A stretch of DNA of 64,000 bases from Nocardia huaxiensis (GTDB taxonomy: Bacteria > Actinomycetota > Actinomycetes > Mycobacteriales > Mycobacteriaceae): NCBI RefSeq assembly GCF_013744875.1, contig NZ_CP059399.1:7006001-7070000 (forward strand), read 5' to 3'. The notes beneath the pieces are model-generated. The model saw nothing but the letters and a program-made list of their open reading frames with translations, was not told the DNA's origin and made no database searches. The translations under genes and the position numbers were made by a program. Positions 1 through 64,000 of this stretch are shown piece after piece. Every line of letters starts with the position of its first letter. The first letter of the stretch is position 1.

Positions 1-698
1 CGCCGTACGTGTTCCTGGGCTGGCTGTTCGACGCCACCCCGGACGAGCGATACACCTTGACGCGCAATACCGTCGAGATCATCGCCAAGCTGCACGCCAT
101 CGAGAATCCGGTCGAGAAGTTCCCGGCGCTCGCGGGCGAGGGCGATTCGCTGCGGCGGCATTTCGAGGCGCAGAAGGCGTGGTACGACTGGGCGCTGGCC
201 CGCGACGGGTTCCGAATCCCGTTGCTGGAGCGCGCCTTCGACCACCTCGAGCAGAACTGGCCGACCGACCCCGGGCCGGATGTGCTCAGCTGGGGTGACG
301 CGCGGCCGGGCAACATCATGTTCGACGGGTTCTCCCCCGTCGCCGTGCTGGACTGGGAGATGGCCGCGCTCGGCCCGCGCGAACTCGATGTGGCGTGGAC
401 GCTGCTCATCCACCGCTTCTTCCAGGACATCGCGACCCGCTTCGACCAGCCCGGACTGCCGGATTACATGCGCCGCAGTCACGTCGAGGCCATGTACGAG
501 GAGTTCACCGGGCACAAGGTGCGCGATCTGGACTGGTATCTGCTCTACGCGGCGCTGCGGCACGGCATCGTGATGGGCCGGATCAAGCGCCGCATGATCC
601 ATTTCGGCGAGGACACCGACACCACCGACCGCGACGACTACGTGATGCACCGGCCGCTGCTGGAAGCACTGCTCGACGGCACCTACGAATGGGATTGA
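1..698 (+). CDS. Phosphotransferase (APH/choline kinase-like), 5' end outside window
   Basis: The reading frame is open from the window edge, so the true start lies upstream. The visible 230 or so residues carry the kinase-like phosphotransferase signature: WGDARPGN near residue 97 (the HGDxxxxN catalytic loop, with Trp for His) and LDWE near residue 115 (metal-binding Asp). Actinobacterial members of this APH-like family are usually of unknown substrate, and many are annotated as acyl-CoA dehydrogenase-associated or drug-kinase-like proteins. The next gene starts 9 bases after the stop, so the two are probably co-transcribed. The fold is clear; the substrate is not. Confidence 0.85.
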   Translation, partial: PYVFLGWLFDATPDERYTLTRNTVEIIAKLHAIENPVEKFPALAGEGDSLRRHFEAQKAWYDWALARDGFRIPLLERAFDHLEQNWPTDPGPDVLSWGDARPGNIMFDGFSPVAVLDWEMAALGPRELDVAWTLLIHRFFQDIATRFDQPGLPDYMRRSHVEAMYEEFTGHKVRDLDWYLLYAALRHGIVMGRIKRRMIHFGEDTDTTDRDDYVMHRPLLEALLDGTYEWD

Positions 699-706
699 GA
701 GACATC

Positions 707-1813
707 ATGATCGGCCCCCTCGACGAATACCCGATCCACCAGACGCCGCTGCCCATGGCGCGCGTCGCCACCAGCGACAAGAACTTCTACGACCGCAGCT
801 ACTTCAACGCGCTCGACAAGACCCGCACCGACGACCTCTTCCTGGTCGCCGGCTTCGGCGTGTACCCGAACCTGGGTGTGCGCGACGCCTTCGCCACCGT
901 GCGCCGCGGGAATCAGCAACGCGCCGTGCGCTTCTCGGACGCGCTCACCGAGCGCGGGCTGGGCCTGAGCGTCGGCGGCCTGCACCTCGAGGTGGTGGAG
1001 CCGCTGCAGAAGATCCGCTTGATCTGCGAACAGGACGACCTGGCCTTCGATCTCACCTGGGACGGCGCGTTCCCGGTGGTGCAGGAGCAGCCGCACACCA
1101 TCATCACCGGCTTGAACCGGCCGATCATCGACGCCCAGCGCTTCGCCCAGGTGGGCTCCTGGTCCGGCACCCTCACCGTGGACGGCGACGACATCACCGT
1201 CGACCCGGCCACCTGGACCGGCACCCGCGACCGCTCCTGGGGCATCCGCCCCGTCGGCGACGGCGACCCCGCCGGCCGCGTGGCCGACGAACCGTCCGAA
1301 GGCTTCTGGTGGCTCTACGTCCCCCTGCGCTTCGACGACTTCTCCATCATCGTCATCGTGCAGGAGGAGCCCAACGGCTTCCGCACCCTCAACGACGCCA
1401 CCCGCATCTGGAAGGACGGCCGCGTAGAGCAATTGGGCTGGCCCCGAGTGCATCTCACCTACAAGTCCGGCACCCGCATCCCCACCGCCCTGCGCCTGGA
1501 ACTCACCACCCCCGACGGCAAACCCCTCGAGGTGGAAGTGGAGGCGGGCACCTTCGTCGCCTTGAACGTGGGCTGCGGCTACGGCGGCGACCCCGACTGG
1601 CTGCACGGCCAGTGGAAGGGCCGCAACTGGTCCGAATCCCGCCTCTACGACCTCACCGACCCCGCCCTGGCCGGCCGCATCCCCTTCGGCGTCATCGACC
1701 ATGTGGGCAAGGCCCGCTGCGGCGACGCCGAAGGCTGGGGCCTGTTCGAACACGGCACCCTGGGCCGCCACGACCCCACCGGCTTCGCCGACTGGGGCTC
1801 TGTAGCCCCGTAA
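707..1813 (+). CDS. Conserved hypothetical protein (AttH/DUF7064-like)
   Basis: A 368-residue protein. I chose the ATG at 707 because it follows the phosphotransferase stop by 8 bases; the open frame extends further upstream but only as overlap. The protein is rich in beta-strand-like segments with many Trp and Gly residues (for example RDRSWGIRPVGD around residue 180 and FWWLYVPLRF), resembling the lipocalin-like AttH/DUF7064-7065 proteins that often sit beside APH-like phosphotransferases in mycobacteria and nocardiae. No catalytic motif stands out and no enzymatic function can be given. The pairing suggests that the two genes serve one small metabolic step. Confidence 0.75.
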   Translation: MIGPLDEYPIHQTPLPMARVATSDKNFYDRSYFNALDKTRTDDLFLVAGFGVYPNLGVRDAFATVRRGNQQRAVRFSDALTERGLGLSVGGLHLEVVEPLQKIRLICEQDDLAFDLTWDGAFPVVQEQPHTIITGLNRPIIDAQRFAQVGSWSGTLTVDGDDITVDPATWTGTRDRSWGIRPVGDGDPAGRVADEPSEGFWWLYVPLRFDDFSIIVIVQEEPNGFRTLNDATRIWKDGRVEQLGWPRVHLTYKSGTRIPTALRLELTTPDGKPLEVEVEAGTFVALNVGCGYGGDPDWLHGQWKGRNWSESRLYDLTDPALAGRIPFGVIDHVGKARCGDAEGWGLFEHGTLGRHDPTGFADWGSVAP

Positions 1814-1957
1814 CCGCCACCCCGACAGCGCATCCCGCCCCACACGCGGCTGCGCCCCACCGCCGCACCCCGCCGACCAACCACGGCGGGGCTGCGGCGG
1901 CCCACCCTCCCCAACCGAATTGTCACTCGTGCTGCGAATCCGCCGAGCTGGTGTCGC

Positions 1958-2353
1958 TCAGCGGTGGATGGCGGCGGCCGCGATGGTTACTCCTCCGACT
2001 GCGTGCTTTGCGACGGTCAGCTGGGCAGCGGATGCGGCCAGGAGGGCTGCGGCCTCGGCCACACTGGGGGTGCCCAGTGCCTCGGCTGTGCGGGCGGACG
2101 GATTCGGGACCGGAACCTGGGACAGTTCTCGCGGGCGGTAGGTCAGCAGCGGAACGCCCAGTGACTCGGCGGCTTTCACCAGGCCGGGCTCGTGCGCGCG
2201 GCGGTCGACAGTGGCCAGGCACTGGATCAGGGCCTGGCCCAGCACTTCTCGGATGGCGTGGAGGATCGCCTCGGCGGGTAGACCACTGCGCATGCCTACG
2301 CCTACCGCGTAGCCGGGCGGCACTTCGGGTAGTGGCGGATTTGCCGAGGTCAT
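1958..2353 (-). CDS. cobE: Cobalamin biosynthesis protein, CobE/CbiG C-terminal-like
   Basis: The ATG at 2353 gives a 131-residue protein starting MTSANPPLPEVPPGYAVGVGM. The frame is open up to 2584, but that extension overlaps the 3' end of cobB and looks non-coding. The body matches the CobE/GbiG fold: an early GVGMRSG loop, then the middle VDRRAHEPGLVKAAESLG and a late PSVAEAAALLAA segment. CobE-type proteins take part in the ring-contraction part of cobalamin biosynthesis. The gene lies about 110 bases downstream of cobB on the same strand, which fits a cob operon. Confidence 0.75.
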   Translation of the reverse strand: MTSANPPLPEVPPGYAVGVGMRSGLPAEAILHAIREVLGQALIQCLATVDRRAHEPGLVKAAESLGVPLLTYRPRELSQVPVPNPSARTAEALGTPSVAEAAALLAASAAQLTVAKHAVGGVTIAAAAIHR

Positions 2354-2462
2354 ACCGTGCGCATTCAGCCGGCCGAACCGGTCGACGGCTGGGAGTTCGT
2401 TCGGTTCCGGACAGCTCTGGGCGGGAAACCGCGCGCTCGAACCCGGCCTGGTGGGCGCGGGA

Positions 2463-3923
2463 TCAGGCGCGGACACGAGACTCCGCGTATTCGGCTGCGG
2501 CAGTGACGAATCGGCCGATCGCCGCAGGATTTCCGGCGGGATGAGTGTGGAGGTAGGAGGCATGGACGCGCCCGAGAACCGCACCCTCCCGGACGGTTTC
2601 GCCGCTGGGCGCGCGCCAGCCCCAAGCGAGCGTGTCGCTGCCGGTGGCCGTGAGGCGGGTGCGGTGGAATTCGTGGCCGCGTACTCGTTCGCCTGGTTGC
2701 CAGAGGGGGGAGGCGGTGAGGGACACGGCGTCTCGGTAGCCGAGGGTGAGGCGGGGGCCGAATTCGGCTTCGGCGGCGACTACTCCGGCCATGGTGTGGC
2801 CGTCGAGGGAGCGGGTGAGGTAGAGGAGGCCGGCGCATTCGGCGTGGATGGGGAGGCCGCGATTCGCTTCGGTGGCAACGGCTTTCAGCAGGGAGGTGTT
2901 GGCGGACAGTTGGGCCGCGTGTTCCTCCGGGAAGCCGCCGGGCAGCACCAAACCGGCTGTGCCGTCCGGCAATTCGTCGTGCATCGGGTCGAAGACGACC
3001 ACCTGCGCGCCCGCGGCGGTGAGCAGTTCGCGGTGTTCGGCGTATCCGAAGGTGAAGGCCGCGCCGCCCGCTACCGCCACGATCGGTGCGGTCCCGGCGC
3101 GCGCGGGGCGTGGTTCCGGGCGGTCGGAGAGCACGGTTTCCGGCGCGGACGTGCCGACATGTGGCCCGGTATCGGCGAAGAGTTCGTCGCCTGCCGACCA
3201 CACCGGACCGACGGCCTGTGCTGCGGCCAGCCCGGCGACGGCGGCGAGATCTATATGCGCCGCAACGAGAGCGGTCATGGCGTCGACCGCCGACACCGCT
3301 GCTGCACCGTGTTCCACGGCGGGGATGAGGCCGAGGTGGCGGGAGGGGACTTCCAGTTCGGCCAGGCGAGGCAGAGCGCCGAGGACGGGGAGGCCGACGC
3401 GGGCGCAGGCGGCGCGCAGGACCTGTTCGTGGCGTTCGCTGCCGACGCGGTTGAGGATGACTCCGCCGAGGCGGATTCCGGTGTCGAAGGTGGCGAAGCC
3501 GTGCAGCAGGGCGGCCAGGCTCTGGCTGTGGCCGCGGGCGTCGACCACGAGGATGACCGGGGCACCGAGCATGGCGGCGATCTGCGCAGTGGAGCCTTCC
3601 GCGACGGGAGCGGTGTTGTGTTCGTCGATGCGGCCGTCGAACAGGCCCATGACGCCTTCCACGACCGCGATGTCGCAGTCGCGGCTTCCGTTGCGGTACA
3701 GCGGGATCACTCGGTCCGCGCCGACCAGGACCGGGTCCAGGTTGCGTCCGGGACGTCCGGCGGCCACGCCGTGGTAGCCGGGATCGATATAGTCCGGTCC
3801 CACCTTGAACGGCGCGACCCGATGCCCGGCCCGCCGCAGCGCACCGATCAATCCCGTTGCGACAGTGGTCTTTCCGCTCCCGGACGCGGGAGCGGCGATC
3901 ACCACCGCCGGGGTACTCACCAT
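2463..3923 (-). CDS. cobB: Cobyrinic acid a,c-diamide synthase
   Basis: A 486-residue protein with the CobB/CbiA layout. It has an N-terminal dethiobiotin-synthetase-like ATPase domain (P-loop ASGSGKTT, residues 13-20) followed by a class I glutamine amidotransferase-like domain with the nucleophile Cys363 in HAECAG and a late His-containing segment HASYLHTH. It amidates the a and c carboxylates of (hydrogeno)byrinic acid using ATP and glutamine. The ATG at 3923 overlaps the cobO stop in ATGGTGA, so the two genes are translationally coupled. Family length and motifs all agree. Confidence 0.95.
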   Translation of the reverse strand: MVSTPAVVIAAPASGSGKTTVATGLIGALRRAGHRVAPFKVGPDYIDPGYHGVAAGRPGRNLDPVLVGADRVIPLYRNGSRDCDIAVVEGVMGLFDGRIDEHNTAPVAEGSTAQIAAMLGAPVILVVDARGHSQSLAALLHGFATFDTGIRLGGVILNRVGSERHEQVLRAACARVGLPVLGALPRLAELEVPSRHLGLIPAVEHGAAAVSAVDAMTALVAAHIDLAAVAGLAAAQAVGPVWSAGDELFADTGPHVGTSAPETVLSDRPEPRPARAGTAPIVAVAGGAAFTFGYAEHRELLTAAGAQVVVFDPMHDELPDGTAGLVLPGGFPEEHAAQLSANTSLLKAVATEANRGLPIHAECAGLLYLTRSLDGHTMAGVVAAEAEFGPRLTLGYRDAVSLTASPLWQPGERVRGHEFHRTRLTATGSDTLAWGWRAPSGETVREGAVLGRVHASYLHTHPAGNPAAIGRFVTAAAEYAESRVRA

Positions 3924-4537
3924 TCGATGCCCCGCTGGCCCTTGCGGCCCGCGTCCATCGGATGCTTCACCTTGGTCATCTCGGTGACCAGATCCGCGGC
4001 CTCGATCAGGGCCTGCGGCGCGTCCCGCCCGGTGATCACCACATGCTGGTTGCCGGGCCGATTCCGCAGCGTCTCCACGACCTCGTCGACATCCACCCAC
4101 CCCCATTTGAGCGGATAGGTGAACTCGTCGAGCACGTAGAACCGATGCTGTTCCTCCCGCAGTCGCCGTGCGATCTCCTGCCATCCCGCCAGCGCGGCGG
4201 CCGCATGGTCCTCGTCGCTGCCCTGCTTGCGGGTCCACGACCAGCCTTCGCCCATCTTGTGCCACTCGACCGGCCCGCCGACCCCGCTCTCCGCGTGCAG
4301 CTTGCCGAGCGTGCGAAACGCGGCCTCCTCCCCCACCTTCCACTTCGCGCTCTTCACGAACTGGAACACCGCGACATCGAACCCCTGGTTCCACGCCCGC
4401 AACGCCATCCCGAACGCCGCGGTCGACTTTCCCTTGCCGGGCCCGGTATGCACCGCCAGCACCGGCTGATTGCGCCGCTGTCGCGTGGTGAGGCCGTCGT
4501 CGGGGATGGACTCCGGCAGCGGAACACCCTGGGGCAT
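3917..4537 (-). CDS. cobO: Cob(I)yrinic acid a,c-diamide adenosyltransferase
   Basis: A 206-residue CobA/CobO/BtuR-type corrinoid adenosyltransferase. The P-loop GPGKGKSTAAFGMALRA sits near the N-terminus, followed by the conserved FVKSAKWKVGEE, and later the LDEFTYPLKWGWVD and PGNQHVVITGRDAP segments. It transfers the 5'-deoxyadenosyl group from ATP to the reduced corrinoid. The start at 4537 has an AAAGGAG-like ribosome site about 10 bases upstream. A small dyad (CGGTCC-GGCA-GGACCG, 4562-4577) lies in its leader, but I see no cobalamin riboswitch core. Confidence 0.95.
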   Translation of the reverse strand: MPQGVPLPESIPDDGLTTRQRRNQPVLAVHTGPGKGKSTAAFGMALRAWNQGFDVAVFQFVKSAKWKVGEEAAFRTLGKLHAESGVGGPVEWHKMGEGWSWTRKQGSDEDHAAAALAGWQEIARRLREEQHRFYVLDEFTYPLKWGWVDVDEVVETLRNRPGNQHVVITGRDAPQALIEAADLVTEMTKVKHPMDAGRKGQRGIEW

Positions 4538-4641
4538 GGTGGCGTGACTCCTTTCGCGGCACGGTCCGGCAGGACCGCTACGCCATCACGGTGCCACATC
4601 CCCCGATCCGAACCCGCAGGTGCCCCTCACGCGGTGCGCCC

Positions 4642-4869
4642 TCAGGACAGGGCGTGCCCGATCGCCGAGAAGATCCGCCCGATTCCCGCGACCACACCCG
4701 GCCCGGCCAGCTCGGCCGCCGTCGCCGCGGCTTCCATCCCGGCCTCGGTGTTCGCGTCCTGCCGTGCCTCGCGGCGGTCCGGCTCATCGTTTCGCGATTC
4801 GTCCATGCAGTTCGAACGACCATCGGCCGCCGCCGGTTCCGCAGCGGCGATCCCATCATTCGCCCCCAC
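4642..4869 (-). CDS. Possible small hypothetical protein
   Basis: A 75-residue frame (or 54 residues from the internal ATG at 4806). It has GC-rich third codon positions and a sensible split: a charged, acidic N-terminal half (MDESRNDEPDRREARQDANT) and a small-residue hydrophobic tail (AELAGPGVVAGIGRIFSAIG). It sits between cobO and a divergent membrane-protein gene, in a gap otherwise without a gene. No family is recognised. It could be a chance frame. Confidence 0.35.
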   Translation of the reverse strand: MGANDGIAAAEPAAADGRSNCMDESRNDEPDRREARQDANTEAGMEAAATAAELAGPGVVAGIGRIFSAIGHALS

Positions 4870-4916
4870 CCGAAAGCCCGGGCCAGCCCACCGCCACGAT
4901 TGCGAAAATGCTTGGC

Positions 4917-5324
4917 ATGAACCAGTATTCGCTCCCGCGATACAAGGTCTTCCGCTACCGCGCCATCCCCGTCACCGCCGCGATATGGGTGCTGGCTTTC
5001 TGGGCATCCGCCTGGCTGCGCATCGACGCCCTCGAGGAGGGTGCCAGCCACGGCAACGGCCTGGACAGAAAGGCGATCCCCGGCGCCGAACGATTCTCGC
5101 TGATCTTCTTCCTCGTCATCGCTGCCTTCGCCCTCTACCTGTACCTCGACGGCAGAATGCGCCTGCGCGACATCTCGGCGGACAAACAGGTCTACGGCGA
5201 ACCCGTCGAGGGATACGGCATCGAACAGGTCGCCAAACAACTAGGCCGCCGCCGAGTCGGATTCTGGCTGCTGATCTGGCTGGCCCCGCCGATCCTCTGG
5301 ACCGTGTTGCGCATGCTCTTCTGA
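4917..5324 (+). CDS. Small two-helix membrane protein of unknown function
   Basis: A 135-residue protein from the ATG at 4917; an in-frame ATG at 4908 is an alternative. It has a hydrophobic segment near residues 18-35 (IPVTAAIWVLAFWASAWL), a second near 63-78 (FSLIFFLVIAAFALYLYL) and a third short one at the C-terminus (FWLLIWLAPPILWTVL). A basic/polar loop lies between the last two. I do not recognise the family. The gene converges with the chelatase gene, leaving about 24 bases between stops. Confidence 0.7.
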   Translation: MNQYSLPRYKVFRYRAIPVTAAIWVLAFWASAWLRIDALEEGASHGNGLDRKAIPGAERFSLIFFLVIAAFALYLYLDGRMRLRDISADKQVYGEPVEGYGIEQVAKQLGRRRVGFWLLIWLAPPILWTVLRMLF

Positions 5325-5348
5325 GCGCTCCGGATCCGCCCCGTGCGG

Positions 5349-7499
5349 TCAGGCGACGCGCGCGCCGCGCACCAGGCCGGCGACCGTTTCGCCGGTGAGT
5401 TCGGCCAAATGCAGGTAGCCGCCGCGCAATTCGCGGGCGAGGTCGCGGGCCAGGCCGAGGCGGATCATGCCGCGTTCGCAGTCGACGACCATCGCGGTGA
5501 TGGCGTCGCGGGCCAGCAGGCGGGCGGCGGCGCGGGCGCGGGGCACCGGGTCGGTGCCGCCGGTGGCGCGGCCGTCGGTGAGCAACACCACCAGCGGGCG
5601 GCGCTGGGGGTCGCGGACCCGTTCCCGGGCGATCACCTCGCGGGCCTTCAGAAGCCCTTGGGCGAGCGGGGTTTTGCCGCCGGTGCGCATATCGGCGAGG
5701 CGGCGGACGGCGACGTCGATGGAGGAGGTCGGGGGCAGGACCAATTCGGCGTCCGCGCCGCGCATGCTGATCACCGCCACCTTGTCGCGGCTCTGGTAGG
5801 CGTCGCGCAGCAGGGCGACCACCGCGCCCGTGACGGCCGAAAGGCGGTCGCGGGCGGCCATGGAACCGGAGGCGTCGACCACGAAGACGACCAGATTGCC
5901 TTCGCGGCCTTCGCGGTACGCGCCGCGCAGGTCGGCGGGCTCGAAGTGGAGGGGGCCGGTCCGCCTGCCGCGGGCGTGCTGCTGTGGGGCGGCGGCGAAA
6001 ATCGTTGCCAGCAGGTGCAATCCGGCCTTGGTGTCGTCGATGGCGCGGACCGTGCGGCCGTTGCGGGTGCGGGCGCGGGAGCGGCGGCCGGGCGCGCCCT
6101 CACCGACGCCGGGGACCTGCCAGCGCGGTGGTTTCATCGGCGACTGCGCGGGGGTTCCGGCGAGCCGCTCGCGCACGGGACGGCCGGGGCGATTCGCATC
6201 CTCGGACGCGTCACGGTCGGCATTGTCGGATGCCGAATTCCGGCTGTTTTCAAGGGGATCCGGACCATCCCACGGAGGGTCGGCAGCCGAGGCGTCCGAG
6301 CCGTCGCCGGGTGCGTCCGGTCCGTCCGCGCCGTCGGTCCCGTCGTTCGAAGGTGGCCGACCGGCAGGCGGATTCGAGTCGCCTGCCGGATCATGCTCCG
6401 GCGCGGCCGAATTGGGCCCGTCTACCGGTTCCTGCGGTCCCGCGTCGTCATCGTGCGGGACCGCTGAACCTTTTCCCAGGCTGTCACCGTCCTGGTCCGC
6501 GCGGGCGGCTTCCTCGGCGGCATTGCGCATGGCCTCGTCGAGTTGCTCCTGGCTGATGCCGGGTTCGTCGAAGGGGTCGCGCCTACGGCGGTGCGGGAGC
6601 GCGAGCTCGGCGGCCACCCGGACGTCCTCCTCGGCGACGGCGGGGCTGCCCCGCCAGGCGGCGTGTGCGGTGGCGGTGCGGGCCACGACCAGGTCGGCGC
6701 GCATGCCGTCGACGTCGAACGAGGCGCACAGGGCGGCGATTCGACGCAGTTCGGCATTGCTGAGCTCGATGTCGGCCACGTGATCGCGGGCGGTGAGGAT
6801 GCGGTCGGCCACCTCGCGGTCGGCGGCGGCGTAGCGGGCGGCGAAGGCGGCGGGGTCGGCCTCGTAGTCGAGGCGGCGGCGCACCACGGCCATGCGGGTG
6901 TCGACTTCGCGGGAGGCGACCACGTCCACGGTGAGGCCGAAGCGATCGAGCAGCTGCGGGCGCAGCTCACCCTCTTCGGGATTCATGGTGCCGACGAGCA
7001 CGAATCGAGCCGGATGCGAATGGGATACGCCATCGCGCTCGATGTGCACCCGCCCCATGGCTGCGGCGTCGAGCAGCACGTCGACAAGGTGATCGTGAAG
7101 CAGATTGACCTCGTCCACATACAGCACGCCGTGATGCGCCGCGGCCAGCAGTCCGGGCCGGAACGCCTGTTCCCCGTCCCGCAGCACGCGCTCCAGGTCC
7201 AGCGACCCCACCACACGGTCCTCAGTGGCCCCCACCGGCAGCTCTACCAGCCGAGCGGGCCGCGCCCCACTCTCATCCACCACCGGCGGCAACAATTGCG
7301 CCAGCGCCCGCACAACGGTCGATTTCGCGGTCCCCTTCTCCCCGCGCACCAGCACACCACCGATCCCGGGATGCACCGCGCACAGAATCAACGCCAACTG
7401 CAACCGCTCCTGCCCCACCACCGCGGAGAACGGGAACCCGGCCTCCTCGCCGGCGGTCACACGCTTGCTTTCGGAGTAAGCCACAGGGGAAACGGACAC
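5349..7499 (-). CDS. Mg-/Co-chelatase subunit, ChlI-ChlD fusion type
   Basis: The chosen GTG at 7499 ([11 protein letters not shown]) gives 716 residues. The order is an AAA+ ChlI-like domain with Walker [10 protein letters not shown] (residues 53-61) and Walker B-like [10 protein letters not shown], then an acidic, Pro/Asp-rich linker at roughly 350-440, then a C-terminal von Willebrand A domain with the MIDAS motif DASGS (542-546). Mg-chelatase I and D subunits drive metal insertion into tetrapyrroles. Non-photosynthetic actinobacteria use such ChlID proteins next to cob genes, probably with CobN for cobalt insertion. This protein resembles M. tuberculosis Rv2850c. The cobalt role is inferred from the neighbourhood. 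Confidence 0.9.
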
Positions 7500-7723
7500 G
7501 GCCCCACTGTAAGCCCGCCCCACCCACCGGCCGCGACTGCCCTGCGCCAATCGCACTTGCGCCCCTGCCTGGCACCGGCCGATCGGACTTCCGCACCCGC
7601 GTACCGGCGCCTGGTTCGGCCGACATGCCCATCCCCGAACCCGCCGCCCGCTTCGACACCGACCATGCCTGCTACGGCCTCGTCCGCCGCGCGGCGGCAC
7701 AGCGGGCTCCGGCCGGGGCGGGA

Positions 7724-7760
7724 AGAAAACGGTCCCGCAACCAACGTGGTTGCGGGACCG
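7724..7760 (-). terminator. Rho-independent terminator after the GNAT gene
   Basis: A perfect 14-bp inverted repeat (arms 7730-7743 and 7747-7760, loop of 3) lies just beyond the GNAT stop at 7767. On the minus strand it is followed by GTTTTC. It separates the mqo/GNAT transcription unit from the downstream chelatase gene. Confidence 0.85.
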
Positions 7761-7766
7761 GAGTTT

Positions 7767-8216
7767 TCAGCCTCGGCGCATGGGGATGTGCGGGATGCCG
7801 TCTTCGATGTACTCCTCGCCGTCGACCTTGAAGCCGTGCTTGGTGTACATGTCGACCAGGTACGTCTGGGCATTCAAACGCACTGTGGCGGAACCGGCTT
7901 CGGCCAGGGCCGCCTGGAGGAGGCGGGTGGTGTAGCCGTGGCCGCGGGCGGGCGGGGTGGTGCACAGGCGGCCGATGCGGAAGGACTTCACGCCGTTGTC
8001 GTGTTCTTCGAGGAGGCGGAGTGTGCAGATCACTTCGCCTTCGTCGTCGAGCCAGAAGTGGCGGGTTTCAGGACCGAGGTCGAGACCATCCAGTTCCGGG
8101 TACGCGCACTTCTGCTCGACTACGAAAACCTCGACGCGAAGTTTCAACAGCTTGTACAGGGTCTCGGTGTCCAGATCCTGGGCCCATGACCTTTTGAGAG
8201 CAACCGTTGACATCAT
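7767..8216 (-). CDS. GNAT N-acetyltransferase, ElaA family
   Basis: A 149-residue ElaA-like GNAT protein; two adjacent ATG codons (8216 and 8213) both fit as the start. It has the typical ElaA opening (LYKLLKLRVEVFVVEQKCAY), the acetyl-CoA-binding motif A with RIGRLCTTPPARGHGYTTRLL, and the late NAQTYLVDMYTKHGF. The substrate is unknown for the family. It lies about 20 bases downstream of mqo on the same strand and ends in a strong terminator, so it is probably the last gene of an mqo-GNAT unit. The same pair occurs in M. tuberculosis (Rv2852c-Rv2851c). Confidence 0.9.
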   Translation of the reverse strand: MMSTVALKRSWAQDLDTETLYKLLKLRVEVFVVEQKCAYPELDGLDLGPETRHFWLDDEGEVICTLRLLEEHDNGVKSFRIGRLCTTPPARGHGYTTRLLQAALAEAGSATVRLNAQTYLVDMYTKHGFKVDGEEYIEDGIPHIPMRRG

Positions 8217-8235
8217 CGCGTCTTGCTATCACAAC

Positions 8236-9759
8236 CTAGGCGTGTGAGGGAAGACCGGCGTGCTTCGGCGTGTTGGCGCCGTCCAGGTGGAGGGCCTTCT
8301 GCGACCAGTCCCAGACCTCCCGGTAGAGCGCCTGGTTCTCGGACAGCTTGACGCCCAGCGACGGCACCATTTCCCTGAGTTTCGGCTCCCAGGAACCGAA
8401 TTCGCGCGGGAAGCACTTCTTCATGACGTCGAGCATGGCGCTCACGCAGGTGGACGCGCCCGGGGAGGCGCCGAGCAGACCGGCGATGGTGCCGTCCTCG
8501 GCGGCGACGACCGCGGTGCCCAGCTCGAGCACGCCGCCCATGCCCTTGCGGCGGATCATCTGCACGCGCTGGCCGGCGATGATCAGCTCCCAGTCGTGGC
8601 CGTCGGCGCGCGGAATGAACTCCTCCATGGCGTTCACGCGACCGGCCTGCGACTTGAGCAGCTCGGAGACCAGGTAGTTGACCAGACCCATCTCGGTCAC
8701 GCCCACGCCGAGCATGGAGAACAGGTTGTTCGGCTTGACCGACTTGATGAGGTCGGTGAGCTTGCCGTCCTTGAGGAACTTCGGCGTCCAGCCCGCGTAG
8801 GGGCCGAACAGCAGGCCGCGGTCACCGTTGATGACGCGAGTGTCCAAGTGCGGCACCGACATCGGCGGCGCGCCGACGGCGGCCTTGCCGTACACCTTGG
8901 CCTCGTGCTGGGCGATGAGGTCCGGGTTGGTGCAGCGCAGGAACAGACCCGACACCGGGAAGCCGCCGAAGCCGGAGATCTCCTTGATGCCGGACTTCTG
9001 CAGCAGCGGCAGCGCGCCGCCGCCCGCGCCGACGAACACGAACTTGGCATTGAGCACGCGGGTCTTGCCGGTGCGCAGGTTGCGCACCTTCACCAGCCAG
9101 GAGCCGTCCGACTGCTTGGTCAGGTTCTTGACCTCGTGGCCGAAGGCGATATCGGCACCGGTGGAACCCAGGTAGGCCAGCAGTTCCTTGGTGAGCTCGC
9201 CGAAGTCGATGTCGGTGCCCGCCTCGGTCCAGTTCAGCGCGACCGGATCGGAGAAGTCGCGGCCCTTGGCCATCAAAGGCAGCCGACGCGAGAACTCGTC
9301 CTTGTCGGCGATGAACTCCATGCCCTCGAACAGCGGGTGCCGCGACAGCGCCTCATAGCGCTTGCGCAGGTACTCCACGTCCGCGGCGCCGTGCGTGAAG
9401 CTCACGTGCGGAATCGGGTTGATGAAGTTCGACGGGTTGCCCAGCACGCCGTGCTCGACGCCGTAGGACCAGAACTGGCGCGACACCTGGAAGCGCTCAT
9501 TGATGTCGATGGCCTTGGTGATCTCCACCGAACCGTCGGCGTTCTGCGGCGTGTAGTTCAGCTCGCACAGCGCGGAGTGGCCGGTACCGGCGTTGTTCCA
9601 CGGGTCGCTGCTCTCAGCGGAAGCGGCGTCGAGCCGCTCGAAAACGGTAATCGACCAATCCGGCTGCACCTGTCGGAGCAGGGCGCCGAGAGTGGCGCTC
9701 ATGATGCCGGCACCGATGAGCACTACATCGGTCTTCTCAATCGTGGCAGCGTTCGGCAC
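8236..9759 (-). CDS. mqo: Malate:quinone oxidoreductase
   Basis: A 507-residue FAD-dependent membrane-associated enzyme that oxidises malate to oxaloacetate and passes electrons to quinone in the TCA cycle. The N-terminal dinucleotide-binding motif is [17 protein letters not shown]. It is followed by the family-specific [21 protein letters not shown], which includes active-site positions, and by [11 protein letters not shown]. Length and motifs are standard for Mqo. The start at 9759 faces a divergent hydrolase gene across about 175 bases. Confidence 0.95.
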
Positions 9760-9934
9760 GGTATTGATCGACTTCCTTGTCTTATGTACGGCAACCCAGC
9801 GGCAGTTAGGTTACCCGTCGTTCACCTACGGCCAATTGTGCCCCTGCCCACGGAGAAATCCTGCAACGAGGCCCCCGAATGTGAGAGATACCTCCGCCAC
9901 TGTGGAACGCGACGGCGGAGTTTAGATTGGGCAT

Positions 9935-10969
9935 GTGACATCCGATACGTCCTCCAGCGCCCGATCGTCCGCCCCGACCCAGGCCGCCGGTACCTGGCAG
10001 CCGGATGTGCTGGGCACGGACTACCAGCAGATGACCTTGCCGCTCGGCCCGGATCCGGACGGTGAGGGCGACGCGTTCGCGACCCTGGTCCGATACTCCC
10101 CGGCCGAGCAGCCCGCGCCGACCAGTGCCGTGCTGTACGTGCACGGTTTCACCGACTACTTCTTCCAGGAACACCTGGCCCAGCACATGGCCGGGCAGGG
10201 GTACGCCTTCTATGCGCTGGACCTGCGCAAGTGCGGGCGTTCCACCCGGGCGGGCCAGACTCCGCACTACGTCAGCGATCTGGCGCTCTACGACGTGGAA
10301 TTGAATCGCGCGCTGAAGATTCTGCGCGAGGAGACCGGGCTGCCGGTGCTCGTCATGGCGCACTCGACCGGCGGTCTGGTGACATCACTGTGGCTGAACC
10401 GGCTGCGGGCCACGGGCGGCGTTCGCGCGCAAGGGATTACGGGACTGATGCTGAACAGCCCGTGGTTCGACCTGCAGGGGCCGGGCTACTACCGCTCGGT
10501 CGGCACCGCGGTGCTGGAGGGTCTCGGGCGGCTCAAGGGTTTCGCCAAGATTCCGCTCGGCCTGTCCACCACGTACGGACACAGCCTGCACCACACCGGC
10601 GTCGGCGAATGGGATTACAACCTGGATTGGAAACCGTTGACCGGCTTCCCCGTTCACGCGGGCTGGCTGCGCGCCATCCGGCGCGGGCATCTGCGGCTGC
10701 ATCAGGGTCTCGATATCGAGGTGCCGTCGCTGATCCTGCGGTCGAAGGTCACCAAGTTCATGCGGGAATACGGTCCGGCCGCCGACGTGTCGGATGTGGT
10801 GCTGGATGTGAAGCAGATTCAGCGCTGGTCGGGCTGTCTGGGCGGGCGCACCAATATCGTGCCGATCGAGGGCGCGCGCCACGATGTGTTCCTGTCGTCG
10901 GAGCAGCCGCGCAAGGAAGCCTTCGCCGAGCTCGACAACTGGCTGAAGTGGCTGGCCGCCTTCGAGTGA
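9935..10969 (+). CDS. Alpha/beta hydrolase, lysophospholipase/serine aminopeptidase type
   Basis: A 344-residue protein from the GTG at 9935. It has the alpha/beta-hydrolase fold with the oxyanion-strand segment AVLYVHGFTDYFFQEHLAQ, the nucleophile elbow AHSTGGLV and a C-terminal His in EGARHDVFLS. It resembles monoacylglycerol-lipase-like proteins (Rv2854-like in M. tuberculosis, consistent with synteny). The likely substrates are lipid or fatty-acid esters, but nothing in the sequence fixes this. A strong terminator follows immediately. Confidence 0.85.
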   Translation: MTSDTSSSARSSAPTQAAGTWQPDVLGTDYQQMTLPLGPDPDGEGDAFATLVRYSPAEQPAPTSAVLYVHGFTDYFFQEHLAQHMAGQGYAFYALDLRKCGRSTRAGQTPHYVSDLALYDVELNRALKILREETGLPVLVMAHSTGGLVTSLWLNRLRATGGVRAQGITGLMLNSPWFDLQGPGYYRSVGTAVLEGLGRLKGFAKIPLGLSTTYGHSLHHTGVGEWDYNLDWKPLTGFPVHAGWLRAIRRGHLRLHQGLDIEVPSLILRSKVTKFMREYGPAADVSDVVLDVKQIQRWSGCLGGRTNIVPIEGARHDVFLSSEQPRKEAFAELDNWLKWLAAFE

Positions 10970-10980
10970 GCCGTGACATG

Positions 10981-11020
10981 AGAACGGCCGGAACCGATGG
11001 GTTCCGGCCGTTCTGCTTTT
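10981..11020 (+). terminator. Rho-independent terminator after the hydrolase gene
   Basis: A perfect 15-bp inverted repeat (10981-10995 with 11000-11014, loop GATG) is followed by GCTTTT. It lies 12 bases after the hydrolase stop. It may also insulate the convergent gene at 11033. Confidence 0.85.
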
Positions 11021-11032
11021 GTCAGGAGCAGG

Positions 11033-11596
11033 TCACCAGAAGCTGGTGCGCAGCACGATCTCCGTGGCGAGCTCATTGCCCGCCTCCGCCGCCACATCGG
11101 CGACATCGACCGAGACCAAACGGAATTCGCCGTAGACGTGGCGGCCCGAGGGTTCGGCCAGTTCGCGCGGGAAGCCCTTGGTGGCCAGCAGCGTGGCGGG
11201 GATCTCCACCGGCGGGCAGGCCGGATCGGCGATATCGCCGTTGACATCCGGGGTGGCCGGGTGGCCACGGCCCGCGACGATCACGCTCATGAACCGGCCG
11301 AAGCCGCGCGCGGCCAGCTGCCAGGCCAGTTCCGCGCCCGCGCCGCAGCCGACCAGATTGGCCCACGGCACCTTCAGCTGATCGAGAATGCCGAAGACCG
11401 CGGCGGTGTCCAGACCGTCCGCCGGTTCGATGACGATGGTGTGCAGGTCCGAGGTCTGCAAACGGGCGCAGACCTCGTCGTATACGTCGGCCGGATCGCC
11501 CGCATCGGGGAGCAGGAGCACGTGGTGCCGGGACTCAGGTCCGCCGACGCGCACGGTCCACGTGCGGTCACCGACCGTGATCCGCCGAGATTCCAT
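11033..11596 (-). CDS. Alpha/beta-hydrolase-fold protein lacking the nucleophile Ser
   Basis: A 187-residue protein from the ATG at 11596; an in-frame start at 11605 is possible. It has an alpha/beta-hydrolase-like layout: strand HHVLLLPDAGDPADVYDEV, then DLHTIVIEP, then the elbow NLVGCGAGAELAW. The usual G-x-S-x-G is G-C-G-A-G here, so the catalytic serine position is Gly. The protein is short for the fold and ends at RTSFW with no obvious catalytic His. It may be a non-catalytic or binding relative. Convergent with the upstream hydrolase; the cobQ gene lies next on the same strand. Confidence 0.7.
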   Translation of the reverse strand: MESRRITVGDRTWTVRVGGPESRHHVLLLPDAGDPADVYDEVCARLQTSDLHTIVIEPADGLDTAAVFGILDQLKVPWANLVGCGAGAELAWQLAARGFGRFMSVIVAGRGHPATPDVNGDIADPACPPVEIPATLLATKGFPRELAEPSGRHVYGEFRLVSVDVADVAAEAGNELATEIVLRTSFW

Positions 11597-11662
11597 AACG
11601 GCCAACGCTACACGGCCGTGGAGCGGCCCGGATCGGTGTCGGGTGGATTGGTGTGATCGCCA

Positions 11663-13186
11663 TCACTTTCCGACGGTGAGGATGGGCAGACCGGCGGGTG
11701 CGCCGTGCGCGATGAGGTGGTCGAGGGCGGCCGGGTCGAGGTGCTTCTCCATGAGGTCGGCGAGCAGGTCGAGCTGGGCGGTGCGCACCTCGGCCACCGA
11801 GACATCCTCGGCGACAAGGAAATCCGCACGTCCGGCCTGGTTCGCGACCTCGCGCAGCCAGCTGCGGCGAAACTCGTCCGATTCCAACGCACCGTGCAGG
11901 TGGGTGCCCCAGATCGCTTGGCGCACACTGCCTTCGGATTCTCCGTCGAGTACGAGCCAGGGGTGATCGCCATTACGGCGCACGCGGCCATGATGAATCT
12001 CATAGCCGTGCACGGGGAGATCCATGTCATGTACGGCGTGACCGGAGGAGCGGCGCAGCACCTTGGGGTCGGCGAATTCGATGTCGAGGTCCAGCAGGCC
12101 CAAGCCGGGTACGGCGCCGGCGGTGGACTCGACCTCGTCGACGATGGTGCGGCCGAGCATCTGGTAGCCACCGCAGATGCCCAGGATCGGTCTTCCGGCG
12201 GCGGCGCGGGCCACAAGGGCGTCGGCGATTCCGGTGCGGCGCAACCACTCCAGGTCGCTGACGGTGGATTTGCTGCCCGGAAGCACCACCAGATCGGCGT
12301 CGGCCAGCCGTGACGGGTCACCCGCCCAGCGCACGGAAACGCCCGGCTCGCAGGCCAGGGCCTCCACATCGGTGGAGTTGGAGATGCGCGGCAGGCGGAT
12401 GGCGGCCACGGTCAGCCAGTCCCGGCCCAGCGGCGGGCGCGAGCGGCCCACGGGGGCGTCGGCGACCGTGCCGAGCGAGTCCTCGGCATCGATCCAGAGA
12501 TCTTCGGCGAAGGGCAGCACACCCAGCGTCGGACGGCCCGTGAGCTCGGCCAGCTGATCCAGCCCCGGCCGCAGCAGCTCCACATCACCGCGGAACTTGT
12601 TGATGATGTACCCCGAAATCAGTTGCTGGTCTTCGGGTTCCAGGATCGCGACGGTGCCGAACAAATGCGCCAGCACGCCCCCGCGATCAATGTCGCCGAC
12701 GAGCAGCACCGGCAGATCCGCCGCCCGCGCCAGCCCCATATTCGCCAGATCCGTTGCCCGCAAATTGATCTCGGCAGGCGATCCCGCGCCCTCGCAGATC
12801 ACCACATCGAATTCGGCCCGCAGCGAAGCCAATTCCGCGGCGACCACGGCCCGCAACTCCCGCCGATGCCGGAAGTAATCCTTCGCCCCGACGGTGTCCA
12901 CCGCTTTCCCGCGCACGACAAGCTGTGAGCGCCGGTCACTTCCAGGCTTCAACAGCACCGGATTGAACCGCACGCTCGGCTCCAGACCACACGCCCGCGC
13001 CTGCAACGCCTGCGCCCGCCCGATCTCCCCACCGTCGAGCGTGACAACCGAGTTGTTGGACATGTTCTGCGCCTTGAACGGCGCAACCCGCACCCCGCGC
13101 CGCGCGAGCATCCGGCAAAGCCCCGCCACCACAACACTTTTGCCCGCGTCGGAGGTGGTGCCAGCCACCAGCAGGGCCCCCTTCAC
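11663..13186 (-). CDS. cobQ: Cobyric acid synthase
   Basis: A 507-residue glutamine-dependent amidase that amidates the b, d, e and g carboxylates of adenosylcobyrinic acid a,c-diamide. The N-terminal ATPase part has the P-loop [11 protein letters not shown] and the conserved KAQNMSNNS. The C-terminal amidotransferase domain has the nucleophile elbow GICGGYQML and a late HGALE/HHG segment. Length and motifs are typical of CobQ/CbiP. It is separated from the cobB-cobO block by about 7 kb, as in M. tuberculosis relatives where cob genes are scattered. Confidence 0.95.
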
Positions 13187-13199
13187 GGCTGCTCCCGCA

Positions 13200-13354
13200 A
13201 GGTTTCAGGGCCGAGTCGCCGACCTGCCGCCCCCGTGAGGGCTCGGAGACTGGGCCGCCAACCCGCCGCCCCAACAAGGGCTCGGAGACTGGGCCGCCAA
13301 CCCGCCGCCCCAGCAAGGGCTCGAGAGCTGGGCCGCCGACCCGCTGCCCCTGTG
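13200..13354. repeat. 39-bp tandem repeat, about four units
   Basis: Units start at about 13200, 13239, 13278 and 13317. The second and third differ at one position (both open GGGCTCGGAGACTGGGCCGC); the outer two are more degenerate. The array lies between the map stop and the cobQ start. Because 39 is divisible by three, several reading frames stay open across it; those frames are by-products of the repeat, not genes. Confidence 0.85.
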
Positions 13355-13420
13355 GGGGTTTGGGGGCTTGGCCCCCAACTCTTTTCCTTCCGGGGGTGCG
13401 GGGGCGGAGCCACCGTGAGC
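13348..13420 (-). terminator. GC-rich palindromic element downstream of map
   Basis: On the minus strand, past the map stop at 13428, comes GGCTCCGCCCCCGCACCCCC and then a G5/C5 hairpin (GGGGGCCAAGCCCCC). The same word family recurs near 51505-51565 and 58955-59000 in this window. It probably acts as a terminator for map; no clear T-tract follows, so the role is inferred from position and structure. Confidence 0.5.
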
Positions 13421-13427
13421 CTGCTTG

Positions 13428-14291
13428 TCACGGCAGCGTGAGAATCTCCGCGCCCTCGTCGGTGACGACGAGAGTGTGCTCGAATTGCGCGGTCCACTTG
13501 CGGTCCTTGGTGACCACGGTCCAGCCGTCGTCCCAGATCTCGTAGTCGATGCCGCCCAGGTTGATCATGGGTTCGATGGTGAAGGTCATGCCCGGTTCGA
13601 TGACGGATTCGACGGCGGGCTGGTCGTAGTGCAGGATCACCAGGCCGCTGTGGAAGGTGGGGCCCACGCCGTGGCCGGTGAAGTCGCGCACCACGCCGTA
13701 GCCGAAGCGGTTGGCGTAGGCCTCGATCACGCGGCCGATCACATTGAGCGCGCGGCCCGGCTTGACCGCCTTGATGGCGCGCATGGTGGCCTCTTCGGTG
13801 CGCTCGACCAGCAGCCGCACCTCTTCGTCCACGTCTCCGGCGAGGTAGGTCTTGTTGGTGTCGCCGTGTACGCCGTTGATGTAGGCGGTGACATCGATAT
13901 TGACGATGTCACCGTCCTCGATGACGGTCGAGTCCGGGATGCCGTGGCAGATGACCTCGTTCAGCGAGGTGCAGCAGGATTTGGGAAATCCCTTGTAGCC
14001 CAGGGTCGACGGGTAGGCGCCGTGGTCGAGCATGTACTCGTGCGCGATGGCGTCGAGCTGATCGGTGGTGACGCCGGGCGCCACGGCCTTGCCGGCCTCT
14101 TCGAGGGCCTGCGCCGCGATCTTGCCCGCGATCCGCATCTTCTCGATGGTCTCGGCGGTCTGCACCCAGGGCTCGCGGCCCTCGTTGACCGTCTTCTTCC
14201 ACACGTACTCGGGCCGCTCGATGTTTTTCGGCACCTCGCGAATGGGCGACTGCGTGCCGGGAACGAGGGGTTTGCGGGTGCGCACTGACAT
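13428..14291 (-). CDS. map: Methionine aminopeptidase, type I (MapB-like)
   Basis: A 287-residue protein from the ATG at 14291; the longer open frame upstream is not needed. It has the N-terminal extension typical of actinobacterial MapB ([14 protein letters not shown]...). The pita-bread catalytic domain follows, with the metal ligands in [18 protein letters not shown], the His in [12 protein letters not shown], and the Glu residues in FTIEPMIN and FEHTLVVT. It removes the initiator methionine from nascent proteins. It corresponds to M. tuberculosis mapB (Rv2861c) by motif and by context. Confidence 0.95.
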
Positions 14292-14446
14292 GCCCACCAG
14301 ACTATCCGCCCGCGGCGGCGGTCTCTCGGGGGCTTCGCCGCGAACCTCCGGAACCCACACCGGGAATGTTTCCGGACTGCGGTCCGTTTATGCGACTGGT
14401 TGACTTGGAAACAAGCGTGAGAGCAGCACTGAGAGGGGCGCGAGCC

Positions 14447-15460
14447 GTGGAACTGGGTCTGACGACATTCGCCGAGGTACATCCGGTCGGAGGCGACGGG
14501 CCGGTGCCGACCGCCGGTGCGCGGCTGCGCCAGGTGGTCGAGGAAGCCGTGGCCACCGAACAGGCCGGGCTCGACGTCTACGGCGTGGGCGAACACCACC
14601 GCAAGGACTTCGCCGCCTCCTCCCCCGCCGTGGTGCTGGCGGCCATCGCCTCGCGCACCGAACGGATTCAGCTGACGAGCGCGGTGACCGTGCTCAGCTC
14701 CGCCGATCCGGTGCGCGCGTACCAGGATTTCGCCACACTCGACGGATTGTCCGGCGGGCGGGCCGAACTCATGGCCGGACGCGGCTCCTTCATCGAGTCG
14801 TTCCCGCTGTTCGGCTACGACCTGTCCGACTACGACGAGCTGTTCGAGGAGAAACTCGCACTCCTGCTGAAGATCCGGGAGAACGAGCCGGTCACCTGGT
14901 CCGGCAAGTTCCGCGCGCCACTGAACGACGTCGTGGTCTACCCGCGCACCGAGGACCGCCCGCTGCCGGTGTGGATCGCGGTCGGCGGCAGCCCCGAATC
15001 CGTCGTCCGCGCAGGGCTTCTGGGGCTCCCGCTGGCCATCGCCATCATCGGCGGCCAGCCCGCCCGCTTCAAGCCGCTGGTGGACCTCTACCACCGCGCC
15101 CTCGAACAGGGCGGCCACGAGAAGCAGCCGGTGGCGGTGCACGCGCACGGCTATGTGGCGGAAACGGATTCGCAAGCGGTCAACGACTTCTACAAGCCGT
15201 ACGCGGCCGCCATGTCCGGCATCGGCCGCGAACGCGGGTGGGGCCCGATGACCCGCGAACAGTTCGACGCCCTTCGCTCGCAGAGCGGTTCGCTGTTCGT
15301 GGGCACTCCGGACTACGTGGCGGGCAAGATCGCCGACATCCGCGACACCCTCGGCCTGGACCGTTTCATGCTGCACACCAGCGTGGGCACCATCGAACAC
15401 GAGAAGGTGCTGAACAACATTCGCCTGCTGGGTGAGAAGGTCGCGCCGCAGGTGCGGTGA
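14447..15460 (+). CDS. LLM-class (luciferase-like) flavin-dependent oxidoreductase
   Basis: A 337-residue protein. I chose the GTG at 14447 because GAGAGGGG sits about nine bases before it and the protein then begins VELGLTTFAEV, as in family members; in-frame starts at 14390 and 14417 exist. Bacterial-luciferase TIM-barrel features include GLDVYGVGEHHRKDF, TSAVTVLSSADPVRAYQDFATLD and LPVWIAVGGSPESVVRAG. The flavin could be FMN or F420; the sequence does not settle this, nor the substrate. Transcribed away from map. Confidence 0.9.
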   Translation: MELGLTTFAEVHPVGGDGPVPTAGARLRQVVEEAVATEQAGLDVYGVGEHHRKDFAASSPAVVLAAIASRTERIQLTSAVTVLSSADPVRAYQDFATLDGLSGGRAELMAGRGSFIESFPLFGYDLSDYDELFEEKLALLLKIRENEPVTWSGKFRAPLNDVVVYPRTEDRPLPVWIAVGGSPESVVRAGLLGLPLAIAIIGGQPARFKPLVDLYHRALEQGGHEKQPVAVHAHGYVAETDSQAVNDFYKPYAAAMSGIGRERGWGPMTREQFDALRSQSGSLFVGTPDYVAGKIADIRDTLGLDRFMLHTSVGTIEHEKVLNNIRLLGEKVAPQVR

Positions 15461-15522
15461 GGCGAACACCGGCGAAGCCGTCCGGGCCGGTCGAGGACCG
15501 GCGCGGACGGTGCGCCTTCGGA

Positions 15523-15867
15523 TCAGCTCTCGCCGCTCGGCTCTCCGGTCTTGCCGTCCCCGGCCGACGCGGCGCGTTCGGCGCGCTGTGCCTTGATATC
15601 GGCCTGCCACTTCTCGAAATCGGCTCGCATCGACTCGATCTGATGCTCGAGCGCATCCCGGGTGTCCGACCACCACTGCTGGGCGGCCTCACGCAGTTCC
15701 GCAGCAGTCTTCTCGAGTTCGCTTCCCTCATGCCCGAAAGCCGCTTGCACCTCCTCCCGCCGAGCCTGCAGGGCGGCGCGGTTCCTGTCCCGCGTCGCGG
15801 CGGAGGACTCCTCGAACTGCTTTACCCGGGCAGCCAGATCCAGCAGTGATTCCGACAACGGCTTCAT
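15523..15867 (-). CDS. Small coiled-coil protein of unknown function
   Basis: A 114-residue, almost entirely helical, charged protein from the ATG at 15867 (MKPLSESLLDLAARVKQFEE). A frame start at 15900 would add 11 residues. Heptad-like spacing runs from about residue 10 to 100, with a WWSDTRDALEHQIESMRADF segment in the middle and a Ser/Gly-rich acidic tail. No family is assigned. It converges with the luciferase-like gene. Confidence 0.7.
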   Translation of the reverse strand: MKPLSESLLDLAARVKQFEESSAATRDRNRAALQARREEVQAAFGHEGSELEKTAAELREAAQQWWSDTRDALEHQIESMRADFEKWQADIKAQRAERAASAGDGKTGEPSGES

Positions 15868-16266
15868 GGTCGTGACCTCTCGAATTCTTCTATCCCCCAA
15901 CGGGGTCCGTCATCCGACATCACCAAGACTGGCCTCCGCGCCCGCCCGGCCCCAGGGCAGAACGTCCTCTGATTCAGGTGCCTCCGTCCGCGAGAGTCCG
16001 GACGTTCGGCAGCACCGTGGGCCGCGCCGCGCCGCGCCGTCGACCGGGGTGAGCTACCCGCCGACCTGAATCTCGAACTGGCCCTGGACTTCCTGTTCGC
16101 GCCCATACATGTTGTGGCTGAGCGGGCACCCAACTGAGGATCGCCAGCACACGCATGCCCGCCGCGTGTGCGGAGCGGATGCCGGCCGACGATCAACCGA
16201 TAGCCGGCCTTCGAGGCGGCACCGCCGTGCCGCCCCGATCACCAACGGGTTTTCGGCCTGCGGTTC
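15868..16266. other. Intergenic stretch without a convincing gene
   Basis: About 400 bases. Overlapping minus-strand frames are Arg/Pro/Gly-rich and look like chance. One minus-strand stretch ending at 16054 reads like a real protein tail (HNMYGREQEVQGQFEIQVGG), which could be a gene remnant, but I cannot place it in a family. A short GCCGC tandem run lies at about 16020-16040. Confidence 0.4.
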
Positions 16267-16923
16267 TCATGCGAGCCGTGCGCCTCCGTCGACGTGCAGG
16301 GTGGTGCCGGTGAGGAAAGGATTGGTCAGGGCCAGCAGGGCTGCGGAGGAAATGTCGGACGGGGTGCCGACACGGCGGGCCGGATTGCTCGCTGCGATGG
16401 TCCGGAAGAACGAGTCCTTTCCCGGGCCGTCCCATACGCCCGAATCAATGATGCCGGGTGAGAGCGCGTTGACGCGGACCGGCGCGAGTTCGACCGCCAG
16501 TGCTTCGGCCAGTGCCGCGGCGGCGGCGTTGGTGGCTGCCATGACCGTCCGGCCCGGAGCCGGTCGCCAGGCGGCGACACCGGAGAACAGCAGGAATGCG
16601 CCGCCCGCACGGAATCTCGGGGCGAAATGCTTGGCGAGCAGGATCGGGCCGATCACCTTGGCGTCGAAGGCGCGGTGCACGGCCTCACGCTCCAGTTCGG
16701 TGACCGGGCCATTGGCGTGGTCGGCGGCCAGCGAGACCAGGTAGTCCAGCTCACCGACCCGGTCGGCCAGTGCGCGGATGGTCCCCTCGTCCGTCAGATC
16801 CACCTCCGGTCGGCCCACCGAAATCACGTGTGCGCCTTGCTGTGTCGCATCCTCGGCGATCCGGCGGGCAATGCCGGAGCCGGCGCCGATGATCACCATT
16901 GTCTTGTCTCGCAGTGTTGTCAT
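16267..16923 (-). CDS. SDR-family protein with atypical active site
   Basis: A 218-residue Rossmann-fold protein from the ATG at 16923. The cofactor motif is VIIGAGSGIARRIAEDA near residues 10-26. LDYLVSLAADHANG takes the place of the usual NNAG region, and VRVNALSPGIIDSG is a canonical late motif. Where classical SDRs carry YxxxK, this one reads M-A-A-T-N (in RTVMAATNAAAAAL), so both the catalytic Tyr and Lys are missing. It is either a divergent subfamily with another mechanism or a non-catalytic NAD(P)-binding protein. Divergent from a LysR regulator about 80 bases away, its probable controller. Confidence 0.85.
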   Translation of the reverse strand: MTTLRDKTMVIIGAGSGIARRIAEDATQQGAHVISVGRPEVDLTDEGTIRALADRVGELDYLVSLAADHANGPVTELEREAVHRAFDAKVIGPILLAKHFAPRFRAGGAFLLFSGVAAWRPAPGRTVMAATNAAAAALAEALAVELAPVRVNALSPGIIDSGVWDGPGKDSFFRTIAASNPARRVGTPSDISSAALLALTNPFLTGTTLHVDGGARLA

Positions 16924-17002
16924 GCCCGGTTCAGCGTCGCCTCCCGCCGGGATCATCCCTTCGTGAACCGAATCTTTTCGATAATTGCCATAGAATTTGC
17001 GA

Positions 17003-17914
17003 ATGCCGACGCTGCGCGCCCTCGAATGCCTGATCGCTGTGCTGGATGCCGGGTCGATCACCGACGCGGCCGCGGCCCTGCACATGTCGCAGCCCGCGCT
17101 GTCCCATCAGCTCGCGGCACTCGAGCGGGAGATAGGCGCGCCCGTGGTGGAGCGGCTGCCGCGTGGCGTGCGCGCCACCGCGGTCGGGCGCGCCGTCGAA
17201 GCCGATGCCCGCGCGGCCCTGTCCGCCGCCGACCGCGTGATCGGCGGCGGACGCGCGGCCGCGCGCGGCGACAGCGGTCAGCTGCGCCTGGCCTGCGCGG
17301 AAAGCCTGACCGCGAGTCTGCTCGCTCCCGTGCTGCGGACGTGGCTGCGTCGGCATCCCGGCCTCGAGGTGCGGCTCACCGAGGCGGTGAGCGCCGACGA
17401 CCTCGTGCGCCATATCGAATCCGGTTGCGCGGACCTGGCTTTCGGTCCACGCCCGTCCCGCTGGTCCGGCGCCGCCGAGCGCATCGGCCTCGAGGAAGTC
17501 GTCGCGGTCCTCTCGAACGGCCACCCCCTGGCCGACCGCGACCATCTCACCTTCGCCGATCTGCGGGACCACCCGCTGGTCCACTACCACCCCGACAACG
17601 GCCTGTCCGCGTGGCTCGACACCGAAGCCGCCCGCCACGGCACCACCCTCACACCTGTCATGCGAACCCGTCAGGCCGCCACCGCGGCCCAGCTCGCCGC
17701 CGCCGGGCTCGGCATCGCCCTGGTCCCCACCACGGCCCTCACCAGCGGACTCTCCGCCACCCTGAAACGCCTGCGCCCCACCCTGTCCCGCGACCTGGTC
17801 TGCCTCATCGGCACCCCGGCCGACCCCCTGGTCCGTCGCTTCACCGCGGACATCATCAAACGCGGAGTCCCCCAATCCCCCTCCGCCAAAACACAACTCG
17901 ACGCCCGCCGCTAG
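17003..17914 (+). CDS. LysR-family transcriptional regulator
   Basis: A 303-residue LTTR from the ATG at 17003 (a TTG at 16997 is also in frame). The N-terminal winged helix-turn-helix is standard (LIAVLDAGSITDAAAALHMS, then QPALSHQLAALEREIG). A periplasmic-binding-like effector domain starts near residue 90 (GQLRLACAESLTASLL). It is divergent from the SDR gene, the classic arrangement for control of the neighbour. The partial dyad ATTGCCATAGAAT (16984-16996) lies in the shared gap and is a possible binding site. Its stop overlaps the stop of the convergent small gene within CTAG. Confidence 0.9.
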   Translation: MPTLRALECLIAVLDAGSITDAAAALHMSQPALSHQLAALEREIGAPVVERLPRGVRATAVGRAVEADARAALSAADRVIGGGRAAARGDSGQLRLACAESLTASLLAPVLRTWLRRHPGLEVRLTEAVSADDLVRHIESGCADLAFGPRPSRWSGAAERIGLEEVVAVLSNGHPLADRDHLTFADLRDHPLVHYHPDNGLSAWLDTEAARHGTTLTPVMRTRQAATAAQLAAAGLGIALVPTTALTSGLSATLKRLRPTLSRDLVCLIGTPADPLVRRFTADIIKRGVPQSPSAKTQLDARR

Positions 17915-18120
17915 ATCAGCTCGACTTCGTCGAATCCGACGGTGAAGCTGTGCCGCCGCTCGCGCAGCACATTGCCCTCCCGATGCACGGTCCCCTCCCG
18001 GAAATCGATCCGCAAGGTCTCACGGCGCACATCGACCTCCCGCACCACCGCACAAATCCCGCTGAACGGCCCCTCCGGGAAATGTACGACGTCACCTGGT
18101 CCGAAATCCGTAACTTCCAC
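17911..18120 (-). CDS. Small KOW/NusG-C-like protein
   Basis: A 69-residue protein beginning MEVTDFGPGDVVHFPEGPF. The whole chain looks like a single KOW-type beta-barrel: F-GPGDVV, then EGPFSGICAVVREVD, then a strand-rich end GFDEVELI, comparable with the NusG C-terminal domain. Such a domain could bind RNA or ribosomal protein, but nothing here proves it. It lies downstream of the arsenic genes on the same strand, about 60 bases after the next gene, and may share their transcript. Confidence 0.6.
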   Translation of the reverse strand: MEVTDFGPGDVVHFPEGPFSGICAVVREVDVRRETLRIDFREGTVHREGNVLRERRHSFTVGFDEVELI

Positions 18121-18182
18121 GGCGCCAGGCTAATCCACCACAGCAGCCTGCACAGCCCAGCCGGTCCACACTGCACGGCCCC

Positions 18183-18440
18183 TCAGACCCAGGCGTCCAG
18201 CCACTCCCAGTCCCCGGGCTGCCCCCGCAGCCGGTCCAGCGCCTTCGTGAGGCCATCCCCGAGGGTGCGCGCATCCACGCGAATGGTGTTGGCGGGGTGC
18301 AGGAGCGGACCCGACAGGAACAGAGTCCACTGTGGCCGGCCCGCACGAAGGCGTTCCACATCGACTCGCACCAGCATGGCGACGCCGACCTCCGCGAGCC
18401 GATCCATCAACAGCTCCAGATCGGCCGTGTGGGTCCACAT
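18183..18440 (-). CDS. Small hypothetical protein downstream of arsC
   Basis: An 85-residue protein from the ATG at 18440 (MWTHTADLELLMDRLAEVGV). It alternates helix- and strand-like segments and ends DWEWLDAWV. No family is recognised. It starts about 20 bases after the arsC stop on the same strand, so it is probably in the arsenic transcript, but nothing links it to arsenic biochemistry; it has no cysteine. Confidence 0.6.
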   Translation of the reverse strand: MWTHTADLELLMDRLAEVGVAMLVRVDVERLRAGRPQWTLFLSGPLLHPANTIRVDARTLGDGLTKALDRLRGQPGDWEWLDAWV

Positions 18441-18460
18441 GGGGAAAGCGTATTGCTTCG

Positions 18461-18889
18461 CTACTTCCCAGAGGTGGTTGTCGGGGTCGGCGTGAGTTCG
18501 TCGAGCAGGGCGCGAACGTGGTGTTCGATGTCGTCGCGGATGCGGCGGACGGTGTCGAGGGTTTGGCCTGCGGGGTCGTCGAGCTTCCAGTCGCGGTAGG
18601 TGACGCCGGGGAAGTAGGGGCAGGTGTCGCCGCAGCCCATGGTGATGACGACGGTGGAGGTTTCGACGGTGTCGGGGGTGAGGAGCTTGGGAGTTTGCGT
18701 GGTGATGTCGATGCCGATTTCTCGCATGGCTTCGATGGCCATGGGGTTGAGGGTGCCGGCGGGGGCGGTACCGGCGGAGCGGACTTCCACCGCGTCCCCG
18801 GCGAGATGGGCGAGGAAGCCCTGGGCCATTTGGGAGCGGCCGGCGTTGTGCACGCAGACGAAGAGGACGCTCGGCTTCTGGGATGACAT
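18461..18889 (-). CDS. arsC: Arsenate reductase, low-molecular-weight phosphatase type
   Basis: A 142-residue ArsC of the LMW-PTP fold. The CX5R phosphate loop is C12-VHNAG-R18, and the pair C86/C90 in MGCGDTCPYFPG corresponds to the shuttle cysteines of the thioredoxin-coupled class. A late RDWKLDDP provides the general-acid Asp. It reduces arsenate to arsenite. The electron donor could be thioredoxin or, in this actinobacterial setting, mycothiol/mycoredoxin; motifs alone do not decide. It sits directly downstream of the aquaglyceroporin gene in an arsR-led operon. Confidence 0.93.
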   Translation of the reverse strand: MSSQKPSVLFVCVHNAGRSQMAQGFLAHLAGDAVEVRSAGTAPAGTLNPMAIEAMREIGIDITTQTPKLLTPDTVETSTVVITMGCGDTCPYFPGVTYRDWKLDDPAGQTLDTVRRIRDDIEHHVRALLDELTPTPTTTSGK

Positions 18890-18904
18890 GGCGGGGGCGA
18901 CCTT

Positions 18905-19639
18905 TCAGTCCTCGGCGGGGGCGTGCTGGACGACGATATCGTCCGCTGCGGCAGGGCTGGGGTAGAAGACGGTGATCAGAATGAAGCCGATGATCGCGCC
19001 CAGCAGTTGGGCGGCGATGAAGGCGGGGGCGGAGGCGGGGGCGATTCCGGCGAAGGTGTCGGTGAAGACGCGGCCGACGGTGACAGCCGGGTTGGCGAAG
19101 CTGGTGGAGCTGGTGAACCAGTAGGCGGCGCCGATCCAGGCCGCCACCGCGATCGGAGCGAGGGTGGTGCGGGCGGTGCGGGCCAGGGCGAAGATGATCG
19201 CGATCAAGCCCGCGGTGGCGACGACTTCGCCGATGAGGTGGCCTGTGGTGACGCGGTCGTGGGTGGAGACCTGTGCGGCGGGCAGGTCGAACATGAGGTT
19301 GGCCAGGATCGCGCCGCTGATCGCGCCCACGGATTGGGCCGAGATGTAGGCGGCCACTTCGATTCCGGGCAGGCCGGTGCGGGTGCTGCGGCCCGCCCAC
19401 CAATCGGCCAGGGAGACAGCGGGATTGAAGTGTGCGCCGGAGATCGGGCCGAACATCAGGATGAGGACGGCGAGGCCGAAGACGGTCGCGGTGGAGTTCT
19501 CCAGCAGCTGCAAGCCGGTGTCGGTGGAGGAAAGCTGCTGGGCGGCAATGCCGGAGCCGACGACGATCGCGACCAGTGCACCGGTACCCAGGAATTCGGC
19601 GGCCATTCGCCGCGGCAGCGACGGCATCGGGACGCTCAT
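18905..19639 (-). CDS. MIP-family channel (AqpS-like arsenite aquaglyceroporin)
   Basis: A 244-residue major intrinsic protein with both channel motifs, NPA at residues 72-74 (AHFNPAVSLADW) and 183-185 (FANPAVTVGR), and about six membrane helices. Its ATG at 19639 overlaps the arsR stop in ATGA. The arsR-aquaporin-arsC order matches the Sinorhizobium meliloti aqpS operon, where the channel lets arsenite made by ArsC leave the cell down its gradient. No ArsB or Acr3 pump is present nearby. The arsenite role is inferred from context. Confidence 0.88.
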   Translation of the reverse strand: MSVPMPSLPRRMAAEFLGTGALVAIVVGSGIAAQQLSSTDTGLQLLENSTATVFGLAVLILMFGPISGAHFNPAVSLADWWAGRSTRTGLPGIEVAAYISAQSVGAISGAILANLMFDLPAAQVSTHDRVTTGHLIGEVVATAGLIAIIFALARTARTTLAPIAVAAWIGAAYWFTSSTSFANPAVTVGRVFTDTFAGIAPASAPAFIAAQLLGAIIGFILITVFYPSPAAADDIVVQHAPAED

Positions 19640-20001
19640 GCGGGGGCGGTGGTCGCGGCGGCAGGGACCAGAACGTCGGAAAGACGTTGCAGCGCTTGCG
19701 GTATTACACGGTAGTACACCCAGGTGCCGCGGCGTTCCGAGGTGAGCAGCCCGGCCTCGCGGAGCACCTTCAGGTGGTGGGAGATGGTCGGCTGCGACAG
19801 GTCGAAGGCCGGGGTCAGCTCGCAGACGCATACTTCCTCGCCGCCCGCGGCGGCGATCATCGACAGCAGGCGCAGCCGGGCCGGATCGGCGAGTGCTTTG
19901 AACGCCGACGCCAACCCGGCCGCGGTATCCGGGTCCAGCGGGGAGGACAGCGTCGCGCAGCAGTCTGCGGTCGCGATCAGCGGTAGTTCCTGTTTCGACA
20001 C
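19636..20001 (-). CDS. arsR: ArsR-family arsenite-responsive repressor
   Basis: A 121-residue winged-helix repressor from a GTG at 20001. The DNA-recognition segment is DLSQPTISHHLKVLREAGLL. Cysteine pairs C14-C15 (ADCCATL) and C58/C60 (EVCVCEL) resemble the As(III) site described for Corynebacterium ArsR proteins, where two N-terminal cysteines pair with one near residue 55. It probably represses its own operon (aquaporin, arsC) and perhaps the divergent arsM through the dyad at 20003-20016. Confidence 0.92.
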   Translation of the reverse strand: MSKQELPLIATADCCATLSSPLDPDTAAGLASAFKALADPARLRLLSMIAAAGGEEVCVCELTPAFDLSQPTISHHLKVLREAGLLTSERRGTWVYYRVIPQALQRLSDVLVPAAATTAPA

Positions 20002-20002
20002 A

Positions 20003-20016
20003 TGTCTATATTGACA
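20003..20016. promoter_or_regulatory. Putative ArsR operator
   Basis: TGTCTATATTGACA is an inverted repeat (TGTC/GACA arms, AT-rich centre) directly before the arsR GTG and about 95 bases before arsM. Its position and shape suit an autorepressor site in a divergent promoter. Confidence 0.55.
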
Positions 20017-20111
20017 GAGGTCTAATCATCGCGCCACACTGTGCATCGATACTCATCAATACAACCCGGTGGGGCCGCCTGCCGCCGGGATCTCGAGAGG
20101 GAGCGCCTCCC

Positions 20112-20906
20112 ATGTCCGAGCACAACGAACTGCGTGAGACCGTCCGCGCCCGCTACGCCGCCACCGCTGTCGCGGTCACCCAGGGTGAACCGGCCCGGGA
20201 CCGTTGCGGCACCGACTGCTGCACCACCGGCGCGGTCGAGGTCGACGAGAATTTCGGGGCCGGCCTCTACGCCGCCGACGACCGTGATCAACTGCCCGTG
20301 CAGGCCGTGGCCGCCTCGCTCGGCTGCGGCAACCCGACCGCCGTCGCCGATCTGCATGAAGGCGAACGGGTGCTGGACCTCGGCTCGGGCGGGGGCATCG
20401 ACGTCCTGCTGTCCGCTCGACGGGTCGGGGCGACCGGGAAGGCGTACGGGGTGGATATGACCGACGAGATGCTCGACCTCGCCCGCGCCAATGCCGCCAA
20501 GGCCGGTGTCGCCAATGTCGAGTTCGTGAAGGGCACGATCGAGTCGATCCCGCTACCGGACAACTCGATCGATGTGGTGATCTCCAACTGCGTGATCAAC
20601 CTGTCCACCGACAAGCCCGCCGTCTTCACCGAAATGGCGCGAGTGCTGGTGCCCGGCGGACGGATCGGCATCGCCGATGTGGTCGCCGACGACGCGCTCT
20701 CCACCGAGCAGCGCGGCGAACGCGGCGACTACGTCGGCTGCATAGCCGGAGCCCTCTCCTTCACCGAATACCGAAACCACCTGGAGGCAGCCGGATTCCA
20801 GAACATCGAGATCACCGCGACCCATACCGTCGCCGACGGCATGCACTCGGCGATCGTCAAGGCGACCACCCCCGCCGCCTGCTGCGGCAGCGACTGCTGC
20901 GCGTAG
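20112..20906 (+). CDS. arsM: Arsenite S-adenosylmethionine methyltransferase
   Basis: A 264-residue ArsM. The SAM-binding motif is VLDLGSGGGIDVLLSARRVG (about 88-106). The arsenic-binding cysteines expected in the family are seen at C72 (SLGCGNP), C160 (ISNCVIN) and C210 (VGCIAG). Extra cysteine clusters lie at residues 32-37 and at the C-terminus (CCGSDCC). It methylates arsenite, ultimately to volatile or excreted forms. GAGAGGGAG is a good ribosome site. Divergent from arsR, so probably induced by arsenite. Confidence 0.94.
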   Translation: MSEHNELRETVRARYAATAVAVTQGEPARDRCGTDCCTTGAVEVDENFGAGLYAADDRDQLPVQAVAASLGCGNPTAVADLHEGERVLDLGSGGGIDVLLSARRVGATGKAYGVDMTDEMLDLARANAAKAGVANVEFVKGTIESIPLPDNSIDVVISNCVINLSTDKPAVFTEMARVLVPGGRIGIADVVADDALSTEQRGERGDYVGCIAGALSFTEYRNHLEAAGFQNIEITATHTVADGMHSAIVKATTPAACCGSDCCA

Positions 20907-21071
20907 CCGATCCGGCCTCAGCCAACACTATCGGGTCGATTCCCGCCGAAATGGCAGAGCACCGAGGATATGTGTGGCTTGAGGCCGGTCCTGGTGCAGC
21001 ACAGGAGGTTTGGACCCGGGTGGGATAGGTTGTGGAGTCGGCGCAGCGCCATGGGTTCAGAGCTCGAGGAG

Positions 21072-21749
21072 ATGACGGTGACGACGTTCGTACTGGTGCC
21101 CGGAGTGTTTCACGGTGGGTGGTGGTTCGAGCCGCTGGCTCGAGAGCTTCGGGCGCAGGGGCATGAGGCGTACGCCGTGAGTTTGACCGGGCTCGGGGAT
21201 CGGGTGCATCTCGCGAGCGCGGGCGTCAACCTCGACACCCATGTCGCGGATGTGGTGTCCGTACTCGAGAGCAATGACCTGTCCGATGTGGTGCTGGTGG
21301 GCCACAGCTCCGGCGGAATGTCGATCACCGGGGCCGCCGACGCTGTGCCGCACCGGATTTCGGGACTGGTCTACCTGGACGCGTTCGTACCGCGTGACGG
21401 TGATTCGGTGTGGAGCATGAGCCCGCCGTTCTGGCGGGACCAGTACCTCTCCGACGTGGCCGAGGACGGCTTCTCCATGCAGCCGCCCAAGTTCCTCACC
21501 GAAACCCGCGTCACCGCACAACCTCTGGCGTCCATGCTGCAAGCGATCCGGCTGACCGGAACCCTGGATCAGATCCCCCGCAAGCACTACCTGTTCATGA
21601 CCGGCTACCCCGAAACCCCGTTCACCCGGTTCTACGACCGCCTGCTCCGGGACCCCTCCTGGACCGTGCACACCCTGCCGCACGGCCACAACGTCATGGC
21701 CGAAGCCTTCGACGAGGTGCTGAAACTCGTACTGTCCGCCGCGAGCTAG
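21072..21749 (+). CDS. Alpha/beta hydrolase, MenH/EstC-like
   Basis: A 225-residue alpha/beta hydrolase from the ATG at 21072 with an AGGAG site before it. It opens TTFVLVPGVFHGGWWFEPLA (oxyanion region), has the nucleophile elbow VGHSSGGMS near residue 80 and the catalytic His in PHGHNVMAEAF near the end. Members of this group act as small-molecule esterases, with relatives among plant methyl-ester hydrolases; the substrate here is unknown. Its stop overlaps by four bases with the convergent DUF397 gene. Confidence 0.88.
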   Translation: MTVTTFVLVPGVFHGGWWFEPLARELRAQGHEAYAVSLTGLGDRVHLASAGVNLDTHVADVVSVLESNDLSDVVLVGHSSGGMSITGAADAVPHRISGLVYLDAFVPRDGDSVWSMSPPFWRDQYLSDVAEDGFSMQPPKFLTETRVTAQPLASMLQAIRLTGTLDQIPRKHYLFMTGYPETPFTRFYDRLLRDPSWTVHTLPHGHNVMAEAFDEVLKLVLSAAS

Positions 21750-21937
21750 CGCCGCCAGATCCCACTGCGGATGAAGGCATCCCACTCCCCCTGCGGAAAC
21801 CACAGTTCAGGGCCGTGGCCACGATCCTTGGAGTCACGAACGCCCACCCGGTGCCCGAAATAGATTTCCACGCATTCGTTCGCGGCTGCTGACCTGCTGG
21901 ACTTGAACCATATGCGGTCCGGCCGTGTCGCACTCAC
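21746..21937 (-). CDS. DUF397 protein, copy 1
   Basis: A 63-residue DUF397 protein from the GTG at 21937, with GGAGAAGG just upstream. It carries the family marks WFKSSRSAA, then NECVEIYF, VGVRDSKDRG and the ending WDAFIRSGIW. DUF397 proteins are small partners of XRE/DUF5753 regulators in actinobacteria (as in BldB/WhiJ-like systems). It is about 60% identical by eye to the next gene, so the pair arose by tandem duplication. Confidence 0.88.
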   Translation of the reverse strand: MSATRPDRIWFKSSRSAAANECVEIYFGHRVGVRDSKDRGHGPELWFPQGEWDAFIRSGIWRR

Positions 21938-21956
21938 GTCGCCTTCTCCAGGCCGA

Positions 21957-22151
21957 CTAGAGGGCTCGCCAGATCCCGCTGCGAATGAAGGCGTCCCACT
22001 CCCCCTCCGGGAACCACAGCTCCGGCCCCCGGCCAAGATCCTTGGAGTCGCGGACGCCGGTCCGGCCCTCGGCGTGGTAGACCTCTACGCACTGCTTGCC
22101 GACGTCTGATCTGCTGGACTTGTACCACTGGCCGCGGACCGGTTTCCTCAT
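21957..22151 (-). CDS. DUF397 protein, copy 2
   Basis: A 64-residue DUF397 protein (MRKPVRGQWYKSSRSDVGKQ...), sharing the SSRS, CVEVYH, GVRDSKDLGRGPELWFP and AFIRSGIW blocks with copy 1. Its ATG overlaps the stop of the XRE regulator by four bases (22148-22151), so regulator and partner are translationally coupled, as usual for this gene pair. Confidence 0.92.
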   Translation of the reverse strand: MRKPVRGQWYKSSRSDVGKQCVEVYHAEGRTGVRDSKDLGRGPELWFPEGEWDAFIRSGIWRAL

Positions 22152-23050
22152 GTCGCGTACTCCTTGGCGATTCGAAGCACCATGTCCCTGGTGCCCGCTT
22201 CTGTCAACGCTACAGCCCGGAGCCCTTCGATCGCCCGTAGATAATGATCGACTTCGGCCTGGTCCTCATGGAAGGTGCTTCCGATCGCGCCTTCCGCGTA
22301 GATCACCGAAGGCAAGGTCATTCCGCTTGCGCCTGTGGGAAACTGGAGCAGCGTGAACGTCTGAATAGTCAGGCCGGGGTGGGGGCCGACGGAGAATGGT
22401 ATGCCGTAGACGCTGACGTTCTCGTATTCGCTCACCTCCGCAATCCATTGCAGCTGAGCCCGCATCATCGACGGTGCGCCGGGCCGGTGGCGCAGTACCG
22501 CCTCGGACAAGAAGGCTTCGAACCGAAATCCGCTCTCGCCCAAGCGAGCCTGCCGGTGCGCGGCGAGTACGAGGCGGCGCTGCATATCGACGGCCGACAG
22601 GTCGGGATTGTCGATTCGGTCAACGGAACGGCGGTAATCGGCGGTTTGCAGGAGGCCCGGAATAACAACCGGTTGGTGCGCAATGATGTGATCGGCGGCT
22701 CCTTCGAGACGCAGGAATTTCGGAAAGTTCGGGGCCACCTGATCGGAGTAGGCTTTCCAGAACCCTTTCGAATTCCCTTGCGCCTTGGTGACCTTGTCCT
22801 GCTCCCGGATCTCGGACCAGAGCCTGAGCGCCTCCGCCCGCTCTTCGGGAGTGACCTCGTAGAAGTCCAGAAGGCTTACCAGCTGCGGCGTTGTCATCCG
22901 CGTCGGGCTGCCCTCTTCCATCCGCATGAGCACGAACCTGGTGACCTCGAGATGCGCCGCCGCCCGCGACAGAGCACTTCGCGGAGCGCGTTTGCGCAGA
23001 TGCTGCATGAAATTGCCAAAGTCCATGCGGGACACTGTCAATCCGGCCAT
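22148..23050 (-). CDS. XRE-family regulator with DUF5753 domain
   Basis: A 300-residue protein. An N-terminal helix-turn-helix occupies about residues 15-70 (LRKRAPRSALSRAAAHLEVT then RFVLMRMEEG), and a C-terminal DUF5753 domain starts near 100 with the signature PVVIPGLLQTADYRR. Such proteins regulate development, secondary metabolism or stress responses with DUF397 partners. Two small genes are divergently transcribed from its promoter region. Confidence 0.92.
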   Translation of the reverse strand: MAGLTVSRMDFGNFMQHLRKRAPRSALSRAAAHLEVTRFVLMRMEEGSPTRMTTPQLVSLLDFYEVTPEERAEALRLWSEIREQDKVTKAQGNSKGFWKAYSDQVAPNFPKFLRLEGAADHIIAHQPVVIPGLLQTADYRRSVDRIDNPDLSAVDMQRRLVLAAHRQARLGESGFRFEAFLSEAVLRHRPGAPSMMRAQLQWIAEVSEYENVSVYGIPFSVGPHPGLTIQTFTLLQFPTGASGMTLPSVIYAEGAIGSTFHEDQAEVDHYLRAIEGLRAVALTEAGTRDMVLRIAKEYAT

Positions 23051-23227
23051 TCGTTAGCCTCCCTATTAGGAGAGCGTCGTCTACGCACATGTGCGTATCG
23101 CACTCCAATGTTATTCGGGGCGAATGTATTACCGGACTGCTGTGGCGGTGTCTACTTACTTCACCAGGCGGCGACCGGCGCGCAGCCGCCGCTCTGGCAT
23201 CAAATGAAACCGACCGGGAGATGCCAA

Positions 23228-23356
23228 ATGTCGTGGGAGATATGGGCGCTCGTAACGCTCGATGGGCTGTGCGCCGCTATAGCCGTGTGGGGCTTCAGTG
23301 GGGACCGCCGCAAGTGGCGGTATCAGGGGAAGCATCGGGCCAGGAGGGATGTCTGA
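23228..23356 (+). CDS. Tiny one-helix membrane protein
   Basis: A 42-residue frame starting MSWEIWALVTLDGLCAAIAV: one predicted membrane helix followed by a strongly basic tail (DRRKWRYQGKHRARRDV). Its stop overlaps the start of the next gene in TGATG, which supports real translation. No family is recognised. It lies divergent from the XRE/DUF397 operon. Confidence 0.5.
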   Translation: MSWEIWALVTLDGLCAAIAVWGFSGDRRKWRYQGKHRARRDV

Positions 23357-23580
23357 TGGTGTTCACAGTGTCGCGGGTCAAGCATGAGCGATTTCCGGAG
23401 GATTGCGATTCACTGCGGCATTCCCGCACCGTTCAGGCATTGATGTACCCGCATTTGAGATGTGTTGCGGGGGACGGGATAACGACCGAACGGTGTGGGG
23501 CGCGGAAGCAGTTGACGGCGGCCGCGCTGGCCCAAGGGTGGGCGTGGGTGCGGGAAGCGCCCTACGCCGCACCGGATTAG
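23356..23580 (+). CDS. Small hypothetical protein next to the XRE/DUF397 locus
   Basis: A 74-residue protein (MVFTVSRVKHERFPEDCDSL...) translationally coupled to the tiny gene before it. It has three cysteines (DCDS, RCVAG, RCGAR) and ends AAPYAAPD-like. No family is recognised. Its stop overlaps the stop region of the convergent GntR gene by four bases. Confidence 0.55.
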   Translation: MVFTVSRVKHERFPEDCDSLRHSRTVQALMYPHLRCVAGDGITTERCGARKQLTAAALAQGWAWVREAPYAAPD

Positions 23581-24323
23581 GGGGTCGGCTCGTCGCGCAG
23601 GCCGGCCTGGAAGGCGATGCGGTCGCCACGGTAGAGGGAGCGGACGCGTTCCACCGGGCGGTCGTCGATGTCGACGCTGCGGCGGTGGAGCAGCAGCATC
23701 GGGAGGGCGGTCGTGCATTCGAGCAGGGCCGCCTCCCGAGGGGAGGCGAGGACGGTTTCTATGCGTTCGGTGGCCGCGGCGTACACCACGCCGGTGGCGC
23801 GGACCGCCGCGTAGAGGGAGGTGGTGGGGTCGTAGGTTTCACGGAGGGTGGCGAAACGGTCCAGGGGCATGAAAGTGCTTTCCAGGCCGATGCGTTCGCC
23901 GTCCGCGAGCAGGATGCGTTCCAGATGCATGACCGGGGTGTCGGGGTCGACGCCGAGATCGCGGGCGGTATCCGGGTCGGCGGGGACGTCGGACCAGTCG
24001 ACCAGGAGGCGGCCGGGCGTGCGGCCGAACTTCAGCGCACCCTCGGTGTAGGAGCGTAAGGACAAGGGCTGCACCATTTTCGGGCGCGAGACCACGGTGC
24101 CGCGACCCTGACGGCGAATCCGGCCCTCCACCAGCAGTTCTCGCAGCGCCTGCCGCACGGTTTCGCGGGCCACGCCGCAGCGCAACGCCAGTTCGCGCTC
24201 CGACGGCAGCGGGTCGCCCTCCCCCAGTTGGCCGAGCAGGGCTTCGAGTTCCGCGCGCACCCGATACGACTTGGGCATGCGGTTCGTGGAGGCGCCCACC
24301 CCTGCGACATCCGTTGTGTCCAT
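23577..24323 (-). CDS. GntR-family regulator (UTRA domain) of the phosphonate operon
   Basis: A 248-residue HutC/GntR-type regulator from the ATG at 24323; an ATG at 24278 (MPKSYRVRAEL) would give a shorter form. The N-terminal winged helix has PLPSERELALRCGVARETVR and ALRELLVEGRIRRQGRGTVV. A UTRA ligand-binding domain starts near residue 100 (LKFGRTPGRLLVDW). It is divergent from a phosphonate-uptake and degradation operon, and two palindromes in the shared gap look like its operators. The effector is probably a phosphonate or a metabolite of one. Confidence 0.9.
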   Translation of the reverse strand: MDTTDVAGVGASTNRMPKSYRVRAELEALLGQLGEGDPLPSERELALRCGVARETVRQALRELLVEGRIRRQGRGTVVSRPKMVQPLSLRSYTEGALKFGRTPGRLLVDWSDVPADPDTARDLGVDPDTPVMHLERILLADGERIGLESTFMPLDRFATLRETYDPTTSLYAAVRATGVVYAAATERIETVLASPREAALLECTTALPMLLLHRRSVDIDDRPVERVRSLYRGDRIAFQAGLRDEPTP

Positions 24324-24342
24324 GCCGCTCAGCCTACATGAG

Positions 24343-24358
24343 ATTGGTCTATACCAAT
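24343..24358. promoter_or_regulatory. GntR-type operator 1
   Basis: ATTGGTCTATACCAAT has perfect 6-bp inverted arms and resembles the TGGTCTAGACCA class of HutC/GntR operators (DasR/NagR type). It lies 20 bases upstream of the GntR start, so it suits autoregulation. Confidence 0.7.
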
Positions 24359-24391
24359 TATTAACCTGCTGTTTGCACACGAAACACTCGT

Positions 24392-24403
24392 AGGTCTAGA
24401 CCA
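24392..24403. promoter_or_regulatory. GntR-type operator 2
   Basis: AGGTCTAGACCA contains the perfect palindrome GGTCTAGACC, 18 bases before the start of the FAD oxidoreductase gene. It shares the GGTCTA core with operator 1, 34 bases away. Confidence 0.7.
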
Positions 24404-24420
24404 TTGTTCACGATGGGTCC

Positions 24421-25536
24421 ATGCGATTGGTCATCATCGGAGGCGGAATCCTCGGCACCGCCCACGCCCTCGCGGCGATCGGGCGCGGACACGACGTCGT
24501 ACACCTGGAGCGCGAGGCCGAGGCCCGCGGCGCCACCGTCCGCAACTTCGGCCTGGTGTGGGTGTCGGGGCGCAGCGCCACCGAACTCGAGATCACGCTG
24601 CGGTCCCGGCAGCTGTGGGAGGAGATCGGCGGCAAGGTGCCGGGCGTCGGCTTCCGGCCCGCCGGATCCATGACGCTGGTGCGCACCGAGGCCGAACTCG
24701 CCGTCGCCGAGGCCGCCGTGCGCAGCGCGTCGGCCGCCGAGCGCGGGTTCGAACTGCTGGATCCCGAGCGGGTGCGCGCGATCAACCCCGCCCTGCGCGG
24801 CAAATTCCTTGCCGGACTGCACTGTTCGAAGGACGCGGCGGTGGAGTCGCGCCAGGCGCTGCCCGCGCTGCGCCGCTATATGGAGGCCACCGGACGCTAC
24901 ACCTTCTTCGCCGGCACCGAGGCCCGGACCATCACCGGCACAGCGGTTTTCGACGATCACGGCCGCCGCCACGACGGCGATCTGGTGCTCGTCTGCCCGG
25001 GTGCGGCACACGCCGGATTCACCCGCGAACTCGTCGGCGAACTCCCGGTCCGCCGGGTGCGGTTGCAGATGATGCAGACCGCCCCGCTGGGCGAACCGCT
25101 CACCACCGCCGTCGCCGACGGCGACAGCTTCCGCTACTACCCGGCCTTCCGGGGCGCGGAACTGGATCGGCTGAATCTCGAAGAGGCGCAACCCTTCACG
25201 GCCGCACAGCACAAGATGCAGCTGCTGTGCGTGCAGCGGCTGCACGGCGGGCTCACCATCGGCGACACCCACGAATACGACGAGCCGTTCAACTTCGATG
25301 TGGACGAGGCCCCCTACGAGCACCTCACCGCCGTCGCGGAGGAACTGCTCGGGCGCAAGCTGCCGACCGTCGTGCGGCGCTGGGCCGGCGTGTACAGCCA
25401 GAGCATCGATCCGGGCGCCATCGTGACCCGCGCGCAGGCCGCCGACAACGTCTGGGTGATCACCGGGCCGGGCGGACGCGGCATGACCCTGGGTCCCGCA
25501 CTCGGCGAGGAAACCGCCGACCTGCTCTCGCTGTGA
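24421..25536 (+). CDS. FAD-dependent oxidoreductase, TIGR03364-like (phosphonate-linked)
   Basis: A 371-residue DAO-type flavoprotein. The FAD motif is VIIGGGILGTAHALAAIGRG (residues 4-23), followed by the family block GATVRNFGLVWVSGR and a late GPGGRGMTLGPALGEETADL. The TIGR03364 family is found next to phosphonatase-like hydrolases and phosphonate transporters. By analogy with aminophosphonate oxidases it probably oxidises an aminoethylphosphonate or an N-methyl derivative to phosphonoacetaldehyde. No PhnW transaminase is in this operon, which fits that role. The substrate is inferred. Confidence 0.88.
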   Translation: MRLVIIGGGILGTAHALAAIGRGHDVVHLEREAEARGATVRNFGLVWVSGRSATELEITLRSRQLWEEIGGKVPGVGFRPAGSMTLVRTEAELAVAEAAVRSASAAERGFELLDPERVRAINPALRGKFLAGLHCSKDAAVESRQALPALRRYMEATGRYTFFAGTEARTITGTAVFDDHGRRHDGDLVLVCPGAAHAGFTRELVGELPVRRVRLQMMQTAPLGEPLTTAVADGDSFRYYPAFRGAELDRLNLEEAQPFTAAQHKMQLLCVQRLHGGLTIGDTHEYDEPFNFDVDEAPYEHLTAVAEELLGRKLPTVVRRWAGVYSQSIDPGAIVTRAQAADNVWVITGPGGRGMTLGPALGEETADLLSL

Positions 25537-25569
25537 GCCCCAATCCCTAGTTCGAGGAGACGTATCACC

Positions 25570-26256
25570 TTGTCCGACAAGAAGATCGAACTGGCCGTCC
25601 TGGACATGGCGGGCACCACCGTGGCCGACGGCGGGCTGGTGCTGCGCGCCTTCGAGGAGGCCGCCACCGCCGCCGGGATTCCCCCCGAAGGCACCGAACG
25701 CGAGGGCGCGCGGCAGTACGTCATCGACACCATGGGGCAGTCCAAGATCGTCGTCTTCCGGGCGCTGCTCGGCGACGAGGACCGGGCGCAGCTGGCCAAT
25801 CGCGCCTTCGAAGCCGCCTACGACGAATTCGCCGCCACCGCCGTCGCCCCGATTCCCGGTGCGGCCGAAGCGATCACGGCCCTGCGGGCGGCCGGCGTCA
25901 AGGTGGCGCTGACCACCGGATTCAGCCGCGCCACCCAGGACAAGCTGCTGAACGCACTGGGCTGGAACGATATCGCCGATCTCACCCTTTCGCCCGCGGA
26001 CGCCGGGCGCGGCCGCCCCTACCCGGACATGGTGCTGACCGCGCTGCTGCGCCTCGGCATCGACGCCGTGGATCAGGTTGCGGTGCTGGGCGATACGGCC
26101 AGCGATATCGCCACCGGGCTGGCCGCCGGCGCGCGGATCGTCGCGGGCACGCTCACCGGCGCGCACGACGAACAGCAGCTGCGTGCGGCCGGGGCCACCC
26201 ACGTCGTTCCCTCCATCACCGAATTCGCCCAGCTGCTGCTGGCCGAACGTGGCTGA
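25570..26256 (+). CDS. Phosphonatase-like HAD hydrolase (TIGR03351-like)
   Basis: A 228-residue HAD enzyme from a TTG start at 25570 preceded by GAGGAG. The nucleophile motif is LDMAGTT (Asp12), as in PhnX (DWAGTT). The cap segment MGQSKIVVFRAL aligns by eye with the PhnX segment carrying the Schiff-base lysine, giving Lys59. The motif III/IV region is GRPYPDMVLTALLRLG and VLGDTASDIATG. It would cleave the C-P bond of phosphonoacetaldehyde to acetaldehyde and phosphate. It follows the oxidoreductase by 33 bases. Confidence 0.88.
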   Translation: MSDKKIELAVLDMAGTTVADGGLVLRAFEEAATAAGIPPEGTEREGARQYVIDTMGQSKIVVFRALLGDEDRAQLANRAFEAAYDEFAATAVAPIPGAAEAITALRAAGVKVALTTGFSRATQDKLLNALGWNDIADLTLSPADAGRGRPYPDMVLTALLRLGIDAVDQVAVLGDTASDIATGLAAGARIVAGTLTGAHDEQQLRAAGATHVVPSITEFAQLLLAERG

Positions 26257-26270
26257 CCCACACCAGATTT

Positions 26271-26304
26271 CCGCCGCCCCGGCACCTCCGCGCCGGGGCG
26301 GCGG
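26271..26304 (+). promoter_or_regulatory. GC-rich intra-operon hairpin
   Basis: CCGCCGCCCCGGC (26271-26283) pairs with GCCGGGGCGGCGG (26292-26304) between the HAD gene and the binding-protein gene. No T-tract follows, so rather than a full terminator it is probably an RNA-processing or stabilising structure that lets the binding protein be made in excess. Confidence 0.55.
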
Positions 26305-26361
26305 GATACCCGCACCGTCCCTTCGGCTTGCCTACCCAACGAACTGAAAGTTGCAGTCACC

Positions 26362-27426
26362 GTGCGTAATCAGAACAACCGCCTCGCACGCACCATCGCC
26401 CGGACCGCCCTGATCCTCACCTCCGCCACCGCCGTCGCGTTCAGCCTCACCGCCTGCGGCGGCACCGGCACCGAGTCCACCGATGGACAGACCGTCACCG
26501 TCTACTCCGCCGACGGTGTCGGCGACTGGTACAAGACCCAGTTCGCCAAGTTCAAGGAGCAGACCGGCATCGCGGTCAACCTGGTCGAAGCCGGCTCCGG
26601 CGAGGTCGTCAACCGGGTGGAGAAGGAACAGTCCAACCCGCAGGCCGACGTGATCGTCACGCTGCCGCCGTTCATGCAGAAGGCCGAGAAGAGCGGACTG
26701 CTGCAGAAGAGCGGCGTCGACTTCAGCGGCGTGCCCGCCACCGACAAGGACACCGACGGCGACTGGGTGTCGCTGGCGGGCAACTACCTGTGCTTCATCG
26801 CCAACCCGTCGGTCGACGCCGCCAAACTCACCTGGGACGACCTGCTGAAGCCGGAGTACCAGGGCAAGATCCAGTACTCCACCCCCGGCCAGGCCGGTGA
26901 CGGCACCGCGGTGCTCATCCTGCTGCACCAGCTCTACGGCAAGCAGGGCGCGCTGGACTACCTGACCAAGCTGCAGGTCAACAATGTCGGGCCGTCCTCC
27001 TCGACCGGCAAGCTGCAGGCCAAGGTGGACAAGGGCGAGATCCTCATCGCCAATGGCGACATTCAGATGAACCTGGCCAATATCAAGGAGAAGGGGTCCA
27101 AGTTCAATCTCTTCTTCCCGGCCGAAACCGGCGGCAAGCAGTCCACCGTCGCGCTGCCGTACCTGATGGGGCTGGCCAAGGGCGCGCCGCATTCGGAGGC
27201 CGCCAAGAAGCTCATGGGCTTCCTGCTCTCGGCCGAGGCGCAGAAGACGCTGGTCGACGCCATGGCCGTGCCCGCGCGTGAGGACGTGCGCAACACCCCG
27301 GTCCCCGGCGGCACCAGCCCGGCCGCGCTGATCAAGAACGTCACCGTCGTGCATCCCGACTGGAACGCGGTCCTCACCGACCTCGACGCCGATGTGGCCG
27401 CCTACAACAAGGCCACCGGCAGCTAA
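26362..27426 (+). CDS. Phosphonate ABC transporter substrate-binding lipoprotein
   Basis: A 354-residue extracellular binding protein of the iron/2-aminoethylphosphonate class. It starts with a GTG at 26362, has a signal sequence and a lipobox LTAC with the lipid-modified Cys32 (SLTACGGTG), then VTVYSADGVGDWYKTQFAKF. Later blocks include NPQADVIVTLP and STPGQAGDGTAVLI, typical of PhnS-like proteins. It would capture 2-aminoethylphosphonate or a relative outside the membrane for the ATPase and two permeases that follow. Confidence 0.9.
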   Translation: MRNQNNRLARTIARTALILTSATAVAFSLTACGGTGTESTDGQTVTVYSADGVGDWYKTQFAKFKEQTGIAVNLVEAGSGEVVNRVEKEQSNPQADVIVTLPPFMQKAEKSGLLQKSGVDFSGVPATDKDTDGDWVSLAGNYLCFIANPSVDAAKLTWDDLLKPEYQGKIQYSTPGQAGDGTAVLILLHQLYGKQGALDYLTKLQVNNVGPSSSTGKLQAKVDKGEILIANGDIQMNLANIKEKGSKFNLFFPAETGGKQSTVALPYLMGLAKGAPHSEAAKKLMGFLLSAEAQKTLVDAMAVPAREDVRNTPVPGGTSPAALIKNVTVVHPDWNAVLTDLDADVAAYNKATGS

Positions 27427-27451
27427 CCCCCGAAGACCAGGAGCAGCAACC

Positions 27452-28636
27452 ATGTCCTCCGCGTTGACGACCACCACGGCGACGGAAACCACCGCCGCCG
27501 AACCGGCCATAGTGTTCGACCGGGTCGGGGTCAGCTACGGCCGCGGCCGCAAAACCACTGTCGCACTGGCCGATTTCAACCTGCGCGTCGCCGCGGGGGA
27601 AACGGTTGCCCTGCTCGGCCCCAGCGGCTCCGGCAAGTCCACCGCGCTCAAGGCCCTGGCCGGATTCGTCCGGCCCACCTCGGGCGCGGTGCGGCTGGCC
27701 GGGCGCGACGTCACCGACCTCTCCCCCGCCAAGCGCGGGATCGGAGTGGTCGTGCAGTCCTACGCGCTGTTCCCGCATATGCGGGTGCACGACAATGTGG
27801 CCTTCGGATTGAAGGCACATCGGGTGCCGCGCAACGAGATCGGCGACCGGGTCGCCGAGGCGCTCGAGATGGTGGGGATGGGTTCCTACGCCAAGCGACT
27901 GCCCCGCGAGCTGTCCGGCGGGCAGCAGCAGCGAGTGGCGATCGCGCGGGCGCTGGCCATCCGGCCGAAGGTGCTGCTGCTCGACGAGCCCCTCGCCGCG
28001 CTGGACGCCCAACTACGGCAATCCATGCTCGGCGAACTCCAGCAGCTGCGAAAAGCCTTGCCGGACACCGCGATGCTGTACGTCACCCACGACCAGGCCG
28101 AAGCGCTGGCGCTGGCCGACCGGATCGCCGTCATGCGCGATGCCCGCCTGGTCGACATCGACACCGCCCACAACCTGTGGCAGCGGCCCTCCACCGATTT
28201 CACCGCCGCCTTCCTCGGCGGCGCGAACCTGCTGCCCTGCACCGTGAATCACGTCTCCGGCACGGCAGCCCTGGTCACCGCCGGTGAGCACACCCTGCGC
28301 GCCGAAGCCCCCGCCCCCGGCGTCACCCGCCCCGACTGGACCCCCAATGCCGCCGCGCAACTGTGCGTCCGGCCGCACACCGTGCGCATCGTGCCCCTCA
28401 CCGAACGAGATGCCCTGCGCGGCACCGTGATCACCAGCGTCTGGAAGGGCGCTTCCACCCGCCTGCACCTGGACATCACCGGCCTCCCCGTGGAGATCAC
28501 CGCCGACGTCCCCGGCCACAGCGAACTCACCCCCGGCGACCACGTCGGCGTCCGCTTCCCCGACCCCGCCGGCGTCCTCATCCCCCCGGCCCCCGGAAGC
28601 GATTCCGCCGCAGCCGAACCCGAGGTGCGCGCATGA
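27452..28636 (+). CDS. Phosphonate ABC transporter ATPase (PhnT-like)
   Basis: A 394-residue ABC ATPase from the ATG at 27452. Walker A is GPSGSGKST (residues 56-64), the Q-loop is VVVQSYALFPHM, the signature is LSGGQQQR and Walker B is LLLDEPLAALD. A C-terminal TOBE region (about 275-380) places it in the spermidine/iron/phosphonate importer group. It follows the binding-protein gene by 25 bases and its stop overlaps the permease start in ATGA. Confidence 0.92.
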   Translation: MSSALTTTTATETTAAEPAIVFDRVGVSYGRGRKTTVALADFNLRVAAGETVALLGPSGSGKSTALKALAGFVRPTSGAVRLAGRDVTDLSPAKRGIGVVVQSYALFPHMRVHDNVAFGLKAHRVPRNEIGDRVAEALEMVGMGSYAKRLPRELSGGQQQRVAIARALAIRPKVLLLDEPLAALDAQLRQSMLGELQQLRKALPDTAMLYVTHDQAEALALADRIAVMRDARLVDIDTAHNLWQRPSTDFTAAFLGGANLLPCTVNHVSGTAALVTAGEHTLRAEAPAPGVTRPDWTPNAAAQLCVRPHTVRIVPLTERDALRGTVITSVWKGASTRLHLDITGLPVEITADVPGHSELTPGDHVGVRFPDPAGVLIPPAPGSDSAAAEPEVRA

Positions 28637-29529
28637 CCGCGCTGCTCGAATCCGCCGCTCCCCCTGGCGAACCCGCACCCGTCGAGCCGCGGCGGTCGTG
28701 GCAGCCGGTGTTGTGGACACTGCCGCCGGTGCTGGTGGTCGTTCTCATTGCCGTGTATCCGATTTCGCGGGTGCTGTGGGAGTCGACCGAGACGAAGTCG
28801 GGTGGGCGGGGCACGGAGACGTGGACTCAGGTTCTCGGGTCGGAGTCGTTCCGGAATGCCTTGTGGCGCACCGTGATGATCGCGGCGTCGTCCACACTGG
28901 GATGCCTGGTGCTGGGGACGTTTCTGGCGATCGTGCTGGCGTTCGTGCCGTTTCCGGGGTCGGGGGTGGTGGGGCGGCTCATCGATACCGTGCTCACGCT
29001 GCCGTCTTTTCTTGTGACACTGGCCTTTACCTTCCTGTACGGGACGGCCGGGGCGGTGAACGCGCTCATCGGGGAGATCACCGGCAGCACGGAACCGGCG
29101 CTGAACTACCTGTCGACGCCGTGGGGCGTCATTCTCGCGGAGATCACCTTCTTCACGCCGTTCGTGGTGCGGCCGCTGCTGGCGGCGTTCGCGCAGCTGC
29201 CCCGCGAACAACTGGATGTGGCCTCGAGTCTCGGGGCCTCACCCTGGCGGGTGCTCGGCCAGGTTGTGCTGCCGGAAGCCTGGCCGGCGCTCGCCGCGGG
29301 CGGCAGCCTCGTACTGCTGTTGACGCTCAACGAGTTCGGGATCGTGCTGTTCACCGGCGCGAAGGGTGTGATCACCCTGCCCGCGCTCATCTACACGCGC
29401 GGCATCGTGACCTTCGACCTGCCCGGCGCTGCGGTGCTGGCCACCGTGCAGGTGCTGCTGTCGCTGACCCTCTATATCGGTTACCGCCTGGTCTTCGCTC
29501 GCCTGACCAGCGCCCGGAAGGAGAGCTGA
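28633..29529 (+). CDS. Phosphonate ABC transporter permease (PhnU-like)
   Basis: A 298-residue BPD-type permease with six or so membrane helices, the first at about residues 25-45 (LWTLPPVLVVVLIAVYPISR). The EAA loop is DVASSLGASPWRVLGQVVLP. It is translationally coupled to the ATPase gene (4-base overlap) and ends four bases before the second permease, so both permeases should be made in equal amounts. Confidence 0.9.
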   Translation: MTALLESAAPPGEPAPVEPRRSWQPVLWTLPPVLVVVLIAVYPISRVLWESTETKSGGRGTETWTQVLGSESFRNALWRTVMIAASSTLGCLVLGTFLAIVLAFVPFPGSGVVGRLIDTVLTLPSFLVTLAFTFLYGTAGAVNALIGEITGSTEPALNYLSTPWGVILAEITFFTPFVVRPLLAAFAQLPREQLDVASSLGASPWRVLGQVVLPEAWPALAAGGSLVLLLTLNEFGIVLFTGAKGVITLPALIYTRGIVTFDLPGAAVLATVQVLLSLTLYIGYRLVFARLTSARKES

Positions 29530-29532
29530 ACC

Positions 29533-30330
29533 GTGCTGGTCTGGACTCGCCGCGGCCGCGCCGCCGTGCTCGCCGTGTTCGCGCTGGTGGTCGGCGTGGT
29601 GTTCGTGGCCCCGATCGCCACCGTGGTGGCCGCCGCGCTGGCCGGACGCTGGAACGGGCCGCTCCCTTCGGAACTCGGCTTCGCCAACTTCGGCCGCGCC
29701 CTCTCCGGTGAGCAGGCCGCCAGCCTCTCGGTGAGCCTGCAAACCGCGCTGCTGGCCGGTGGGCTGGCCCTGGTCCTCGGCACCTGGGCGGCGCTGGCCT
29801 CCCGCGAGGCCCCGGAGTGGTTGCGCCGCAGCACCGATGCCGTCTTCCACATCCCGGTCGCCGTCCCCTCGGTGGCCATCGGCCTGGGCGTCCTCATCGC
29901 CTTCAACGAGCAGCCGCTCCTGCTCGGCGGCACCAAATGGATTGTCATCCTGGCCCACACGGTCCTGGTCCTGGCCTACGCCTTCTCCGGCGTCTCCGCC
30001 GCCCTCGACCGCCTCGACCCCGGCTACCAGCAGGCCGCCGAATCCCTCGGCGCGGGCCCGGTCCGAGTCCTGTTCCGCATCACCCTCCCCCTGCTCCTGC
30101 CCGCCCTCGGCGCGGCAGCGGGCCTGGCGGTCGCCCTCTCCATGGGCGAACTGGGCGCGACGATCATGGTCTACCCCGCCACCTGGAAAACCCTGCCCGT
30201 CACCATTTTCGCCGAAACCGACCGCGGCGAAGTCTTCGACGCCGCCGCCAGCACCACCCTCCTGGTCCTGGTAACCCTGCTGGCCCTGGTCATCCTCGGC
30301 CGCCTGAAGGGCCGCGCCGCCCTGCGCTGA
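29533..30330 (+). CDS. Phosphonate ABC transporter permease (PhnV-like)
   Basis: A 265-residue permease from the GTG at 29533. It has six predicted helices and the EAA loop QQAAESLGAGPVRVLFRITLP. Last gene of the phosphonate operon. It ends directly against the convergent toxin-like gene, with zero bases between the stops, and no terminator hairpin is seen there. Confidence 0.9.
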   Translation: MLVWTRRGRAAVLAVFALVVGVVFVAPIATVVAAALAGRWNGPLPSELGFANFGRALSGEQAASLSVSLQTALLAGGLALVLGTWAALASREAPEWLRRSTDAVFHIPVAVPSVAIGLGVLIAFNEQPLLLGGTKWIVILAHTVLVLAYAFSGVSAALDRLDPGYQQAAESLGAGPVRVLFRITLPLLLPALGAAAGLAVALSMGELGATIMVYPATWKTLPVTIFAETDRGEVFDAAASTTLLVLVTLLALVILGRLKGRAALR

Positions 30331-30684
30331 TCACTCGGTCTGCTTCGGATGCCCGACACCCGCATACGTTATCCACGCGGTCCTGCGGGCATCGTCGACG
30401 AGAAGCCAGATTCGGCCTCCGCCAGTCACTTCGAACTGCCAGCGCTCGAGCATCGCGCCCTTCCACGTCGCGGTGCCGAGCGCACCCTTGAGTCGATGGT
30501 GACGATCCGGATTGACCGGCGAACGCGGATCGGCGCGGATCGCCTCGAACGCCCGGCGTAGGGCAGCGGGCACCTGCCGAGCCAGCTCCTCCCAGCCTGT
30601 CACGGCTTCGGTCGTGGCGAAACGGATCTCGTACTCAGGTTCGACTGCGGGCGGTGCGGCTCGATCCCCTCGCTTCGGGCTCAT
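30331..30684 (-). CDS. RelE/ParE-like toxin candidate
   Basis: A 117-residue protein. The C-terminal two-thirds follow a RelE/ParE-like pattern: VTGWEELARQVPAALRRAFEAI, then HHRLKGALGTA, ERWQFEVTGGGRIWLLVDD and ARRTAWITYAGVGHPK. Its start overlaps the stop of the upstream gene by four bases, the usual tight coupling of antitoxin-toxin pairs. RelE-type toxins cleave mRNA on the ribosome; activity here is inferred from fold and arrangement only. Confidence 0.7.
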   Translation of the reverse strand: MSPKRGDRAAPPAVEPEYEIRFATTEAVTGWEELARQVPAALRRAFEAIRADPRSPVNPDRHHRLKGALGTATWKGAMLERWQFEVTGGGRIWLLVDDARRTAWITYAGVGHPKQTE

Positions 30685-31094
30685 GCATCGCCCTCCGGAG
30701 GTTCCGGTATCGGCACCTCGCCGAGATCACCCTCGGGTTCCCGGGTGAGCAAGGCCAGAAGTGCTGGGTCCGCGTGGATTTCAGCGGTATGACGCCATTG
30801 CGTGAGCAGGGTGGCGAGCGGTGCCAAGTTCTCGAGCGACGCCGCGCCCTGCGCGACATCCACGAGTTCGACGACGAATCGATCGACGTCGGTCTCGGGG
30901 AGGAACGTCACCCACGGCAGCGCGTCCGGCAGCACTTCCCGGACCGCACCGGCACCGAGCCGACGCACCAGACCACCCAGCAAGCGCGACGTGAAATCGA
31001 CAACAGCTCCTTCGGCATCGAGCTGTTCGACTCGCATCAGCGCCAAGTCACCAGCATCACGCCGACGCAGACGCAACGCGCGTACCCGATCCAA
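30681..31094 (-). CDS. Antitoxin candidate paired with the RelE-like gene
   Basis: A 137-residue acidic, Leu-rich protein (MDRVRALRLRRRDAGDLALM...) ending in a proline-rich acidic tail (EPEGDLGEVPIPEPPEGDA). It precedes and overlaps the toxin-like gene. I do not recognise a DNA-binding domain in it, so it would be an unusual antitoxin. The call rests on position and coupling. Confidence 0.6.
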   Translation of the reverse strand: MDRVRALRLRRRDAGDLALMRVEQLDAEGAVVDFTSRLLGGLVRRLGAGAVREVLPDALPWVTFLPETDVDRFVVELVDVAQGAASLENLAPLATLLTQWRHTAEIHADPALLALLTREPEGDLGEVPIPEPPEGDA

Positions 31095-31188
31095 CCGGAT
31101 TCACAGCAGGAAAGGCCACTCGGGCATATACGGTGATTGGGCCGGTACCGGGATCGGTACCGGCCCAATCGGTTTCCCCGAGGAGGGA

Positions 31189-31563
31189 TCAGCTCGGGGA
31201 GTCGAGGCCCGCGCGGGCTGCGAGGAGGGCGCGGGAGTGGGTGGTGTCGGAGTGTTGGATGAGGCCGGCGGCCAGGAGGTAGGCGGCGGCCATGCGGGTG
31301 GCCGAGAGTTGGAGGGTGGACAGGGTGGTGGTGAGTTCTGTTGCCTTGGCGGCGAATCCGGTGCGCAATTGGGCCGAGGAGGGGAACGCGCCGAAGCCGG
31401 ACGGGGTGGCCGCCGCGGTGACGTGCGCGATCTGCGGGTCCAGGGCGTCCGCGAATCGCAGGAAGTTCGCGGCGCACTCGCGTGCGCACGCGACATCCAT
31501 ACGGAAGGTCCCGCCCAGCGCCTGCTGGTACAGCCTTTCGGCTGATTCCTCCCCCGCTTCCAC
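31189..31563 (-). CDS. Small helical protein, ESX/EspC-like size
   Basis: A 124-residue helical protein from the GTG at 31563, with GGATGGAG upstream. The frame continues to 31707 but the N-terminal extension looks non-coding. Helices run through MDVACARECAANFLRFADAL and AKATELTTTLSTLQLSATRM. The size and all-helix character recall type VII-associated EspC/WXG-type proteins, but there is no WXG motif and no secretion genes are near. Function unknown. Confidence 0.55.
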   Translation of the reverse strand: MEAGEESAERLYQQALGGTFRMDVACARECAANFLRFADALDPQIAHVTAAATPSGFGAFPSSAQLRTGFAAKATELTTTLSTLQLSATRMAAAYLLAAGLIQHSDTTHSRALLAARAGLDSPS

Positions 31564-31863
31564 GATCGAACTCCATCCGCTCGTTGTGAAATACGTTTGG
31601 CACCCGCAATTTCGCGTACGGGACACCCTGCGTTCGAGAGAAATGCAAATGTTCGAGAAGAAGCGAGGTGCAGGGCGGGCGTGCCGCGCCAGTCGACCAC
31701 GCGGCACGCCGGGCGGGGCGCCCCGTTGCGCCCGCCGTCTTGTGGCGGGCGACGTCTAACGGTTCGGGCGAGCTATTGGTCGGATAGCCCGGCCCGAGTT
31801 GACGTCACCGCTGACGATCAATGACTCGGTGGCAATGCATCAATTGTGTCAATGCATTTGGAA
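31564..31863. other. AT-richer intergenic stretch with short repeats
   Basis: About 300 bases without a convincing gene. It holds a GC-rich part (31690-31760) and then an AT-rich part with the octamer CAATGCAT twice (about 31834 and 31850), which also forms an imperfect inverted pair because ATGCAT is self-complementary. The lower GC sets this block apart from its neighbours. Confidence 0.45.
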
Positions 31864-32307
31864 TCATTGTTCTGGTAAACGGCGACGGCCTCCGGCCACG
31901 TCGAATACGAGATCAGTGTAGCCGTCGACGAGTTCGGCGAGATGGTACCAGTGTTTATGGGTATTATCGCTGGCCGCGCCCTCATGGTCTATCACCTGAT
32001 TGGCTTCGACCCAGCTCCGGGCCATGCGATCCACAACGGCCCCCAGGCTTTCGGTGTGCAACGCAGCCCCGTTGCGATGCTGCGGCAGTTCCTGTCCCAC
32101 CCAGTCGTTGATATCGTCGACGAGTTCACTCCGGCGGCAATCGATCTCGGAAACCAGCATGGGATCCCGTACCTGGGCGCGGCGTTCGTGCAACTCCGCG
32201 AGCGCGTGCGCCGAGCGCAGCAGGACTCGATCTTGAAATCGCCTGCCCTGGAAGGCACAGAGCAATTGGGGAGCCGTGGGGAGTCCACCCGCTATCGATG
32301 TGGTCAT
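31864..32307 (-). CDS. DUF4254-like protein
   Basis: A 147-residue protein from the ATG at 32307 (MTTSIAGGLPTAPQLLCAFQ); an ATG at 32331 gives 155 residues. It shows the actinobacterial DUF4254 pattern: HALAELHERR, then CRRSELVDDINDWVGQELP, HTESLGAVVDRMARSWVEAN and the ending LAELVDGYTDLVFDVAGGRRRLP. Function unknown. Divergent from an XRE regulator across about 180 AT-rich bases that contain a perfect palindrome. Confidence 0.7.
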   Translation of the reverse strand: MTTSIAGGLPTAPQLLCAFQGRRFQDRVLLRSAHALAELHERRAQVRDPMLVSEIDCRRSELVDDINDWVGQELPQHRNGAALHTESLGAVVDRMARSWVEANQVIDHEGAASDNTHKHWYHLAELVDGYTDLVFDVAGGRRRLPEQ

Positions 32308-32437
32308 CTCGACTCCCCCGCCACGCCCCACAACATCACTAATCGCACCAACATGATTGGTCTCCGGATTCAGCTATACCGCTCATCGGATCGGTTGTTC
32401 ACGAATAGGCTAGCTGGATCATGCTCTTACAAATGCA

Positions 32438-32457
32438 AGAACGCAATACTGCGTTCT
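32438..32457. promoter_or_regulatory. Palindromic operator candidate
   Basis: AGAACGCA-ATAC-TGCGTTCT is a perfect 8-bp inverted repeat, 28 bases before the XRE start and in the gap shared with the divergent DUF4254-like gene. It is likely a regulator site, perhaps for the XRE protein itself. Confidence 0.6.
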
Positions 32458-32485
32458 AGGTAGTGCGCAAGGCGAAAGGGTTGTC

Positions 32486-33346
32486 ATGGCTGGGAAGCGC
32501 ACCGTGCTTACCGTCCGTTTGCGCAGACTCGCGGCAATGCTGCACGAGATGCGCGAGACCGCGGGTCTCAGCAAAGAGGTGGTCAGCAGCAAGACCGGTA
32601 TCAACGTCACCACGCTGTACCGCATCGAAACCGCTCAGGCCAGGCCACAGCGCCGCACGCTGACCGCGATGCTGGACCTCTACAAGATCGGCGAACCACA
32701 GCGTTCAGATGCCTTGCAGTTGCTGGTGGACGCGCTCAAGCCCGGCATGGCGCGCTCGTTCGAGGACGCCGTCTCCGAGGTGTACGGCGCCTACATCAAC
32801 TTCGAAGCCGAGGCGCTCTCGGCGCGGTTCTTCCAATCCACCTACATCCCGGGCCTGCTACAGACCTCCGCCTACGCCGACGCCGTCTACGACACCACCA
32901 TGCCCAAGATCTCGGAACAGGTGCGGGAACAGCGAATTCGCGCCCGCATTGAGCGTTCGCGGGTACTCACCAAGGACGATCCGCTGGAACTGTGGGTGGT
33001 GCTCGACGAGGCCGTCATCCGGCGGCTGGTCGGCGGGCCGGCCGTCATGCGCGAACAGTTCGACCAGCTCGTCATGCACACCGAGAAGCGCAATGTGATC
33101 CTGCAGATCCTGCCCTTCGACGCCGGCGCACACCCCGGGATGCTGGGATCCTTCACCCTGCTGGACTTTCCCGACCCCGCCGACCCGGAGCTGGTGTACG
33201 TGGAGGGCATCGCCAGCGACGAACTCATCGAGGGCCACCCCGAGGTCCGCCGCTACGGGGTGATGTTCGATCAGTTGCGGGCCATGGCGCTGAGCCCGCG
33301 CGACTCGCTGAACATGATCCAGCAGACCATGATGACGCTCGGCTGA
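32486..33346 (+). CDS. XRE-family regulator with DUF5753 domain (no DUF397 partner)
   Basis: A 286-residue protein. The helix-turn-helix lies at about residues 15-65 (METMRETAGLS-like: HEMRETAGLSKEVVSSKTGI) and the DUF5753 domain starts near 100 with STYIPGLLQTSAYADAV. Unlike the regulator at 22148 it has no adjacent DUF397 gene. It lies about 175 bases upstream of the nonribosomal peptide genes and is transcribed in the same direction, so it is a candidate controller of that cluster. Confidence 0.9.
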   Translation: MAGKRTVLTVRLRRLAAMLHEMRETAGLSKEVVSSKTGINVTTLYRIETAQARPQRRTLTAMLDLYKIGEPQRSDALQLLVDALKPGMARSFEDAVSEVYGAYINFEAEALSARFFQSTYIPGLLQTSAYADAVYDTTMPKISEQVREQRIRARIERSRVLTKDDPLELWVVLDEAVIRRLVGGPAVMREQFDQLVMHTEKRNVILQILPFDAGAHPGMLGSFTLLDFPDPADPELVYVEGIASDELIEGHPEVRRYGVMFDQLRAMALSPRDSLNMIQQTMMTLG

Positions 33347-33377
33347 GCCCGGCCCCTGATCTTGGACAACTGATCTT

Positions 33378-33423
33378 CCACCCACCCTGGGTGGCACATC
33401 CATCACCCTCGGAGCGGTGATCG
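33378..33423 (+). other. Two short inverted repeats between regulator and NRPS genes
   Basis: CCACCC-N5-GGGTGG (33378-33394) and ATCACC-N8-GGTGAT (33404-33423) lie in the gap before the peptide cluster. They may be a weak terminator for the XRE gene or regulator sites; no T-tract follows. Confidence 0.35.
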
Positions 33424-33521
33424 GCAGCACATAGGTTGCTGTCTGATCGAACCGGATGCGACGACAGTGGGATACATCCCGAACAGCACCACACAGTCGC
33501 ACTTCCGAGAGGATGATATCG

Positions 33522-33986
33522 ATGTGCAAGCAGCTCGAATCGCCGGTCGCCACCCTCGTTCCGCTGCGGGTGAGCGCGGAGTCTCCTGCACCGCACACCG
33601 ATCCCGCCGCCGTCGCGGTCACCGCCGGCAATGTCACGCTGACCTACGCCGAACTCGATCGCTGGTCGAATCGCCTGGCGCGCATGCTGCTCCGCCTCGG
33701 CGCGCACCCGGGCGCCCGCGTCGCGATCGCGGAGACCCCGCAGCTGGAGTCGATCGTGGCCCGCCTGGCCATTGCCAAGACCGGCGCCACCCCCGTTCCG
33801 TTCGCCACCGAAACCTCCTCTGCCCGAGTGGATTTCGGTGTCACCACGAAGGCCGGCCGGGATCGGGTCACCGATTCGAGCCGCTGGCTGGTGCTGGACG
33901 AGCGCGACACCCTCGTGCAGTACCTGACCGGCTCCGACGCGCCGCTCACCGACGCGGAGCTCCATCGGACGCGGATCGCTTCCTGA
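33522..33986 (+). CDS. Stand-alone N-terminal fragment of an NRPS adenylation domain
   Basis: A 154-residue protein from the ATG at 33522 with CGAGAGG upstream. It matches the first part of an NRPS A domain: [20 protein letters not shown] (core A1 region), then [16 protein letters not shown] (core A2), then [16 protein letters not shown]. It stops just where the next conserved block LIYTSGSTG (A3, ATP binding) would begin, so it cannot activate an amino acid alone. It ends 35 bases before the synthetase. It could be a remnant of a lost module or a small accessory protein. Confidence 0.8.
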
Positions 33987-34020
33987 CCCGTCCGAAATAC
34001 ACCAGCACGCAGGATGTTTC

Positions 34021-37000
34021 ATGGCTTTCAGCTCTGCCCTGTCCAGCTCTGCCCGGCCCGCATCCCCCGCGCTGCCACCCGAGGCCTTCGCGCTCTCCGC
34101 GGCGCAACGCGGCATCTGGTTCGCCCAGCACCTCGCCGGTGACACCCCGGTCTCCATAGCCCAGTACGTCGAACTCGCGGGGGCCGTCGATGTCGGCCTG
34201 CTCGCGGACGCGGCCCGCCGGGCCGGGCGCGAATTCGGCACCGGCTACCTCCGGTTGCTCGAGATCGACGAGCTGCCCTGGCAGGTGGTGGACACCAGCC
34301 TCGACGACACCATCGACACCATCGACCTGACCGGCGAGCCCGACCCCGAGGCCGCCGCACAGGCGTGGATGCGTGCGGAATACACTGCGCCCCTTGACAT
34401 GACGCGCGACCGGCTGTGCCAGGTCGCCATGTTGAAGGTGGGGCCGGACCGATGGTACTGGTACTCGCGCTTCCATCACATTCTGCTCGACGGCGTCGGC
34501 GCGCTCACCATGCTGCAGCGCACCGGCGAGCTGTACAACGCCGCCATCGCCGGACGGGAAGCGCCCGCCGGGAAGGCCGAGGCGCTGCAGAAGATCGTGG
34601 AAGCCGATGTGGCGTACCGGGATTCGGACAAGCTGGCCGCCGATCGCGAGTACTGGAAAGAGCATCTGGCCGGGATGGCCGAGCCCGCCTGCCTGGGCAA
34701 GCGCACCGGAGCCGTGGACGCGCACCCCCGCCTGCTGAGCGGGGCGCTGCCCGATAGCACGGCGGCCCTGCTGGATTCGCTCACCGCCGACCTCTCGACC
34801 AGCGCCGCACCCGTGGTGGTGGCGGCCTTCGCCGCGTTCGTGGGCGCCATGACCGGCAGCGGGGAGATCGTGCTGAGCCTGCCGGTGTCCGGGCGGACCA
34901 CCGCGGCGCTGCGGCGCTCGGGCGGCATGGTGGCCAATGTGGTGCCGCTGCGCCTGCGGCCGACGCCGACCGCCACCGTGGGGGATCTGATCAAGGCCAC
35001 CCAGGGGGAACTGACCGCGGCGCTGCGGCGGCAGCGGTACCGGCAGGAGGACATCTTCCGCGACCTCGGCTGGGCCATGGACGAGGTGGCCGGATTCGGG
35101 CCGACGGTGAACCTCATGCTGGCCGACACCCGCATCCGGCTCGGCGGGGTGACCGGGCAGCTCAATGTGCTGACCTCGGGGTTGATCGACGATCTGTTCG
35201 TGAACGTGTACCCGGGAGTGGGCGGGGAGCGCACCCACATCGACTTCCAGGCGAACCCGAACCGGTACGGGGAGAGCGAGCTGGCGTCACTGCACGCGCG
35301 GTTCCTGGACTTCCTGCACCGGTTCCTCGCGGACGGGGCCGCCACGCGACTGTCCTCCGTCGTCGCGGTATCGGAACATGAACGCGTACAGCTGGTTCCG
35401 GCGCACGGACGGCAGCGGACGCGGGCGCGCACGCTGGCCGAGATCCTCAACGGCGGGGCCGAGCGGGAACCCTCGGCCATCGGCATGCGGGTCGACGGGA
35501 CCGTCTTCACCTATCGCGAGATCACCGACTACTGCAATCGACTGGCGCGGGTACTGATCGACGCCGGAGCGGGACCCGAACGGGCCGTGGCGATCTCGAT
35601 TCCGCGGTCGGCGGAGTCGGTGCTGGCCATGTGGGCGGTCGCACAGACCGGGGCGGCGTTCGTGCCCATCGACCCCGGGTATCCGGCGGATCGGATCGAG
35701 CACATGATCCGGGACAGCGGCGTGGTGGCCGGAGTGACGGTGGCCGGATCGCGCGCGGCGCTGCCCGACCGGGTGCGCTGGCTGACCCTCGACGAGGCCG
35801 CGACCGAAAAGGCCATGGCGGCAGCGTCTTCCGCGCCCGTGACCGATGCGGACCGGCCTGCGCCGACGCGGGTGGATCAACTCGCCTACCTCATCTACAC
35901 CTCCGGGTCGACCGGGCTGCCCAAGGGCGTCGGCGTCACCCATCGCGGGCTCGCCAACCTGGTGACCGGATCCGGTGCGGCCTTCGGTGTCGGCTCCGAT
36001 GCCGTTGTGGCGCACGCGGTTTCCCCGAGCTTCGATATCTCGGTGGAGGAACTGCTGGTCGCGTTCGCGGTCGGCGCGACGGTGGCCGTGGTGCCGCCCT
36101 CGGCCTACGCGGGCGAAGACCTGGCGCGGGTGCTGCGCACCCTCGAAGTCACGCACCTGAATGTGACTCCCGCCGTTGCCGGTTCGCTCGAACCCGCCAC
36201 ACTCCCCCGGCTGCGCACCGTCGTGGTCGGTGGCGACGCCTGCCCACCGGAACTGCCCGTCCGGTGGGCCGGGCGCTGCGTCCTCAATGGATACGGGCCG
36301 ACCGAGACCACGGTCACCGCGACCCTCAGCTCACCCCTGTCGCCGAACGAACCCATCACCATCGGGCGGCCCTCGCGCGGGACCGGCGCGGTCGTGCTCG
36401 ACCCGTGGTTGCGGCCGGTCCCGCCCGGTGTCACGGGCGAGCTGTACCTGTTCGGCGATGGCGTGGCGCGCGGCTACCACCAGCGCATCGGGCTCACCGC
36501 ACAGCGATTCGTGGCCAATCCCTTCGAACCCGGCACCCGCATGTACCGCACCGGAGACCTGGTGCGCTGGCGGCAGCGCGGGGTGCGCATGGACCTCGAG
36601 TTCGCGGGCCGCGACGACACTCAGGTGAAGGTGCGCGGCTTCCGCATCGAACTCGGCGAGGTGGACGCGGCCGTGGCGCGGCATCCCGGCGTCGAGGTCG
36701 CCATCACCGTGGGCGCGACCACCCCGGCCGGGGCCACCGCGCTCGTGTCCTATGTACTCGCCTCCCCGGACCTGCCGGTCGATCCCGAGGCCGTGAAAAT
36801 TACGGTCGGACAGTTGCTTCCGGCGCACATGGTGCCCGCCGCGGTCATGGTCCTGGACACCCTGCCCCTGACCCCCGCCGGCAAGGTGGACCGGCGCGCG
36901 CTGCCCGAACCCGAATTCGGCGCGCGCGCTCTCACCGGCCGCGCCGCCGCCACCGAACGCGAACGCATCCTGGCCCGCCTCTTCGAAGAGGTCCTCGGCC

Positions 37001-40000
37001 AGGAATCCGTCGGCGCGGACGACAACTTCTTCGCCCTCGGCGGCGACAGCATCGTCGCCATCCAGCTGGTCGCCCGCGCCAAAACCGCCGGCCTGTCCCT
37101 GCGCGCCCGAGACGTGTTCGAGCACAAGACCGTTGCCGCCCTGGCCGCCATCGCAGGCGACGCCTCCGCGCCCGTGGTCCACGAACTGCCCGGCGGCGCG
37201 ATCGGCCCGACCACCCTCACCCCCATCGTGCACGCCATGCTCGAGCACGACGGCGACAGCTGGAAACGCTTCGCCCAGGCCGTCCTCATCCCCCTGCCCG
37301 CCGACATCGACCGCACCGGCCTGACCACCGCGGTGCAAACCGTCCTCGACCGCCACGATCTCCTGCGCAGCACGCTGACCCGCCCCGCCGGGCACACACC
37401 GGCACAGCACGAGAACCGCTCCGGTACACGGGCAACACGCACCACACCGCGCGACCAGCGCGCACCGCACGGCACGGCCACCACCTCTGGAAGCAATGGT
37501 GCGACACGAACAGTCGACCGCGCCGCCATGCCCGAATGGGAGTGGATGGTTGGCGTGCCGGGGTCGGTGCGCGCCACCGACCTCATCGAAATCGTGGACG
37601 TCGCGGCGAACGGCGATGCCGAAGTCGAATTGCAGCGGGCCGCGGACCGGCTCGATCCCACTGCGGGCGTCGTGGCGCGGTTCGTGCTCCTCGAGCGTGC
37701 GGGGACCGGGCCGCTGCTGTGGGTGGTGCTGCATCATCTCGTCACCGATGGGGTGAGCTGGCGGATTCTGCTGCCGGATCTGGCTGCCGCGTGGGCGGGG
37801 GCTCCGCTCGCACCGGTCGGGACCTCGTTCCGGCGGTGGGCGCATGGGCAGGCCGAGCAGGCTGCCGCGCGCGGGGGCGAATTGGCGCTGTGGCAGCGGA
37901 TTCTCGAGACGCCGGATCCGCCGCTGGATACTCGGCGGCTCGATCCCAAGGTCGATACGGCGGCCACCATGGCACGGGTCGAGACCGTCATCGATCCCGA
38001 AACTACGTCGGCGGCTTTGGAACTCGTGCCGGAGCGGTTCCATTGCGGGGCCGATGACGCATTGCTCACCGCGCTCGCACTGGCTGCGAGCCGGTGGCGG
38101 GAGCAGCAGGGGAAACGCGCGGGGCAACGGACTCTCCTCACGCTCGAAGGGCATGGGCGCGAGGAAGCGATCCTGCCGGGGGCCGATATCTCACGGACCA
38201 TCGGGTGGTTCACCAGTGTGTATCCGGTGGGACTGGATCTGACCGGGATCGATATCGCCGATGCCTTCCGGGGTGGACCGGCAGCGGGAGCCGCGCTCAA
38301 GGCTGTGAAGGAGCAGCTGCGGGCGATTCCGGACAAGGGTGTCGGGTACGGCATGCTGCGGTATCTGAACGCCGAAACCGCTCCGGCGCTGGCGAATACG
38401 CCTGCGCCGCAGTTGAGCTTCAACTATCTGGGGCGGACCGGGATGTCCGGAGCGCCCGCGGACGGCGGCGAAACCGTGTGGTTGCCGAGCCGGTTCACCG
38501 CCACCCAGGGCGATGACGCGCCGCTGGAAGCCGTCATCGATATCAATGCGCTGCACACCGATGCGGGGCTCGAGGTCACGTGGGCGTACGCGTCGCGGCT
38601 GCTCGGGGAGCGGCAGGTGCGGGAGTTCGCGGGGCTGTGGGCGCAGGCATTGGCCGGGATCACCGAGCATGCGCGGCGGGCGGGGGCCGGTGGCCATACG
38701 CCCTCGGACTTCCCGCTGGTGAGCGTCGCGCAGGCCCAGATCGACGGGTGGGAGCGGGACTACCCGGGGCTCAGCGAGGTGTGGCCGCTGTCGCCCTTGC
38801 AGTACGGGCTGCTGTTCCACGCGCGATACGACACCGACACCTCCGACGAGTACACGGTGCAGACGCGGCTGTCCCTCGCGGGGCGGGTGGACGCGGTCAA
38901 ACTGCGCACAGCCGCGCGAGAGCTGCTGGCACGGCATGATGTGCTGCGCGTTGCGTTCACCGAAACACCGGACGGGCCGGTGCAATTGGTCGTCGACAGT
39001 AGCGAATTGCCTTGGCACGAGGTCGATCTCACCGGAATCGCGGAGCCCGGCGAGCGGCAGCGGGAACTGGAGCGGCTCGTCGCGGTCGACGCGGGGACGC
39101 GGTTCGATCTGGCGCGGCCGCCACTGCTGCGGTTCCTGCTGGTGCGCACCGAGGCCGAGGCGTACACGCTGCTCATGACCAATCACCATCTGGTGCTGGA
39201 TGGTTGGTCGACGCCGCTCGTGGTGCGGGAACTGCTGGCCGGGTACCTCGGCGCGGTCACCGGGCAGGCGATTCCGGCCACGGCGGTGCCCTCGTACCGG
39301 GAATTCCTGGGCTGGCTGGCCGAACAGGACGATGCCGCCTCCATGGCGGCGTGGACCGAGGCGCTGGCCGGGGTCGATACGCCGACCCGCGCCGTGCCGA
39401 GTCTCGCGGGCATCGAATCCACCGAATCCGGCATGGTGACCGTCGATTTCAGCGCCGACTCGCTGGCCAAGCTGGAGAGCACCGTGCGCGCGGCCGGAGC
39501 CACCGTGAACACCGGCGTGCAGGCCGCCTGGGCGCTGCTGCTGGCCATGCTCACCGGGCGCACCGATGTGGTGTTCGGCGGCACCGTCTCCGGGCGGCCG
39601 CCACAGCTGGCCGGTGTGGAGGACATGGTCGGGCTGTTCATCAACACGCTGCCGGTGCGGGTGCGGCTCGACCCCGCGGAACGGGTGTCGGATCTGCTGG
39701 CGCGGGTGCAGAGCGAACAAGCCAGGCTGCTCGACCATCAGCATGTGGGGCTGGCGGCCATCCATCAGGCCGTCGGACTGCCCGAACTGTTCGACACCCT
39801 CACCGTTTTCGAGTCGTACCCGATCGACCGCGAGACCCTGTCACAGGCCCTCGACATCGCCGGGATGCGGATTCTCGACGTGTCCGGCACCGATGCCACG
39901 CCATATCCGTTGAACCTCATGGTGATTCCGCAGCGCGGCGCGGACGGCAGTGAGAGCCTGCAGATCTCGATCAAGTTCATGGCAGACCAGCTGCCCGAGA

Positions 40001-43000
40001 CCGGGGCGCGGCGACTGCTCGAACGATTCGTGTTCCTGCTCAACCAGATTGCCGTCAATCCCGGGCGGCGCACGGCACAACTACAGCACTGTGAGCCCGC
40101 CGAACGCCGGGCCCTGCTGCCGGTGCGCGGCGGCGATCCGGTGCCCATGCGCACCCTGCCCGATATTCTCGCCGCCGGCGCCCGGGTGAATCCGGACGGG
40201 ATCGCCATCGTGTCCGGCACGCTCACCATGACCTACCGTGACCTCGACGCCTGGTCCAACCGGTTCGCGCGGCTGCTGCTCGGCCGGGGCGTGGGCCGCG
40301 AGGTATTCGTGGTGCTGGCACTGACGCGCTCGGTGGAATCCGTGGTGGCCGTGTGGGCGCTGGCCAAGACCGGGGCGGCGTTCCTGCCGCTGGACCCGAA
40401 CTATCCGGTGGAACGCATCGAGCACATTCTCACCGACTCCCGCGCGCCCATCGGCGTCACCGTGTGCGCGGTCGGCGAAACCCTGCCGGGCACCATCGAC
40501 TGGCTGCTGCTCGACGACCTGTCCACCATCCGCCGCGTCATGACCGTGTCCGACGCGCCCATCACCGATGCCGAACGCGGCGGGCCCATCATGCTCGGGC
40601 AGACCGCGTACCTCATCTACACCTCGGGGTCCACCGGCAAGCCGAAGGCCGTGCTGGTCAGCCATCGCGGCCTGTCGAATATCGTTGCCTCGCAACAGCG
40701 TCTGCTGGATCTGGATCACACGGCCAGCGCATTGCAGGTGGCCTCGCCCAGCTTCGACGCCTCCGTGCACGAACTGCTCATGGCGCACGCCCTCGGCGGG
40801 CGGCTGGTGGTGTCGCCACCGGATGTGTACGGCGGCAGCGAACTGGAGGAACTGCTGCGCGAACAGCAGGTCACCCACGCCACCATCACACCGTCGGTGC
40901 TGGCCACCATGAACCCGAACGGACTGCCGGATCTGCGCAATCTCGCGGTCGCCGGTGAAGCCGCGGGCACCGAACTGGTGGCCGCCTGGTCGGCCGAGCG
41001 GCGCATGGTGAACCTGTACGGGCCAACGGAATTCAGCATCTGGGCGACCGGGCCGGGCGAACTGCGCGCCGGGGAACCCATCACCATCGGCGGGCCCATC
41101 GACGGGGCCGGGGCCATGGTGCTCGACACCTGGCTGCGGCCGGTGCCGCTCGGCGTCTCCGGCGAACTGTATCTGGCCGGACCGGCCTTGGCGCGCGGAT
41201 ACTTCAACCGGTACTCGCTCACCGCCGCCCGGTTCATCGCCAACCCCTACGGTGCGCCCGGCACCCGCATGTACCGCACCGGAGACATGGTGCGCTGGGT
41301 CGAGACGAAGAACGCCGAAGGCGTGCGGCTGGAACTGGAATACCTGGGGCGCAGCGACTTCCAGGTCAAGATCCGGGGTCTGCGCATCGAACTCGGCGAG
41401 ATCGACGCGGTGCTGTCGGCCGACGAGCAGGTGGAGTACGCGGCCACCATCGGCGCACCCGGACCCGGCGGACAGACCGTGCTGGTGTCGTATGTGGTCG
41501 GGCTGCGCGGGCAGCGGCTCGACACCGAGGGACTGCGCAATCGGGTCGCCTCGGCACTGCCCGGCTACATGGTGCCCAGCTACATCATCGAACTCGACGA
41601 CGTGCCGCTCACCCCGGTCGGCAAACTCGACCGGAACGCCCTGCCCGCACCGGATTTCGCGAGCCTGAACGAACGCTACCTGGCTCCGCGCACCCCCGTG
41701 GAGACGGCGGTGGCGCGCGTGTTCGCCGACGTGCTCGGGACCGACCGGGTCAGCATCGACCGGTCCTTCTTCGAACTGGGCGGCAACTCGCTCAGCGCCA
41801 CACGCGTGGTGGCACGGGTGAATTCGGCGCTCGGGGCGACCGTGGCGCTGCGGGATCTGTTCGACGCGCCCACCGTGGCACAGCTGTCGGCGCGGGTCGT
41901 GCCCGCCGGAGACCTGCCCGGACGGCCGGCGCTGGCGGCCCGCATCCGGCCCGACCGGGTGCCCTTGTCGCCCGCGCAGCAACGCATGTGGGTGCTCAAC
42001 CGGATGGACACCGGATCGGCGGCCTACAACATCATGGCGGCGCTGCGGCTCACCGGCGAACTCGACCGGGATGCCCTGCGCCAGGCCGTGATCGACGTGG
42101 TGACACGGCACGAGACGCTGCGCACCATCTACCCCGCCGATGCCGACGGGCCGCGACAGGTCGTGCTCAGCGCCGACGCCGGAGCACCCGAACTGCGCTA
42201 TGCCGACACCGAAGACGGTGCGGCACTGCGGCATCGGATCGAAGAGCTGACCGCCACCGGATTCGATCTCACCCGGGAAGCGCCCCTGCGCGCCGGACTG
42301 TTCCGGATCGACGAGCGGACGCATGTGGTGGTGCTGGTGGTCCATCACATCAGCGCCGACGGCACCTCCATGGCGCCGCTGGCCACCGACCTCATGACCG
42401 CCTATGTGGCGCGCAGCACCGGCAGCGCGCCCGGGTGGGAACCGCTGCGGGTGCAGTACGCCGACTACGCACTGTGGCATCGGGAACTGCTGGGCGCGGA
42501 ACAAGACGCCGAATCCGTTGCCGCCCAGCAGGTCCGGTACTGGAGCGAGAAACTCGCCCACACGCCCGACGCGCTGGAACTGCCCGCCGACCGGCCACGA
42601 CCGGCGGTGCAGAGCATGCGCAGCGTCGACGTGCCGTTCACCGTGGACGCCGAAACACACAGTGCGCTGGTCGAATTGGCACAGCAGACCGACACCAGCC
42701 TGTTCATGGTGGTGCACGCCGCGCTCGCGGTGCTGCTGTCGCGGCTGGCGGGCACACCCGACGTGCTGGTCGGCACCGCCATCGCCGGACGCGGGGACGC
42801 CGCGCTCGATGATCTGGTCGGCATGTTCGTCAATACCCTGGCACTGCGCACACCGGTCGATCCCAGCAGCGATTTCCGCAGCTTCCTGGCGGGCGTGCGC
42901 ACCACCGATCTGGATGCCTTCGGACATGCCGACGTGCCGTTCGAACGCCTGGTCCAGGTGCTCGATCCGGCGCGGTCGACCGCACACCATCCGCTGTTCC

Positions 43001-46000
43001 AGGTGTCGCTGTCGCTGCAGAACTTCACCCCGCCCGTGCTGGAACTGCCCGGACTGCGCGTGGAAGTCGAACCGGTGCAACGCGATACCTCACAGTTCGA
43101 CCTCGGTCTCGAACTGCGCGAGCCGCTGCCGGGCGGGGAACCCACCGGGCTCGACGGCACACTCACCTACGCCACCGACCTGTTCGACGCGGGCACCGCG
43201 GCACTGCTGCTCACCCGCTGGCGGCGCATCCTCGCCGCCGTCACCGCGAATCCCGATGTGCGACTGTCGGATATCGACCTGCTCGACGAGAGCGAACGCG
43301 GCGCCCTGGTGCCGCTGCGCGGACCCCGGCACTCCGGGAACATGACGCTGCCCTACCTGCTGTCCACCACGGCACGGGTGCGGCCGGGACATCCGGCCAT
43401 CGTCGCCGACGGGCGGGTCATCACCTACGCGGAACTCGAAGCCGCCTCCGACCGGCTGGCCGATCGCCTCACCGCACACGGCGCCCGCCCGGAAACAGTT
43501 GTCGCCCTCGCCCTCTCGCGCGGTGCAGACCTGCTCATCGCGATCTGGGCCACGGCCAAATCCGGTGCGGCCTTCCTGCCCATCGACCCGCGCCACCCGC
43601 TGGACCGCATCGACCACATGCTCACCGACTCCGGCGCGATCCTGGGCCTGACCAACGCCGAACACCGGCCCCTGCTGCCCGATACGATCCGCTGGCTGCC
43701 GCCCGGCCGCGACGACGGGCCGCACACCGGCGAGCACCGCCGCGTGTCCCGTCCGGGCCACCCGCAACCCCCGCAGCGGCCCGGCGAACACCGAGCCATG
43801 CCGCGACCGGGTGAACGGCAGCCCATGTCACGCCCGCACGAGCGACAGCCCGCGGCCTTCGGGGCCACCCGGAAGCTGCCACCGCCGGTGGTGCGGCGCG
43901 AACCGCGGCCGGAGCATCCGGCGTGGCTGATCTACACCTCCGGATCGACCGGGACGCCCAAGGGTGTCGCGGTGTCCCATCGCGGTCTCGCGGATCTGGT
44001 GACCGCGCAGCGGCAGGTGCTGCAACTCGACGGATACTCGCGCGTATTGCAGGTGGCCTCACCCAGTTTCGATGCCTCCGCCTTCGAGGCGCTCATGGCG
44101 TTCGGGGCCGGCGGGACCGCCGTCGTCGCGCCGCCGGACGTGTTCGGCGGTGACGCGCTGTCGGATCTCATCGCGGCGCATCGGGTCACGCACATGGTGA
44201 TCACGCCGTCCGCGCTGGCGACCATGGATCCCGCCCGGGTGTCCAGCGTGCGCATGCTGGCGGTGGCCGGTGAGGCCATCGGACCCGAGCTGGTGCAGCG
44301 GTGGGCGCAGGGGCGCATGCTCATGAACCTCTACGGTCCGACCGAATTCACCATCTGGGCAACGGTTTCCGAGCCACTGCGGGCCGAACAGCCGGTCACC
44401 ATCGGGCGGCCGATCCGAGGCGGGGCCACCCTGGTGCTGGACGACCGGCTGCGGCCGGTGCCCATGGGCGTGGCCGGTGAGCTGTACCTGGCCGGGCCCG
44501 CGCTGGCGCGCGGCTATCACAACCGGTCCGCGCTCACGGCGGGACGGTTCACCGCCAATCCGTACGGTGCGCCGGGTGAGCGCATGTACCGCACCGGCGA
44601 CCTGGTGCGGTGGACCGGCGGGCTCGGCGCGCCGAAGCTGGAATACCTGGGGCGCACCGACTTCCAGGTGAAGGTACGCGGCCAGCGCATCGAACTCGGC
44701 GAGATCGACGCCGTGCTGGCCCGCGCCGAGAACGTGGAATTCGCGGTGACACTGGGCGTTGCGGGACCGGGCGGCGGGACCGCGCTGGCGGCCTACCTGC
44801 TGCCGGAACCCGGTGCGCACCTAGATGTCTCGGCCGTCCGCGCGCACGCCGCCGACCGGCTGCCCGGCTACATGGTGCCCTCGGCCTTCGTGGTCCTCGA
44901 CGCCATCCCGCTCAATGCCGTCGGCAAGCTCGACCGCAAGGCCCTGCCCGCACCGGTGTTCGAGGCCGAAACCGAATACCGCGCGCCCAGCACACCCACC
45001 GAAACGGTGCTCGCCGGGATCGTGGCGGAACTGCTGGGCCGCAAGCGGATCGGCGTGCACGACTCGTTCTTCGCCCTCGGCGGCGACAGCATCCTCGCCA
45101 TCCAGCTGGTGTCCCGGGCGCGGCTGCGCGGCCTCGAACTCACCCCGCTGCAGATCTTCGAGCATCGCACCGTCGCGGCCCTGGCCGCCCTGGCCGACGA
45201 GGCCGGGGAGGCGATCGTCCTGGAGGAACTCCCCGGCGGCGGCGTGGGCGATATTCCGCTCACCCCGATCGTGCAGTGGATGACCGAACGCGGCGGCGAC
45301 CACGGCAGATTCGCGCAGACCGCCGTGCTCGAGATGCCCGCCGGCATCACCCGCGAACAGGTTGTCGCCACCGTCACCGCGGTCGTCGACAAACACGACA
45401 TGCTGCGCGCCCGCCTGCACCGCGAAGGCGACACCTGGCGACTGCACACCCGCGAGCCCGGCTCCGTCGACGTGGACGCACTGCTGCACCGCATCGAGTT
45501 CAATGCCGCGGGCAGCGACGAGCTGCGCCAGTACGCGGCCACCGAACTCGACGCCGCCATGGATCGACTCGACCCGGCCGCGGGCACCGTCCTGCAACTG
45601 GTGTGGCTCGACCCGGTCGAACCGGCGCTGCGCACCGGAATGACCCAGCGCGTGAGCACAACCCAATTCCCCACCACGACACAGCGTCTCGGCGCAGCCC
45701 ACACCGGCACACTGCGACGCGTCGGCGCGGGCGAGACCGGCACCATGCAGCGCGTCGCGCTGGACGAGCGCACCCTCACCGATCGGATGGGTGCGGCCGA
45801 ACGGCTCGGTTCGGGGCCGCGTTCAGGGGTCGGAACACACTCGGGGACCGCACAGCGGACCGGGCGGCGCACCGGGCGATTGATCCTGGTGGCGCACCAT
45901 CTCGTGATAGATGGTGTGTCCTGGCGGATTCTGGTGCCGGATCTGATCGCGGCCTGGGCGCAGCTGTCGGGCGGAGCCACCCCGACGCTGCCGGATACCG

Positions 46001-47775
46001 GCACGTCCATGCGGCGGTGGGCGCACGCCCTCCAGGAGGAGGCGCACAGCGACAAGCGGGTGGGCGAACTGGAGTACTGGCGGGCACTGGCGCAGACGCC
46101 GGATCCGCTGATCGGGCCGCGCGAACTGGATCCGGCCGTGGATCGGGTGGGCACGGTGCGGGCCGTGGACGTGGAGGTGTCCGAGACCGTCACGAACGCG
46201 CTGCTGACCACCCTGCCCGGATTGTTCGACGGGACAGTCGAAGACGCGCTGCTGGCCGCGCTCGCGCTGGCCGTGTCGCATTGGCGCGCACCGGATCGGG
46301 GCGAGGAACCCGACTCCGTGCTCATCCGGTTGGAAGGACACGGGCGGCAGCAGGAAATCGTTCCGGGAGCCGACCTTTCGCGCACGCTCGGCTGGTTCAC
46401 CACGCTGTACCCGGTGCGACTGGATCTGCCCGCGCTCGATCTCGACGACGCGCTCACCGGCGGGCCCGCCATGGGTGAGGCCATTCGAGCCGTGAAGCAC
46501 CAGCTGCTCGACATCCCGGACAAGGGCATCGGATTCGGGCTGCTGCGGTACCTCAACGCCGACACCGCGCGCCAATTCCCGCGAAAGTTGCCGGGGCGCA
46601 TCGGATTCAACTATCTCGGCCGCTACGCCACCGCCGACATCCCCGCCGGGCTGGAGGGGCTCGGCTGGCTGCCCACCGAGGATCTCGGCGACCTGCACGC
46701 GGGCGAACACCCGGAGGTGCCGGTCAATGCCGAGATCGAGATCAATGCGGTGGTCGCGGGTGACCGGCTGCAGGCCACCTTCACCTATCCCGAAACGCTG
46801 CTGGCGCGACAGGATGTCGACGCGCTGGCGCAGCTGTGGATCGAAGCCCTCATGGCCGCAGCCGAATTCGCCGACACCCCGGACGCCCGGGAGGCCGCGG
46901 CCGCCGAAGCCGCGCACATGGCGGAACTGGAGCGGACCCGCGCCGAGGCGGAACTCGCCGCAGCACAACCGGATTCCACCCCCGGCCTGGGTCTGGACGT
47001 GGTGCTGCCGATCCGGCTCGACGGACAGGAACCCGCCCTGTTCTGCATCCACCCGTCCTCCGGCATCGCCTGGACCTATCTGGGCCTGGCCGAACAGCTG
47101 AACCCCGGCCGGCCCATCTACGGCCTGCAGGCCCCGGACCTGTCCGGCGAACCGCACGCCCGCAGCATCGACGACTTCGCCGAGCGCTACGTGCACGAAA
47201 TCCGCAGGCTGCAACCGGAAGGCCCGTACCACCTGCTCGGCTGGTCCTTCGGCGGGCTCATCGCGCACGCCGTCGCCGCCAAGCTGCGGGAGCAGGGCGC
47301 GGAACTGGGCACCCTGGCACTGCTCGACCCGGACAGCACCGACCTCGACGGCTCCAGCGTCGAAAAGCTCACGGCCGGTTCGTTCATCGCCACCTTCGGC
47401 GCGGTGTTCGGCATCTCCGACGTGCCGCCCGACGCCACCGCCGAAGAGGCCGCCGCGCTGATTCGCGAACGCATGGGCGGAGTCTCGCTGGTCGACGCGG
47501 AAACGCTGGAACGGATGGCGGCCTCCTACAACGCCTCCGCCGACACCCGCACCGGCTACCAGCGACCCGTATTCCACGGGGACGCACTGTATTTCCACGC
47601 CACCATCCAGGGCGCGGAAGACCCGGCGATCTTCGGTGCGGGCCCGTGGCGGGCCTGGATCACCGGACAGATCACCAACTACGACATCGAGGCCACGCAC
47701 GAGGGGCTCACGGCGCCGCACGCTCTGGCGGAGATAGCTCGCATCCTCGACGAACACCTGGGAGGAACGCAGTGA
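34021..47775 (+). CDS. Trimodular nonribosomal peptide synthetase, C-A-T-E/C-A-T/C-A-T-E-TE
   Basis: A 4584-residue synthetase. Module 1: condensation domain (HHILLDG, from residue 152), adenylation (LIYTSGSTG at 624), carrier (LGGDS, Ser1010), epimerase (HHLVTDG at 1238, then EGHGRE, FNYLGR). Module 2: C (HHLVLDG at 1722), A (2198), carrier (LGGNS, Ser2590), no epimerase. Module 3: C (HHISADG at 2775), A (3303), carrier (Ser3690), epimerase (HHLVIDG at 3959). A thioesterase (GWSFGG, Ser4409) ends it. A leading C domain before the first A domain suggests a starter acyl group. Hand-read specificity codes: A1 D-I-E-N-V-G-G-V-T-K, A2 D-A-H-T-A-A-L-I-W-K, A3 D-A-F-V-A-A-L-I-W-K. Low-complexity insertions sit in E1 (about 1121-1168), A3 (about 3228-3297) and E2 (about 3874-3953). 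No MbtH-like gene is nearby. The expected product is an acylated D-L-D tripeptide. Confidence 0.95.
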
Positions 47776-48788
47776 CCACAGAACGGGGCGCGGACGGCGT
47801 GATCGTCGAGGGCGTCGAGAAATCATTCGGAACCGTGAAAGCCTTGCGCGGCATCGACTTCAAGGCCGCGCCGGGCGAAGTGCTCGGCATCCTCGGCCCC
47901 AACGGCGCAGGGAAGACGACCACCGTCAACATCCTGTCCACCCTCATCGCACCCGACGCCGGGCGCGCGCGGGTGGCCGGGCACGACGTGGTCTCCGACG
48001 CTGCGGCGGTGCGGCGCAGCATCATGCTGACCGGACAGTTCGCCGCCCTCGACGACGCGCTCAGCGGCTACGAGAACCTGGTCATGTTCGGCCGGCTCAT
48101 GGGGCTGCGCAAACGCGCCGCCAAGGCCCGCGCCGACGAACTCATCGGCGAATTCGACCTCACCGCCGCCGCCGGCCGCCGCGTCGGCACCTACTCCGGC
48201 GGCATGCGGCGGCGCATCGACATCGCCTGCGGGCTGGTGGTGCGACCGGAGGTGGTGTTCCTCGACGAACCCACCACCGGACTGGATCCCCGCAGCCGCC
48301 AAGGGGTGTGGGATCTGGTCGGCGGATTCCGCAAGCACGGCATCACCACCCTGCTCACCACCCAGTACCTCGAAGAGGCCGACGCGCTCTGCGACCGCAT
48401 CATCGTCATCGACCACGGCGTGGTCATCGCCGACGGCACCGCCGACGAACTCAAATCCCGCACCGGCGGCAGCTACTGCGAGGTGGTGCCGCTGCGCACC
48501 GCCGACCTGCCCGCCATCGCCCTCGCACTCGGGGATCTGCTGCCCGCCACGACACGCGAAGTGCTGACCCCCGATTCGGACCGCATCGCCATCCCGGCCC
48601 CCGAGGGCGCGAAAACCCTCGCCGAGGCCCTGCGCCGATTGGACAGCGCCGGAATGGAATTGGTGGACATCGCGCTGCGCCGCCCCTCCCTCGACGACGT
48701 ATTCCTTTCCCTCACCGGACATATGACGGAGAAACCGGAACCCAACGGGCACCCCAGCGACGCCCAGCTGCGCAAGGCCCAGTCGTGA
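47772..48788 (+). CDS. DrrA-like ABC exporter ATPase
   Basis: A 338-residue ATPase from a GTG at 47772 that overlaps the synthetase stop by four bases. Walker A is GPNGAGKTT, the signature is YSGGMRRR, Walker B is [13 protein letters not shown], and the C-terminal extension after residue 230 is typical of DrrA/CcmA-type drug exporters. Translational coupling to the synthetase strongly suggests export of, or self-protection from, its product. Confidence 0.93.
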
Positions 48789-49636
48789 CCGCCGCGACCG
48801 CCACCACCGACGCGTGGCTCACCAGCATCCGCGCCACACCCTCCACACTGCGGCAGTGGTGGGTGCTCACCGTGCGACTCATCGTGCCGTCGGTGACCAC
48901 CGGCGAAATCCTGACCGCGATCCTGGCCCCGGCCACCTTCACGATCAGCTTCTACATTCCGCTCAATCGCGTGATGACCTTCTCCGGCACCGGATTCAGC
49001 AGCTACGCGCAGTTCATGGCGCCCATCGTCATCCTGCAGGCCGCCGCCTTCACCGCCATCTCCGCCGCCTTCCGCGCCGCCACCGACATGGTGTCCGGTC
49101 TGGACCGGCGCTTCGACGCCATGCCCATGCACCCGCTGGTGCCGACCGCGGCGCGCATGTCCGCCAATATCTTCCGCGCCGCCGTGGCCATGGTGTCGGC
49201 GCTCATCTCGGCGCACGTCATCGGCTTCCGGTTCTACGGCGGCTGGGCGCACACCCTCGGCTTCGTCGGACTGGGCATGCTCATCGCGTTCGCCTTCAAC
49301 CTCGGCGCCGACGTGATCGGCACCGTCACCAAGAGCCCCGAAGCCACCACCCAGATGCTGGTGCTGCCGCCGCTCATCCTCGGCATGCTCTCCACCGGGC
49401 TCTCGCCGGTCAAGCAATTCCCGCAGTGGGTACAGCCTTTCGTGCGCAATCAGCCCGTCTCGCAATTCGCCGACGGCCTGCGCGCGCTCGGCGGCGACAC
49501 CGTGCTGTTCAACGGCAAACCCAGCCAGGTCGCCGAAGTGACCTGGCCGCTCATGACACCGCCGCTGCTGTGGGCCGCCGCCATCATCGTCGTCTCGCTG
49601 TACTTCACCGTCCGGCTGAACATGAAGAGGACGTGA
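48785..49636 (+). CDS. ABC-2 type exporter permease (DrrB-like)
   Basis: A 283-residue ABC-2 permease from a GTG at 48785 that overlaps the ATPase stop by four bases. It has a cytoplasmic N-terminus and about six helices, including the stretch GFVGLGMLIAFAFNLGADVI, with PPLILGMLSTGLSPVKQFP in the region typical of DrrB-type proteins. It pairs with the next gene to form the membrane channel. Confidence 0.9.
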   Translation: MTAATATTDAWLTSIRATPSTLRQWWVLTVRLIVPSVTTGEILTAILAPATFTISFYIPLNRVMTFSGTGFSSYAQFMAPIVILQAAAFTAISAAFRAATDMVSGLDRRFDAMPMHPLVPTAARMSANIFRAAVAMVSALISAHVIGFRFYGGWAHTLGFVGLGMLIAFAFNLGADVIGTVTKSPEATTQMLVLPPLILGMLSTGLSPVKQFPQWVQPFVRNQPVSQFADGLRALGGDTVLFNGKPSQVAEVTWPLMTPPLLWAAAIIVVSLYFTVRLNMKRT

Positions 49637-49637
49637 C

Positions 49638-50462
49638 ATGACCGCCATCGACCAGCGCGTCGACACCGCCGACACCATCGACGCCCCCGAGCACTCACCG
49701 CTGGCCCTGGTGCGCCACACCTGGATTCAAACCATGCGGCTGCTGCTGCGGTGGGTCCGCGACCCCATCACCCTGCTCGAAACCCTCATCGTGCCGTGCC
49801 TGCTGCTGCTCATGCTCGACATCGTGGTGGGCGGGGCCATCGAACGCTTCACCCACCGCAACGCGCTCTACGGGTCGGTGCCCATGGTGGCGCTGGTGGG
49901 CGCGTTGTCGGGGACCGTGGCCTCCGGCGTCATGCTCGGGCGCGAACGCGACGCCGGACTGCTGGCCCGATTCTGGGTGCTGCCCGTGCACCGGGCCTCC
50001 GGGCTGTCGGCGCGCATTCTCGCCGAGGGCGTGCGCATCTTCGGCGGCACCATCGTCATCGTGCTGTTCGCCTCGCTGCTCGGCTTCCGGTTCCAGCAGG
50101 GCGTGCTCGCGGCGGCCGGATTCCTGGTGGTGCCGGTGCTGTTCGGGCTCGCCTTCGCCACGCTCGTCACCGCCATCGCCGTGTTCACCGCCAAATCCAC
50201 GCTGGTCGAGGCCATTGCCATCGTGACCTCGCTGCTCATGTTCTTCAGCACCGGATTCGTTCCGCTGGAGGCGTATCCGGAGTGGATTCAGCCCGTCGTG
50301 CGCTGGCAACCCATGTCGGTCACGGTCGACACCATGCGGGCGCTGTCGGAGGAAGGCGCGCTCGCCGGGCCGCTCACCTGGACCATCGTCTGGTGTGTGG
50401 GCCTGATCGCGCTGTTCGCGGTGCCCGCCGCCTACGGCTACAAACGGGCCAGCCGCCGCTGA
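49638..50462 (+). CDS. ABC-2 type exporter permease (DrrC-like)
   Basis: A 274-residue ABC-2 permease with six predicted helices (ETLIVPCLLLLMLDIVVGGA early; FFSTGFVPLEAYPEWIQPVV late, the same conserved position as in the previous gene). It starts one base after the previous stop. Together with the two preceding genes it forms a DrrABC-like exporter and closes the peptide locus. Confidence 0.9.
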   Translation: MTAIDQRVDTADTIDAPEHSPLALVRHTWIQTMRLLLRWVRDPITLLETLIVPCLLLLMLDIVVGGAIERFTHRNALYGSVPMVALVGALSGTVASGVMLGRERDAGLLARFWVLPVHRASGLSARILAEGVRIFGGTIVIVLFASLLGFRFQQGVLAAAGFLVVPVLFGLAFATLVTAIAVFTAKSTLVEAIAIVTSLLMFFSTGFVPLEAYPEWIQPVVRWQPMSVTVDTMRALSEEGALAGPLTWTIVWCVGLIALFAVPAAYGYKRASRR

Positions 50463-50595
50463 ATCCCCGCCCCGGCCGTTCCATTCCCCTTACGCATCCA
50501 ACCAATCCCCGAATCCAGCCCCCTTTCCGTAAATAGTCGCCCGGCGGCGCGTCGACCGGCCGCCGGAACGCGTTGCGCGGATTAAGCTGGCCGCC

Positions 50596-51096
50596 GTGCT
50601 CGAACCCAACACCCCCGTCGCGCCCCACCCCGATATCGCTCATCTCGCCCCGCTGCTGGGCACCTGGCGCGGCTCCGGGAGTGGGGAGTATCCGACCATC
50701 GACTCCTTCGATTACCTGGAGGAAGTGCACTTCGGACACGTCGGCCGCCCGTTCCTCACCTATCGGCAGCGCACCCGCTCCGCCGACGGCAGCCGGCCCA
50801 TGCACGCCGAGACCGGATACCTACGCGCCATCGGCGGCGACCGGGTCGAACTGATCCTGGCCCACCCGACCGGCATCACCGAGATCTGCGAGGGCAAGCT
50901 CGTCACCGAAAACGACGGGCTGCGAATCGAACTGGACTCCACCTCGATCGGCCGCAGCAGCACCGCCAAGTCGGTGACCGCGCTGGGCCGCACCTTCGAG
51001 CTCGCCGGGAACACACTCGGCTACACGCTGCGCATGGCCGCGGTGGAACAACCGCTGCAGCATCATCTGGCGGCCACCCTGCACCGGGAGAACTGA
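50596..51096 (+). CDS. Nitrobindin-like heme-binding beta-barrel protein
   Basis: A 166-residue protein from a GTG at 50596. The family hallmark GTWRGSGSGEYPTID sits near residues 22-36. Strand-rich blocks follow, and a late His-containing segment (PLQHHLAATLHRE) supplies the expected proximal His ligand. Nitrobindins bind ferric heme and can isomerise peroxynitrite. It lies about 130 bases after the exporter genes and is likely a housekeeping gene, not part of the peptide cluster. Confidence 0.88.
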   Translation: MLEPNTPVAPHPDIAHLAPLLGTWRGSGSGEYPTIDSFDYLEEVHFGHVGRPFLTYRQRTRSADGSRPMHAETGYLRAIGGDRVELILAHPTGITEICEGKLVTENDGLRIELDSTSIGRSSTAKSVTALGRTFELAGNTLGYTLRMAAVEQPLQHHLAATLHREN

Positions 51097-51306
51097 CCCG
51101 GAAAATCGCATCGCATTTCCCTCCGGTGACCTGCATCACTTTCCTAACGGACGTGTGCTGAGTCACTCGAGAGGGTTGCCTGGGGCATGGGAGCCGGATT
51201 ACCGTTCCTTGCGTTGGCAAACATTCAGCCAACCCTCATGAGCACCGGCCATCCGAAACCGACCGTTCGGATCTCCTGAACTCATCCCCACACAAGGGAG
51301 TGCGAT

Positions 51307-51495
51307 ATGAAGCGTTCGGCCCTTTTGCTAGTCACCACCGCCGGCATGATCCTCGCCGGCGCCGGCGCCACCGAAATGCTGGGAGACCACTCCTCCGGCG
51401 TTCCCACCGTGAAAACCCTGGCGCAGCAACGCTTCGTCGCCCAAGACATCCACGGGGAGATCACCCAGGCCGCCTGCCTCCGCAGCGACCGCTGA
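51307..51495 (+). CDS. Tiny secreted peptide of unknown function
   Basis: A 62-residue protein with a clean AAGGGAG ribosome site and a classic signal peptide (KRSALLLVTTAGMILAGAGA). The short mature part holds a single cysteine near the end (TQAACLRSDR). No family is recognised. A GC-rich palindromic block follows it. Confidence 0.6.
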   Translation: MKRSALLLVTTAGMILAGAGATEMLGDHSSGVPTVKTLAQQRFVAQDIHGEITQAACLRSDR

Positions 51496-51504
51496 GCTGT
51501 GCTT

Positions 51505-51565
51505 TTCCCAGGGGCTCCGCCCCCGGACCCCCGGAATCGGGGGCGCTGCCCCCGGCCCCCGTTAC
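51505..51565. terminator. GC-rich palindromic element between convergent genes
   Basis: GGGGCTCCGCCCCCGGACCC and the following CCCCCGGAATCGGGGG and GGGGGCGCTGCCCCC form overlapping hairpins. It lies between the convergent small-peptide and PBP genes and shares its word with the elements near 13348-13420 and 58955-59000, so it is probably a bidirectional terminator type of this genome. Confidence 0.55.
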
Positions 51566-51602
51566 GGGGCGGGGTTTATCGCGGGAATTGTGGTGATGGT
51601 GC

Positions 51603-53399
51603 TCAGTAGCCTGCGGGCAGTGCCGTGAGCATGTCCCGGGTCACCGCCACCGCATTGTCGGAACTGCCGCCGCGGACCACCAGTGTCGCGAAGGCCATAT
51701 CGCCGCGGTAACCGACGAACCAGGCGTGCGAACCACCCTCCACCTCGGCCTCACCGGTCTTGCCGTACACCTCGCCCTGATCGCGAATCCGTTCGGCCGT
51801 ACCGCCGAGCACCACCTTGCGCATCATCTCGCGCAAACCGTCCACCACCTTCGGGGACAGCTGCGGGCGCTCACCCTCGACTGTGGTCGGGTGCCCGGAG
51901 ATGAGATACGGGGTGGGCGTCGAACCATTGGCCACCGTCGCCGCCACCAGCGCCGCCCCGAACGGGCTCACCAGCACCTTGCCCTGACCGATGCCGTCCT
52001 CGGCGCGCTGCACCAGCTCATCGTCGCGCGGCACCGAACCCGACACCGTCGGCAGGCCCGCCACCGTGTAGTCCGGGCCGATGCCCATGGCCGCCGCGGC
52101 CGTGCGCAGGTCCTCACCGCCCAGCTCCGAGGCGATCTTGGCGAAGGCCGTGTTGCAGGAGCGCTCGTAGGCCGTCGCCATGGGCACGTCACCGACGGTG
52201 AAGAGGTTGTAGTTGGGAATCGTGCGCTCCCCCACCACGATCCGGCTCGGGCACGGCACCACCGTGTCGGGGGTGGCGTGCCCGGCGGTCATGGCGGCGG
52301 CGGCCGTGACCGTCTTGAAGATCGAGCCCGGCGGATACATGCCGGAGGCGGCCACCGGGCCGTCGGCATCGGCCGCCTCGTTCTGGGCGATGGCCAGGAT
52401 CGCGCCCGTGGACGGCTGCAGCACCACCATCATGGCCTGCTCCTGGCGCAGGTCCACGGCGCGCTGCGCGGCCGTCTGGACGTAGCGGTCGATGCTCAGC
52501 GAGAACGACGGGGAAGCCTGCGGTTCAACCTCTTTCAGCACGTCGGTGTCCGCGCCATTGGCATTGACGGTGACGACGCTCCAACCCGATTTGCCGTCCA
52601 CCTCGTCGATGATGGTCTTGTGCACCTGGGTCATCAGGTCCGGGGCGAAATGGCGGTCGGTGGGGACCATGTCCCACTGCTTGGTGAAGCTGACGCCGGG
52701 CAGGCCCAGCAGGTCGGCACTCACCTGCTCGAACTCCCACTCCGACAGGATCGCCACCTGATACGCGCCGCCGTCGGCCTTGCGGGCGGCGTCCAGGATC
52801 GCGTCGGCGGTGAACTTCTTCTCGTCGAAACGCTGCAGGGCCGTGGCGAGGGCGGCGGCCACGGCGGCCGGATCCGAGGTGGCGGCACCGGATTTGAAGG
52901 CGACGCGGTAGACGGTGCCCGGCACCAGCACGTCACTGCCGGAGCGCTCGTTCACGCGGGCCTGCGGGGCGGCGGTGGAGCGCAACTGCATGGACTGCGT
53001 ATTGCCCAGGCGCGGATGGATGTTCGCCGAGGTCCAGCGCACCGACCAGCGGCCGTCGGCGCGGCCCATCTGAAGCTGACCGGAGTAGGTCCAGACGCGG
53101 TCCTTGGGCAGCCGCCACTCGTAGGTGTAGTCCACGGTGGCGGTGTCGCCGGTGACGCGGGCATCGCCGGTGTGCGCGGTGAGCTGCTCGGCCTGCAGGT
53201 TGTCCCAGGCGGAACCGAGTGCGGCAGCGGCCTTTTCGGGCTGGTTGGTGAGGCCCGCCGCCGCCTCCACATCGTGGTCGGCGAAGGCGGAGAGGAAGGC
53301 GTCGGCGGCCTGCGCCGGACCCTGCGGGCGCGACGCGCAACCGGCAGCGGCTACCGAGACGACCGCGGCGAGCAGCAAGGTGAGGACCCGTGTTGACAT
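51603..53399 (-). CDS. Penicillin-binding lipoprotein (Rv2864c-like transpeptidase)
   Basis: A 598-residue class B-like PBP from the ATG at 53399. It has an N-terminal lipoprotein signal (VSVAAAGCASR), an NTF2-like MecA-type domain (about 35-150), then the transpeptidase domain with the motifs SxxK at Ser359-Ile-Phe-Lys362, SxN at Ser414-Cys-Asn416 and KTG at Lys547-Thr-Gly549. It cross-links peptidoglycan outside the membrane and would be a beta-lactam target. It matches the M. tuberculosis lipoprotein PBP Rv2864c in build and position. Confidence 0.94.
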   Translation of the reverse strand: MSTRVLTLLLAAVVSVAAAGCASRPQGPAQAADAFLSAFADHDVEAAAGLTNQPEKAAAALGSAWDNLQAEQLTAHTGDARVTGDTATVDYTYEWRLPKDRVWTYSGQLQMGRADGRWSVRWTSANIHPRLGNTQSMQLRSTAAPQARVNERSGSDVLVPGTVYRVAFKSGAATSDPAAVAAALATALQRFDEKKFTADAILDAARKADGGAYQVAILSEWEFEQVSADLLGLPGVSFTKQWDMVPTDRHFAPDLMTQVHKTIIDEVDGKSGWSVVTVNANGADTDVLKEVEPQASPSFSLSIDRYVQTAAQRAVDLRQEQAMMVVLQPSTGAILAIAQNEAADADGPVAASGMYPPGSIFKTVTAAAAMTAGHATPDTVVPCPSRIVVGERTIPNYNLFTVGDVPMATAYERSCNTAFAKIASELGGEDLRTAAAAMGIGPDYTVAGLPTVSGSVPRDDELVQRAEDGIGQGKVLVSPFGAALVAATVANGSTPTPYLISGHPTTVEGERPQLSPKVVDGLREMMRKVVLGGTAERIRDQGEVYGKTGEAEVEGGSHAWFVGYRGDMAFATLVVRGGSSDNAVAVTRDMLTALPAGY

Positions 53400-53497
53400 C
53401 GGCACAGATGCTAGAGCCAACTGTCAGCAAACAGGCGCGACACACTGTAGGAGAACAGATTTCGCGCTTACATCACATATCGGACAGCAGTCGCGAA

Positions 53498-54367
53498 TCA
53501 GTCCAGCAGCACGGTCGCGAAGGTCGCGATCTGCCGGAAACCGACATTCGCGTAGGCGCGGCGGGCGATCTCGTTGTAGCAGTTCACGTAGAGACTGGCG
53601 GTGCGGCCGGAGGCGACCACCACATTCGCCACGGCGGCGGTGCCCCCGGTGCCGTAGCCCTGACCTCGGTACTCGGGGTGCACCCAGACGCCCTGGATCT
53701 GGCCGGTGCGGCGGGACAGCGCACCCACCTCGGCCTTGAACACCACTTCGCCGTCCTCGAATCTGGCCCAGGCGCGACCGGATTCGATGAGGCTCTGCAC
53801 GCGACGACGGTAGGCCCGGCCGCCGTCACCGGCGCGCGGATCGACGCCGATCTCCTCGGTGAACATGGCGACCGCGGCGACCAGATAGCGGTCCAGCTCC
53901 TCCGGGCGCACCCGGCGCACCTTCAGATCCGGGGTCACCGTGGCCGTGCCCTCGAGGGCCAAGAGCGGTTGATCGTCGCGCAGTTCGCGCGCGGGGCCCC
54001 AGTGCTCGGCGAGCAGGTCCCACAGCGGCAGCGCGAGTTCGCGGCGGCCGACCACCGAGGAGCAGACGCGCGGGCCGCGCACCGCGCGCTCGGCGAAGGC
54101 CCGCATATCGTCCGGGCCGCCGCGCAGCGGAACGAGATTCGCACCGGAGAAACACAGGGATTCACCCGGACCGCCGCGGCTCCACAGCTCGCCGTAGACG
54201 CCGCGGGCATCCAAACCGAACTCCTGCAAACGCGCAGCGACCATGCAGGTCGCCACCGGATCGCCATCGAGAACGCGCAATACCTGGGTCAGATCGCGGT
54301 TCACCAGCTGACGAGCACCGGACGCCTTGGTCCGCCGAGTCGGCTCCAGCACACTCCGCACGTTCAC
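53498..54367 (-). CDS. GNAT-family acetyltransferase (Rv2867c-like)
   Basis: A 289-residue protein from a GTG at 54367. A leading domain of about 130 residues (VLRVLDGDPVATCMVAARLQ) is followed by a C-terminal GNAT fold with motif A VWVHPEYRGQGYGTGGTAAV and a late YVNCYNEIARRAYANVGF. The two-part layout matches Rv2867c, which lies next to ispG in mycobacteria. Substrate unknown. Confidence 0.9.
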   Translation of the reverse strand: MNVRSVLEPTRRTKASGARQLVNRDLTQVLRVLDGDPVATCMVAARLQEFGLDARGVYGELWSRGGPGESLCFSGANLVPLRGGPDDMRAFAERAVRGPRVCSSVVGRRELALPLWDLLAEHWGPARELRDDQPLLALEGTATVTPDLKVRRVRPEELDRYLVAAVAMFTEEIGVDPRAGDGGRAYRRRVQSLIESGRAWARFEDGEVVFKAEVGALSRRTGQIQGVWVHPEYRGQGYGTGGTAAVANVVVASGRTASLYVNCYNEIARRAYANVGFRQIATFATVLLD

Positions 54368-54468
54368 AGCCTGCCAGAAGTTCGGAGAACGTGCCGGATT
54401 ATCGCGGGTGCGCGCACCCCGACCAGGGCTTCGGTGAACGGTCCCCGGCCGGAGTACACGGTGTTTGC

Positions 54469-55626
54469 TCAGCCGGCGGTGACGACCGGCGCGCCGCTGC
54501 CCGCGTCCTCACCCATCTCCTCGGCGAGGCGCATGGCCTCCTCGATGAGGGTTTCGACGATGAGGTGTTCGGGCACGGTCTTGATGACCTCGCCCTTGAC
54601 GAAGATCTGGCCGCGGCCGTTGCCCGAGGCGACACCGAGGTCGGCCTCGCGGGCTTCACCGGGACCGTTGACGACACAGCCCATGACGGCCACCCGCAGC
54701 GGGACCTCCATGCCTTCCAGGCCGGCGGTGACCTCGTTGGCCAGGGTGTACACATCGACCTGCGCGCGACCGCACGACGGACAGGACACGATCTCGAGCT
54801 TGCGGGGGCGCAGGTTCAGCGACTGCAGGATCTGACCGCCGACCTTCACCTCTTCGGCCGGAGGCGCCGACAGCGACACCCGAATGGTGTCGCCGATGCC
54901 CTGGGACAGCAGCGCACCGAACGCGGTCGCGGACTTGATGGTGCCCTGGAAGGCGGGACCGGCCTCGGTCACGCCCAGATGCAGCGGGTAGTCGCACTGG
55001 GCGGCGAGCTGACGGTAGGCCTCGACCATGACCACCGGGTCGTTGTGCTTGACCGAGATCTTGATGTCGCCGAAGCCGTGCTCCTCGAACAGCGAGGCTT
55101 CCCACAGCGCCGATTCCACCAGCGCCTCGGGGGTGGCCTTGCCGTACTTGGCCATCATGCGCTTGTCGAGCGAGCCCGCGTTGACGCCGATGCGGATCGG
55201 GATGCCCGCCGCGCCGGCCGCCTTGGCGACCTCCTTGACGCGGCCGTCGAATTCCTTGATATTGCCCGGGTTCACGCGCACCGCGGCACAGCCGGCGTCG
55301 ATCGCGGCGAAAATGTATTTGGGCTGGAAGTGGATGTCGGCGATCACCGGGATGCCCGATTTCTTGGCGATGATCGGCAGCGCGTCCGCGTCCTCCTGGC
55401 GCGGGCACGCGACTCTGACGATGTCGCAGCCCGACGCGGTCAACTCCGCGATCTGCTGCAGGGTGGCGTTCACGTCATGGGTCTTGGTGGTGGTCATCGA
55501 CTGGACCGACACGGGGAAATCACTGCCCACCCCGACATTGCCCACCATCAACTGGCGCGTCTTACGCCGCGGCGCGAGGACGGCCGCCGGCGCGGACGGC
55601 ATCCCCAATGCGATGGCACTGCTCAC
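54469..55626 (-). CDS. ispG: 4-Hydroxy-3-methylbut-2-enyl-diphosphate synthase
   Basis: A 385-residue IspG (GcpE) from a GTG at 55626. TIM-barrel blocks such as [20 protein letters not shown] and [14 protein letters not shown] lead to the [4Fe-4S] ligands in CPSCGR and GCVVNGPGE near residues 285-330. It catalyses the second-last step of the MEP isoprenoid pathway, and two other nearby genes (dxr, rip1) complete the syntenic block known from M. tuberculosis (Rv2868c-Rv2870c). Confidence 0.96.
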
Positions 55627-55809
55627 GATCGGTTGCCTACTTTCGTCATGTCCTCACCCTTCCGGTCCCGAGTCTAGTAATGCCCGGATACCGGTCGCCC
55701 TGTGACAGCGGCGACAACGGTACCGGTTGCGATCACTCGACCCGGAATCGACCGGGGTCCTGCACTAGGTATTCGTCGCAAACAGCGCAAAGGTGTACAA
55801 ACACGAAAT

Positions 55810-56493
55810 GTGAAGGTAGCAAACACCGAACCGTGGCCGCGCACACCCGAGGAGGCCATCGCGCTGCAGGACCATTTGCGCTCCCGCGTCGTGGCCGAGA
55901 ACCCTCGCCCGCCCGCATTCCGCACGCTCGCGGGGCTCGACTCGGCCTACGACGACCACGGCAATGTGGTCGCGGCCATCGTAGTCCTGGATGCGGCAAA
56001 CCTGGAGCCGATCGAGAGCGTCACGGCACGCGGTGTCACCGATTTCCCGTATGTGCCGGGGCTGCTCGCCTTCCGGGAACTGCCGACCACCGTGCAGGCG
56101 CTCGAAAAGCTCACCGTCACACCGGATCTGCTGATCTGCGACAGTCAGGGGCTGGCGCATCCGCGACGCTTCGGGTTCGCCTGTCATCTCGGGCTGCTGA
56201 CCGGAGTGCCGACACTCGGGGTCGCCAAGAACGTGTGGGGCGAGTACGACGAGCCCGGCAGCGAACGCGGAGCATTCAGCACCGTCAGCCTCGACGGCGA
56301 ACCGGTCGGGCGGGCGCTGCGCACGCGGGCGGGTGTGAAGCCGGTGTATGTGTCCGTCGGGCACAACATCGATCTGGATACGGCGTGCGCGCAGGTGCTG
56401 GCCGCCACCACCGAGTACCGGCTGCCCGAAACCACCCGGCAGGCCGACCGGTTGTGCAGGCGATTGCAACGGGAGTTCGCGACCGAGTCATAG
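55810..56493 (+). CDS. nfi: Endonuclease V
   Basis: A 227-residue protein from a GTG at 55810, which matches the usual family length; the frame also opens from 55702. Motifs: GLDSAYDDHGNVVAAIVVLD (first catalytic Asp), FPYVPGLLAFRELP, DLLICDSQGLAHPRRFGFAC (second Asp and DNA-binding loop) and TLGVAKN. It nicks DNA near deoxyinosine (deaminated adenine). It lies on the opposite strand, between ispG and rip1, two genes that are adjacent in mycobacteria. Confidence 0.92.
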   Translation: MKVANTEPWPRTPEEAIALQDHLRSRVVAENPRPPAFRTLAGLDSAYDDHGNVVAAIVVLDAANLEPIESVTARGVTDFPYVPGLLAFRELPTTVQALEKLTVTPDLLICDSQGLAHPRRFGFACHLGLLTGVPTLGVAKNVWGEYDEPGSERGAFSTVSLDGEPVGRALRTRAGVKPVYVSVGHNIDLDTACAQVLAATTEYRLPETTRQADRLCRRLQREFATES

Positions 56494-56525
56494 ACCCGAC
56501 CGGTCGGTTGTGAGCGATCGAGCTA

Positions 56526-57725
56526 CTAGCGCAGCGTGATCGGATTCAGGATGTCGGCCGACAGCGTCAGCAGCATGTACGCGCCACCGATCACGATCAC
56601 CACATAGGTGACCGGGAGCAGCTTCAGGTAGTTCACCGGCAAGCCCGGAGCCTCGCCGCGACGGGCCCGCAGGCTGTTGCGGATCTTCTCGTAGAGGACC
56701 ACCGCGATATGACCGCCGTCCAGCGGCAGCAGCGGCAGCAGGTTGAACATGCCGAGGAAGATGTTCAGGCTCGCCAGCAGCATGACGAAGATCTGCCACT
56801 GGCCGATCTCCACGCTCTCGCCGCCGATGCGGCTCGCACCGTAGACGCTGACCGGAGTCTCGGGGTCGCGCTCGCCGCCGGTGACGGCGTTCCAGAGCGC
56901 GGGGATCTTCTCCGGCATCTTCATCAGCGACTGCACGGTGTGACCGAAGACCTCGCCGGTGAAGGAGACCGAGGCCGGAATGGCCGCGAGGACACCGTAT
57001 TTCACCGGTTCGTAGTAGTCGTGGCCGACACCGACCGCGCCGACCTGCTTGGCGGGCGCGTCCTTCGGATAGCGCATGACCAGCTGCGGCTCGACCGTGC
57101 GGGTGAGGGTCTCACCGTCACGAATGAACGTGTACTGGAAAGGCAGCGTCTGCTTCTGGGTCTCCGCGACGAACTCCTGCCAGGTGGTGACCTTGACGTC
57201 GTTCACCTTGGTGATGATGTCGCCGCGCTGCAGACCCGCCTTCTGCGCGGGGCCTTCGCCGGTGCACGGAGCCTGCAGGGTGCCGTCCGGGTTCTGCAAC
57301 TGCACGCAGCTCGGCGCACCGATGGCCGTCGCCGGGGCCTGGTCCAAGCTCGGCAGCCCCCAGCCCACGGCCAGCACGACGATGAGAAGGAACCCCAGCA
57401 CGAAGTTCATGAAGATGCCGCCGAACATGACCACCAGGCGCTTCCAGGTGGCCTGCCGGTACATGGCGCGATCCAGATCCTCCGGCGGCACCTCGTCCAG
57501 GGCGGTCATGCCCGCGATATCGCAGAAACCGCCCAGCGGCAACGCTTTCAGGCCGTACTCGGTCTCACCGCGCCGGAACGAGAAGATGGTGGGGCCGAAA
57601 CCGATGAAGTAGCGGCGCACCTTCATGCCCGTGGCCTGCGCCGCCCACATGTGACCGCATTCGTGCAGCGCCACCGACAGGGTGATGCACACGGCAAACA
57701 GAACGAACCCGACCACGAATGCCAT
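56526..57725 (-). CDS. rip1: Site-2 intramembrane metalloprotease (Rip1/RseP-like)
   Basis: A 399-residue membrane protease. The zinc-binding motif HECGH is at residues 21-25 in the first helix. A PDZ domain occupies about 120-215 (GPAQKAGLQRGDIITKVNDV). The second active-site segment is NIFLGMFNLLPLLPLDGGHI near the end (LDG). It cleaves anti-sigma factors within the membrane and controls cell-envelope stress responses in mycobacteria. It starts 20 bases after the dxr stop on the same strand. Confidence 0.94.
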   Translation of the reverse strand: MAFVVGFVLFAVCITLSVALHECGHMWAAQATGMKVRRYFIGFGPTIFSFRRGETEYGLKALPLGGFCDIAGMTALDEVPPEDLDRAMYRQATWKRLVVMFGGIFMNFVLGFLLIVVLAVGWGLPSLDQAPATAIGAPSCVQLQNPDGTLQAPCTGEGPAQKAGLQRGDIITKVNDVKVTTWQEFVAETQKQTLPFQYTFIRDGETLTRTVEPQLVMRYPKDAPAKQVGAVGVGHDYYEPVKYGVLAAIPASVSFTGEVFGHTVQSLMKMPEKIPALWNAVTGGERDPETPVSVYGASRIGGESVEIGQWQIFVMLLASLNIFLGMFNLLPLLPLDGGHIAVVLYEKIRNSLRARRGEAPGLPVNYLKLLPVTYVVIVIGGAYMLLTLSADILNPITLR

Positions 57726-57745
57726 GCGGTTCGACCCCTCCTACT

Positions 57746-58885
57746 TCACTGACGCACGAGTGTGCGGGCACGGTCACGCGCCCACGCATCGGCCGCGAGC
57801 ACCTCGTCCAAGCTACCGGGTTCGGCGCTCCAGCGGTCGGCGGACTCCACGACGCGGGCGACGGTGCGCACGATATCGGGGAATCGGATGAGGCCGTCGA
57901 GGAATGCCTGGACCGCGATCTCATTGGCGGCGTTGTAGACCGCGGTGACCGACCCGCCCGCCTCACCGGCCTGGCGGGCCAGTCGCACGGCCGGGAACAC
58001 CTCGTCGTCGACGGGCTCGAAAGTCCAGGTGGAGGCGGTGGAGAAGTCACAGGCCGCGGCCGCGCCGGGCACCCGGTCGGGCCAGCCCAGGGCCAGGGCG
58101 ATGGGCAGTTTCATATCCGGCGGGCTGGCCTGCGCGAGGGTGGAGCCGTCGGTGAAGGTCACCATGGAGTGCACGATCGACTGCGGGTGCACGGTCACAT
58201 CGATGCGGTCGTAGGGCACACCGAAGAGCAGATGCGTTTCGATGAGTTCCAGGCCCTTGTTCACCAGGCTTGCCGAGTTCAGCGTGTTCATCAGGCCCAT
58301 GGACCAGGTCGGATGCGCCTTGGCCTCTTCGGGATTCACCGACTCCAGCATCTCGGCGGTCCAGCCGCGGAACGGACCGCCCGAGGCGGTCAGCACCAGC
58401 CGGTCCACCTCGTCGGCGCGTCCACCGCGCAGGCACTGCGCCAGCGCCGAATGCTCCGAATCCACCGGCACGATCTGCCCCGGCGCGGCCGCCCGCGTCA
58501 CCAGCGAGCCGCCCGCCACCAGAGATTCCTTATTGGCCAGCGCAAGTCGCCGCCCCGATTCGAGGGTGGCCAGTGTCGGCTCCAACCCCAGCGACCCGAC
58601 CAGCGCATTGAGCACCACATCCGCCTCGGTCCGCCGCACCAGCTCGGTCGCCGCATCCGGACCCGCCAGCGCCACACCGAGTTTCGCCGCCGCGGCTTCA
58701 TCCGCGACCGCCACGTTCTTCGTCCCGGTAGCCGCGATCTGCTGCGCCAGCAACTCGGTGTTCCCACCCCGCGCCGCCAGCCCGACCACCTCGAACCGAT
58801 CCGGATTGGCCGCGATCACCTCCAGCGCCTGAGTGCCAATGGAACCGGTGCTGCCCAGCAGCAGAACTCTCACGATGTCGGACAC
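57746..58885 (-). CDS. dxr: 1-Deoxy-D-xylulose-5-phosphate reductoisomerase
   Basis: A 379-residue Dxr. The NADPH motif is [16 protein letters not shown] near the N-terminus, followed by [25 protein letters not shown] (metal-binding Asp/Glu) and [11 protein letters not shown]. It makes 2-C-methyl-D-erythritol 4-phosphate, the committed MEP-pathway step. First gene of the dxr-rip1 unit. Confidence 0.96.
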
Positions 58886-58954
58886 GGCCCTATTCTCTCC
58901 TCACCGAAGCACCGAAGACGACCGGGGCTGCCGGGGTTGCGGATTCGAGCAACT

Positions 58955-59000
58955 CTCCCCTCCGGGGTTTCAGGGGCTTGCCCCTGAGAGTTCCGAGAGT
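58955..59000. repeat. GC-rich palindromic element upstream of dxr
   Basis: TCCGGGGTTTCAGGGGCTTG followed by CCCCTGAGAGTTCCGAGAGTT contains a GGGGCTTGCCCC hairpin. It resembles the elements at 13348-13420 and 51505-51565. Here it lies between the divergent dxr and DUF2631-like genes, where a terminator role is not expected. Confidence 0.5.
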
Positions 59001-59090
59001 TGGTGACTCACCCCGCCCCTGCTGGCTACGACGCGCGGTCGTATGCCACCATTGTGCGCAGAATTCGATTCGAGTCCATAAGGAGCGAAA

Positions 59091-59375
59091 GTGGCCGGCA
59101 CGGAAGTGGAACACGCCCACAGCGCTGACGTCGTCACCAAGGTCGACACCGCCGAGGTTCCGTCCGCCGCATGGGGTTGGAGCGGTGAGTCGCGCCGGAC
59201 CTTCCGCACCGCCGGCTGGGTGGTCGTGGTGATCCTGCTGGCCATGCTGTTCGAGAACCAGCAGGGCAGCTCCTCGGGTTCGGGCAATACCGGCTACATC
59301 TTCCTGATCGTGTTCGCCGCGGGCCTGGCCGCCGTGCTGATCCGCGACTCGATCATCTCGCGCAAGCCGCGCTGA
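59091..59375 (+). CDS. DUF2631-like membrane protein
   Basis: A 94-residue protein from a GTG at 59091, with AAGGAG seven bases upstream. It has a polar N-terminus (AGTEVEHAHSADVVTKVDTA), then two hydrophobic segments (TAGWVVVVILLAMLF and GYIFLIVFAAGLAAVLI) and a basic tail. This layout fits DUF2631, a small membrane family of mycobacteria and relatives with no known function. Confidence 0.8.
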   Translation: MAGTEVEHAHSADVVTKVDTAEVPSAAWGWSGESRRTFRTAGWVVVVILLAMLFENQQGSSSGSGNTGYIFLIVFAAGLAAVLIRDSIISRKPR

Positions 59376-59398
59376 CACACGAAGTCATTCGACGGCAC

Positions 59399-59432
59399 AA
59401 AGGCCGGGTCGCTGTGAGCGACCCGGCCTTTT
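59399..59432. terminator. Bidirectional Rho-independent terminator
   Basis: AAAGGCCGGGTCGCT pairs with AGCGACCCGGCCTTT around a GTG loop. It has A-runs before and T-runs after, so it can serve both the plus-strand DUF2631-like gene and the minus-strand gene ending at 59451. Confidence 0.85.
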
Positions 59433-59450
59433 GCTGTAAACGCTGACGCC

Positions 59451-60152
59451 CTACTGGTTTTCGGGGGCGTTGATGCGGTTCGCGAAGCCGATGCCGACGA
59501 TGATCGCGGCCGGCACACCGGTCAGCACGAGACCCGCGGCGGCGCCCAGCGGGATGCCGATGCCCGCGCCCACCAGGCAGCCCGCGACGCCGCCCGGCGC
59601 CGACAGGATGACCAGGCCGCCGATGACGCCGCCGGCCGCGCCGATCGCGCAGCCCAGGCCGCCGCCGACGATGGTGCCGATCAGGGTGCCGATCGAGGTG
59701 ATGATGCCGAACTGGGTGGCCGCGGCCGAGACCGCGTCGTCGAAGGCCTCCTGGCTGGCGACATTGTGCAGCGGCAGCGCGACCGGGCGCGCGGCCGAGC
59801 GGTCGGTGCTCGGGGTCAGCACGGCGCGCAGGCCGTTGACGCTCGCGGTCACCGGGTACTCCAGGTCGCCCAGCGAGTAGGCCAGCGGGAACTGGGTCAC
59901 CAGATTGCCCTGGTCGTCGCGGACCTGGAACTGGCCGTTGTCGGTGGTCAGCGAGCCGGCGGTGGTCTCCAGCACGACCGAGTCACCCTCGATCTTGGTG
60001 TTCCAGCCGATGGACGGCAGCACCTGGCCGACACCCTGGTCGACCCCGTCGAGCACGGAGGGGATCACGGGGGCGGCGTGCGCGGTGCCGGTGGCAACAC
60101 CGAGGGCCGCGATGACCAGAGCCGAGGTGGCGGCGAACTTCTTGAAACGCAT
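59451..60152 (-). CDS. Secreted glycine-zipper protein, paralog 1
   Basis: A 233-residue protein with a signal peptide ending at AHA (about residue 26). A strand-rich domain follows (SVVLETTAGSLTTDNGQFQV, then LAYSLGDLEYPVTASVNGLR), and a long glycine-rich hydrophobic region covers about 145-222 (IGTLIGTIVGGGLGCAIGAA then ...AGIGIPLGAAAGLVLTG), ending RINAPENQ. Such proteins are common in Nocardia and of unknown role; the glycine zipper suggests membrane insertion or oligomerisation. It is a close paralog of the next gene. Confidence 0.85.
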   Translation of the reverse strand: MRFKKFAATSALVIAALGVATGTAHAAPVIPSVLDGVDQGVGQVLPSIGWNTKIEGDSVVLETTAGSLTTDNGQFQVRDDQGNLVTQFPLAYSLGDLEYPVTASVNGLRAVLTPSTDRSAARPVALPLHNVASQEAFDDAVSAAATQFGIITSIGTLIGTIVGGGLGCAIGAAGGVIGGLVILSAPGGVAGCLVGAGIGIPLGAAAGLVLTGVPAAIIVGIGFANRINAPENQ

Positions 60153-60370
60153 GACTTCTCGTCGCTTTCGTCAGTGGGTGCGTGCCCTTGCGGGATGCGC
60201 AGGTCCTCATCGAGCACCCGCCGACAAGAGTCGTTGCGTTATGTTTCCGTGATGTTGCCAGATCGTAGCCAAAATGAGTCGCAAAGCATGTTCTCGTTAC
60301 GTTCTCTGTCGTGAGGGTCCACAATCGTGTCCGAAAGCAAACCTTTGGTTCATAGCAATACTTAATACAA

Positions 60371-60408
60371 AACAAGGCTCGCCGCATCCCGAGGGATGCG
60401 GCGAGCCT
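60371..60408 (-). terminator. Rho-independent terminator after paralog 2
   Basis: AGGCTCGCCGCATCCC (60375-60390) and GGGATGCGGCGAGCCT (60393-60408) are perfect 16-bp inverted arms. On the minus strand TTGTTTTG follows. It ends transcription of the gene at 60425. Confidence 0.8.
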
Positions 60409-60424
60409 GCTGTGAGCGGCCGGA

Positions 60425-61168
60425 CTACTGGTTTTCGGGCGCGTTGATGCGGTTGTAGAAGCCGATGCCGACGATGATCGCGGCGGGCACACCCGTCAGC
60501 ACCAGACCGGCGGCAGCGCCGAGCGGGATGCCGAGCGCCGCGCCCGCGAGGCAGCCGGCGATACCGGTCGCGCCACCCAGATCGAGGATGGGCAGACCCA
60601 GCACCGCGCCGCCGATGAAGCCGAGCGTGCAGCCCATCGCGCCGCCGACAATGGTGCCCACCAGCGTGCCGATCGCGGTGATGATGCCGAACTGGGTGGC
60701 CGCGGCGGACACCGCGTCATCGAAGGCGTCCTGCTTGACCACGTTGTGCAGCAACCCCGACGGGCGGGCGTCGGCGACGTTCTTGCTGGGGGTCAGCACC
60801 GCGCGCAGGCCCTCGACGCTGGCGTTGATCGGGTATTCCAGATCGTCCAGGGTGTAGCTGAGCGGGAAGCCGACGACCACATTGCCGAGGTTGTCGCGCA
60901 CCTGGAACTGGCCGTTGTCGGCGGCGAGCGCGCCGGCGTCGGTCTGGACGATCACGGAGTCGCCGTCGAGCTCGACGTTCCAGTGGATGGACGGCACGAG
61001 CTGGGCCGCGCCCTGCTGCACCTGCTGAATACCCTGATTGATGCCGTCGATCAGGGAGGGAAGAACCGGAGCCGGCGCGGGGGCCGGGTCGGCGTGAGCG
61101 GTGCCGGCGGCAATGCCGAGGGCCGCGATGACCAGAGCCGAGGTGGCGGCAGCTTTCCTGAACTTCAT
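60425..61168 (-). CDS. Secreted glycine-zipper protein, paralog 2
   Basis: A 247-residue paralog of the gene at 59451. It has a signal peptide ending AHA, then a proline-rich start (DPAPAPAPVLPSLIDGINQG) and the same strand domain (NGQFQVRDNLGNVVVGFPLS). The same glycine-rich membrane region and the ending RINAPENQ follow. The C-terminal 20 residues differ at one position only from paralog 1. The pair is a tandem duplication, each copy with its own terminator and about 270 bases between them. Confidence 0.85.
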   Translation of the reverse strand: MKFRKAAATSALVIAALGIAAGTAHADPAPAPAPVLPSLIDGINQGIQQVQQGAAQLVPSIHWNVELDGDSVIVQTDAGALAADNGQFQVRDNLGNVVVGFPLSYTLDDLEYPINASVEGLRAVLTPSKNVADARPSGLLHNVVKQDAFDDAVSAAATQFGIITAIGTLVGTIVGGAMGCTLGFIGGAVLGLPILDLGGATGIAGCLAGAALGIPLGAAAGLVLTGVPAAIIVGIGFYNRINAPENQ

Positions 61169-61360
61169 CCTGCTTCACAGCTTTCTTGCGAAGGCGCTTC
61201 CGGTTTACGGGAGCGGTATCGGGGTGGGAGCCGAGTGCTTCTCAAGCGCTCTAGAGCAAGTGTCCAGGAAATCGTTACTGAATAGTAGCTGAGAATGGCT
61301 ATTCATAGCTGAAGTCACTAGTACGGACGTTATGTGAGCCAGGTTACAGACCTGGGACAC

Positions 61361-61403
61361 AAAACCGCTGGTCGACCCGGATTTCACCCGGGCCGACCAG
61401 CGG
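61361..61403 (-). terminator. Terminator after the hemerythrin gene
   Basis: CCGCTGGTCGACCCGG and CCGGGCCGACCAGCGG pair with one mismatch around a short loop. On the minus strand GGTTTTGTG follows. It lies about 20 bases after the stop at 61424. Confidence 0.75.
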
Positions 61404-61423
61404 ATGAGCCACTCAGCGCACGC

Positions 61424-61999
61424 TCAGGAATCGTGACCGGACTTGCGCCGCATATCCCGCACCGCGTCCCGCACCCGATCGAAGACCGCGAGCGGCGGGC
61501 CGGCCAGCAGATTCGCCACCGCCGACTCCCCCGCACTCGGATGCGGACGCGTCGGCGCGACGGCCTCGGCCGCCCGCACCGAAGTGGCCATGCGCTCCAA
61601 TTGCGTTGTGGTGAGCTGCTTTCGCAGCAGCGTGAATTCCTCGGCTTCCTCGCGCTCCGCGTGATCGGCGACCGCGGCCGCGAATTCCGCGAACTTGACG
61701 TCGAATTCGGGGCTCTCGACCCCGAGTTTGTAGAGTTCGGCCAGCGCGTGCTTGGCCTCGCTCTCCTCCTCCAGGCGGGCCTCGACCATGCCCTCCCCAT
61801 CGCCGTTCTCGGCGCGTTTGGCAATGGGGTGCACCACCTCCTCCTCCGCGGCCTCGTGAATCGCCAACAGCCGCACCAGATCCGTGAACAGTTCATCCTT
61901 GCGGCCCTGGCCGGTCCGGATCTGCTCCAGCAGGGTTTCGATCTGGTGATGCTGGTCGAGCAAAAGGTCGACGACGTCCTGGCCGGGTTGCTGGTCCAT
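61424..61999 (-). CDS. Hemerythrin HHE-domain protein
   Basis: A 191-residue protein from the ATG at 61999, with GGAGGAGAAC just upstream. The HHE pattern is clear: LLLDQHHQIETLLEQI, then LLAIHEAAEEEVVHPIAKRA, and EEESEAKHALAELYKLG. Histidines and Glu in these segments are the expected di-iron ligands. Hemerythrin domains bind oxygen or other small molecules and help in redox stress. Its frame is continuous with the upstream oxidase's downstream part (no stop between), so it may also be made as a fusion. Confidence 0.85.
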   Translation of the reverse strand: MDQQPGQDVVDLLLDQHHQIETLLEQIRTGQGRKDELFTDLVRLLAIHEAAEEEVVHPIAKRAENGDGEGMVEARLEEESEAKHALAELYKLGVESPEFDVKFAEFAAAVADHAEREEAEEFTLLRKQLTTTQLERMATSVRAAEAVAPTRPHPSAGESAVANLLAGPPLAVFDRVRDAVRDMRRKSGHDS

Positions 62000-63803
62000 G
62001 ATGTTCTCCTCCGAGTTGCGGTTCGGGATCAGTTCCTGCGCTTTGGTTTTCACGCCCTGGGTCACCAGGTGCCAGGCATTGGGGTCACCGCGCAGCACCG
62101 CCGCGGCGGTGTTCTCGAGCTGCTCCCAGGTGGCATGCGGCGGAATGGGCGGGACTTCCGGATCGCAGCGCACGTCGAGCAGGACCGGATGCTCGGCGCG
62201 CAGGGCTTCCTCCCAAGCCCCCGCGAGCTGATCGGGGTGGTCGACGGCAACGGCGGCCATGCCGAGCGCGCGGGCGACATCGGCATAGGGAGGTATCCGG
62301 AAGTATCTGGGACTCTTCGAATTTCGGGGCGCCACCCATGGCGCGCAGCTCCCAGGTGACCTGGTTCAGGTCATTGTTGTGGAAGACGCAGACCACCAGG
62401 CGCGGGTCCAGCCATTCGGAGCGGTAGCGGGTGATGGTGATGAGTTCGGTGAGGCCGTTCATCTGCATGGCGCCGTCACCGACCAGCGCGATGACCGGGC
62501 GGTCAGGGTGCGCGAATTTCGCGCCGATGGCATACGGGACGCCACATCCCATGGTGGCCAGGGTGCCCGAGAGCGAACCGCGCATGGCGCCGCGGAAACG
62601 CAGGCAGCGCGCGTACCAGTTGGTGGAGGAACCGGAGTCGGCGGTGACGATGGCATCGCCCGGAATGCGTTCGGACAGTTCCCACACCACCCGCATGGGA
62701 TTGACCGGCCTTGCGTCGAGCAGGGATTGGCGCTCCACCGTGCTCCACCAGCGCGTCACATTCGCCTCGACGGTTTCCCGCCAGGCGCGGTCCTTCTTGT
62801 ACTTCAGCAGCGGAATCAGCTGGCGCAGCGTTGTTTTGGCTTCGCCCACCAGGTTCACCTCGGTGGGGTAGCGCATGCCGATCATGGTGGGATCCATGTC
62901 GATCTGCACTGCGCGCACCTTGCCGAACTCCGGAAGGAATTGGCTGTAGGGGAAATTCGAGCCGACGATGAGCAGGGTGTCGCAGTCGCGCATCAGCTCG
63001 TAGCTGGGGCGGGTGCCCAGCAGGCCGATCGAACCGGTCACGAACGGCAGCGAATCGGTGAGAACGTCCTTGCCCAGCAGGGCTTTCGCCACGCCGGCGC
63101 CGGTGATCTCGGCGATCTCGGCGACTTCGACCGCGGCGGCGCGAGCGCCCTGACCGATGAGGATGGCCACCCTGGTTCCGGCATCGAGGATCTCGGCGGC
63201 GCGTTCGATGTCCACACGCGCGGGCACGATGGTGGCGCTCAGCGATGCGGGCGCGCTGGAGGGCACCTGACGGAATTCGTGTTCCGGCGGATGGTACTTC
63301 TCCTCCTGCAGATCCGACGGGATGATCACCGCCGTGGGTGCGCGCCGGGCCTGCGCGGTGCGGATGGCGCGGTCGATGGCATTGGGCAGTTGGGCGGCGA
63401 CATTCACTTCGACCAGGTAGTCGGAGGCCACATCCTTGAACAGGGCTTGCAGGTCGATCTCCTGCTGGTAGCTGCCGCCCATGGCACTGCGTGACGTTTG
63501 CCCGACAATTGCCACTACGGGAACGTGATCCAGCTTGGCGTCATAGAGACCGTTCAGCAAATGGATGGCGCCCGGACCGGAGGTGGCCATGCACACGCCC
63601 ACCCCGCCATCGAATTTCGCATAGCCCACCGCTTCGAAGGCCGCCATCTCCTCGTGCCGGGCCTGCACGAACGCCGGGCGGTTCTCCGCCTTCCCGAACG
63701 CGGCCACCAGCCCGTTGATGCCATCACCCGGATAGCCGAAAACCCTGGTGACGCCCCATTCCCGCAGTCGTTGCAGCACATAGTCGCCCACCGTCGTGGT
63801 CAT
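62000..63803 (-). pseudogene. Thiamine-diphosphate enzyme (pyruvate oxidase/dehydrogenase-like), frameshifted
   Basis: The start ATG at 63803 follows GGAGGAG. The first frame runs through the TPP-enzyme domains: the N-terminal GYPGDGINGLVAAFGKAENR and RHEEMAAFEAVGYAKFDGG, the middle domain (IERAAEILDAGTRVAILIGQ), and the C-terminal MGCGVPYAIGAKFAHPDRPV and LVGDGAMQMNGLTELITI. After DPRLVVCVFHNNDLNQV and KFEESQILPDTS the correct continuation (YADVARALGMAAVAV...) lies in another frame. The break maps to the GGG run at 62288-62290, as if one base were gained. It resembles PoxB-type enzymes that oxidise pyruvate to acetate. Sequencing error is possible. Confidence 0.8.
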
Positions 63804-63986
63804 GGTCGTCTCCTCCGCCTCGAATCGCCGCACTGTCCCGCCGGTCTCGTGGCGGCGATACCCGGCCTCCCCCGGCTCAATCACGACCGGATAGGTCGAT
63901 CGACCGATGTGGGCGCAGGCGGACCGGACAGACCATGTGGACGTGTTCCGGCGCAATGCCATTCACCATCAAGGAAAGAAGAGATC

Positions 63987-64000
63987 GTGTTCCGATCACC
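63987..64000 (+). CDS. Possible start of a gene running off the window
   Basis: A GTG at 63987 follows AAGGAAAGAAGAG and opens the frame V-F-R-S. Only four codons are visible before the window ends, so nothing can be said of its product. It is divergent from the oxidase gene across about 180 bases with no other gene. Confidence 0.25.

Follow-up and report, generated by a model that had tools for sequence, protein, structure and literature searches.

The locus at positions 33522–50462 of the analysed window (64,000 nucleotides of Nocardia huaxiensis contig NZ_CP059399.1) probably directs the synthesis of an N-acyl tripeptide and its export via a DrrABC-type transporter. It begins with a small conserved gene encoding a free-standing fragment of an adenylation domain, designated here mini-A. 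For this locus the domain order, together with the kinship and gate residue of the starter condensation domain, lends good support to a predicted acyl-D-L-D tripeptide with a medium-length chain. The exported acyl D-L-D tripeptide proposed in the initial annotation agrees with three observations: the first condensation domain is closest to a lipoinitiating starter domain among PDB sequences, the motifs of both epimerization domains are intact, and DrrABC genes lie downstream of the synthetase in 27 of the 29 full-length loci of the E-containing type that were fetched with mini-A.

Organisation of the Locus

A single gene on the forward strand (34021–47775), as are all genes described below, encodes a trimodular NRPS of 4584 aa. 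Read from the sequence, its domains run C-A-T-E-C-A-T-C-A-T-E-TE; the order given previously was confirmed by Pfam, which recognises five Condensation-family, three AMP-binding, three PP-binding and one Thioesterase stretches, and by motifs. The first module comprises C1 (34063–35385, with the motif HHILLDG), A1 (35422–36918), T1 (36934–37158, LGGDS) and the epimerization domain E1 (37189–38700), which has intact motifs and a 47-aa insert at residues 1125–1171. The second contains C2 (38758–40125), which follows E1 and is expected to accept a D donor, A2 (40138–41655) and T2 (41674–41904, LGGNS). In the third module C3 (41938–43308), located directly after T2 and expected to use an L donor, is followed by A3 (43330–44964), T3 (44977–45201, LGGDS), E2 (45223–46890), with an 80-aa insert at residues 3869–3948, and the thioesterase TE (46993–47772, GWSFGG). 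The motif scan found HHxxxDG in C1, C2, C3, E1 and E2, and both EGHGR and GWFTxxYP in each E domain of the window.

The adenylation-domain codes were read at positions modelled on the GrsA pocket and chosen by a pattern script, not from a structure. They are DIENVGGVT for A1, DAHTAALIW for A2 and DAFVAALIW for A3. The Glu at position 239 of A1 weakly suggests a basic residue 1. No residue assignment is made for A2 and A3.

The second epimerization domain is less uniform among relatives. It lacks the His and EGHGR motifs in four of 32 loci (L094, L118, L136 and L137), and in five further loci of the 32 DA or DS replaces DG; the His motif of C3 is absent in L090. To judge by its motifs, E2 is decayed in the first four relatives, which counts against a general D-L-D reading.

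The genes downstream of the synthetase encode the ABC ATPase DrrA (47772–48788; TIGR01188, 375.1 bits, above the NCBIfam cut-off of 312.45) and the ABC-2 permeases DrrB (48785–49636; its best match, TIGR00025 with 133 bits, falls short of the 146.9-bit cut-off) and DrrC (49638–50462; TIGR00025, 149.5 bits, above the same cut-off). The coordinates bear out the tight coupling noticed before: the NRPS and drrA overlap by four bases (GTGA), drrA and drrB also by four, and a one-base gap separates drrB from drrC. Like DrrABC exporters of the daunorubicin resistance type, the system pairs an ATPase with two ABC-2 permeases within a coupled operon; it differs in that DrrB of the window remains below the model cut-offs.

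The locus is flanked by a regulator gene with a profile match to HTH_31 and DUF5753 (32486–33346), which may or may not control it. A close homologue of this regulator adjoins mini-A in seven of 29 full E-type loci (L080–L083, L087, L099 and L114), and one also lies beside four solo mini-A loci, which have no adjacent synthetase.

Starter Condensation Domain and Predicted Product

C1 is the first domain of the assembly line, ahead of the first A domain. A comparison within the PDB, made by match score and not by a tree, gave 242 bits for RzmA-Cs (7C1K), 173 for CDA C1, 163 for ObiF1, 155 for EntF and 54 for surfactin synthetase. C1 is therefore of the starter type by sequence, nearer to Cs domains than to chain-elongating C domains, and is predicted to be active; its catalytic HHxxxDG is kept in 32 of 32 loci. 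According to the part of PMC7804268 used here, Arg148 of RzmA, eight residues after the second His, is associated with a C2 acyl chain, and its stepwise shortening to Ala and Gly shifts the chain to C8 or C10; HolA, with Ala149 at this gate, takes C8. The gate residue of C1 is Ala in 102 of the 103 C1-led rows (87 of 88 distinct sequences), a count that leaves out four of 107 rows representing pieces cut downstream of C1. The sole exception is a dimodular relative (L122), which has Val. This gate residue predicts an acyl chain of medium length, and by analogy with RzmA and HolA it would be about C8 and derived from acyl-CoA. The starter domains of RzmA and HolA (rhizomide and holrhizin) resemble C1 in that RzmA is its best PDB match and HolA shares the gate Ala; they differ in belonging to another peptide and another organism, and the portions of PMC7804268 concerned with them make no mention of a mini-A.

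It is distinctly unlikely that C1 is non-acylating or draws on a different donor, for instance an aryl group. Such a reading would draw on the resemblance of C1 to the EntF C domain, on the match of NRPS residues 24–1044 to the NCBIfam EntF model, albeit below its cut-off, and on the lack of an acyl ligase or ACP gene among the neighbours scanned (26362–33346 and 50596–54367). However, RzmA-Cs is much nearer to C1 than EntF is, and RzmA-Cs uses acyl-CoA, its cluster being equally devoid of ACP and acyl ligase genes in the account of PMC7804268; the conservation of the catalytic motif and of the Ala gate also argues for acylation.

In the proposed course of biosynthesis, C1 would acylate the T1-bound residue 1 with the medium-chain group of an acyl-CoA, and E1 would convert this residue to the D form. 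C2 would add L-residue 2 and C3 would add residue 3, which E2 would convert to D. TE would then release the acyl-D-L-D tripeptide, and DrrABC would pump it out of the cell. Type I TE domains can also cyclise or oligomerise their products, as in the enterobactin and gramicidin S synthetases, and a basic side chain of residue 1 could act as a nucleophile. Cyclisation, or the joining of two or three units, nevertheless seems rather improbable: an N-acyl cap bars head-to-tail joining and nothing in the sequence calls for oligomers. A linear acyl tripeptide is the preferred prediction.

A Truncated Adenylation-Domain Protein

The start of the locus in the initial annotation, position 33522, coincides with the ATG of a gene of its own (33522–33986), which encodes 154 aa and which the annotation omitted. 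Since this conserved gene is part of the locus, the description of the cluster as self-contained was incomplete. The Pfam AMP-binding match covers positions 7–87 of 384 only, and the protein ends before the P-loop, so that the A3 P-loop, the substrate pocket and motifs A4–A10 are missing. With everything from the A3 P-loop onward absent, mini-A cannot adenylate alone. The DPxYPxERIxHMLxDS segment is shortened in all 20 mini-A fragments displayed; the copy of L079 and one copy of L072 retain a few more of its residues. The protein is predicted to fold (pTM 0.71, mean pLDDT 78), and all 50 Foldseek matches listed for the model are structures containing NRPS A domains. The residues Arg128, Leu131, Tyr134 and Leu135, conserved in mini-A and rare in A domains, lie on one helix of the predicted model.

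In 35 of 35 E-type synthetases, HMM scores place mini-A nearest to A2 of its own synthetase, and among the three A domains of the window, too, A2 is the most similar to mini-A. In an E-less trimodular paralogue (L059, L070, L075 and L113) A1 or A3 scores best, which speaks against a simple origin from A2. In the tree built from mini-A and the starts of A domains the deep nodes are weak, and with midpoint rooting one fragment (FRAG_L073) falls outside the others; an A2 origin thus rests on the HMM scores.

Two other identities of the gene were discarded. A sequencing error or a broken synthetase start does not fit a reading frame that has its own start and stop and that, in 73 of 79 loci, precedes a C1-led NRPS at a variable distance. 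An MbtH protein is not indicated, as AMP-binding is the sole match and PF03621 is not matched. MbtH-like proteins are small partner proteins of NRPSs, and the likeness proposed here is one of role; mini-A corresponds to part of an A domain and is unrelated to them in sequence. The earlier remark that no MbtH gene is nearby holds by proxy: none was found near the locus in ten of ten related genomes, each of which carries two to three MbtH genes, either on a different contig or, where they share the contig of the locus, over 0.9 Mb from it.

Distribution and Selection

The protein search returned 97 relatives of mini-A. Raw counts over 148 Nocardia genomes, uncorrected for shared ancestry, gave 106 with both mini-A and C1, 38 with neither, two with mini-A only and two with C1 only (G047 and G072); mini-A is thus present in 106 of the 108 synthetase-bearing genomes and missing from 38 of the 40 others. 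For each genome, the best 26 (mini-A) or best 11 (C1) first-look candidates were scored. A single TGA or TAA in some genome matches was read as a run past the mini-A stop, which was checked in loci such as L096. Mini-A lacks an adjacent synthetase in five of 79 loci, and one genome with such a solo copy (G059) has no synthetase match above the threshold. No mini-A was detected within 3.3–4.3 kb upstream in 12 selected related C1-led NRPS loci. Among 251 genomes of the family, with 15 candidates scored each, 20 reached E ≤ 1e-32 (14 already in the Nocardia set and six others), so mini-A does not characterise the family as a whole.

The dN/dS values of mini-A (0.05–0.46, median 0.32, 21 pairs) indicate purifying selection; the corresponding values are 0.07 for the A2 N-terminus, 0.11 for C1 and 0.17 for E1. 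Copies without a neighbouring synthetase gave 0.28–0.45, with saturated dS in two L039 pairs.

Possible Role of Mini-A

The near-strict co-occurrence with the synthetase, the purifying selection and the conserved residues of its own make a non-catalytic partner of the synthetase the most likely role of mini-A, a reading held tentatively. Like an MbtH-like protein, mini-A would bind the synthetase and would assist folding, assembly or initiation. More speculatively, it may exemplify a novel type of accessory protein for NRPSs, which would have arisen when an A2-like piece was duplicated before the split of Nocardia, Antrihabitans and Aldersonia, would have lost the internal segment and the catalytic part, and would be required by the starter-C-led synthetase for assembly or lipid initiation. 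No NRPS helper of this kind was found in the open-licence literature searched.

Mini-A might instead be a relic of a partial A-domain duplication or a leader reading frame, devoid of a role as a protein and retained because it influences the following gene through being translated or through where it lies. Its stop precedes the start of C1 homology by 49–382 nt across loci, which fits a leader or relic, and it persists alone in the vaccinii group at a site equivalent to the window locus. At roughly two- to fourfold the values of the synthetase domains compared, its dN/dS is what a partly relaxed relic would also show, and to this extent speaks against a partner. However, dN/dS is below 0.5 in all 21 pairs, including copies without an adjacent synthetase. 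Together with the retention of the gene in nearly all synthetase-bearing genomes, its own conserved residues and the three tandem copies in Antrihabitans stalactiti, this makes a relic or leader somewhat unlikely. A role in serving the exporter, not the synthetase, appears less probable still. At four loci of the vaccinii group mini-A stands next to DrrB and DrrC in the absence of a synthetase, and ten of the 12 related NRPS loci without mini-A also have no adjacent DrrB/DrrC. Yet L136 and L137 combine mini-A and a synthetase with no DrrABC within 4.5–5.3 kb downstream, the dimodular L122 likewise has no DrrABC, L109 possesses DrrABC without mini-A, and no Drr gene is present in the stretch listed for the solo copy of N. 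alni (L039). Besides, the lineages behind this pattern are not independent.

Previous Reports and Significance

The locus was initially thought to be possibly undescribed; this is not supported, because it matches GCF 5 of Männle 2020 in architecture and frequency. As given in the part of PMC7413640 used here, GCF 5 is a trimodular NRPS with E domains in the first and terminal modules, found in 75 of 101 Nocardia genomes, its product not predicted. The NRPS of the window has this very architecture, and the frequency here is 106 of 148 genomes for C1 with mini-A and 108 of 148 for C1. The main text of PMC7413640, in the part used, names GCF 5 once, with no mention of Drr, an ABC transporter, a tripeptide, a lipopeptide or AMP-binding. 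The locus is probably also line #27 of Komaki 2014, listed in the part of PMC4035055 used as an NRPS of three modules that all seven Nocardia strains share, with no product predicted. PMC4282715 was set aside as a precedent: the part used deals with fungal acyl tripeptides and cites Nocardia for thiazolyl peptides only.

The cluster together with mini-A occurs in about 72% of the sampled Nocardia genomes (106/148), and the available parts of PMC7413640 and PMC4035055 assign no product to it. The Ala gate, together with E domains whose motifs are intact, defines a target for mass spectrometry, a C8-like acyl D-L-D tripeptide whose residue 1 is probably basic. If the proposed partner role is true, an A-domain fragment maintained as a gene of its own next to almost all copies of the synthetase would be an unusual NRPS helper.

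Synthetase and exporter genes

The trimodular NRPS is encoded at 34021–47775 (4584 aa). Re-reading of the coordinates placed it and the three Drr genes where the initial annotation had put them, with the Drr genes coupled, as claimed, by 4-base overlaps and a 1-base gap. Pfam models revealed five Condensation, three A, three T and one TE stretches; two of the Condensation-type stretches are E domains, as judged by position and by the EGHGR and GWFTxxYP motifs, and every catalytic motif inspected is intact. At 33522, where the annotated interval begins, lies the start codon of a separate gene, which is no part of the synthetase. This gene (33522–33986, forward strand; 154 aa) encodes a free-standing piece of an adenylation domain, hereafter mini-A, and the annotation's reasoning did not mention it. 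Upstream of the locus, genes resembling those of a 2-aminoethylphosphonate ABC transporter were found at 26362–30330; NF011620 scored above its cut-off, and the best matches, PhnT and PhnV, both fell below cut-off.

The suggestion that the cluster may be undescribed is not upheld. Its architecture matches GCF 5 (PMC7413640), a trimodular NRPS whose first and terminal modules contain E domains; it probably also corresponds to line #27 of PMC4035055, a three-module NRPS shared by seven strains. The cluster is thus already known, and neither account predicts its peptide. GCF 5 was reported in 75 of 101 Nocardia genomes (PMC7413640), compared with 106 of 148 containing the synthetase and its companion mini-A here. 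Searches of the open-licence literature on Nocardia acyl tripeptides, trimodular NRPSs with E domains, Drr-linked NRPSs and truncated adenylation proteins listed no other description of the cluster; PMC4282715, a candidate among the papers listed, concerns fungal acyl tripeptides.

Relatives with the layout C-A-T-E, C-A-T, C-A-T-E-TE (E-type) were represented by 29 full-length loci with mini-A (L080–L099, L114–L118, L136–L139), a non-random sample, since loci were chosen for mini-A and long contigs. DrrA, DrrB and DrrC lie directly downstream in 27 of them; no Drr genes were found within 4.5–5.3 kb downstream in L136 and L137. A trimodular paralogue lacking E domains (L113) has both mini-A and DrrABC, and in a dimodular relative (L122) the mini-A is divergent and DrrABC is missing. 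Besides the main type, N. yamanashiensis, N. concava, N. terrae and N. inohanensis carry a second synthetase led by mini-A that lacks E domains (L059, L065, L070, L075); its order is C-A-T-C-A-T-C-A-T-TE in L059, L070 and L075, and L065 runs off its contig.

Predicted peptide

The proposed chemistry, an acylated D-L-D tripeptide exported by the ABC system, is sound: the anatomy, motifs and kinship of the starter domain C1 are observed, and from the locus we infer acyl length, stereochemistry and export of its product by DrrABC. Among all PDB sequences, C1 best matched the RzmA starter C domain (7C1K/7C1H/7C1P, top 242 bits), followed by CDA C1 (173), ObiF1 (163) and EntF (155 bits). According to PMC7804268, RzmA-Cs uses acyl-CoA as direct donor, its cluster having no ACP or acyl ligase gene, and chain length is set by Arg148, eight residues past the second His of HHxxxDG; Arg148 gives C2, stepwise shortening to Ala and Gly gives C8 or C10, and HolA, with Ala149 at this gate, uses C8. 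Here, Ala occupies the corresponding position in 102 of 103 C1-led rows (107 minus four pieces cut downstream of C1), or in 87 of the 88 distinct sequences, the lone Val belonging to dimodular L122. Because Ala is nearly invariant at the gate, as in HolA, a medium acyl chain is predicted.

With pocket positions following GrsA and residues picked by a pattern script, the codes read DIENVGGVT (A1), DAHTAALIW (A2) and DAFVAALIW (A3). A1 conforms to DIEN[VI]GG[VI]T in 74 of 84 distinct E-type synthetases, the other 10 being mostly DIED or partly unread variants; A3 is DAFVAALIW in 23 of 35, with four unread, and A2 differs among relatives at several positions. Glu at position 239 of A1 weakly suggests a basic first residue.

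The His motif of E1 is kept in 32/32 loci. HHxxxDG of E2 is kept in 22/32 by the first motif script, DA or DS replaces DG in five, and both the His motif and EGHGR are missing in four (L094, L118, L136, L137); E2 of L084, unread by that script, had all five motifs in a later count. Since E2 is altered or lost in some loci and the C3 motif is absent in L090, the D-L-D prediction holds for the window, not for all relatives. L094 and L118 also have an altered A3 code, DALMAGLVV, and their third residue appears to differ from that of the main type. Both E domains of the window contain low-complexity Arg/Thr/Gly-rich inserts, of 47 aa (37393–37533, residues 1125–1171) and 80 aa (45625–45864, residues 3869–3948), the latter with a 33-bp tandem repeat, and A3 has a 15-aa Pro/Arg-rich insert; these are gapped in at least seven of nine orthologues compared.

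Distribution and origin of mini-A

Of the 384 positions of the AMP-binding model, mini-A covers only 7–87. A protein search with it yielded 97 clusters, several nameless, the named ones being Nocardia save one labelled Streptomyces gardneri. The best 80 of 196 confirmed stretches in the genome scan gave 79 loci: 76 from Nocardia and one each from Antrihabitans stalactiti, A. cavernicola and Aldersonia kunmingensis. A same-strand C1-led NRPS follows in 73 of the 79, with 49–382 nt between the mini-A stop and the start of C1 homology; the other six are L037, at the end of a contig, and five copies that stand solo (L039, L041, L043, L049, L054). In A. stalactiti (L072), three tandem copies (2523–3870) precede one trimodular NRPS, a fourth (17232–17690) lies 5′ of a second NRPS directly downstream of the first, and other contigs hold more.

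Among 148 Nocardia genomes, kinship ignored, 106 have mini-A and C1, 38 neither, two mini-A alone (G059 and the fragmented assembly G007) and two C1 alone (G047, G072). The best 26 (mini-A) and 11 (C1) first-look candidates per genome were scored; presence thresholds, best E < 1e-40 and < 1e-165, were chosen after the values were seen, within gaps of 5e-34 to 1e-41 and 1e-160 to 2e-171. No mini-A was found upstream of 12 hand-picked related C1-led NRPS loci (L100–L111; 3.3–4.3 kb fetched), and the companion is no fixture of all similar synthetases. Ten of these lack adjacent DrrB/DrrC; that of G072 has DrrABC and that of G053 DrrB and DrrC.

An HMM of 77 fragments scored A2 highest in 35/35 E-type synthetases (medians: A2 129, A1 95, A3 73 bits), and not in trimodular paralogues lacking E domains. 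It is likely that one ancient deletion shaped mini-A, since the DPxYPxERIxHMLxDS segment is shortened in 20/20 fragments displayed; Aldersonia (L079) and one Antrihabitans copy retain a few extra residues of it. The AlphaFold2 model (31 aligned sequences) has a mean pLDDT of 78 and pTM of 0.71, with blocks of 79–94 over residues 31–150, except 67 at 91–100, and < 50 over 1–22. All 50 Foldseek matches listed were structures containing NRPS A domains (top TM 0.66 by query length, E 7e-9). Seven residues besides the start Met are fragment-specific, kept in at least 80% of fragments but seen in no more than about 30% of A domains: Leu40, Gly64, Thr109, Arg128, Leu131, Tyr134 and Leu135. Four lie on the modelled helix 128–136, a candidate contact face.

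Selection and solo copies

Conservation and co-occurrence are matters of observation, as is selection. Nei–Gojobori dN/dS of mini-A was 0.05–0.46 (median 0.32; 21 species pairs sharing taxa), and medians for the A2 N-terminus, C1 and E1 were 0.07, 0.11 and 0.17 (14 of these pairs); mini-A is constrained, though more weakly than the synthetase domains. For solo copies the range was 0.28–0.45 (five pairs; dS saturated in the two with L039).

Four species, N. vaccinii, N. jiangxiensis, N. macrotermitis and N. miyunensis, carry a solo mini-A whose neighbours on the two sides are homologues of the genes bordering the window's locus, those for the DUF5753 regulator and nitrobindin; DrrB and DrrC are inverted there, and there is no synthetase. 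No DrrA directly adjoins the solo copy at this site in L041 (contig shared with L112), L043, L049 and L054. Elsewhere in their genomes, three of the four species, N. vaccinii, N. macrotermitis and N. miyunensis, also carry a synthetase led by mini-A (L068, L077, L062); the solo copy of N. alni (L039) has a different setting. It seems that the cluster occupies more than one site within the genus, since no clear regulator homologue was found in the fetched stretch of 22 of the 29 full E-type loci.

The strongest evidence that any role of mini-A is not tied strictly to an adjacent synthetase comes from the solo copies. They count both for mini-A working with the DrrABC exporter and for its being a relic or leader frame, and because they exist both explanations are retained as rivals. 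Any function of mini-A is putative; it is the most interesting gene in the interval.
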